Shown: positions 1 to 33,937 of the stretch, one piece after another | Layout of the letters: every line of letters starts with the position of its first letter | Position numbering within the stretch: the first letter of the stretch is position 1 | Assembly (NCBI GenBank): GCA_944322575.1 | Contig: CALUPK010000079.1 | Location: 1-33,937 of the forward strand | Reading direction: 5' to 3' | From: an uncultured Bacteroidales bacterium | GTDB taxonomy: Bacteria > Bacteroidota > Bacteroidia > Bacteroidales > UBA932 | Length of the DNA: 33,937 nt | The notes under the pieces: model-generated | The model's input: the letters and a program-made list of their open reading frames with translations, nothing else | Database searches by the model: none | Told to the model about the DNA's origin: nothing | Translations under genes and position numbers: made by a program

Positions 1-429
1 CCCCTACCTGTGTACGGCAAGGGCGAGAACGTGCGCGACTGGCTGTATGTGGAGGACCACGCGAGGGCCATCGACCTTATCTTCCACGAGGGCAAGGTAG
101 CGGAGACCTACAACATCGGTGGCTTCAACGAGTGGAAGAACATCGACCTGATAAAGGTTATCATTAAGACCGTAGACCGTATCTTAGGCAATCCCGAGGG
201 CTATTCTGACAGCCTTATCACCTACGTTACTGACCGTGCGGGCCACGACCTGCGCTATGCGATCGACGCGACGAAGCTGCACCGTGAGTTAGGCTGGAGC
301 CCGAGCCTGCAGTTCGAGGAGGGCATCGACAGGACAGTGCGCTGGTACCTGGACAACCAGGCGTGGATGGACAACATCACCTCCGGGGAGTACGAGAGGT
401 ACTACGAGGATATGTACGGCAATAGATAG
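1..429 (+). CDS. rfbB: dTDP-glucose 4,6-dehydratase, C-terminal part (partial at left edge)
   Basis: The reading frame is open from base 1 to the TAG at 427-429 and encodes about 142 residues, roughly the last 40% of the family's usual length of about 350. The family hallmark GENVRDWLYVEDHARAI is at the start of the visible part, followed by a typical C-terminal substrate domain containing YNIGG and DRAGHDLRYAID. RmlB/RfbB is an NAD-dependent SDR enzyme that turns dTDP-glucose into dTDP-4-keto-6-deoxyglucose, the precursor of rhamnose, 6-deoxytalose and 4-amino-4,6-dideoxy sugars. The flippase gene begins two bases after its stop, so it is part of the polysaccharide operon. The catalytic N-terminal half lies outside the window. 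The family assignment is firm. Confidence 0.93.
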   Translation, partial: PLPVYGKGENVRDWLYVEDHARAIDLIFHEGKVAETYNIGGFNEWKNIDLIKVIIKTVDRILGNPEGYSDSLITYVTDRAGHDLRYAIDATKLHRELGWSPSLQFEEGIDRTVRWYLDNQAWMDNITSGEYERYYEDMYGNR

Positions 430-431
430 AA

Positions 432-1886
432 GTGTCAGAATCCCTAAAGAAGAAGACAGTACGCGGCACTTTTTGGAGTGCCGTTGACAGCATAGCAAGT
501 CAAGGTGTTTCTTTTCTGGTAGGCCTTGTGCTGGCGCGTCTGCTGACTCCGCATGAGTACGGCCTGATAGGCTATATCATGATATTGGTTTCGGTGTTCA
601 ACAGTATCGTGGACAGCGGGTTCTCGAGTGCATTGATTCGGAAGAAGGATGCCGCTGCGATAGATTACAGCACATCGTTTATATTCAACATAGCGGTCAG
701 TATCGTCTTGGTCGTGGCGATGTTCTTTCTTGCGGTACCGTTCAGCAGGTTCTTCAATGAGCCGCAGTTAGTACCGCTTGTGAGGGTGATGTCAATAATA
801 GTCCTCATCAATGCCCTGGCGCTTATACAGAGGACGAACCTGACTAAGAACGTAGATTTCAAGACCCAGACAAAGGCCTCGCTGATATCGTCGGTCTCAA
901 GCGGTGCGGTAGGCCTGGCAATGGCATTCGGGGGACTCGGAGTGTGGAGTCTGGTCGGTCAGCAGCTGAGCCGTCAGTTGGTGAATACGGTATGTCTGTG
1001 GATTTTCAACAGATGGAAGCCGACGTGGCAGTTCTCATGGACCTCTTTCCGCGAGCTTTTCGGTTTCGGATGGAAACTGCTGGTGTCCGGGCTTATCGAT
1101 ACTGTATGGAAAGAAATCAGTCAGTTGGTGATAGGCAAATGCTACTCGACAGCCACACTCGGACAGTACACCCGCGGCAAGCAGTTCTCGGATATTTTCT
1201 CGACCAACATGACATCCGTAGTACAGAGGGTCAGTTTCCCTGTTCTCAGTTCCATTCAGGACGAGAGGGAAAGAATGAAGGAAGGATACCGGAAGATAAT
1301 CAGGACTACGATGCTTGCGTCATTCGTACTCCTTTTCGGTCTGGCAGCGGTTGCAGAGTCCTTGGTCGTGGTACTTATAGGCCCGCAATGGGAAGAGGCT
1401 GCACATTATCTTCAGATATTGTGTTTTTCGGCCTGTCTTTATCCCTTGCATGCGATTAATCTCAATATGCTGCAGGTGCAGGGACGCTCTGACCTGTTAC
1501 TTAAATTAGAGATAGTGAAAAAAATAATAGGTCTGGCCCCGTTAGCCGCCGGAATATTCATCGATATAGACTGGATGCTGTGGGGCTGGGTGATAACTGG
1601 GGGGGTAGCGTACTGGCTGAATTCACGTTATTCAGGCAGGCTTATAGGCTACTCGATATGGATGCAGGTCCGGGATATCCTGCCGTCCTTCGGTATAGCG
1701 ACGGTAATGGCTGTATGTGTGTTTGCCCTGACTTTATTGAAAATGTCTCCTATATGGATGCTGCTGGTTCAGTTGTCCGTCGGAGCAGTAATCGTGATAA
1801 TTCTTTCCGAGGCTGTACGGTTGCCTGAATACATAGAGATAAGAAACACAGTTCTGAATTTTTTCAGACGTACAAATCAGCAATAA
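432..1886 (+). CDS. Wzx-type polysaccharide flippase (MOP superfamily)
   Basis: This 484-residue integral membrane protein has about 12-14 hydrophobic segments. It starts with the charged stretch SESLKKKTVRGTFWSAVD and contains LARLLTPHEYGLIGY, a pattern typical of the WzxC/oligosaccharide-flippase family of the MOP superfamily. Such proteins move lipid-linked glycan repeat units across the inner membrane. The start is a GTG at 432, two bases after rfbB; no in-frame ATG occurs before the first membrane segments, so GTG is the only sensible start. Base composition is GC-rich and resembles rfbB and the following aminotransferase. The next gene starts one base after its stop. Substrate specificity cannot be read from sequence. 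Confidence 0.9.
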   Translation: MSESLKKKTVRGTFWSAVDSIASQGVSFLVGLVLARLLTPHEYGLIGYIMILVSVFNSIVDSGFSSALIRKKDAAAIDYSTSFIFNIAVSIVLVVAMFFLAVPFSRFFNEPQLVPLVRVMSIIVLINALALIQRTNLTKNVDFKTQTKASLISSVSSGAVGLAMAFGGLGVWSLVGQQLSRQLVNTVCLWIFNRWKPTWQFSWTSFRELFGFGWKLLVSGLIDTVWKEISQLVIGKCYSTATLGQYTRGKQFSDIFSTNMTSVVQRVSFPVLSSIQDERERMKEGYRKIIRTTMLASFVLLFGLAAVAESLVVVLIGPQWEEAAHYLQILCFSACLYPLHAINLNMLQVQGRSDLLLKLEIVKKIIGLAPLAAGIFIDIDWMLWGWVITGGVAYWLNSRYSGRLIGYSIWMQVRDILPSFGIATVMAVCVFALTLLKMSPIWMLLVQLSVGAVIVIILSEAVRLPEYIEIRNTVLNFFRRTNQQ

Positions 1887-1887
1887 A

Positions 1888-3000
1888 ATGGACAATCAGC
1901 AGATAACAGTTACGTCTCCGCTCCTCCCGGGCTTAGACGAACTGAATGAGTATCTACGCGACATCTGGTCCCGTAAGTGGATAACCAACAACGGACATTG
2001 GCATCAGGAACTTGAGAAGGAGCTATGCGGGTATCTGAAAGTTCCATATCTGAGCCTATTTACAAACGGTACATTGCCGCTTATCACGGCTCTGCAGGCC
2101 CTCCGCATAACAGGAGAGGTGATAACAACTCCTTTCAGTTTTGTAGCCACTACACACTCCCTTTGGTGGAACGGCATCAAGCCGGTATTCGTGGACATCG
2201 ATCCGTCCAACTGCGGTATAAATCCGGACTGTATCGAGGCGGCCATAACTCCGCGTACCACTGCGATCATGCCTGTGCACTGCTACGGCAAGCCTTGCGA
2301 CACGAAGCGGATACAGGACATAGCAGACAAGTACGGCCTCAAGGTCATCTACGATGCGGCCCATGCCTTTGGAGTGGAGGTGGACGGCGAGGGCATCCTG
2401 AATGCGGGTGATATGTCGACACTCAGCTTCCACGCGACCAAGGTATACAACACGATAGAGGGCGGCGCACTGATAGTACACGACGCTAAGACCAAGCAGC
2501 GGATAGATTACCTCAAGAACTTCGGCTTTGCCGGCGAAACGACGGTCGTAGCCCCCGGCATCAACGGCAAGATGGACGAGGTGCGCTCCGCAGTGGGCCT
2601 CATCAACCTGAAGCATGTGGACGAGGCCATCGAGGCAAGACATAAGGTAGCCGTCGCTTATCGCGAGGGCCTGAAGGATATCCACGGCATCTCGTACTTC
2701 GAGGACATGTCGGGCGTGCGACACAACTACTCGTACTTCCCGATCTTCGTGGACGCGGAACAGTACGGCATGACCAGGGATGAGTTGTACGACAAACTGA
2801 AATCAAGGAACATCTACGGCAGAAGGTATTTCTATCCGCTCATAAGTGAGTTCTCCACATACAGGGGCTTAGAGTCAGCGACGAAGGAGAATCTTCCGGT
2901 TGCCCACCGTATAGCAGAACAGGTAATCTGCCTGCCTATGCACCATCAGCTCAGTGAGGAGGATGTAAATAGAATCTTGGAGACTATAGTGGAAAAGTAA
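1888..3000 (+). CDS. VioA-like PLP-dependent sugar aminotransferase (DegT/DnrJ/EryC1/StrS family)
   Basis: This 370-residue protein is full length for the DegT/DnrJ/EryC1 fold. The PLP-binding lysine is K185 in SFHATKVYNTIEGG, and the cofactor-stacking motif YDAAHAFG (D156, H159) is intact. The N-terminus (TSPLLPGLDELNEYL, then WITNNG) resembles VioA-type enzymes, which transaminate dTDP-4-keto-6-deoxyglucose to dTDP-4-amino-4,6-dideoxy-D-glucose (viosamine, Qui4N). An rfbB gene two genes upstream would supply exactly that substrate. It starts one base after the flippase stop and its own stop abuts the next ATG. The family is certain; the VioA-type substrate is inferred from N-terminal resemblance and context. 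A WecE- or PseC-like role is the alternative. Confidence 0.85.
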   Translation: MDNQQITVTSPLLPGLDELNEYLRDIWSRKWITNNGHWHQELEKELCGYLKVPYLSLFTNGTLPLITALQALRITGEVITTPFSFVATTHSLWWNGIKPVFVDIDPSNCGINPDCIEAAITPRTTAIMPVHCYGKPCDTKRIQDIADKYGLKVIYDAAHAFGVEVDGEGILNAGDMSTLSFHATKVYNTIEGGALIVHDAKTKQRIDYLKNFGFAGETTVVAPGINGKMDEVRSAVGLINLKHVDEAIEARHKVAVAYREGLKDIHGISYFEDMSGVRHNYSYFPIFVDAEQYGMTRDELYDKLKSRNIYGRRYFYPLISEFSTYRGLESATKENLPVAHRIAEQVICLPMHHQLSEEDVNRILETIVEK

Positions 3001-4143
3001 ATGGCAGAATCAGTATCCATAACGCAGAAGACTCCTCGTGAGAGCGGCCTCGAGCTGTACCGTATCATAGCGATGCTGCTTATCGTGGCGCATCACTATG
3101 TTGTCAACTCAGGTCTTCTGGATGTGATGTATGAGAGTCCGCTGGAGGGTAAGGCTGTGTTCATGTTCCTATTTGGAATGTGGGGCAAGACAGGCATAAA
3201 CTGCTTCGTCTTGATAACAGGATATTTCATGTGTACATCAAGGATAACCATTAGGAAATTCCTCAAGCTGCTGCTTGTGGTGTACTTTTACAGGATAGTG
3301 ATATATGTCGCGCTTTCCATGGCTGGATATAACGATGTAAGTCTTAGCGGTATAGTAAAACTGTTACTGCCCGTAACTTCTGTAAAGCAGAATTTTACTT
3401 CGTGTTATCTACTGTTTTACCTGACGATACCTTTCCTTAATATACTAGTATCTCACATGACCAAAAAACAGCATCTGCTGGCTGCAGGACTAGGGCTGAT
3501 GATATATACTCTTCTTGGTAGTATCCCGAAAATATATATTGACATGAACTATGTGTCATGGTTCATCGTGTTGTTCCTTATCGGCTCCTATCTAAGGTTG
3601 TATCCTGAGAGATGGTTTGCTAGTAGAAAGTTATGGATTTATGCTACAGCTGTTTCAGTATTTCTAGCTATGACTAGCGTCATAGCTTTACTTGTTTTTG
3701 GAGATTGGATAAATGCCAATTACGGGCAGAAATTGAGACTGGCGTATTTCTTTGTAGCCGATTCTTACAAGATTTTGGCAGTTGCAGTAGCTATAAGTTC
3801 TTTCATGCTGTTCAAAAATATTGGAATTCAATATAGTAAATTTATAAATACCGTGGCGGCAGCTACCTTTGGGGTCTTTTTGATACATACTAACAGTGAT
3901 GCCATGAGACAATGGCTGTGGCAAGATATGCTAGATAATGTAGGTTGGTATGTGGGGTCGATAGGAAGTGGCTCATTATGGAGTATTGTTTTGCATTCTG
4001 TAATTGGTGTTATCGTGGTGTATACGATATGTACATTAATAGAATGTTTAAGAATTCACTTTACTGAGAGAAAAATGTTGGACATAGTAGAAAGTGCAGT
4101 TTGTGTGGTGTGGAAGAAAATGAGGCTGGTTTCAAAGAAGTAA
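3001..4143 (+). CDS. Membrane acyltransferase, acyltransferase-3 family
   Basis: This 380-residue protein has about ten membrane segments. The N-terminus reads ELYRIIAMLLIVAHHYV, with the family's conserved Arg (R21) and His (H31/H32) in the first helix, as in OafA/WecH-type acyltransferases that transfer acetyl or other acyl groups to surface glycans. The ATG follows the aminotransferase stop with no gap, so it is translationally coupled to the GC-rich part of the operon. The first 100 codons use GC-rich codons and the last 150 are clearly AT-rich, so the gene straddles a composition break; it may be a recombinant or the edge of an imported block. No frameshift is visible. The acyl donor and acceptor are unknown. 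Confidence 0.85.
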   Translation: MAESVSITQKTPRESGLELYRIIAMLLIVAHHYVVNSGLLDVMYESPLEGKAVFMFLFGMWGKTGINCFVLITGYFMCTSRITIRKFLKLLLVVYFYRIVIYVALSMAGYNDVSLSGIVKLLLPVTSVKQNFTSCYLLFYLTIPFLNILVSHMTKKQHLLAAGLGLMIYTLLGSIPKIYIDMNYVSWFIVLFLIGSYLRLYPERWFASRKLWIYATAVSVFLAMTSVIALLVFGDWINANYGQKLRLAYFFVADSYKILAVAVAISSFMLFKNIGIQYSKFINTVAAATFGVFLIHTNSDAMRQWLWQDMLDNVGWYVGSIGSGSLWSIVLHSVIGVIVVYTICTLIECLRIHFTERKMLDIVESAVCVVWKKMRLVSKK

Positions 4144-4496
4144 TGTGGATTGCAATTCTATATATGAGAAAGTCTGTTGACATTATGGAACAAAAAAATG
4201 GAAAGTTATAGAATATAAAATATTTTCTGATAGTTTGTAATAGTGCAAGACTGAATACGGAGTATTTACGTTTATATGCTTAAGTCATAATGTATCTAAG
4301 CAGTCTTCAAATTAAGTAGTGTCAAAATAATATTTGCAGTAGAATTGTATAAGTATTACGCACTATAAGTACAAGAAAAAGAGTTAAGATATAATATTTA
4401 TAGATTTTTAAAGCTGATACTTTTGCTGAAAGTACAATTTAAATCAAATGTGAATGAAAGCTTTCAATTACTTCTATTTATAAATTTTTGATTTTT
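4144..4496. other. AT-rich intergenic gap inside the polysaccharide locus
   Basis: About 350 bases without a credible gene separate the acyltransferase from the ATP-grasp gene, although flanking genes on both sides are packed with zero or negative spacing. The stretch is strongly AT-rich with stops in all frames. The only structure I can support is a promoter-like box at 4418-4425, listed separately. No repeat, IS end or RNA gene was recognised. Confidence 0.6.
4418..4425 (+). promoter_or_regulatory. Putative Bacteroidota -7 box for the ATP-grasp cassette
   Basis: TACTTTTG matches TAnnTTTG. A TTTA at 4397-4400, 17 bases upstream, could be a weak -33 box. It lies about 70 bases before the ATG at 4497, in the only long gap upstream of the cassette. 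In AT-rich DNA such matches are common, so confidence is low. Confidence 0.35.
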
Positions 4497-5720
4497 ATGA
4501 AAAGTGTACTAGTATTAGGCGGAGGTTTTGACCAGATAGCTCTTATTAATGAGTTGAAAACAAGAGGATATAGAACAATTCTTGCAGATTACCTCTCTAA
4601 TCCTCCAGCAAAACAATGTGCAGATTATCATTATCAGATAAGTACTTTAGATGTACAATCTATAAAAATTATTGCTGAAAAAGAAAGGGTATGTTTTGTT
4701 TGTACAGCCTGTACCGATCAGGCATTATTAACTGTTGCAAAAGTGTCAGAGGATTTAAAATTGCCAACATATATATCATATAAGACAGCTCTTGATGTGA
4801 CAAATAAATGTTATATGAAAGCGCAATTGACAAAATATAATGTGTTGACATCAAAATATATGTCAAAAAATAATGAAAATATAGACAATTTAGGGGAATT
4901 GCAATTTCCGTTAGTTGTAAAACCTGCTGATTGTAATTCATCAAAAGGTGTCAAAAAAGTATATGACAAAGATCAGTTGCGGTTGTGTCTTAAGGAGGCA
5001 CTATCCATGAGTCGATCGAAAACAGCTATCGTTGAGGAATTTGTAAGAGGAAAGGAAATTTCAGCAGATTTCTACGTAGAAGAAGATAAAGTGGTGTTTT
5101 TAAGTGCGACGTCATCTGTAAAAATAAATAATGATAAGATATTTACGATAGTGCAAAGTTTCTATCCTGCAGTCTCATCTTCACAAGAAATAGAAATAAC
5201 AAACATCGCTAAATCTATATGTAAAGCTTTTAATTTAAAAAATACGCCATTACTAATTCAATTCTTGGAGCAGGAGGGTAAATTTTATGTAATAGAATTT
5301 AGTGCACGTATGGGAGGAGGAACAAAGTATAAGTTGATTCAGACGTTGACAGATGTAAATATAATGTCCAAATATGTTGATCTTATTCTTGGAGATAAAC
5401 CAAAAATAGAGAGTATAGCTCGGAATGTCAAATACGCATCGCTTACTTATATCTATTGTTCTCCAGGTAGAATACGTAATTATATAGGTTTTACAGATTT
5501 GATGGCAGAGTCTGTGATATCAGACTATTTTTTTTACAAAACACCAGGAATGGAGATAACAAAAGTAGAAACAAGTAGTGATAGAGCAGCAGGGTATCTT
5601 ATAACCGCTGAAACACTTACTGATTTGTATAATAAAGAAAAAAAGGCGGACTCGAAGCTGGCAATTATAAATGAATGTGGAGAAGATATGATGCTTCATA
5701 ATGTATTAAATTATGAATAG
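4497..5720 (+). CDS. ATP-grasp carboxylate-amine ligase-like protein
   Basis: This is a 407-residue protein from the ATG at 4497; a TTG three codons earlier is less likely. It has a pre-ATP-grasp Rossmann-like N-terminus (KSVLVLGGG), an ATP-binding lysine in PLVVKPAD (K142) with the flexible SSKG loop at about 148-151, an EEFVRGKEISADF segment, and the metal-binding EFSARMGGGTKY near E267-R271. ATP-grasp enzymes of this type activate a carboxylate as an acyl-phosphate and join it to an amine or thiol. The gene overlaps the opine dehydrogenase by 8 bases and heads a four-gene coupled cassette. The likely role, by inference, is to couple an amino acid made by the neighbours to an amine, perhaps an amino sugar. 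The exact substrate is not recognisable. Confidence 0.85.
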   Translation: MKSVLVLGGGFDQIALINELKTRGYRTILADYLSNPPAKQCADYHYQISTLDVQSIKIIAEKERVCFVCTACTDQALLTVAKVSEDLKLPTYISYKTALDVTNKCYMKAQLTKYNVLTSKYMSKNNENIDNLGELQFPLVVKPADCNSSKGVKKVYDKDQLRLCLKEALSMSRSKTAIVEEFVRGKEISADFYVEEDKVVFLSATSSVKINNDKIFTIVQSFYPAVSSSQEIEITNIAKSICKAFNLKNTPLLIQFLEQEGKFYVIEFSARMGGGTKYKLIQTLTDVNIMSKYVDLILGDKPKIESIARNVKYASLTYIYCSPGRIRNYIGFTDLMAESVISDYFFYKTPGMEITKVETSSDRAAGYLITAETLTDLYNKEKKADSKLAIINECGEDMMLHNVLNYE

Positions 5721-6780
5721 TAAAATAACTGTAATCGGGGCTGGTAATGGAGGTCAGGCAATATCGGCATATTGTGCCTCTATGGGTTTGTCTGTATGTC
5801 TATATAATAGAAATCTCAGACGATTTTCATATAAGAATCGTCAATTAACTGTAGAACTTAGAGGGGCTATCAAAACTACTGCTACTATATCGTTATTGAC
5901 GGATGATATACAAGAGGCCGTAAAGTTTGGAGATATCATTATGGTAGTAACTACAGCAACGGCTCACAGGAATATAGCAGAACAGATTTCCCCTTATCTT
6001 AAAGATGGTCAAATCATAATATTAAATCCAGGACGAACTTGTGGAGTTTTGGAATTTAATGCAGTGCTATCTATGAGTGATAAAAGGGTGTATTTAGCTG
6101 AAGCCCAAACACTAGTTTATGCTTGTAGAGAACTTTCTCCAGGAGTAGTTAATGTAATTGGAGTAAAAGATAAAGTATTATTGTCAGGTAGAACAAAGCA
6201 GGAAACTGACTATGTTCTAAGTGTAATACAATCGGTATTTCCATGTTTTATTCCTGCTACAAATTTATTGGAGACAGGATTAGAAAATATAGGAGCAATT
6301 TTTCATCCTCCAATAGTCATTTTTAATGCAGCTTCTATTGAGCGGAATAATGAGTTTTATTTCTATCGGGACATGACTCCTGAAATATCTGATTTTATTA
6401 TTGAACTAGATAAAGAAAGACTTCGAACAGGAGCTGCGTATAATATAAGTCTTATGCCAGTGTTTGAATGGATAAAGTATGCATATCCAAGTACATATGG
6501 AAATACCTTGTGCGAAAGAATGAAAAATAATCCAGCATACTATGATATAAAAGGGCCAGGCTCATTATTTACGAGGCAATTGACAGAAGATATTCCAACG
6601 GGTTTAATTCCAATAAGTGAGTTGGCAGCAAAAGCAAAGGTTGAGACTCCGTTAATGAATGCGATAATTACAATCTCTTCATCACTTTTGGGTGTAGATT
6701 TTAGAAAAATTGGAAGAACATTGGAAAATATGGGGTTGCAGAATTTAAATAAAGAAGACATTATTAATGCGATATCATGA
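5713..6780 (+). CDS. Opine dehydrogenase family protein (octopine/nopaline dehydrogenase-like)
   Basis: The protein has 355 residues, the usual family length. It has an N-terminal NAD(P) Rossmann motif, ITVIGAGNGGQAISAY. The C-terminal helical octopine/nopaline dehydrogenase domain begins near NIGAIFHPP, where H198 sits at the position of the family's conserved catalytic His, and continues through TEDIPTGLIP, VETPL and IGRTLENMGL. Enzymes of this family reductively condense the amino group of an amino acid with a 2-oxo acid, giving a secondary amine dicarboxylate (an opine). It overlaps the ATP-grasp gene by 8 bases and the B12 protein by 4. Opine-type residues such as N-epsilon-(1-carboxyethyl)lysine are known in some enterobacterial O-antigens, so a glycan role is plausible; the substrates are inferred, not seen. 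Confidence 0.88.
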   Translation: MNSKITVIGAGNGGQAISAYCASMGLSVCLYNRNLRRFSYKNRQLTVELRGAIKTTATISLLTDDIQEAVKFGDIIMVVTTATAHRNIAEQISPYLKDGQIIILNPGRTCGVLEFNAVLSMSDKRVYLAEAQTLVYACRELSPGVVNVIGVKDKVLLSGRTKQETDYVLSVIQSVFPCFIPATNLLETGLENIGAIFHPPIVIFNAASIERNNEFYFYRDMTPEISDFIIELDKERLRTGAAYNISLMPVFEWIKYAYPSTYGNTLCERMKNNPAYYDIKGPGSLFTRQLTEDIPTGLIPISELAAKAKVETPLMNAIITISSSLLGVDFRKIGRTLENMGLQNLNKEDIINAIS

Positions 6781-8630
6781 TTCACACTTTGTTAAAAAAT
6801 GAAATCTTCGGGTTCGTCAAAACTGAAGTCGATGTGCATACTTTAGGTGTGACAACAATAGCAAATTTGCTAAAAGATTGTGGATATAAATCTTTTATAT
6901 CTCCGGAAGACGTATCTGTAGCGGTAGAGGATATTAAAAAAGTGAATAATTACTCATGCCTTAAGCGATGGATCTTGGGGAATGGAATATCAAGGCTTGG
7001 TTTTAGTTATAGATTAGATCCGAGGGAGGCGAAAGATTATTTTTGTCGCTTATTTGAAATATTAAAATCTGACAACATGCTGGTCGATAATGGTGGTCCA
7101 TTGAGGGATATCTTTTTTGCAGGATTGCCAGATGCATGTGTTATGGTGCAGAGAGAACTGGGTAAAGGTATTACTGTGTTTCCAGGAGATGAGACGCCAT
7201 CTCAATCATTGAGGATGTTGGGTGTTCCAGAGTGTGATTTACCAAAAGATATAAAAGAAAGTTCAGAATATGACAGGATGCGTTATGATTTTGCAAAATC
7301 TCTAATTGAAAGAGAAGAATATAGATGTCAAATATCAAATGATCATTTAGGATACGAAGAGGCGGGAACGCAGAAAGATTTATTTGTAAAACGATTACAA
7401 TATTGTAGGTCCAAAGGAACTCTTCCTTTAATTAGAGCACACGTTGGCCCATATAATCCAGACCGTGTTCAAGCTGTAAAGGAATTTCTTTCTTGGGAAA
7501 AAGAATTGGCATCAACACATTTATTAGATATTTTGTCAATAGGAACATCTCAGTTGACGCAATCTATGTTTGGAGAATCTTGGGATGGATTTCCAAATGG
7601 AGGAGGTGTCCCTGTAAATTCAGAAATAGAATATCGTATGATTCACGATGCGGCGAGTCCTATGTTGGTAAGGACCTATGCTGGAACGAAAAATATATTG
7701 GATATGGCTAAAATGCATGAAAGAGCATTAAATATTGCATGGCATGCTTTATCATTTTGGTGGTTTTGTGAAATAGATGGTAGGGGTAAGAATACGGTTC
7801 TTGATAATCTTAAAGAGCATATAGATGCTATAAGGTACATTGCATCTACGCATAAACCGTTCGAGCCGAATGTCCCGCATCATTTTGCCTTCAGAGGTGC
7901 TGATGATATTACCTACATAATATCAGCATATTTAGCTTCAAAGATGGCTAAAATGTTGGGAATAAAAGATCTAATTTTGCAAAATATGCTTAATACTCCC
8001 AAATATACATCTGGAATTCAAGATTTGGCTAAAAGTAGGGCTATGCTAAGATTAGTTAAGGAATTGGAAGACTCAAACTTCAAGGTTCATCTCCAAACAA
8101 GGACTGGGCTCGATTATTTTTCTCCTGATTTGTCTAAAGCAAAAATACAGTTAGCATCTGCAACTGCAATGATGGATGATATAGATCCAAATAATGTATA
8201 TAGCCCTGAAATTATTCATGTGGTAAGTTATAGTGAAGCTGTGAGGTTGGCAACTCCTCCAATAATAATAGACAGTATAAAAATAACACTTAATGCGATA
8301 AAAGAATATAGAAAATATCGGAATTTAGGTAAAGTTGAAAATATGGCATATAGTCGTGAAGTTAGTGATAGGGCAGAAAGCATGTATACTGAGGCAAAAG
8401 CGGCTATTAGTATTTTGGAAAAAGGGATTGATAAATTATATTCTCCTGAAGGTCTTTATATGGTTTTCAAAGAAGGTTTTTTCCCTGTACCATATTTGTT
8501 GGATCCGGAAAAGAAGTTTACTAAAGCTACAAACTGGAATACTGCTATTAGAAATGGAGGGATAAAAGTTGTTGATGAAAAAGGGAAAGTCATAGATACG
8601 TGTGACCGTTATAAAATGATATTGTCATGA
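6777..8630 (+). CDS. Cobalamin-binding protein with glutamate-mutase (GlmE)-like barrel
   Basis: This is a 617-residue protein. Residues 1 to about 160 read as a B12-binding Rossmann domain. They contain the cobalt-ligating DxHxxG motif as DVHTLG (D19, H21, G24), followed by alternating strands and helices (GISRLGFSYRL, RDIFFAGLPDAC, ITVFPGDETP). The rest resembles a TIM barrel of the glutamate mutase epsilon type: a glycine-rich GFPNGGGVPVNSEIEY near 270-285, and a late strand-helix IIHVVSYSEAV...ATPP near 479-495 that lines up with the barrel end of GlmE. In ordinary glutamate mutase the B12 domain is a separate small subunit; here it is fused at the N-terminus. An adenosylcobalamin-dependent carbon-skeleton mutase acting on an amino acid is the best guess. 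A lysine/ornithine aminomutase-like role is the alternative. It overlaps both neighbours by 4 bases (ATGA). Confidence 0.65.
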   Translation: MIHTLLKNEIFGFVKTEVDVHTLGVTTIANLLKDCGYKSFISPEDVSVAVEDIKKVNNYSCLKRWILGNGISRLGFSYRLDPREAKDYFCRLFEILKSDNMLVDNGGPLRDIFFAGLPDACVMVQRELGKGITVFPGDETPSQSLRMLGVPECDLPKDIKESSEYDRMRYDFAKSLIEREEYRCQISNDHLGYEEAGTQKDLFVKRLQYCRSKGTLPLIRAHVGPYNPDRVQAVKEFLSWEKELASTHLLDILSIGTSQLTQSMFGESWDGFPNGGGVPVNSEIEYRMIHDAASPMLVRTYAGTKNILDMAKMHERALNIAWHALSFWWFCEIDGRGKNTVLDNLKEHIDAIRYIASTHKPFEPNVPHHFAFRGADDITYIISAYLASKMAKMLGIKDLILQNMLNTPKYTSGIQDLAKSRAMLRLVKELEDSNFKVHLQTRTGLDYFSPDLSKAKIQLASATAMMDDIDPNNVYSPEIIHVVSYSEAVRLATPPIIIDSIKITLNAIKEYRKYRNLGKVENMAYSREVSDRAESMYTEAKAAISILEKGIDKLYSPEGLYMVFKEGFFPVPYLLDPEKKFTKATNWNTAIRNGGIKVVDEKGKVIDTCDRYKMILS

Positions 8631-9706
8631 ATGAGATATCATTCGCATTGCAAGAAAGATTTTTACTTCAAAAGGAATTTCTCGGAGATAATAAACCGAT
8701 TAATAGAGTTAAACCAATAGTCTCAGTATTGGTTTCAACTTATAAACATTCCAAATATATCTCAGAGTGTCTTGATGGAATATTAATGCAGCAGACATCA
8801 TTCCAGTTTGAAATAATAATAGGAGAGGATGGTTCAACAGATGGTACAAAGGAAATTTGTGAAAAGTATGCAGTTTTGCATCAGGATAAGATTAGGTTAT
8901 TTAATCGAGATAGGAAGTTGTCACAATTCGTAGACAAATATGGAAGAGTTACAAGATTTAATGGCATATGGAATAGAATGTCTGCAAGAGGGACATATAT
9001 TGCTTTATGTGAAGGGGATGATTATTGGACGGATTCCTTTAAGTTGCAAAAGCAGTATGAATTTTTAGAAAGTAATGCAGATTACAATCTCGTGTTTAGT
9101 CCGGTAAAGTATTATTCGCAATCAAAGGGTAAATTCTTATGTGTAGCCGGGGGAAAAGCGGATTCTTTTGAAGATTTATTGAAAAGAAATACAATACCAA
9201 CCTTAACAACCTTTTTTCGAAAAGAAATTCAAACTCAGTATTATGAAGAGATCCACCCTGAGTCAAAAAATTGGCTAATGGGGGATTATCCAATGTGGTT
9301 GTATTTTGCAACTAAAGGGAAAATCGGATTCATATCAGAGCCAATGGGTGTTTATAGGGTTTTGGAATCATCTTTATCTCATTCAAAGTCTCCGTATAAA
9401 CGATTAGAGTTTGATATTAATAGGTTAGAGATAGCTGACTTTTTTTCAAAATATTTTCAAGTTCCTTCAGTGTATATAAACTCCCAAAAGATATTTTTAC
9501 AGTGGGAGTATAGTTGCAGAATGAATGATAAAAACGCTGTTAGGGATAAGATTCAGGAATTAAAGAAATATGCAGGCAGGAATCGCTTAAGATACATATT
9601 GATAAAGTATTCGTATATGTGTCCTCGTTATTTTATCGTATTATTAGATGGATTTAGGAAAGTAAAGGGTATGTTAGACGCCATTAAAAACAAAGAAATC
9701 TGTTAG
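8627..9706 (+). CDS. Glycosyltransferase family 2
   Basis: This is a 359-residue GT-A fold enzyme. The nucleotide-sugar binding start is VSVLVSTYKHSKYI, followed by GEDGSTDGT and the metal-binding region CEGDDYWTD, which is a common variant of the DxD site in Bacteroidota family 2 enzymes. No membrane segments are evident, so it is probably a cytoplasmic, membrane-associated transferase acting on the lipid-linked repeat unit. The ATG overlaps the stop of the B12 protein as ATGA, so it is the fourth member of the coupled cassette and probably adds the sugar that the cassette modifies (inference). Donor and linkage are unknown. Confidence 0.9.
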   Translation: MNEISFALQERFLLQKEFLGDNKPINRVKPIVSVLVSTYKHSKYISECLDGILMQQTSFQFEIIIGEDGSTDGTKEICEKYAVLHQDKIRLFNRDRKLSQFVDKYGRVTRFNGIWNRMSARGTYIALCEGDDYWTDSFKLQKQYEFLESNADYNLVFSPVKYYSQSKGKFLCVAGGKADSFEDLLKRNTIPTLTTFFRKEIQTQYYEEIHPESKNWLMGDYPMWLYFATKGKIGFISEPMGVYRVLESSLSHSKSPYKRLEFDINRLEIADFFSKYFQVPSVYINSQKIFLQWEYSCRMNDKNAVRDKIQELKKYAGRNRLRYILIKYSYMCPRYFIVLLDGFRKVKGMLDAIKNKEIC

Positions 9707-10161
9707 TGAATGGTGGAATTAGAGGGTTAAATTATAAATGACAATGTAAAAATTACGACAATGATTATAGAGAGGATTTAGGCGCTTTAAAAAGTATAGC
9801 AATGAGTAGTTGACAAATATTTGTTTTGTAACTACTTGTATTACCTTCTTTGATTTGTTTGGCATTATTAAGCTCTTTTGGCTTTTATTATTGGTATATC
9901 GTAGCAGATATGATAGTAGGGATAATTTAACATTTTACCTGTTGCTGGAGGGTTAAAGTTCTCACTACAGATAAGAAATATGTGTCTCAGGATTGTTGTC
10001 ATTTGACGAGGTCTGGCGCAATTTATTATTTACAAATATTGCAACTTAAAAACATTTTCATTAAAAAAATAAGTGTTGAGAATTTGGTTTTGCGGTGCGT
10101 GGTGTCTGCATTGTGATTTGTTACAAGGAAAATATCTCAATAAAGTTGATGTTACAGTATT
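9707..10161. other. AT-rich intergenic gap with a possible membrane-gene remnant
   Basis: A 455-base stretch without a convincing gene separates the glycosyltransferase from the polymerase. The only coding-like part is a short open stretch, 9810-9956, from a TTG; its conceptual product of about 48 residues is very hydrophobic (for example FFDLFGIIKLFWLLLLVY) and could be a fragment of a lost Wzy- or Wzx-like membrane gene. It has no good start and does not continue, so I do not call it a gene. I see no terminator, repeat or RNA gene. Confidence 0.5.
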
Positions 10162-11532
10162 ATGATTAATTCTTGTAAAATAAAAATATCTAGGATTATA
10201 TTGTTTGTGCTGTTGATTGTCAGTTTATTGATGTATTTGTTATGTCCGAAACAAATGACGGTGTCTATGCCTTTGTTTTATGCGACTTTTGGACTTGCTG
10301 TAATATCTGTCGCAGTATTTATGATTAATAAGAAGAAGACAAGTTACATAGACTTTGATACGTTGTTCATATTCGTCCTTTTCTTAATAAGTTTTCTTTC
10401 GACGTTTTTTTATGGGAAATCATATTTTCGTGCTTTATTTTTAGGTTTTGAATTTAATACAGATTATATAAATTCTGGATCTTTATTATCGTTAATAGGA
10501 ATACAGTCTTATTGTCTAGGCAGTACGAAAGTCCATCCGAGTAGATATAGGCAAGAATCAAAAGTTCAGTCAATAACTCACAAAGTGATTGGCACGAACG
10601 GTTTGTTTTTTTGCGTTTTGATAGGAATGGTTTTGTTTTTTCTAACTGGCGGTTGGGCATATTATCAGTCGATTTATAAAAATGGAGCAGGAGGCGATTC
10701 TTTATGTGTTTATATTTTGTTGATAACAATTGTTTTTGCAATAGTATTAGTTGCAACTGAATTTTATAATTCTGAGATTGATCATAGATATCATATCTCA
10801 AAATATTCGGTAGCAGTTGTGTGCTTATTCTGTTTTGTATTGTTGTACTTAGGAAATCGAACAGCTGCATCTAATATTTTACTGCCAGCAATTGGTTTAT
10901 ATGCTTTGTTTAAAAAGCGAGTGAGCATTAAAATATTTATTGTTTTTATGCTGATTGCAATATTTTCTATGTGGATTTTTCAGAATGTACGGTCAAATGT
11001 GGAAGTCGAGTCAGAAAAATTAAGTCCTATTATGATATTTACAGACTTAACAATTCCGTCTAGGACTATTTATGAAGCAATGGGTTATGTTGATGATTAT
11101 GGTTTTACATATGGTAGAACTATGGCAATTGGCGTGGTTGGAGTTGTTCCCAAATTGGCCTCAATTTTAAATATGGGTGAGTCGGGTTCTGCAGAAGTTC
11201 TGACAAATGAAACATATGACAAGCTGCACTATCGTGGTTCAAGGACAGGACTGGGAACAACCGTAATATCAGATATTTATTTGTCCTTTGGTTTAGTTGG
11301 AGTAGTAATATTAATGTATCTTTTAGGTTTGTTTGTGAGTCGTAGTCAAAAGAAAGCTCTTCAGTTAAATTATTATGGAATAATAATTTATTCGGCATTA
11401 CTTTCAAATAGCGTTTTTTTAGCAAGGGCCTCATTTACTCATCCGGTGAGAAATATTGTATGGGGTCTTATAGTTGCAATGTTGGTCGTAACTTTAACAA
11501 ATTATAATGCAAAAAGTAGGAGAAAGTCGTAG
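10162..11532 (+). CDS. Wzy-like O-antigen/oligosaccharide repeat-unit polymerase
   Basis: This is a 456-residue, very hydrophobic protein with about 11-12 predicted membrane segments and a large loop around residues 285-370 (EKLSPIMIFTDLTIPSRTIYEAMGY and beyond). It lies in a locus that already has a flippase and glycosyltransferases. That topology and position are those of Wzy polymerases, which join undecaprenyl-linked repeat units on the periplasmic face. Wzy proteins share little sequence, so the assignment rests on topology, composition and context. An O-antigen ligase is the alternative. The start at 10162 places a short basic stretch (MINSCKIKISRI) before the first helix. Its last 26 bases overlap the next gene. 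Confidence 0.75.
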   Translation: MINSCKIKISRIILFVLLIVSLLMYLLCPKQMTVSMPLFYATFGLAVISVAVFMINKKKTSYIDFDTLFIFVLFLISFLSTFFYGKSYFRALFLGFEFNTDYINSGSLLSLIGIQSYCLGSTKVHPSRYRQESKVQSITHKVIGTNGLFFCVLIGMVLFFLTGGWAYYQSIYKNGAGGDSLCVYILLITIVFAIVLVATEFYNSEIDHRYHISKYSVAVVCLFCFVLLYLGNRTAASNILLPAIGLYALFKKRVSIKIFIVFMLIAIFSMWIFQNVRSNVEVESEKLSPIMIFTDLTIPSRTIYEAMGYVDDYGFTYGRTMAIGVVGVVPKLASILNMGESGSAEVLTNETYDKLHYRGSRTGLGTTVISDIYLSFGLVGVVILMYLLGLFVSRSQKKALQLNYYGIIIYSALLSNSVFLARASFTHPVRNIVWGLIVAMLVVTLTNYNAKSRRKS

Positions 11533-12574
11533 AATAGTAGTATTTACTCCATCATTAGATATAGGAGGCATTGAAAAGGTGTTATTGACTTATGCCGATA
11601 TCTTGTCTACCAGAAAATATGACGTAGTTTATTTGGTATGCCATGAAAACGGTATGCTGTTTAGTGAAGTTCCGCATGGGATAAAGTTGCATAATTTACG
11701 AACTAATGATCTGAAAAAATCATTGTTTAAAATAGTCTCCTTCTTTAATCAATATAGGCCAGACTCTGTTATATGTGCAAATAAAGCGACAATAGTGATT
11801 TTACTATCCAGATTGTTATGCCGGAGCAAATTTAAAATTATAACCTCACATCATAATTATTTAAACTCTGATAATTTATCAATCATAGATAAGAAGTTGA
11901 TATGGTATGTATATAATTTGTGCGATTCTGTAATTGCTGTTTCTTCCGGAATTTATAAACTATTGGTTAATCATCATGTTAAAAGGCGAAAGATCCATTT
12001 GATATATAATCCTGTAAACTACGAATACATACAAAGAAAATCCAAGGAGCCTATCGACAATATAAAATTTAAAGATTATGTAGTATTTGTGGGAAGACTT
12101 ACAATGGTAAAGAATATTCCATTTTTATTTAAAGCTTTTGAAATCTGCTTAAATTCAAGACCAAACATAGGATTATTGATAGTTGGAGATGGACCAGAAA
12201 AGCATAATTTATTGTCATTGTCAGAGTGTATAAAGGATAACATACTTTTTTTAGGAGCACAAGAGAATCCGTATCCATACTTAAAATCTGCAAAAGTTGT
12301 TGCGTTGCCGTCATTATCAGAAGCATTTCCTACAATATTATTGGAAGCATTAGCTTTAGGTAAGACTATTGTGTCAACCCCAACTGCAGGAGCTGTTGAG
12401 ATTTTACGGCATGGTGATTTAGGCTATATTACTCAAAGTTTTACAGATATACAGCAGTTCGCTGAATTGACTTTGCGTGCATTTGATAACCCACTGGACA
12501 GCGCTATCTTGAGAAATGCTGTAGGGCAATATAGCTTCCAGGAAACATTTAGGCGTTTAAAAAATTTATTATAG
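11507..12574 (+). CDS. Glycosyltransferase family 4 (GT-B fold)
   Basis: This is a 355-residue two-domain GT-B enzyme. The N-terminal acceptor domain begins VVFTPSLDIGGIEKVL, the GG loop typical of family 4. The C-terminal donor domain contains VVFVGRLTMVKN, LLIVGDGPEK and the E-x7-E signature in SLSEAFPTILLEALALG, which contacts the nucleotide sugar. It is a cytoplasmic or membrane-peripheral retaining transferase that would add one sugar to the repeat unit. The ATG at 11507 lies 26 bases inside the polymerase gene in another frame, so the two are translationally coupled. The next gene follows after 18 bases. Confidence 0.9.
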   Translation: MQKVGESRRIVVFTPSLDIGGIEKVLLTYADILSTRKYDVVYLVCHENGMLFSEVPHGIKLHNLRTNDLKKSLFKIVSFFNQYRPDSVICANKATIVILLSRLLCRSKFKIITSHHNYLNSDNLSIIDKKLIWYVYNLCDSVIAVSSGIYKLLVNHHVKRRKIHLIYNPVNYEYIQRKSKEPIDNIKFKDYVVFVGRLTMVKNIPFLFKAFEICLNSRPNIGLLIVGDGPEKHNLLSLSECIKDNILFLGAQENPYPYLKSAKVVALPSLSEAFPTILLEALALGKTIVSTPTAGAVEILRHGDLGYITQSFTDIQQFAELTLRAFDNPLDSAILRNAVGQYSFQETFRRLKNLL

Positions 12575-12592
12575 AGAAATAGTTGGCAAGGT

Positions 12593-13591
12593 ATGGAGGA
12601 CGAAAAAGTAAGTGTAATAATCCCATTGTATAATGTTGGGCTATATATTCAACCGTGTATTCAGTCTGTATTATCGCAAACGTATAAAAACCTTCAGATT
12701 ATATTAGTGAATGATGGGTCAACGGATAATACAGAGGAAGTTATCTCAAAATATAAATCAGATAATCGTTTTGTCATTATCAATAAGCCAAATGGAGGTG
12801 CGAGTTCGGCAAGAAATGCAGGACTGGAAGTAGCTGAGGGGGAATATATCTATTTTATTGATTCTGATGACTCCATAATGCCACATACAGTGGGTGTATT
12901 GGTGAATAATATAAAAGAGTTCCAATCAGATTTTTGTTGCTATAGGTATTGTTTTAAAAATAATACTAAAATAACAAAAACTTGTCCCAATTATGGTATT
13001 GAATGTTATCGAACAAAAGACGAGATAATAAAAGATGCTTTTTTAGGAATAAATATAAAGACCGTTATCTGGGCAAAATTTTTTCGCAGAGACTTCTTAA
13101 AAAAGAACAAAATAGGGTTCCTTGAAGGTACAATTAATGAAGACTATTTGTTTACAATGCAATGTGCAATATGTTCAAGTAGAGTATCTTTTTGCAATGA
13201 TCTTTTATATTGTGCTAATGAGCGTCAGGGCAGTGTGTCGAGAAACATTAAGGCGGAAACAATAAGTAGTCTGGCTACAATATATAATGGGGTGGAGTCA
13301 ATGTTGAAAAAATATGGTATATACCATCAATATAAAGTATTTTTATATGGAGGTTATACTAAATTAACATTATTCTCGTTATTTCAAGTTGCATATCGAT
13401 TGAGCAGTTTGAAAAAGTTTATACGGTTTTATAAAATGCTGGCAGATAAGCCGTATATGAAATATTTTGTTGGGAAGGAAGTTAGATTGGCAGGACCTCA
13501 ATTTTATTTGTTTTATTTAATCAGTTTAAGGCCAGTTCTGTTTTATTCTGTAGTGCGAATTCTAAAATATACAGGGTATCATATTTATTAA
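12593..13591 (+). CDS. Glycosyltransferase family 2
   Basis: This is a 332-residue GT-A enzyme. It has the canonical family 2 start VSVIIPLYNVGLYI, then LVNDGSTDNTEEV, NGGASSARNAG and the metal-binding YFIDSDDSI. The C-terminal third is more basic and partly hydrophobic, suggesting membrane association. It would transfer a sugar from a nucleotide donor to the growing lipid-linked oligosaccharide. Spacing is 18 bases from the family 4 gene and 4 bases to the acetyltransferase, so it belongs to the same transcription unit. Composition is AT-rich like the rest of the imported part. The sugar specificity is not readable. Confidence 0.92.
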   Translation: MEDEKVSVIIPLYNVGLYIQPCIQSVLSQTYKNLQIILVNDGSTDNTEEVISKYKSDNRFVIINKPNGGASSARNAGLEVAEGEYIYFIDSDDSIMPHTVGVLVNNIKEFQSDFCCYRYCFKNNTKITKTCPNYGIECYRTKDEIIKDAFLGINIKTVIWAKFFRRDFLKKNKIGFLEGTINEDYLFTMQCAICSSRVSFCNDLLYCANERQGSVSRNIKAETISSLATIYNGVESMLKKYGIYHQYKVFLYGGYTKLTLFSLFQVAYRLSSLKKFIRFYKMLADKPYMKYFVGKEVRLAGPQFYLFYLISLRPVLFYSVVRILKYTGYHIY

Positions 13592-13595
13592 TAGA

Positions 13596-14198
13596 ATGAG
13601 AAACTCGTATTCAATCAGTCAAAAAATAACTTTGGCTGTGTCCTTAGTACGCTCAAAATTAATCTGTAGAAGCGTTCGTTTATTTCGCTTTCCGATTGAT
13701 TTACGTGGAAGAAAAATGATAGATTTTGGGAAAAATCTTACAACTGGAAGATTCTGTCGGATAGAAGCAATCAGAATTAATAATGAGAAAGAAAAGAAAA
13801 TCATATTTGGGACCAATGTTCAAATAAATGATTCTGTCCATATCTGTGCGTTGAAAAAGGTAGAAATAGGAAACGATGTCCTAATAGCGGGACATGTCTA
13901 TATCTCTGATAACAGTCATGGGATGTATAAAGGTGACGAAAATGATTCAAGTCCATTTATATCTCCTATGAAAAGGAACTATTTTATTTCACCAGTTTGT
14001 ATAGGAGATAATACATGGATAGGAGAAGGGGTTATTATTATGCCTGGAGTTAAAGTTGGGAGAGGATGCATTGTCGGCGCTCATTCTATAGTAAATCACG
14101 ATATTCCTGATAATTGTATGGTTGTAGGAAGTCCTGCCAGAATTATAAAAAGATATTCAATTGAGAAAAAAAGGTGGGAAAAGACCTCTGATGAATGA
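13596..14198 (+). CDS. Left-handed beta-helix (hexapeptide) acyltransferase
   Basis: This is a 200-residue protein. Its C-terminal half is made of hexapeptide repeats (VCIGDNTWIGEGVIIMPGVKVG, continuing to GAHSIV), and it ends with IPDNCMVVGSPARIIK, the standard close of the maltose/galactoside acetyltransferase-like LbH family. The catalytic His is most likely the one in DNSHGMY. Such enzymes acetylate a sugar hydroxyl or amine with acetyl-CoA. In this locus it could O-acetylate the repeat unit or N-acetylate the 4-amino sugar made by the VioA-like enzyme; it is not a clear VioB. The basic N-terminus of about 45 residues is unusual in composition. Its stop overlaps the next gene's probable ATG by 8 bases. 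Confidence 0.88.
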   Translation: MRNSYSISQKITLAVSLVRSKLICRSVRLFRFPIDLRGRKMIDFGKNLTTGRFCRIEAIRINNEKEKKIIFGTNVQINDSVHICALKKVEIGNDVLIAGHVYISDNSHGMYKGDENDSSPFISPMKRNYFISPVCIGDNTWIGEGVIIMPGVKVGRGCIVGAHSIVNHDIPDNCMVVGSPARIIKRYSIEKKRWEKTSDE

Positions 14199-15369
14199 AA
14201 ATAATAAACAGGCAAATATTAATTGTAATATGAAGAAGGTACTCATTACTGGCGGAGCAGGTTTTATAGGCTCACATGTCGCACTTAAACTTATTGAAAA
14301 AGGCTATATCATTACAGTTTTGGATAATCTTTCTCCTCAAATTCATGGAGATAATCCAGAAAAAACATCTCCTCTATATTGTTCAATAAAAGACAAAGTT
14401 ACTTTTATTAAAGGTGATGTCTCAAATTATGTAGATTGGGAACGAGCAATTGAAGGCCAGGACGCCATCATACATTTAGCTGCAGAGACTGGTACGGGAC
14501 AGTCGATGTATAAAGTCTATCAATATGTTAATACAAATATCGGCGGAACAGCGGTAATGCTCGATATTTTGGCGAATAAAAAACATAATGTTGGGAAAGT
14601 AGTAGTAGCGGAGTCCCGTGCAATATACGGAGAAGGAAGGTATTGGAGTGACGATCTTGACTCATTTGTGTATCCTGATGGGCGTTCAGACGAGGCAATG
14701 AGTGTGGGTGATTTTAATGTAAAATACCCTGGTTGTAAACAAAAGCTTAAATTAGTGTCGACTACAGAGGATTCCAAGATTCATCCTGATTCAGTGTATG
14801 GTGTTACAAAGCAGGTTCAGGGACAGTTGGTTCATATGGTCTGCAAAAATATAGGTATAGAGTCAGTATCATTCAGATATCAAAATGTGTATGGCCCAGG
14901 TCAGTCATTAAGCAATCCTTATACAGGCATCTTATCTATTTTCTCTACGAGAATAAAGAACGGTAATGAGATAAATATTTTCGAAGATGGATTTGAAAGC
15001 CGTGATTTTGTGTATATAGATGATGTTGTTGATGCAACCATTCTAGGTCTTGAAACTCAGGGAGTAAGCGGATTGGCGTTTAATGTCGGAACTGGTGTGC
15101 CGACAACGGTGTTGACTGTAGCAAATACACTTGCAAAGAACTATGGTGTATCGGTTCCGATAAAGGTGTCTGGCAATTATCGTTTGGGAGATATACGACA
15201 TAACTATGCGGACATAACATTGGCGAAGGAGAAGTTGGGATTCTCACCAAAATGGACATTTGAACGCGGTATTGAAAAGTTTGTACAATGGGTAAATGAG
15301 CAGGACGTTCAAGAGGACAGATATGAACAATCTATTCGTGAAATGCAAGAACGAGGTTTATACAAATGA
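14191..15369 (+). CDS. NAD-dependent nucleotide-sugar epimerase, dTDP-L-rhamnose 4-epimerase-like
   Basis: This is a 392-residue extended SDR protein from the ATG at 14191. The in-frame TTG at 14161 lies far inside the previous gene, and a second ATG at 14230 is possible. The glycine motif TGGAGFIGSH (G21-G27) binds NAD and the catalytic YGVTK gives Y203 and K207. A long insertion between the serine-bearing SRAIYGEG and the YxxxK, with SDEAMSVGDF and KYPGCKQ, resembles enzymes annotated as dTDP-L-rhamnose 4-epimerase, which make dTDP-6-deoxy-L-talose. If that holds, RmlC/RmlD must be encoded outside the window next to the partial rfbB. UDP-glucose 4-epimerase-like activity is the alternative. 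The stop overlaps the next ATG by 4 bases. Confidence 0.8.
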   Translation: MNENNKQANINCNMKKVLITGGAGFIGSHVALKLIEKGYIITVLDNLSPQIHGDNPEKTSPLYCSIKDKVTFIKGDVSNYVDWERAIEGQDAIIHLAAETGTGQSMYKVYQYVNTNIGGTAVMLDILANKKHNVGKVVVAESRAIYGEGRYWSDDLDSFVYPDGRSDEAMSVGDFNVKYPGCKQKLKLVSTTEDSKIHPDSVYGVTKQVQGQLVHMVCKNIGIESVSFRYQNVYGPGQSLSNPYTGILSIFSTRIKNGNEINIFEDGFESRDFVYIDDVVDATILGLETQGVSGLAFNVGTGVPTTVLTVANTLAKNYGVSVPIKVSGNYRLGDIRHNYADITLAKEKLGFSPKWTFERGIEKFVQWVNEQDVQEDRYEQSIREMQERGLYK

Positions 15370-16370
15370 ATTATAAGGGTAAATCTATATTATTTATCTC
15401 CCCAGTTTTTTTTGGGTATGAGAAATCTATTAAGAAGTATCTGACAGATTCAGGAGCAAAAGTTTATTTTTTTGATGATAGACCTTCAAATTCATTTTTA
15501 ATTAAAGGCTTGATCAGACTTTGTAAAGGAAGTGTATCACACTTTGTCAACAAGTATTATAATGCAATTTATTCTGAAATAAAAAGCCATAAATTTGATT
15601 ATTTTTTTGTATTGAATCCAGAGGCATTACCTCTTTGGTTTGTAGAAAAACTTCGATATGAAAAATCATCTACAAAGTTTATTTTGTATATGTGGGATTC
15701 AATGCGGAATAAGGAAAATGCAAAAAAATATTTGAATTATTTTGATGCTGTATATTCATTTGATAGAACGGATAGTGAAGAAATTCCCAGATTGACGTTT
15801 CTTCCATTGTTTTATTTAGAAGAATATTCAGCTTTGTCCAGTATGAAGCAATTTAAATATGATTGTTGTTTTATTGGGACTGCTCATAGTGATAGATACG
15901 CATTGATTAAAAGGATTCAGAATCAACTTAATTTGAAAGGTGTTTCGTGTTATTGGTATCTTTATCTTCAAAGCAAAAAAATGTTTATATGGCAGAAATT
16001 AACTAACAGATATTTTAAGTCTGCCAGAATCTCTGACTTCCATTACAAGCCGTTATCAAAAGACGATGTGATTAAAAAAATATCAGAATCAAGAATAATT
16101 ATTGATATACAGCATCCGGAACAAACAGGCCTTACGATGCGTACAATAGAAGCATTGGGTGCATGTAGAAAATTGGTGACAACAAATCCAGACATAATAA
16201 AATACGATTTTTACAAGCGGGAAAATATCTGGGTGTTAGATCGGCAGAGTCCCAATTTTGATGAATCTTTTTTTAAAGAAGAATATAGTCCTATTGAAAA
16301 AGAAATATACGAAAAGTATTCTTTGCCATATTGGATAGATACTTTATTTTTAAACGAGAGCTCGAAGTAA
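15366..16370 (+). CDS. Putative GT-B-like glycosyltransferase of a polysaccharide locus (CgeB-like)
   Basis: This 334-residue soluble protein has no membrane segments. It begins with a strand and loop, KSILFISPVFFGYEKSI, and has a mid-chain ILYMWDSM followed by YDCCFIGTAHSDRY. A late segment, IDIQHPEQTGLTMRTIEALGACRKLVTTN, resembles the donor-binding helix region of GT-B transferases, with an E before ALG. It resembles the CgeB/Eps11J-type proteins found in capsule loci, for which function is inferred rather than shown. The ATG overlaps the epimerase stop by 4 bases. It is the last gene of the polysaccharide operon and is followed by a terminator-like hairpin. No exact family assignment is possible by eye. 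Confidence 0.6.
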   Translation: MNYKGKSILFISPVFFGYEKSIKKYLTDSGAKVYFFDDRPSNSFLIKGLIRLCKGSVSHFVNKYYNAIYSEIKSHKFDYFFVLNPEALPLWFVEKLRYEKSSTKFILYMWDSMRNKENAKKYLNYFDAVYSFDRTDSEEIPRLTFLPLFYLEEYSALSSMKQFKYDCCFIGTAHSDRYALIKRIQNQLNLKGVSCYWYLYLQSKKMFIWQKLTNRYFKSARISDFHYKPLSKDDVIKKISESRIIIDIQHPEQTGLTMRTIEALGACRKLVTTNPDIIKYDFYKRENIWVLDRQSPNFDESFFKEEYSPIEKEIYEKYSLPYWIDTLFLNESSK

Positions 16371-16375
16371 CTTAG

Positions 16376-16408
16376 AAGAGAGCTACTTATCCGTAGTCGA
16401 CTCTTTTT
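16376..16408 (+). terminator. Rho-independent-like terminator ending the polysaccharide operon
   Basis: AAGAG (16376-16380) pairs with CTCTT (16401-16405), and CTAC (16383-16386) with GTAG (16393-16396), around the loop TTATCC. A run of T follows at 16404-16408. It begins six bases after the last stop codon of the operon. Confidence 0.6.
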
Positions 16409-16524
16409 AGTTTTTGTTATTCTTTGCTTTTACAATTCTAAAACTCTGTAGACTTTTTTATTACCTATCTCAGATACACTTTTTAGAATAGTATCCATTT
16501 TAGCGAAATAACCCCGACATGCCC

Positions 16525-16532
16525 TATCTTTG
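16525..16532 (+). promoter_or_regulatory. Orphan Bacteroidota -7 box
   Basis: TATCTTTG followed by TAGACG has the classic -7 form but points into the 3' end of the minus-strand ATPase gene, and no + strand gene follows. It sits inside an imperfect inverted repeat, CCCGAC (16513-16518) and GTCGGG (16545-16550). It may be the promoter of a displaced gene or of a short RNA, or chance. Confidence 0.3.
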
Positions 16533-16587
16533 TAGACGAAGTCAGTCGGGCCCCCAAAAAAGGCTTTTTTGTAACTTTTCAATGATT

Positions 16588-17871
16588 TTATTGTTTCAAA
16601 CATCCTATCGGAACAATGTAAATTCCATCTTCAGGACGGCGATAAGCATATTCGCCAGTTGCCGTTAGTATCATCTTAAAAGCAGGCGCTTTCATTCGTG
16701 TAGTGTCAATCTGTTTAGCTAATGAAGTCAGCGTTTCTACACCCTCGCTTATCAAGGTTTCTCCTCCGAGTTTGACTTCAATAAGTCCATACTGTCCGTT
16801 GCGAAGATGTACTACTGCATCGCATTCCAAACCGCTTTTGTCTCGATAATGATATACGTTGCCATTTAATGCTTCTGCAAACACACGCAGATCTCTTACG
16901 CACATTGTTTCAAAGAAGAATCCCATTGTCTTCAGATCGTTCATTAAATCTTCTGGTCCTAAACCTAAAGCAGCCGTTGCGATAGAAGGATCAACAAAAT
17001 AGCGTGTGTCTGCTGTACGGATTGCAGTCTTTGAGCGAAGATTCGGATTCCAGGCCGGCATATCTTCTACTACAAATATTTTTCTCAAAGCTTCGAGGTA
17101 AGAACTTATAGTATCATCATCAAGCGTTGCTGTATCGTTGTTTTTTAAATCCTCCTTTAATGTTGCGATTGATACCTGTGTCCCTTGATGTCGGGCATAT
17201 GCTCTCATCAAGCGTTGCACTCGTTCTGAAGCTCTTTTGACGCCATCGACTTTGGTTATATCTTCTTTGGTTACTGCATCGTAGTAATCAAACGCTTGTT
17301 CCAATGCCGCCTCTTCGGGTAATCCTACAGCCATAGGCCAACCGCCACGGCAAATCAGAAAAGCGATGTCTTGTAATTTAAGGTCATTCTTTTCCAATAT
17401 CTTTTCAGGAGCAGTAAATAAGTTGCCGAGGCTTACCTTTCCATTTGACTCCCCAGACTCAAACAGTGTCATAGGCCGCATTGTCAACCAGGCAAAGCGT
17501 CCTGTTCCGGAATGTCCTCTTTCCTCTTCTGCCTCCTTATCGGGGACTGCGAAGCCTGTTAAAATGAACTGCCCCATTTTACGGCGGTGGTCAACAGTAT
17601 ATCTTACCGCATCCCATAATTTTGGTACGGTCTGCCACTCGTCAATAAGCATTGGCGTATCTCCTGATAACGCAGCATCTGTATCTATTTCTAACAGGCT
17701 CTTGAAATTGTTCTTCACATCAGTTCGAGCCAACAATATTTTGCTGGCTGCAATTTCCTCTGCTGTAGTTGTCTTGCCACACCATTTAGGACCTTCTATC
17801 AGCACGGCTCCTTTTGCTTGCAACTTCTTTTCAAGCAGGCTATCCATTATTCTATGTCTGTAACCATCCAT
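16588..17871 (-). CDS. AAA ATPase with C-terminal DUF4143 domain
   Basis: This is a 427-residue protein. A Walker A motif lies at 27-34 (GPKWCGKT) and Walker B at LIDEW (D77, E78). A helical middle follows, and then a DUF4143 C-terminus with GFFFETMCVRDLR and a late D...EVKLGG arrangement that recalls PD-(D/E)xK nucleases (ECDAVVHL...LIEVKLGG). This family is very common in Bacteroidota and archaeal genomes, often in many copies; its biological role is not established. The ATG at 17869-17871 follows a good -7 box at 17893-17900. Base composition lies between the AT-rich polysaccharide block and the GC-rich core. It converges on the polysaccharide operon and diverges from the RloA-like gene. 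Confidence 0.88.
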   Translation of the reverse strand: MDGYRHRIMDSLLEKKLQAKGAVLIEGPKWCGKTTTAEEIAASKILLARTDVKNNFKSLLEIDTDAALSGDTPMLIDEWQTVPKLWDAVRYTVDHRRKMGQFILTGFAVPDKEAEEERGHSGTGRFAWLTMRPMTLFESGESNGKVSLGNLFTAPEKILEKNDLKLQDIAFLICRGGWPMAVGLPEEAALEQAFDYYDAVTKEDITKVDGVKRASERVQRLMRAYARHQGTQVSIATLKEDLKNNDTATLDDDTISSYLEALRKIFVVEDMPAWNPNLRSKTAIRTADTRYFVDPSIATAALGLGPEDLMNDLKTMGFFFETMCVRDLRVFAEALNGNVYHYRDKSGLECDAVVHLRNGQYGLIEVKLGGETLISEGVETLTSLAKQIDTTRMKAPAFKMILTATGEYAYRRPEDGIYIVPIGCLKQ

Positions 17872-17892
17872 AAATTAAAGTATTTACTCTTA

Positions 17893-17900
17893 CAAAGATA
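17893..17900 (-). promoter_or_regulatory. -7 promoter box of the DUF4143 ATPase gene
   Basis: On the minus strand this reads TATCTTTG, a match to TAnnTTTG, 21 bases before the ATG. A clear TTTG -33 box is not visible; the repeat units at 17916 onwards occupy that position. Confidence 0.6.
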
Positions 17901-17915
17901 ATCAAAAAAAATATG

Positions 17916-17969
17916 TTCGGTAATTTGGAGTAGTATTTTTCGGTAATATGGCTTAAAATTATTCGGTAC
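17916..17969. repeat. Three direct repeats TTCGGTA(A/C) at 23-bp spacing
   Basis: TTCGGTAA at 17916-17923, TTCGGTAA at 17939-17946 and TTCGGTAC at 17962-17969 start exactly 23 bases apart. The first two extend to TTCGGTAATnTGG. They lie directly upstream of the DUF4143 gene's -7 box, where an iterated operator would sit. Seen in sequence; the function is inferred. Confidence 0.65.
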
Positions 17970-17980
17970 AGGCTTAAAAG

Positions 17981-18025
17981 AAAAATCCAGCAGAGACGGT
18001 CGTGGACAGAGTCTACTGGATTTTT
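17981..18025. terminator. Strong bidirectional terminator-like hairpin
   Basis: AAAAATCCAG (17981-17990) is perfectly complementary to CTGGATTTTT (18016-18025). The stem continues after one mismatch with AGA/TCT, leaving a 17-base loop. Flanking A and T runs give it terminator form on both strands. It lies between two divergent genes and upstream of both promoters, so it ends neither gene; it may insulate them or be left from an earlier gene arrangement. Confidence 0.6.
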
Positions 18026-18101
18026 CGTATGGAGATATTGAGACCAATGTGCGGGAGTGATATATGTGGTTGCGGAAAAGTGAGAAAAAATCTCATTTTG
18101 A

Positions 18102-18132
18102 TTTGGGCATATTGCGAATTTTAATATATTTG
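18102..18132 (+). promoter_or_regulatory. Promoter of the RloA/RloB-like pair
   Basis: TTTG at 18102-18105, 19 bases, then TATATTTG at 18125-18132: an ideal Bacteroidota -33/-7 pair. Only about 15 bases separate the -7 box from the ATG at 18148, so the leader is very short. Confidence 0.75.
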
Positions 18133-18147
18133 CAAAAAAAATGAGAT

Positions 18148-19413
18148 ATGTTAGTAAACTTCACGGTCAAAAACTTTCGCTCGTTTAAGCAAGAACGGAC
18201 GTTTTACATGGAAGCCAGTTCTATAAAAGAGCATAAGGAGTCTGTTATTGAAAAAGGTAAATATAGGCTATTGCCGTTGGCTGTTTTTTATGGTGCTAAT
18301 TCCGGAGGAAAGAGTAATTTGATACAGGCTATTGCGACCATGCGTGGAATAGTTCGACGTTCAGTGCAGCTGAACGAAGGTGATAATTTGCCGTATGACC
18401 CGTTTGCGCTTGACCGGTATTCGGAAAGTCAGCCGACTTTCTTCGAGATTCAGTTTATAAAGGATAGTGCCCTTTATCGATATGGGTTTGAGTACAATAA
18501 AAAAGAAATTGTCTCAGAGTGGTTGTACGAGAAGTGTTTTGGAGAAAGGGAGTATGAACTTTTCATGCGCTCACATGATTTGATAGAAGTTTCAGCGAAA
18601 AGATTTCCTGAGGGGCTTGGCAAGGAAGAAGGCTTGACTAACGCAAACAGGTTGTTTCTTTCGGTAGTCGCGCAACTGAAAGGGAGTAAGTCTAATTCAG
18701 TACTGGACTGGTTTAAGGGATGTAATATTCTTTCAGGTATTGCCAGTGAAGGTTACGAATTGTTTACACTTAATATGTTTTTGGAACATATTGACGGTGT
18801 GGATGAAGTCCAGAACTTTTTTTCCTCATTGCAGTTGGGATTCACACGTTTCTCTGTCAAGGAGAAGGATATCCCCAATGATGTTTTTGAAAACCTGCCT
18901 GATTCGATAAGAGTGAGGTTGGAACAGGATTCCTCTAAAAGACATTATATAGAACCTTTAACTACGCACAATATCTATGACAATGGTTCGGTTGTAGGAG
19001 AAAGGGTCTTTAATAAAGACCATATGGAGTCTGAAGGAACAAAAAAGGTAATCGAAATGTCCGGCCCAATATTCGACACTTTAAACAAGGGTAAGGTATT
19101 GGTCATAGACGAATTGGATGCGAAATTGCATCCACTCCTGACCCGGAATATAGTATTGCTCTTCATGAATCCAAAAACAAATAAGCACGGTGCTCAATTG
19201 ATTTTTGCGACACATGATACCAATTTGTTGGATTTGAGACTTGTGCGTCGTGATCAGATTTGGTTTGCCGAAAAAGATAATGAAGAATCTACTGATATCT
19301 ATTCTCTTGTAGAATTTAAGGATGACGATGGGAAGATAGTACGTAGCGATCGTGATATCGAACGCGATTATATCCGTGGCCGCTACGGAGCCATACCGTT
19401 TATTGGAAAATAA
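18148..19413 (+). CDS. RloA-like AAA ATPase (AAA_15/AAA_21, OLD/ABC-type)
   Basis: This is a 421-residue ATPase. The N-terminal VNFTVKNFRSFK is the usual start of ABC/SMC-like AAA_15/AAA_21 proteins. Walker A is GANSGGKS at 49-56, Walker B is VLVIDELDAKLHP (D321, E322), and a switch His occurs in ATHDTN (H356). This matches RloA and the ATPase half of several two-gene anti-phage systems, such as AriA of PARIS. The ATPase would sense an intruder and control the partner nuclease. An ATG at 18141 is out of frame, and 18148 is the right start for the conserved N-terminus. The RloB-like gene begins 10 bases after the stop. Family confidence is high; the defence role is inferred from family and pairing. 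Confidence 0.85.
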   Translation: MLVNFTVKNFRSFKQERTFYMEASSIKEHKESVIEKGKYRLLPLAVFYGANSGGKSNLIQAIATMRGIVRRSVQLNEGDNLPYDPFALDRYSESQPTFFEIQFIKDSALYRYGFEYNKKEIVSEWLYEKCFGEREYELFMRSHDLIEVSAKRFPEGLGKEEGLTNANRLFLSVVAQLKGSKSNSVLDWFKGCNILSGIASEGYELFTLNMFLEHIDGVDEVQNFFSSLQLGFTRFSVKEKDIPNDVFENLPDSIRVRLEQDSSKRHYIEPLTTHNIYDNGSVVGERVFNKDHMESEGTKKVIEMSGPIFDTLNKGKVLVIDELDAKLHPLLTRNIVLLFMNPKTNKHGAQLIFATHDTNLLDLRLVRRDQIWFAEKDNEESTDIYSLVEFKDDDGKIVRSDRDIERDYIRGRYGAIPFIGK

Positions 19414-19423
19414 AAGAGTTGTC

Positions 19424-20119
19424 ATGGGACATACAAGAAAGGGTGAAATTGCAAAATTGAAGAAGGAGCGCAGGGAAGCCAAGGCTGATAAAAAACGTAA
19501 AGTTGGGACGCGTAATCAGCTTGTGCGTTTTTTGATAGTGTGTGAGGGGACTAAAACTGAACCTAAGTATTTTGAGGCTCTCATAAAGAATCACATATCG
19601 ACTGTCCGTGAGGAAACGATACAGGGCGAGGGAAAGGCGACGGTTGCCCTTGTCGACAGAACTATGGAAATCAAGAATGAACTGGAACGCGGGAATGCAA
19701 TGCGTTTCGACCGTGTGTGGGTAGTATTTGACAAAGATGATTTTGATGATTTTAATGAGGCTATCCGGAAGGCTGAGGAATTAGGTTTTCAAAGCGCATG
19801 GACAAATGAGGCTTTTGAATTGTGGTACTACTTGCATTTTGAGTATCTTGATACAAAAATCGGCCGGGCAGACTATATCGACAAACTGGAAGGTGTTTTG
19901 AGAAAACGAATGGGGAATCCGGATTTTGTGTATAAGAAGGGAGATCCTGAAATTTATAACCTACTCCAGACATACGGACAAGAAGATTTGGCAAAACGTT
20001 TTGCTAAAAAACTGCGGAGCTTATATACTGATTCAAATTATTCAGAACATAAACCTTGCACAATGGTAGATATTCTTGTTGAGGAACTGGAATATCCTGA
20101 GAAATTGCTGCAGGGATGA
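19424..20119 (+). CDS. RloB-like TOPRIM-domain protein
   Basis: This is a 231-residue protein from the ATG at 19424; upstream in-frame codons overlap the ATPase gene and add no conserved sequence. The lysine/arginine-rich N-terminus (KGEIAKLKKERREAK) precedes the core RFLIVCEGTKTEPKYFEAL, the TOPRIM glutamate motif. WVVFDKDDFDDF follows and supplies the DxD metal site. This pattern is that of RloB, a companion of RloA first noted in type I restriction-modification loci. By analogy with AriB and OLD-family nucleases it is a candidate metal-dependent nuclease effector. It forms an operon with the ATPase under one promoter, and a weak hairpin follows. No methylase or restriction subunit lies nearby. 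Confidence 0.82.
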   Translation: MGHTRKGEIAKLKKERREAKADKKRKVGTRNQLVRFLIVCEGTKTEPKYFEALIKNHISTVREETIQGEGKATVALVDRTMEIKNELERGNAMRFDRVWVVFDKDDFDDFNEAIRKAEELGFQSAWTNEAFELWYYLHFEYLDTKIGRADYIDKLEGVLRKRMGNPDFVYKKGDPEIYNLLQTYGQEDLAKRFAKKLRSLYTDSNYSEHKPCTMVDILVEELEYPEKLLQG

Positions 20120-20136
20120 GATGAAAACAGCGCAGG

Positions 20137-20160
20137 GGCAGACCTGAAGCTGCCGTTTTG
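20137..20160 (+). terminator. Weak terminator after the RloB-like gene
   Basis: GGCAG (20137-20141) pairs with CTGCC (20150-20154) around an 8-base loop, followed by GTTTTG. The T run is short. It lies 17 bases after the stop and before the murF-alr promoter. Confidence 0.4.
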
Positions 20161-20184
20161 CAGACGGAACGTAAGAAAAAACGC

Positions 20185-20192
20185 TAAATTTG
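20185..20192 (+). promoter_or_regulatory. -7 box of murF-alr
   Basis: TAAATTTG matches TAnnTTTG and lies 22 bases before the ATG at 20215. A TTTG at 20157-20160 could be the -33 box, though the 24-base spacing is long. Confidence 0.5.
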
Positions 20193-20214
20193 CGCTGCAA
20201 AAACAAGCAGTACC

Positions 20215-22617
20215 ATGATAGTTTCCGTGGACAGCCGCACCGTTACCCGTCCGGACGAGACTGTGTTCTATGCTCTCAGGGGGCAGAATAATGACGGGCA
20301 TGATTATGTGAAGGCGCTTTATGACAGAGGGGTGCGTCATTTCGTGCTGAGCGAGCGCCGTCCCGGTACAGAATATCTTCAGGATGCATCTGTCCAGTAT
20401 GTGGACGATACTCTCGAGGCTCTGCAGTCCGCGGCGGCCCGGCACCGCCGTCATGAGCTGCCTCGGACGGAGGTTACGGCTATTACCGGCAGCAACGGCA
20501 AGACCGTGGTGAAGGAGTGGATAGCGCAGCTGCTCGGTGAGGACGTGCCCCTGAGCCGCAGCCCCCGCAGCTACAACTCTCAGGTGGGAGTGCCGCTCTC
20601 GCTCATGGAGGTGACGCCCGAGTGCCGTATCGCCCTGATAGAGGCCGGGATGTCCCGCCCCGGAGAGATGGCCCGCCTGCAGCGGATTATCCGTCCGGAC
20701 CTCGGGGTGTTCACGCACCTTGGGGATGCCCATGGGGAGAATTTCCCTTCGCTCGAGGCGAAAATGCAGGAGAAGGCCCGGCTTTTCAAGGGCTGCAGTG
20801 CTGTAATTTGCCGGGAGGGCTACGCGGCGGATATCATCGCCCGGGAATGCGCTCCGCAGACGAGGATGTACCTCTGGGGCGATTCCCAGAAGACGGATGT
20901 CCGGATAATAGGGACCGGGGCCAATGTCGCAGGCCGGGATGTGGAGATGGAGGTCCACGGCGCTGACGGAAGGACGGAGCGCGGCCGGATACATATTCCG
21001 TTCGCCGACGATGCATCGTTCGAGAACTGCATGACGGCGGTCGCCTACATGCTTTACCACGGATATACACTTGAGCAGCTGGCTCCGAGGGTTGCGGACC
21101 TGCAGCCTGTGGCCATGCGGATGGAGATCCGCGAGGGGGTGGGGGGCAGCACGCTGATAAAGGATTATTACAACTCCGACCCGGCTTCATTTGCAATAGC
21201 CCTCGGTACGCTGGCCCATCAGGACTCTACCCGTCCGAAGGTGGTGATTCTGTCGGACTTCGTGGATGTCGGCGGCAAGGCGGAGCAAACCTACCGTCAG
21301 GTGGCGCAGATGCTGGAAAAATCCGGGGTGCGGCTCTTCATCGGGGTTGGCCACTGCCTGAGCGCTCACCGCAGCCTGTTCGAGGGGCTGCCGCAGAAGC
21401 GTTTCTACAGGACTACGGAGGAATTTCTGTCCGCCGAGCGCAGGGACGACTTCCGCGATATGGATATCCTTATCAAGGGGGCCCGGCAGTTCCGCTTCGA
21501 GTACATAGGAGGCTTCTTAACCCGGCAGTCGCACACTACGGTCTTGGAGGTGGACTTGGATGCGCTGGCGGGCAACTTCAACATCCTGCGCAACCGCGTG
21601 CCGCGCGGGACTCGGCTGGCCGTCATGGTGAAGGCCTTCTCCTACGGCAGCGGTGCCGGGGAGATAGCGGCTCAGCTCCAGTACAGCGGCGTCGACTACC
21701 TGATGGTGGCCTACGCGGACGAGGGCGTGGAGCTGCGTTCGAGGGGGATCACGGTGCCGATAGCGGTGATGAATCCAGAGCCGGAGGCATTTGACCAGAT
21801 GATAGAATTTTCCTTAGAGCCGGAGATATACTCCTTAGCGCTGCTGAGGGACTTCGAGGAGGTGCTGGCCCGGGGCGGAGTGGAGGGCTATCCGGTGCAT
21901 CTGAAGTTCAATACGGGGATGAACCGTTCGGGGCTGGATAAGAAGGATATCCCGGAACTGCTGGAGTTCATGGAAGGGCGGCGGACGGTGATGCTGCGCA
22001 GCATGTTCTCCCATCTGGCGGCTGCGGACGACCCGGCGGAGGATGAGTTCACCCTCGGGCAGATCCGCCTGTTCGAGGAGATGACTGGGATGGTGCAGCC
22101 GCATTTCCCCTATAAGATACTGCGGCATATTCTCAACAGCGCCGGCATTGAGCGTTTTCCCCAGTATGCCTTCGATATGGTGCGCATTGGCATCGGGCTG
22201 TACGGCATAGGTCCGCTCCCGGGGCTGAGGCCGGTGAGCACATTCAAGACGCACATAGCGTCGATACGCAGGATTACTCCGGACCAGACTGTGGGCTACG
22301 GACGCAGGGGCAGGGTCAGCCGGCCGTCGGACGTGGCGGTCATCCCTGTGGGCTACGCGGACGGGCTGGACCGTCATCTGAGCTGCGGGGTGGGGGAGAT
22401 GATGGTGCGCGGGCAGAGGGTACCTGTCTTAGGCAATATCTGCATGGACGCCTGTATGCTGGATGTCACCGGCACGGGCGCTCAGGTAGGAGACGAGGTG
22501 GAGATCTTCGGGCACAATATCCCAGTGACCGAGCTCTCTGACAAGCTCGGGACCATCCCCTACGAGGTGCTGACGAGTATCTCCCGCCGGGTCAGGCGGC
22601 TCTACTTCAAGGAGTAG
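20215..22617 (+). CDS. murF-alr: Bifunctional UDP-MurNAc-tripeptide:D-Ala-D-Ala ligase / alanine racemase
   Basis: This is an 800-residue fusion. The first 450 residues are MurF: substrate motif DSRTV...GQNNDGHDYV, ATP-binding TGSNGKT at 91-97, and VILSDFVDVGG near the C-terminal domain. The rest is a fold-type III alanine racemase with the PLP lysine K473 in VMVKAFSYGSG and GYGRRGRVSRP late in the chain. It supplies D-alanine and adds D-Ala-D-Ala to the peptidoglycan precursor in the cytoplasm; the fusion is characteristic of Bacteroidota. The start gives a slightly shorter N-terminus than usual, but a -7 box just upstream supports it. It is GC-rich core DNA. Its 3' end overlaps the convergent kinase gene by 16 bases. 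Confidence 0.95.
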   Translation: MIVSVDSRTVTRPDETVFYALRGQNNDGHDYVKALYDRGVRHFVLSERRPGTEYLQDASVQYVDDTLEALQSAAARHRRHELPRTEVTAITGSNGKTVVKEWIAQLLGEDVPLSRSPRSYNSQVGVPLSLMEVTPECRIALIEAGMSRPGEMARLQRIIRPDLGVFTHLGDAHGENFPSLEAKMQEKARLFKGCSAVICREGYAADIIARECAPQTRMYLWGDSQKTDVRIIGTGANVAGRDVEMEVHGADGRTERGRIHIPFADDASFENCMTAVAYMLYHGYTLEQLAPRVADLQPVAMRMEIREGVGGSTLIKDYYNSDPASFAIALGTLAHQDSTRPKVVILSDFVDVGGKAEQTYRQVAQMLEKSGVRLFIGVGHCLSAHRSLFEGLPQKRFYRTTEEFLSAERRDDFRDMDILIKGARQFRFEYIGGFLTRQSHTTVLEVDLDALAGNFNILRNRVPRGTRLAVMVKAFSYGSGAGEIAAQLQYSGVDYLMVAYADEGVELRSRGITVPIAVMNPEPEAFDQMIEFSLEPEIYSLALLRDFEEVLARGGVEGYPVHLKFNTGMNRSGLDKKDIPELLEFMEGRRTVMLRSMFSHLAAADDPAEDEFTLGQIRLFEEMTGMVQPHFPYKILRHILNSAGIERFPQYAFDMVRIGIGLYGIGPLPGLRPVSTFKTHIASIRRITPDQTVGYGRRGRVSRPSDVAVIPVGYADGLDRHLSCGVGEMMVRGQRVPVLGNICMDACMLDVTGTGAQVGDEVEIFGHNIPVTELSDKLGTIPYEVLTSISRRVRRLYFKE

Positions 22618-23447
22618 CTGCGGTCTTCCCTTTCGAAGAAGTCAATCGTACGGTAGAATGGATGCACGGGGCCGTAGCCGGGACCGAAACGGTAGCCGGA
22701 GCCGTAGGCTATGGACTCGTTGATGAATATCTCGGCTCTTTCGACCGCTGCCTCCAGATCGTACTTCCGGGCGATGTAGGTGGCTATGGCCGAACCGAAG
22801 GTGTCGCCTGTGCCGTTGACGTTGCGGGTGTCGATGCGGCGCTTGGAGAAGCGGCGGGTGTTGTCGGTGCGGCGGTTGTAGAGGACGTCGATGAGGTTGT
22901 CTCCGTCGGGTATGGACTTGATGATCACCGAGCAGCCGGCTTCGGATATCTTCCGGATGAGCCGGTCCACGTTGTCGAGGGTGATGTCCTCACCGGCTAA
23001 GACGCGGGCCTCGTGTATGTTGGGAGTGATGATTTCGGCCTGGGGGAAAAGCAGCTCGCGGTAGGCGTCTATGGCTTCCTGGAGGATGAGTGCCGTACCG
23101 CCGGAATCCACCATGACGGGATCGATGACCTTGGGCACCTCCGGGTACTCGCGCAGCAGGCCGGCTACGGCCTCCACTATCTGCTTCTCGTAGAGCATGC
23201 CGGTCTTGATGCAGTCGGCGCCCACATCATCGAGGAAGTCCCGGCTCTGGCTGAGGATGATGTCCACCGGCATGGTCCGGATGCCCTTGACCTGGGTGGT
23301 GTTCATGTCCACGAGGAGGGTGGTGGCTCCGGCCGCGAATCCGCCGCATGCGGAGACGGCCTTGATATCTGCCTGGATGCCGCAGCAGCCGAGGGGTTCG
23401 CTGCCGGCTATCATGAAGACTTTTGCGAAATCTTTTTTATGTTCCAT
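22602..23447 (-). CDS. ThiD/PdxK-type kinase (hydroxymethylpyrimidine or pyridoxal kinase)
   Basis: This is a 281-residue ribokinase-fold protein. The N-terminus FMIAGSEPLGCCGIQADIKA corresponds to the ThiD/PdxK substrate loop, VIDPVMVDSGG is the family's central motif, and NGTGDTFGSAI carries the catalytic base D215. Classical ThiD has GTGC at that site, so the Asp-containing GTGD form leans towards pyridoxal/pyridoxine kinase activity. No other thiamine gene is nearby, which also favours vitamin B6 salvage; both readings remain open. A PLP role would suit the neighbouring PLP-dependent alanine racemase, but that link is weak. It is tail-to-tail with murF-alr (16-base overlap) and 23 bases downstream of the HAD gene on the same strand. 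Confidence 0.8.
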   Translation of the reverse strand: MEHKKDFAKVFMIAGSEPLGCCGIQADIKAVSACGGFAAGATTLLVDMNTTQVKGIRTMPVDIILSQSRDFLDDVGADCIKTGMLYEKQIVEAVAGLLREYPEVPKVIDPVMVDSGGTALILQEAIDAYRELLFPQAEIITPNIHEARVLAGEDITLDNVDRLIRKISEAGCSVIIKSIPDGDNLIDVLYNRRTDNTRRFSKRRIDTRNVNGTGDTFGSAIATYIARKYDLEAAVERAEIFINESIAYGSGYRFGPGYGPVHPFYRTIDFFEREDRSYSLK

Positions 23448-23470
23448 TGTCTTGTAGGAGTTCTTGAGAG

Positions 23471-24256
23471 TTATTGGATCACGCCGAAATGCCTGAGTGC
23501 GTTGGCCACTCCTCCGGCGTCGATATTGTCAGTGATGTAGTCGGCAGCGGCCTTGACGGTCACTCCCGCATTGCCCATTGCCACTCCTGTGCCGGCGCGG
23601 CGCAGGATAGGGATGTCGTTGCCTCCGTCCCCGAATGCCATGCATTCCGCCAGACTGATGCCCTCGTGCGCGGCGATGGTCTCCATGCCCCGGCCCTTGT
23701 CGGCCTCGGAGGAGATGACATCGGAAAAATACTCGCACCAGCGGGCGGACTCGGCGTGCCGCAGCAGGGGTACGACGGCGGCTTCCTGAGCCTCGTCGAA
23801 GAAGGGGGTGAGCTGATATACGGGGCGGGAGAGCATTTCCTCAGTGGTGGTGCGGGTGTCTATGCCCTTGATGGCCAGCATGACTCCGAAGACCTGGTCC
23901 ACGATCGGGCGGTGGTTGTGTACGATAGCCCGGTCCTCTCCCACGATAAGGGAGGGAACGCCCCAGCGGTCGGCGGCTCCGAGGATGGTCCTCACGTCCT
24001 CCGGGTTGATGGGGGTGCGGGATATCGTCTGTCCGCCTACGGTGCATATCGCGCCGTTGACGGTGATGTAGCCGTCGATGAGGTGCAGGATGGGGTCGAG
24101 GTTGTTGATCAGCGGGGCGGGCCGTCCGGTGGAGATGAATATCCTCACTCCGGCCTCATGCGCCGCAGTCAGTGCCCCGACAGTGGATGCCGGCACCGAA
24201 TGGGTCCTGAAGCTGACTAATGTCCCGTCTATGTCGAAAAACAGAGCTTTTATCAT
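23471..24256 (-). CDS. Cof-type HAD-superfamily phosphatase
   Basis: This is a 261-residue HAD hydrolase. Motif I is FFDIDGTLV with nucleophile D8 and acid/base D10. Motif II is ISTGRPAP, and motif III/IV is KGRGMETIAAHEGI followed by MAFGDGGNDIPILRRAG. The region between motifs II and III is the long C2B cap typical of Cof/YidA-type enzymes, which dephosphorylate sugar phosphates or cofactor phosphates such as PLP. It is upstream of and co-directional with the ThiD/PdxK-type kinase, so the pair might act together in vitamin metabolism (inference). A -7-like box lies just upstream at 24276-24283. Substrate not readable. Confidence 0.92.
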   Translation of the reverse strand: MIKALFFDIDGTLVSFRTHSVPASTVGALTAAHEAGVRIFISTGRPAPLINNLDPILHLIDGYITVNGAICTVGGQTISRTPINPEDVRTILGAADRWGVPSLIVGEDRAIVHNHRPIVDQVFGVMLAIKGIDTRTTTEEMLSRPVYQLTPFFDEAQEAAVVPLLRHAESARWCEYFSDVISSEADKGRGMETIAAHEGISLAECMAFGDGGNDIPILRRAGTGVAMGNAGVTVKAAADYITDNIDAGGVANALRHFGVIQ

Positions 24257-24275
24257 AAAACGTTCAAATGGCCCG

Positions 24276-24283
24276 CAAATATA
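24276..24283 (-). promoter_or_regulatory. Putative -7 box of the HAD gene
   Basis: The minus strand reads TATATTTG, matching TAnnTTTG, 19 bases before the ATG and within the 54-base gap after the symporter gene. No good -33 box is visible. Confidence 0.45.
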
Positions 24284-24310
24284 GCGAATAAAAGGCGAAA
24301 AGGTACCCCG

Positions 24311-25687
24311 CTACTTGTCGATGACGGGGACCTCGTCCTTGGAGTATTCGTCGAGGCGTTTCTCCCACAGCCAGTAGCGGGTCTCTCGGACGAGGACACC
24401 GGAGAGCAGCAGCAGGGAGATGAGGTTCGGGATGGCCATCAGGGCGTTCATCATGTCGGCTAAGTTCCACACTATCGAGAGGTTGGCAACAGCTCCGACG
24501 AAGATGCCTATGATGAACAGTATCCGGTAGACGATGGTGGCCTTGCGTCCGCCGAGGTACTCGATGCAGCGCTCGCCGTAGTAGGACCAGCCGAGGATGG
24601 TGGAGAATGCAAAGGTCACGATGCCTACGCTCAGGATAATCGGGCCGACTACCGGTATGACGCCGAAGGCCTGTGAGGTCAGGGTCTCGCTGGCGGAGTC
24701 GATGCCGTTGGGGGCTATCACGCAACTTACCAGGACGAGGCCTGTCATGGCGCAGACCACGACGGTGTCCCAGAAGGTGCCGGTCGAGGAGACGAGGGCC
24801 TGGCGGACGGGGTTGCGGGTCTGGGCGGCTGCGGCGGCGATGGGGGCGGAGCCGAGGCCGGACTCGTTGGAGAACAGTCCGCGGGCGATACCGAAGCGGC
24901 AGGCGGTCATGATGGTCGAGCCGACGAATCCGCCGCCGGCGGCCTGGGGCGAAAAGGCGGAGGTGACGATGACGCGGATGGTCTCGCCGAGGTATTCGAA
25001 GTTGATGCACAGGATCACTATGCAGCCGATGATGTAGAACAGGGCCATGAAGGGTACGAGCCATGTGCAGACCTTGGATATACCCTTGATGCCGAAGAGC
25101 ACCACTAAGGCGGTGAGGATGGTGATGACTATGCCGCTGGCTACGGGCGGGATGTGCAGGTTCTCGTCGAGGAGCATGGAGATGGCGTTGGACTGCACCA
25201 TGTTGCCTATGCCGAAGGAGGCCACTACGGCGAAGATGGCGAAGAGCACTCCGAGCCACTTGGCCTTGAGCCCGCGCTCGAGGGCGTACATCGGGCCGCC
25301 GAGGATGTGTCCGTCTTTCTTGATTTTTACCCGGTATTTTACTGCCAGCAGGGCCTCGGAATACTTCGTGGCCATACCGAATACGCCTGTGAGCCAGCAC
25401 CAGAGCACGGCTCCGGGACCTCCGAGGGTGATGGCCGTGGCCACTCCCACGATGTTGCCGGTGCCGATGGTGGCGGCTAAGGCTGTGGCTAAGGCGCCGA
25501 ACTGGCTGACGTCTCCGTGCTCTGTCTTGTCCTTGGTGACGGAGAGCCTGATGGCCTTGAATATTTTGAGCTGAGGGAATCTGAGTCTGACAGTCAGATA
25601 GATGTGAGTGCCGAGAAGCAGGATGATGAGGGGCCATCCCCAGAGAAACGAGGCGATAGAGGCGATGATGTCGGATAGTGTCTGCAT
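24311..25687 (-). CDS. Sodium:alanine/glycine symporter (AGCS family)
   Basis: This is a 458-residue membrane protein with about 11 helices. It carries the AGCS signature region TLGGPGAVLWCWLTGVFGMATKY, plus GNIVGVATAI and NESGLGSAPIAAAAAQT, the sodium- and substrate-binding helices of AlsT/DagA-type carriers. It imports alanine or glycine with Na+ across the inner membrane. The C-terminus is short and charged (WEKRLDEYSKDEVPVIDK). It diverges from blaI across a 114-base region. A 457-residue open frame lies over it in another reading frame of the same strand but is Arg/His-rich and not a gene. The substrate is assumed from the family. Confidence 0.93.
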   Translation of the reverse strand: MQTLSDIIASIASFLWGWPLIILLLGTHIYLTVRLRFPQLKIFKAIRLSVTKDKTEHGDVSQFGALATALAATIGTGNIVGVATAITLGGPGAVLWCWLTGVFGMATKYSEALLAVKYRVKIKKDGHILGGPMYALERGLKAKWLGVLFAIFAVVASFGIGNMVQSNAISMLLDENLHIPPVASGIVITILTALVVLFGIKGISKVCTWLVPFMALFYIIGCIVILCINFEYLGETIRVIVTSAFSPQAAGGGFVGSTIMTACRFGIARGLFSNESGLGSAPIAAAAAQTRNPVRQALVSSTGTFWDTVVVCAMTGLVLVSCVIAPNGIDSASETLTSQAFGVIPVVGPIILSVGIVTFAFSTILGWSYYGERCIEYLGGRKATIVYRILFIIGIFVGAVANLSIVWNLADMMNALMAIPNLISLLLLSGVLVRETRYWLWEKRLDEYSKDEVPVIDK

Positions 25688-25764
25688 AGGTCAGTCTGTT
25701 GTTAAACGTCTGCGAATATATAAAAAATATCCGGGAAGAATATCTGTTGTGTTCCGGTTTTTCT

Positions 25765-25772
25765 TAACTTTG
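25765..25772 (+). promoter_or_regulatory. -7 box of blaI-blaR1
   Basis: TAACTTTG followed by TAAGAC is a canonical Bacteroidota -7 element, 29 bases before the blaI ATG. A TTG at 25747-25749 is a weak -33 candidate. Confidence 0.65.
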
Positions 25773-25785
25773 TAAGACTGAAAAA

Positions 25786-25796
25786 TACAATCTGTA
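25786..25796. promoter_or_regulatory. Putative BlaI/MecI-type operator
   Basis: TACA-ATC-TGTA is an inverted repeat of the TACA/TGTA half-sites used by BlaI/MecI repressors. It lies between the -7 box and the blaI ATG, where binding would block initiation. Known staphylococcal sites have a 2-base centre; here it is 3. Confidence 0.45.
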
Positions 25797-25801
25797 ATAT
25801 T

Positions 25802-26167
25802 ATGAGAAGTGAAATTACAAAACGCGAGGAGGAGGTGATGAACCTGCTCTGGGAAAACGGCCCCCTGACAGTGGCCGAGATGCTGGCGCTGTATCCTGAT
25901 CCCAAGCCTCATTTCAACACTGTTTCTACTATGGTGCGCTCTTTGGAAAAAAAAGGTTTCACCACACACACGCCCGAGGGACTGTCATACCGCTATTCGG
26001 CTACTATGAACCGCGAGCAGTACGGTCAGAGGTATCTGGGCGGAGTGGTCCGCGACTATCTGGACAACTCCTACAAGAAGGTCGTCTCCCAGTTTGTGGA
26101 AAGTGAACGCCTGAGCGTGGACGATCTCAAGTCGATAATCGAGATGATCGAGAAAGAAGGCAGATAA
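25802..26167 (+). CDS. blaI: BlaI/MecI/CopY-family transcriptional repressor
   Basis: This is a 121-residue protein with the N-terminal winged helix typical of BlaI: ITKREEEVMNLLWENGPLTVAEML, then HFNTVSTMVRSLEKKGF as the recognition helix region. The C-terminal dimerisation helices follow (VVSQFVESERLSVDDLKSIIEMIEK). It should bind as a dimer to TACA/TGTA-type operators, one of which lies just upstream, so autoregulation is likely. The BlaR1-like peptidase gene starts 8 bases later, forming the classic sensor-repressor pair; in that system the peptidase signals cleavage of the repressor. No beta-lactamase gene is present in the window, so the controlled genes are elsewhere or are this operon itself. 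Confidence 0.92.
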   Translation: MRSEITKREEEVMNLLWENGPLTVAEMLALYPDPKPHFNTVSTMVRSLEKKGFTTHTPEGLSYRYSATMNREQYGQRYLGGVVRDYLDNSYKKVVSQFVESERLSVDDLKSIIEMIEKEGR

Positions 26168-26175
26168 ACTGAGTG

Positions 26176-27522
26176 ATGAACGGTCTGCTTACATACGCTG
26201 TCGGTTCGGCTGCGGTGCTGGCGGTGCTGTGGGGTGGTTTCCGGCTGTTGCTGCGCTCGCAGAAGATATTCAGGGTCAATAGAGCTCTGCTCAATACGAT
26301 TCTGTATTTCTCTCTATGTGCTCCGCTCCTGCTGTCCCGTCTGAGTATTCCCGTGTCCGAGCGTGCTCCGGAAGTGGTGGGTGTAATGACACTCGCAGGG
26401 GTGACTGTGTCCTCCGATGGCTCCCGTCCGGCTGCAATGGCGGAGAACAGCAGTACCCCCGCCTGGCTTCCGGAAGTGCTGACGGCGGTGTATGCGGCAG
26501 GTGCAGTTGCCACTCTGCTGACCCATGTGCTGATTCCGGCTGCCGCTGCGGCGGCGCTCCTGCTGAGAGGACGTCGCTTCAGGGCCTTATCCGGCGGACA
26601 TGTGGTGACAGTGGTTTCCGTCCCGGCCCGAAGGGGCCGCAGGGTGGAGCCGATGAGCTGGCTCGGCGTTATTTTCCTTCCGGCAGAAGAGGATTATGAC
26701 AACGACAGCTACGTCATAAGGCACGAGCTTGCCCATATCCGCATGATGCATTCGCCCATATTGCTCAATGCCTCCCTGATGCTGTGCCTCCAGTGGTTCA
26801 ATCCGGCGGCGTGGCTGTTGCTCCGCGACCTGAGGCAGAACTGCGAGTTCGAGGCGGATGACGCTGTCCTTGCCTCAGGAGCCGACCGGAAGGAATACCA
26901 GCTCTCTTTAGTGGGGCAGGCTGCAAAGGGGATGGCCGTGTCCTTGGCCAACCCTTTCCGGAATTCTAATCTGTACCGGCGTATAGCGATGATCCAGAAG
27001 GCAGTCCCGGAGCGGAAGGTCTATGCCCGTCTGCTGTATGTGGTGCCGGTGCTGATGGCGGCGGCTGTGATATTTGCCGAACCGCTTGTTCCGGCGGCAG
27101 CCATGCCGGCAGAAACCGGGGCGGGGAACATGACCGGGTCTTCTGCGTACGTACCGGATCCAGTACCTGTGCCATATACTTTAGTAGAGCAGCCTCCTCT
27201 GTTTATGGGAGGTGACGACGATGATTTTGTAGCCTGGGTGTTCTCCGCGATACAATATCCCGCGGAGGCCGTAGCCTCCGACGCAGCGGCGAGAGTGACA
27301 GTCCAGTTCAAAATACGCAAGACAGGCGAAGTCTCGGATATCCGGACGCTCCGTGTAGAGGTCAAAGGCACGGTGGTAGAGGATTTTGACTACAATATAT
27401 TCTCCGAAGCCGTAGTCGATGTGGTAGGCCGGTCCCCCGGATGGACTCCGGGATATCAGCATGGCAAGCCTGTGGATGTGGTGTACAACTTCCCTGTGGA
27501 TTTCCGGCTCAAAAACGAATAA
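26176..27522 (+). CDS. BlaR1-like M56 membrane zinc peptidase with C-terminal TonB-like domain
   Basis: This is a 448-residue protein from the ATG at 26176; a GTG one codon earlier is also possible. It has N-terminal membrane helices, an M56 peptidase core with the zinc motif HELAH (H183, E184, H187), and the downstream NCEFEADDAVL helix that supplies the third ligand. A further membrane segment lies near 290-310. The C-terminal part, from about 340 (PPLFMGGDDDDFVAWVF, later GKPVDVVYNFPVDF), resembles a TonB C-terminal domain rather than a penicillin-binding sensor. In the BlaR1 model the sensor activates the peptidase, which leads to loss of BlaI. The ligand here is unknown. It is followed by rlmN after 7 bases. 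Confidence 0.88.
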   Translation: MNGLLTYAVGSAAVLAVLWGGFRLLLRSQKIFRVNRALLNTILYFSLCAPLLLSRLSIPVSERAPEVVGVMTLAGVTVSSDGSRPAAMAENSSTPAWLPEVLTAVYAAGAVATLLTHVLIPAAAAAALLLRGRRFRALSGGHVVTVVSVPARRGRRVEPMSWLGVIFLPAEEDYDNDSYVIRHELAHIRMMHSPILLNASLMLCLQWFNPAAWLLLRDLRQNCEFEADDAVLASGADRKEYQLSLVGQAAKGMAVSLANPFRNSNLYRRIAMIQKAVPERKVYARLLYVVPVLMAAAVIFAEPLVPAAAMPAETGAGNMTGSSAYVPDPVPVPYTLVEQPPLFMGGDDDDFVAWVFSAIQYPAEAVASDAAARVTVQFKIRKTGEVSDIRTLRVEVKGTVVEDFDYNIFSEAVVDVVGRSPGWTPGYQHGKPVDVVYNFPVDFRLKNE

Positions 27523-27529
27523 TACGCCT

Positions 27530-28567
27530 ATGGAGCCTCTTTTAGGAAAAAATATAGAAGAACTTAAGGCCGTCTGCGCTCAGTACGGCCTTAAGCCTTT
27601 CGCAGCCTCACAGATAGCTGACTGGCTCTACAGAAAGCAGGTGCGTACCATCGATGAGATGACCAACTTGCCCAAGGCGGCCCGCATGGAGCTCGCCCGG
27701 CATTACGAGGTGGGCCGCACTGCCTACGTTGACCTTATCTCCTCTGTGGACGGCACGAAAAAGTACCTTTTCCCCTTCGGCCCGGGGGTTGAGGCTGTGA
27801 TGATACCGGACAAGGACCGGAGCACGCTCTGCGTCTCCTCCCAGAAAGGGTGCCGGATGGGATGCCGCTTCTGCATGACCGGACGCGGCGGATGGCACGG
27901 TAATCTCACTCCTGCCGGGATTCTCTCCCAGTTCATGGAAGTGGACGAGGCCGCTGAACTGACCAATACGGTGTTTATGGGTATGGGCGAGCCGTTGGAC
28001 AACTGGGACAGCGTCCGCCGTGTGATAGAGATATTGACCGCTCCCTGGGGGTTCGGATGGAGCCCCAAGCGCATTACACTCTCCACCATAGGTGTGACGG
28101 CGGATGCCCGTACGGGGGAGTCGCCTCTGCGCCGTTTCATGGATGAGTGTACCTGTCATTTGGCCGTCAGCCTGCATAATCCATTTTCCGAAGAGAGGGC
28201 TGAGCTCATGCCGATGGAAAGGGCCTTTCCGCTGAACAGGACATTGTCCTTGATAAGGGAGTATGATTTCACGGGGCAGCGGAGAGTGAGCTTCGAGTAT
28301 ATTATGTTTGCAGGGGTGAACGATGACAAGCGGCATGCCGATGCCCTCGCCCGGATGCTCCGCGGTCTGGAGTGCAGGGTCAACCTGATCCGTTTTCACC
28401 GCATCCCCGATTCGCCCTTAGCACCTTCGCCGATGCCGGTCATAGAGCAGTTCAAGGACAGGCTCAATTCGGCCGGAGTCCTGACCACCCTGAGGGCTTC
28501 CCGGGGAGAGGATATTCTCGCCGCATGCGGAATGCTCAGCGGCAAGGGACGCGATACGTCCCGTTAG
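27530..28567 (+). CDS. rlmN: Dual-specificity 23S rRNA/tRNA adenine C2-methyltransferase
   Basis: This is a 345-residue radical-SAM enzyme starting at the ATG at 27530; an upstream in-frame extension overlaps blaR1 and is not conserved. The [4Fe-4S] motif CRMGCRFC gives C108, C112 and C115, and MGMGEPLDN is the SAM-binding signature of RlmN. C333 in ILAACGML is the expected methyl-carrying cysteine, equivalent to the second catalytic Cys of E. coli RlmN. It methylates A2503 of 23S rRNA and A37 of some tRNAs in the cytoplasm. The gap from the blaR1-like gene is only 7 bases, so it is probably co-transcribed with it, though the functions are unrelated. Length and motifs are standard. Confidence 0.95.
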   Translation: MEPLLGKNIEELKAVCAQYGLKPFAASQIADWLYRKQVRTIDEMTNLPKAARMELARHYEVGRTAYVDLISSVDGTKKYLFPFGPGVEAVMIPDKDRSTLCVSSQKGCRMGCRFCMTGRGGWHGNLTPAGILSQFMEVDEAAELTNTVFMGMGEPLDNWDSVRRVIEILTAPWGFGWSPKRITLSTIGVTADARTGESPLRRFMDECTCHLAVSLHNPFSEERAELMPMERAFPLNRTLSLIREYDFTGQRRVSFEYIMFAGVNDDKRHADALARMLRGLECRVNLIRFHRIPDSPLAPSPMPVIEQFKDRLNSAGVLTTLRASRGEDILAACGMLSGKGRDTSR

Positions 28568-28603
28568 GATGTATTGATTTTAACACTAAAACTTAACTAA
28601 GAT

Positions 28604-31003
28604 ATGAGGATTATACGTGATGTTATCTTGCTTGCGGCGGTAGTGCTGCTTCCATTGAGTGCTCTTGCCTATCCGGTCGTGGACACGGCGGTGCGTAAAG
28701 AGAGACCCAAGGTAGGGGTGGTTCTCAGCGGCGGAGGTGCCAAGGGCTCTGCACATATCGGAGCGCTGAAGGTCATAGAGGAGATGGGCATACCAGTGGA
28801 TTTCGTGACCGGAACCAGTATGGGCTCCATCATCGGCGGACTCTACAGTCTCGGCTACAGTCCGGATGAGATGGACTCGCTCATCAGCAGTGTGGACTGG
28901 TCCATCATCATGAGCAACAATGTTACCCGTAATCAGCTCTCCTTCCTCGACAAGGAGCACAAATCCATGTATCTGCTGACTATACCGTTTACCACCGCGG
29001 CCTCACTCGAGAGAAAGATGGAAGCCGGGCGCAGCCGCAGGGAACAGGAGTCCTCTGGCGAGAAGCTGACGTCGGTAGGGGGCGCAGGTACATTTGTGGG
29101 TTCTCTTCCGGCCGGATTCATCAACGGCAACAATGTGGAGAACCTGCTCAATTCGCTCTCGGTAGGTTATCAGGACTCGATAGACTTTGATTCCATGCCC
29201 ATACCCTATGCATGTGTGGCGACAGATATGGTTACAGGTCAGGAAGTGGTCTTTCACAGCGGATACCTTTCCAAGGCCATCAGGGCAAGTATGGCGATTC
29301 CGGGAGTATTCTCGCCCGTGAGGATGGGCAATATGGTTTTAGTTGACGGCGGTATGCTCAACAATTTCCCTGTGGATATATGCCGTGCGATGGGAGCAGA
29401 TATAATAATAGGTGTGCGGGTATCCAGCACCCTGAAAGGTGACCCGGACGCTCTGAACTCCCTGCCGCAGCTGATAGACCAGATCATGGGAGTAGTGACT
29501 CAGCGCAAGTCCAATGACAATATTGCCTCATGTGACATCTTCATCGAGCCCGATGTCACCGGCTACGGTCCCATGAGTTTCGACTCTGCCAGTATCCGTA
29601 AGCTGGTACACAACGGATATGTGGCCGCGGACAGACACAGGGATGAGCTTAGGGAGCTGAAGCAGATGCTGGATTCTTACGGGCCGTGCGGCAAGCAGCT
29701 CCAGGCTCCCCGGGCCCGCAGTATGGACAGCGACACTCTGACTATCAGTTCCATATCGGTTACCGGTGTCGGGCTCAAGGATGGAGAGTGGCTGTTGAGA
29801 AAGTCAAGGCTGCTGAAACATAAGCGGATGACAGGCAGTCAGATAGATAAAGCTGTGGCGATGTTCTATGGGACAGGTGCATTCTCCAAGATAACATATA
29901 CCTTGGAGATGAACCCGGAAGACACCACGTGGCAGGTCAATATAGCCTTGGTTCCGGATGTTCCACACAACTTCGGATTCGGCTTCCGTTTCGACTCTCA
30001 GGAGGCCGCTGCCATCCTGCTTGGCTTGGGTATCAACGAGCAGAAGCTCACAGGTGTCAAGTTCAATGTCTCGACCCGTCTGAGCTACAATCCCTGGGCC
30101 AAGGTACAGGTGTCATTTGTCCCCAGGGTCATACCCCGCTTCAACCTGTCCTACTCTTTCAGAAAAGAGGAGACAAACATCACCAACGGAGGCCGTACTT
30201 ATGCCAATGCTTTGTACTACAATCAGATAGTTAAAGCCTATTTCTCAGAATACCATTCGCGGTTCCTGAGTACTGAACTCGGCCTCAGCTATGAGAATTT
30301 TATTTATGAGCACTATTTCCAGCATATTCTCGACGGTGGGACCATGCTCCCTATAGGAAGTGACGCTGTGTATACAAGCTCCTATCTCGGAGCTTACGGA
30401 AGGCTGATGTTCGACAGCAAGGACCGTTCGTCCTTTGCTACCCGGGGAGTGGAATTCGTCCTTGACGGCAGTTGGAAATTCTACGATATGGACCGCAGGC
30501 CGGATTTCCACAAGTGGGGGTTCGGAGATGTCATGGTGTCCTTCGCATCCTATATCCCGGCATTCGGGGACAGGCTTGTGATCTCGCCTCAGGTATATGC
30601 CAGGCTTCTGATGGGAGACAACTATTTTAATGCCTACAATACGCTTATGGGAGGAGTCATGCCGGGCCGTTATGTCGCTCATCAGCTGCCTTTCATCGGC
30701 TTCAACCGTCCTGAGATGATGGAGAACACCATAGCAGTTCTCCGTACCGACTTCAGGGTCAATGTTCATGCCAAGCACTACCTTACAGCTATGGTCAACT
30801 ATGCCAGAGAGTCCGTGGACATGAACAACTTCTTCAGACCGAACCGGGAACTTGAGGACGGCCGTCTCAGTGTCGGAAACTGGTGGGGTGTGGGACTGAG
30901 ATACTCGTATGACCTGCCCATAGGTCCGGTCGATGTGGATGTCTCATGGTCCAATATGACAAATAAAGTCGGAGTGTATGTCAACCTCGGATACTATTTT
31001 TAA
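28604..31003 (+). CDS. Patatin-like phospholipase with outer-membrane beta-barrel (type Vd/PlpD-like)
   Basis: This is a 799-residue protein. It has a signal peptide at about 1-22 (hydrophobic DVILLAAVVLLPLSALA). A patatin domain follows with the oxyanion motif SGGGAKGSAHIGAL, nucleophile serine S72 in GTSMGS and catalytic D248 in VDGGMLNN. A POTRA-like segment lies at about 380-460 (ISSISVTGVGLKDGEWLL). The last 330 residues alternate aromatic strands and end in NLGYYF, with a terminal Phe as in BamA-type barrels. This is the architecture of PlpD/FplA-like lipases, which span or are exported through the outer membrane. The last 26 bases overlap recX in another frame. Substrate lipid unknown; the domain order is clear. 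Confidence 0.9.
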   Translation: MRIIRDVILLAAVVLLPLSALAYPVVDTAVRKERPKVGVVLSGGGAKGSAHIGALKVIEEMGIPVDFVTGTSMGSIIGGLYSLGYSPDEMDSLISSVDWSIIMSNNVTRNQLSFLDKEHKSMYLLTIPFTTAASLERKMEAGRSRREQESSGEKLTSVGGAGTFVGSLPAGFINGNNVENLLNSLSVGYQDSIDFDSMPIPYACVATDMVTGQEVVFHSGYLSKAIRASMAIPGVFSPVRMGNMVLVDGGMLNNFPVDICRAMGADIIIGVRVSSTLKGDPDALNSLPQLIDQIMGVVTQRKSNDNIASCDIFIEPDVTGYGPMSFDSASIRKLVHNGYVAADRHRDELRELKQMLDSYGPCGKQLQAPRARSMDSDTLTISSISVTGVGLKDGEWLLRKSRLLKHKRMTGSQIDKAVAMFYGTGAFSKITYTLEMNPEDTTWQVNIALVPDVPHNFGFGFRFDSQEAAAILLGLGINEQKLTGVKFNVSTRLSYNPWAKVQVSFVPRVIPRFNLSYSFRKEETNITNGGRTYANALYYNQIVKAYFSEYHSRFLSTELGLSYENFIYEHYFQHILDGGTMLPIGSDAVYTSSYLGAYGRLMFDSKDRSSFATRGVEFVLDGSWKFYDMDRRPDFHKWGFGDVMVSFASYIPAFGDRLVISPQVYARLLMGDNYFNAYNTLMGGVMPGRYVAHQLPFIGFNRPEMMENTIAVLRTDFRVNVHAKHYLTAMVNYARESVDMNNFFRPNRELEDGRLSVGNWWGVGLRYSYDLPIGPVDVDVSWSNMTNKVGVYVNLGYYF

Positions 31004-31436
31004 CCGTATAGCCTGGCTTTGTTCCCGCAGGGAGTACTGCAGCCGGGGTGTCCTGGACCTGCTGCGGCGCAAGGGTGTTGCAGGGGAGGAGGCCGTGGCT
31101 GTCCTTGAGCGTCTGCGTGAGGAGGGATACGTGGATGATGTCCGTTACGCCCGCGCGTTTGCCCGGGACAAGGCTCTGCTGTCAGGGTGGGGACCAAAGA
31201 AGATAGTCTATGTCCTGACATCAAAAGGAATTGCTGCGGATGTGGCCAAGACGGCCATAAGTGAAGTCAGTGAGCAGGAGAGCGCATCGCGGATGAAGGC
31301 GGTAATCAAGGGTAAATGGAAGAGTGTCAAGTCGGCAGATGTGCGGGATAGACGTGCCAAAGTTCTGAGATTCGCTCTTTCGCGTGGATATGACTGTGCC
31401 GCTGTGATAGAAGTTCTGGATTCTTTGGAGGAGTAA
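30978..31436 (+). CDS. recX: Regulatory protein RecX
   Basis: This is a 152-residue helical protein. It shows the three-helix RecX repeats: IAWLCSRREYCSRGVLDLL with the family's R(R/Y)E pattern, then EEGYVDDVRYARAFARDKA, a hallmark of the family, and a final repeat near RAKVLRFALSRGYDCAAVIEVL. RecX binds RecA filaments and limits recombination and SOS induction. It overlaps the patatin/barrel gene by 26 bases, so translation is probably coupled, although the two products share no known pathway. recA is not in the window. Start at ATG 30978 gives the standard length for Bacteroidota RecX. Confidence 0.9.
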   Translation: MSTSDTIFNRIAWLCSRREYCSRGVLDLLRRKGVAGEEAVAVLERLREEGYVDDVRYARAFARDKALLSGWGPKKIVYVLTSKGIAADVAKTAISEVSEQESASRMKAVIKGKWKSVKSADVRDRRAKVLRFALSRGYDCAAVIEVLDSLEE

Positions 31437-31457
31437 TTGGAAAAATTACTAACTTTG
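31424..31457 (+). promoter_or_regulatory. Promoter of the sugar transporter-ROK kinase operon
   Basis: TTTG at 31424-31427 and TAACTTTG at 31450-31457 form a Bacteroidota -33/-7 pair with 22-base spacing. The -33 box lies inside the end of recX. The leader to the ATG at 31493 is about 30 bases. Confidence 0.65.
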
Positions 31458-31492
31458 TAGTTTGTAAAACAAACACTAACTTTAAAAGAAAG

Positions 31493-32824
31493 ATGACTAC
31501 AACTCAGACCGTGAAGAAGAACTATGCGCTCCCCATCACAATGATGTACCTGCTGTTCTTCATGATCGCCTTCGTTACCAATCTCTGCAACCCGATGGCG
31601 GTTATCGTGAAAAATCAGTTCGAAGTTTCAAACGCTATGGCCCAGCTCGGCAACGCTGCCAATTTCATAGCCTACGCCGTCATGGGTATTCCTGCCGGTA
31701 TACTCCTCAAGAGGATAGGCTACAAAAAGACAGCGCTGACCGCTATAGCAGTAGGTTTCACCGGTGTGTTCCTCCAGTATGTCTCCGGATGGAACGCAGT
31801 GCAGAGCTACGGTGTGTATCTTGCCGGAGCCTTTATCGCAGGATTCTGCATGTGTATGCTGAATACTGTCGTGAATCCTATGCTGAATACCCTCGGCGGA
31901 GGCGGTAAGAGGGGCAACCAGCTGATTCAGTTCGGCGGCGTGGGCAACTCTCTGGCTGCAACTTTCGTGACTATCTTCGTAGGAGCTCTCGTAGGAGACG
32001 CTTCCAAGGCTCAGATATCAGATGCCACTCCGGCTCTGTTCATAGCACTGGGTATTTTCCTGCTGGTGTTCATCGTACTGTCTTTCGTCAGGATTCCCGA
32101 GCCTGAGCTTGAGAAGGCCTCGGAGGCAGCAGAGAAACCGGCCGTGTCTTCTACAGGTAAGCGCTACAGCGCATTCTCCTTCCGTCATTTCAATCTCGGT
32201 ATCATAGCTATCTTCCTGTACATGGGTGTCGAGGTCGGTATTCCTACTTACGTCCTCCAGTACCTTTCTACAGCTACAGACGCCGCTACTCCCGGTTTCG
32301 GAATGGACTCCGGAGTGGCAGCATCCATAGCCGGAGTGTTCTGGCTGATGATGCTTGTCGGCCGTCTTTGCGGAGGTCTGCTCGGAGGACGCTTCTCCAG
32401 CCGGGCACAGATACTCTTCGTATCATCTGTCTGCATACTGTTCATCGTCCTCGGTATGCTTCTGCCGACTTCGTCCACAGTGCGTTTCTTCGGATTCGAA
32501 GGATCTACCGGACATTTTGTGTCAGCTGACATCCCCGTCGGTATGGTGCTGCTCGTGCTCTGCGGTCTGTGTACCTCGGTATGCTGGGGCGGTATATTCA
32601 ACATGGCCGTTGAGGGTCTGGGCAAATATACATCGGTAGCTTCAGGCATGTTCATGACTATGGTCTGCGGCGGCGGTATCCTCATTCCGCTTCAGGGCGC
32701 CATCGCTGACGCCACAGGTTCGTTCTTGGTGAGCTTCGCCGTTCCTCTGGTATGTGCAGCCTACATCTTCTTCTATGCGTTGATTGGCTACAAGAATGTC
32801 AACAAGGATATTGTAACTGAATAA
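31493..32824 (+). CDS. MFS sugar transporter, FucP/glucose-galactose type
   Basis: This is a 443-residue protein with 12 predicted membrane helices and a central cytoplasmic loop of about 25 charged residues (ELEKASEAAEKPAVSS). It begins TVKKNYALPITMMYLLFFMIAFVTNLCNP and contains PAGILLKRIGYKKT and NTLGGGGKRGNQLIQFGGVGNS, patterns of the FHS/FucP branch of the major facilitator family that import glucose, galactose or fucose with H+ or Na+. The ROK kinase gene follows after 12 bases, which suggests uptake then phosphorylation of the same hexose, most simply glucose. It has its own promoter upstream. The exact sugar is inferred from the neighbour. Confidence 0.9.
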   Translation: MTTTQTVKKNYALPITMMYLLFFMIAFVTNLCNPMAVIVKNQFEVSNAMAQLGNAANFIAYAVMGIPAGILLKRIGYKKTALTAIAVGFTGVFLQYVSGWNAVQSYGVYLAGAFIAGFCMCMLNTVVNPMLNTLGGGGKRGNQLIQFGGVGNSLAATFVTIFVGALVGDASKAQISDATPALFIALGIFLLVFIVLSFVRIPEPELEKASEAAEKPAVSSTGKRYSAFSFRHFNLGIIAIFLYMGVEVGIPTYVLQYLSTATDAATPGFGMDSGVAASIAGVFWLMMLVGRLCGGLLGGRFSSRAQILFVSSVCILFIVLGMLLPTSSTVRFFGFEGSTGHFVSADIPVGMVLLVLCGLCTSVCWGGIFNMAVEGLGKYTSVASGMFMTMVCGGGILIPLQGAIADATGSFLVSFAVPLVCAAYIFFYALIGYKNVNKDIVTE

Positions 32825-32836
32825 TAACTGGACATC

Positions 32837-33811
32837 ATGGCAAAACAGACACTGGTAATGGGCATCGACATAGGCGGTCAGTCTACTAAACTCGGAGTAG
32901 TCGATGCGCGTGGTAATATCTTGTATCAGAGTGTGATATCCTCTCTGCAGAGGGAGCTCTCATCCTATGTTGACGATCTGACCACAGCCATCAAGGACCT
33001 TATCAAGAAGGCGGAGAATGACGGAGAGGTCAAGGGTATAGGCATCGGAGCTCCTAACGGCAACTACTACAAGGGTACGATAGAGTTTGCCCCCAATCTC
33101 AAGTGGGCATACGACGAGAACGACAAACCGATGGTCATCTTCTTCGCCAAGATGATCAAGGACATAGTCGGCATCCCCGTGGCCATCACCAACGATGCCA
33201 ATGCTGCGGCTGTCGGCGAGATGACCTACGGCATAGCCAAGGGCATGAAGGACTTTATCATGATTACCCTCGGTACGGGCGTCGGCAGCGGTATCGTTAT
33301 AGGCGGCAATATCGTCTACGGACATGACGGTTTTGCAGGAGAACTCGGACACACTATCGTCGTGCGTGGCGGAAGACAGTGCAACTGCGGCCGCAAGGGC
33401 TGTTTAGAGACCTATACATCTGCTACAGGTGTTGCCCGCACTGCCCGCGAGTTCCTCGCCGAACGGAAGGACAAGAGTCTGCTGAGGTCCCTCGATGTCG
33501 AGAAGATTACTTCCAAGGACATCTATGATGCCGCCACCAAGGGTGACAAGCTGGCCATCGAGATCTTCCACTATACCGGCCGCATTATGGGAGAGGCTTT
33601 TGCCAACTTCGTGGCTTTCAGTGCTCCCGAGGCCATCATCCTCTTCGGAGGCCTGGCCCGCTCGAAAGAGTTCCTGACCGAGTCCATTCTCGATGCCATG
33701 AATGAGAACCTGCTCGACATCTGGAAAGGCAAGATCCGTCTGCTGTATTCCACCCTGAAGGACTCCGACGCCGCCATCCTCGGCGCCTCGGCCCTTGCTT
33801 GGGAGCTGTAA
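32837..33811 (+). CDS. ROK-family sugar kinase (probable glucokinase)
   Basis: This is a 324-residue kinase. The phosphate-binding N-terminus is MGIDIGGQSTKLGVV, and ITNDANAAAVGE holds the catalytic Asp. GTGVGSGIVIGG follows, and then the ROK zinc/structural motif CNCGRKGCLE. These features are intact and the length is typical. It phosphorylates a hexose with ATP in the cytoplasm. Pairing with the upstream MFS transporter, 12 bases away, argues for glucokinase; N-acetylglucosamine, mannose or fructose kinase activity cannot be excluded. It converges on prfB with only three bases between the stop codons. Confidence 0.92.
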   Translation: MAKQTLVMGIDIGGQSTKLGVVDARGNILYQSVISSLQRELSSYVDDLTTAIKDLIKKAENDGEVKGIGIGAPNGNYYKGTIEFAPNLKWAYDENDKPMVIFFAKMIKDIVGIPVAITNDANAAAVGEMTYGIAKGMKDFIMITLGTGVGSGIVIGGNIVYGHDGFAGELGHTIVVRGGRQCNCGRKGCLETYTSATGVARTAREFLAERKDKSLLRSLDVEKITSKDIYDAATKGDKLAIEIFHYTGRIMGEAFANFVAFSAPEAIILFGGLARSKEFLTESILDAMNENLLDIWKGKIRLLYSTLKDSDAAILGASALAWEL

Positions 33812-33814
33812 GAT

Positions 33815-33937
33815 TTACGAAGCGGAGCCGGCTTCCATGAGGAAAGACTTCATGAAGGCGTTGAGGTCTCCGTCGAGAACGCCCTGCGTATCGGAAGTCT
33901 CATATCCGGTACGCAGGTCTTTTACCATCTTGTAGGG
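33815..33937 (-). CDS. prfB: Peptide chain release factor 2, C-terminal end (partial at right edge)
   Basis: On the minus strand the last 123 bases encode 40 residues and a TAA stop. They read [14 protein letters not shown], then [17 protein letters not shown], the conserved C-terminal end of bacterial release factor 2 (consensus [10 protein letters not shown]...TQ.VLDGDLD.FI). RF2 recognises UGA and UAA codons and releases the finished peptide from the ribosome. The N-terminal part, including any programmed frameshift site, lies outside the window. The gene is too short here to stand out as an open frame but the match is unmistakable. Confidence 0.9.

Follow-up and report, generated by a model that had tools for sequence, protein, structure and literature searches.

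A candidate opine mutase and its dehydrogenase partner in a Bacteroidales polysaccharide locus

Gene content of the locus

The window is the whole stretch of DNA analysed, 33,937 nucleotides (bases 1-33937 of contig C79) from the 2.3 Mb, 92% complete genome of an uncultured Bacteroidales bacterium. According to profile searches of its open reading frames (ORFs), positions 432-16370 read as a Wzx/Wzy polysaccharide locus with a Wzy polymerase (PF14296), glycosyltransferases and a Wzx-like flippase that scores below the NCBIfam cut-off. The features are:

10..429, + strand: NDP-sugar 4,6-dehydratase/epimerase, C-terminal part (PF16363, E 1e-20, profile positions 214-331 of 332)
432..1886, + strand: Wzx-type flippase (best match the NCBIfam O-glycosylation flippase, E 2.2e-90, under the model's cut-off)
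1888..3000, + strand: DegT/DnrJ sugar aminotransferase (PF01041, E 5.1e-98)
3001..4143, + strand: membrane acyltransferase (PF01757, E 7.5e-19)
4497..5720, + strand: ATP-grasp ligase (PF13535, E 2.3e-15, above the cut-off)
5713..6780, + strand: opine (octopine/nopaline-type) dehydrogenase, ODH (PF02317, E 6.9e-40)
6777..8630, + strand: third protein, putative B12 mutase (predicted fold, glutamate mutase epsilon ranked first)
6777..7262, + strand: predicted N-terminal B12-binding domain of the mutase, approximately residues 1-160
7263..8630, + strand: predicted glutamate-mutase-like TIM barrel and C-terminal part of the mutase
8627..9706, + strand: family 2 glycosyltransferase, GT2 (PF00535, E 2.4e-17)
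10162..11532, + strand: Wzy O-antigen polymerase (PF14296, E 4.9e-19)
11507..16370, + strand: rest of the glycan locus, with GT4, GT2, WbbJ-like acetyltransferase, epimerase/dehydratase and WaaS/CpsH glycosyltransferase (Pfam/NCBIfam)

The gene at 10..429 is probably cut because the window begins at base 1 of the contig. The membrane acyltransferase gene lies between DegT and the trio of ATP-grasp, ODH and third protein, and a copy with 37% identity occurs in a related locus (L007). The ATP-grasp and ODH reading frames overlap by eight bases, ODH and the third protein by four, and the third protein and the glycosyltransferase by four, as a sequence-only reading of this DNA had described. The motifs named there are also present, namely D19, H21 and G24 in the third protein and GAGNGGQA together with HPP in ODH, and its three enzyme classes are supported by PF13535, PF02317 and, for the mutase, the predicted fold.

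In the ATP-grasp protein, PF13535, PF07478, PF01071, PF02655 and PF02786 all score above their cut-offs. ODH, of which a single copy was found in the genome, matches PF02317 and, in its N-terminal part, NAD_Gly3P_dh_N above the cut-offs; its nearest solved structure is N-(1-D-carboxylethyl)-L-norvaline dehydrogenase (1bg6, E 1.1e-68). The catalytic residues H212, R324 and D329 of octopine dehydrogenase align with H198, R288 and D293 in the window ODH (alignment to 3c7a), and all 13 aligned rows keep these three.

Searches of Pfam, NCBIfam and PDB sequences gave no significant match for the third protein, and hence "B12 mutase" could not be proved for it by sequence search. Its N-terminal part alone reaches the B12-binding profile PF02310 at E 0.091 only, and the full protein does not match the glutamate mutase models PF06368 and TIGR01503, which do match some Bacillota relatives; PF06368 is just above its cut-off in family members of five genomes (G653, G692, G677, G606, G713). 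A sequence link to GlmE is found by hhalign (E 8e-6, probability 84%). A fold search with the predicted structure (pLDDT 79.5) ranks glutamate mutase epsilon first, and the N-terminal domain predicted alone has B12-binding domains of mutases as its nearest folds. The model contains a GlmE-type TIM barrel and a B12-binding domain with the cobalt-ligating histidine, and the predicted fold class is glutamate-mutase-like. Adenosyltransferases are present in the carrier genomes. MutL/GlmL (PF13941) was found in one of ten carriers and not in the window's 92% complete assembly. We infer that the mutase uses B12.

Distribution of the cassette and of the dehydrogenase-mutase pair

Among 199 genomes from the window's family, 3 carry the long form of the mutase, and among 395 from the phylum 2 do, with the window's own genome counted in both; the other three of the five matches in the phylum are short forms. 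A scan of genome contigs gave nine loci. Ten long-form loci have upstream sequence (L007-L012, L014, L020-L022), and the ODH, ATP-grasp and DegT counts refer to these; L013 and L015 have none and were left out. ODH lies upstream of the mutase in all ten, directly in nine and with an intervening ORF in L009. An ATP-grasp relative of 42-55% identity is present in eight of ten loci (downstream in L014), and L007 and L008, which are among the closest relatives, carry other ATP-grasp proteins of 22-25% identity. The sugar aminotransferase is also a frequent partner of the cassette, with DegT at at least 38% identity in seven of ten loci (one partial at a contig edge); it is 70-76% identical in L007, L008, L010 and L011, and the match falls to 25-29% in L020-L022. 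L009-L012 all show the gene order DegT, ATP-grasp, ODH, mutase, and a GT2 with a 36-54% match to that of the window follows the mutase directly in L011, L012, L013 and L015.

Long forms also occur in Bacillota. In a Ruminococcus metagenome-assembled genome (L014), ODH is 29-30%, ATP-grasp 42%, DegT 44% and the mutase 50% identical to the window proteins. Two further Bacillota long-form loci, L058 and L059, have an ODH of 35-36% identity beside the mutase. L059 is situated within a glycan locus together with a different ATP-grasp protein, and the L058 pair lies among uvr-type genes, where neither a relative of the window's ATP-grasp nor glycan genes were seen. The diverging identities in L014, L058 and L059 show that ODH is not just carried along with the mutase. 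Clear glycan genes are present in 9 of the 12 long-form loci with upstream sequence (the ten plus L058 and L059): Wzx-like genes in L007, L008, L010, L012 and L014, initiating transferases in L021 and L022, and glycosyltransferases in L011 and L059. L020 has one weak glycosyltransferase match, and L009 is too short to judge. In a 69-row tree, twelve long-form rows form a separate group (support 100/100, with a long-branch warning) and the short forms and MutL fusions lie apart. L008 was left out of A4 and the tree, and L059, whose mutase is in two pieces, out of the family alignment and the tree.

The dehydrogenase-mutase pair itself is far more widespread. A mutase relative, mostly of about 550 residues, was detected in 87 of 398 sampled Bacillota genomes. 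The loci of 56 of these, mostly the better-scoring ones, were opened and 28 were judged by coordinates; G764 (weak match), G918 and G593 (the L014 genome, which belongs to the long-form counts) do not enter the neighbour counts, and L071, the second stretch from G748, was dropped. In 53 of the 56 opened loci, all but L062, L074 and L113, the mutase has ODH on the same strand at a distance of at most 1.5 kb; the arrangement is not due to chance. Among these 53, ODH follows the mutase in L101, and the distance in L097 is 1.4 kb. In the genomes judged by coordinates alone, where strand was not checked, ODH is within 1.5 kb in 27 of 28. Overall, ODH is present in 86 of 87 genomes with the mutase vs. 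38 of 311 other Bacillota genomes, a comparison in which the Fisher test, like the neighbour counts, ignores kinship among the genomes. In a small control, ODH was seen in 0 of 12 glutamate mutase loci of about 4.3 kb each.

Most Bacillota pairs show no sign of a glycan locus among the neighbours examined. Genes similar to AsnB lie near 9 of the 56 opened loci and Ddl-like genes near 10, eight of the latter on the opposite strand; a short-form pair accompanied by such ligases may make a free small molecule. Two loci with ODH and a mutase-MutL fusion, L069 and L070, lie near ABC importer genes, together with a peptidase C26 gene in L069 and a GntR-type gene in L070, and form a separate branch in the tree. 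Five Bacillota genomes (G622, G666, G677, G678, G709) encode a full glutamate mutase in addition to a relative of the window mutase. The sequence-only reading had proposed a trio that belongs to glycan synthesis, and its interpretation is supported in part. For the trio the support is clear in that its genes do not rarely co-occur, with ODH in ten and the 42-55% identical ATP-grasp in eight of ten related loci, and most of these loci have a glycan setting. The ODH-mutase pair, however, mostly shows no sign of a glycan locus among the Bacillota neighbours examined.

A possible route to an opine-decorated glycan

In GlmE, R66, R149 and E171 hold the glycyl part of glutamate and R100 and Y177 hold the acrylate part, according to the available description of the active site (PMC10947579). 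In the L-INS-i alignment, the only one that anchored the comparison as E-INS-i disagreed and did not anchor, R66, R100 and R149 correspond to H222, Q262 and Y301 of the window mutase, E171 falls on a variable position and Y177 corresponds to W329. The position of Y181, which is presumably a further residue of the substrate-holding set, is mostly occupied by glycine. All 66 rows have Q262. R220 and R299, each two residues upstream of the R66 and R149 positions, are also invariant. Hence, the mutase might possess a carboxylate grip of a geometry unlike that of GlmE.

Gene order, recurrent association, enzyme families, fold class and the adenosyltransferases of the carriers were obtained directly, and on these we build a pathway in which the substrates, the order of the ODH and mutase steps and the acceptor sugar are inferred. 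We propose, with roughly even confidence, that the product of the cassette is an acyl group derived from an opine, and that the cassette also links this group to an amino sugar in the repeat unit. DegT would make the acceptor, perhaps a nucleotide-linked 4-amino-4,6-dideoxyhexose. ODH would reductively join an amino acid and a 2-oxo acid to an N-(1-carboxyalkyl) amino acid. An opine of this kind has two carboxylates around a secondary amine. The adenosylcobalamin (AdoCbl)-dependent mutase might then isomerise the opine by a radical route. Methylmalonyl-CoA mutase and glutamate mutase interconvert branched and linear acids, and by analogy a branched N-(1-carboxyethyl) group could be converted to a linear N-(2-carboxyethyl) group. 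The ATP-grasp enzyme would activate a carboxylate and form an amide bond with the amino sugar; both this step and the DegT-derived amino sugar are suggested by gene context. Finally, the neighbouring glycosyltransferase would add the decorated sugar, Wzx would export the unit and Wzy would polymerise it. The proposal is weakest in its chemistry, its residue mapping and its acceptor sugar; the nearest NCBIfam model of DegT is DesI (E 3e-86), at 290 bits vs. a cut-off of 650. Against it also speak the low ATP-grasp identities in L007 and L008, the low DegT matches in L020-L022, the divergent ODH of L014, L058 and L059, the uvr-type surroundings of L058 and the single MutL among ten carriers.

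The opposite order would start with the rearrangement of a free amino acid by the mutase, for example of glutamate to 3-methylaspartate; ODH would then join the rearranged amino acid to a 2-oxo acid, and the ATP-grasp enzyme would couple the result to the sugar. This order had been favoured by the sequence-only reading in general form and is unproven. The predicted fold nearest to glutamate mutase epsilon, the hhalign link to GlmE and the marginal PF06368 matches among family members speak for it. We nevertheless regard it as unlikely: the glutamate-contacting residues are unconserved at the aligned positions in the one alignment available, five genomes encode a full glutamate mutase as well, and the near-constant ODH partner goes beyond the requirements of an enzyme that only supplies an amino acid. 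The same three observations make an opine the more likely substrate of the mutase than a free amino acid.

The pair could also run oxidatively, in opine breakdown, with the glycan genes as mere neighbours. Importer, peptidase and GntR-type genes next to the fusions in L069 and L070 would fit such a role, as would the position of L058 outside a glycan locus. Yet L069 and L070 belong to a separate branch, the window trio genes overlap one another and a glycosyltransferase, and the order of DegT, ATP-grasp, ODH and mutase is kept in four loci, in two of them (L011 and L012) with GT2 next, so that we consider breakdown quite improbable for the long form. A product that stays free of the glycan, such as an osmolyte or a secondary metabolite, appears improbable as well; the AsnB-like and, mostly on the opposite strand, Ddl-like neighbours in Bacillota point in this direction, but three quarters of the long-form loci with upstream sequence have clear glycan genes.

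Returning to the opine-decorated glycan, a broader reading, which we put forward tentatively and with less than even confidence, is that the protein belongs to a new class of AdoCbl radical mutases acting on opines ("opine mutase"), in which it would be the branch devoted to polysaccharides. Such a mutase would convert N-(1-carboxyalkyl) amino acids to isomers that are linear or rearranged in another way. It would have been recruited together with opine dehydrogenase, amide ligase and sugar aminotransferase into a portable unit for the decoration of surface polysaccharides. If the mutase does act on opines, this would be a new substrate class for coenzyme-B12 radical enzymes and an added biosynthetic unit for the diversity of surface glycans in Bacteroidales. 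To our knowledge, it would also be the first coenzyme-B12 radical mutase chemistry in bacterial surface-glycan synthesis. In the polysaccharide version, the product is expected to be retained in a polymer amenable to purification and NMR analysis, and thus the glycan could reveal what the pair produces.

Relation to known systems

A predicted B12-dependent family that is always adjacent to a pfam02317 dehydrogenase was described in 11 bacteria, Clostridia among them, and was assigned no function (Zhang et al., 2009; PMC2667541); in several cases, genes for D-Ala-D-Ala ligase and asparagine synthase lie close by. The window pair shares the B12-type domain beside a pfam02317 dehydrogenase, and judged by this context the cassette is a polysaccharide-bound variant of the already predicted pair, which the sequence-only reading had not mentioned. 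A pair fitting the 2009 description is present in about a fifth of the sampled Bacillota genomes (87/398, with ODH in 86/87). Unlike the family in section 8 of that paper, where no glycan locus is mentioned, the long form resides mostly in polysaccharide loci together with ATP-grasp and DegT. In the open-licence literature searched, we found neither a description of the polysaccharide form nor a function for the ODH-mutase pair.

Glutamate mutase (GlmS/GlmE with GlmL) is the nearest solved fold, with a B12-binding domain and a TIM barrel, and two relatives of the window mutase are fused to MutL. In contrast to GlmS/GlmE, the window mutase unites the two domains in a single chain that starts with the B12 domain, the glutamate-holding residues of GlmE are not conserved in the anchoring alignment, and no MutL was detected in the genome of the window. 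Lysine 5,6- and ornithine 4,5-aminomutases are set apart by their description as enzymes that also use PLP (PMC3958899). The window ODH is homologous to 1bg6 over nearly its whole length and differs from it in being tied to a putative B12 mutase.

The closest parallel to the proposed product is the O-antigen of Providencia alcalifaciens O35, which carries alanopine on 4-amino-4,6-dideoxyglucose; the source lists O-antigen opines on this sugar and on galacturonic acid (PMC10609480). It resembles our proposal in that an opine is amide-linked to an amino sugar, and differs in that the opine is a plain N-(1-carboxyethyl)alanine, whose synthesis would not require a mutase.

Long-form loci and the window flank

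In three long-form mutase loci, the following genes lie next to or within the opine dehydrogenase (ODH)-mutase pair.

L007:5427-8892, two divergent ATP-grasp proteins, rather than one, upstream of the pair
L008:3985-8857, three divergent ATP-grasp proteins, rather than one, upstream of the pair
L009:2852-3769, 305-residue ORF separating ODH from mutase

The multiple ATP-grasp proteins read as if several residues were added, and the ORF in L009 looks, by eye, like a methyltransferase. In the window, domain matches identify the following genes beyond the glycan locus.

16588-32824, AAA/DUF4143 protein, AAA_21 ATPase, alanine racemase fused to a Mur-ligase domain, phosphomethylpyrimidine-type kinase, HAD hydrolase, BlaR1/TonB-like protein, RlmN-like radical SAM protein, patatin-Omp85 and MFS transporter

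Within this flank, the ORF at 24264-25637 is without a match at E 1e-6, and a second frame is also open across the same stretch.

Short-form trios with an AsnB-like protein

Three distant Bacteroidota genomes carry a compact trio of ODH, short-form mutase and asparagine synthase-like (AsnB-like) protein.

L023:6042-10383, trio
L024:6607-10728, trio
L025:2051-6304, trio

The scanned neighbourhood of each trio showed no glycan genes. In the AsnB-like proteins of L024 and L025, the glutaminase domain is matched over a small end part only.

Mutase frames and fusions

L113:7420-10386, 989-residue open frame with B12 and mutase domains
L069:6345-16622, mutase-MutL fusion, divergent ODH, oligopeptide-type ABC importer genes
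L070:443-11969, the same gene set

The approximately 440 N-terminal residues of the L113 frame, ahead of the B12 and mutase domains, have no Pfam match; because the frame runs from stop to stop, it may be partly untranslated. In L069 and L070, the fusion adjoins the divergent ODH and the importer genes, an arrangement that possibly represents an uptake-and-breakdown variant of the ODH-mutase pair.
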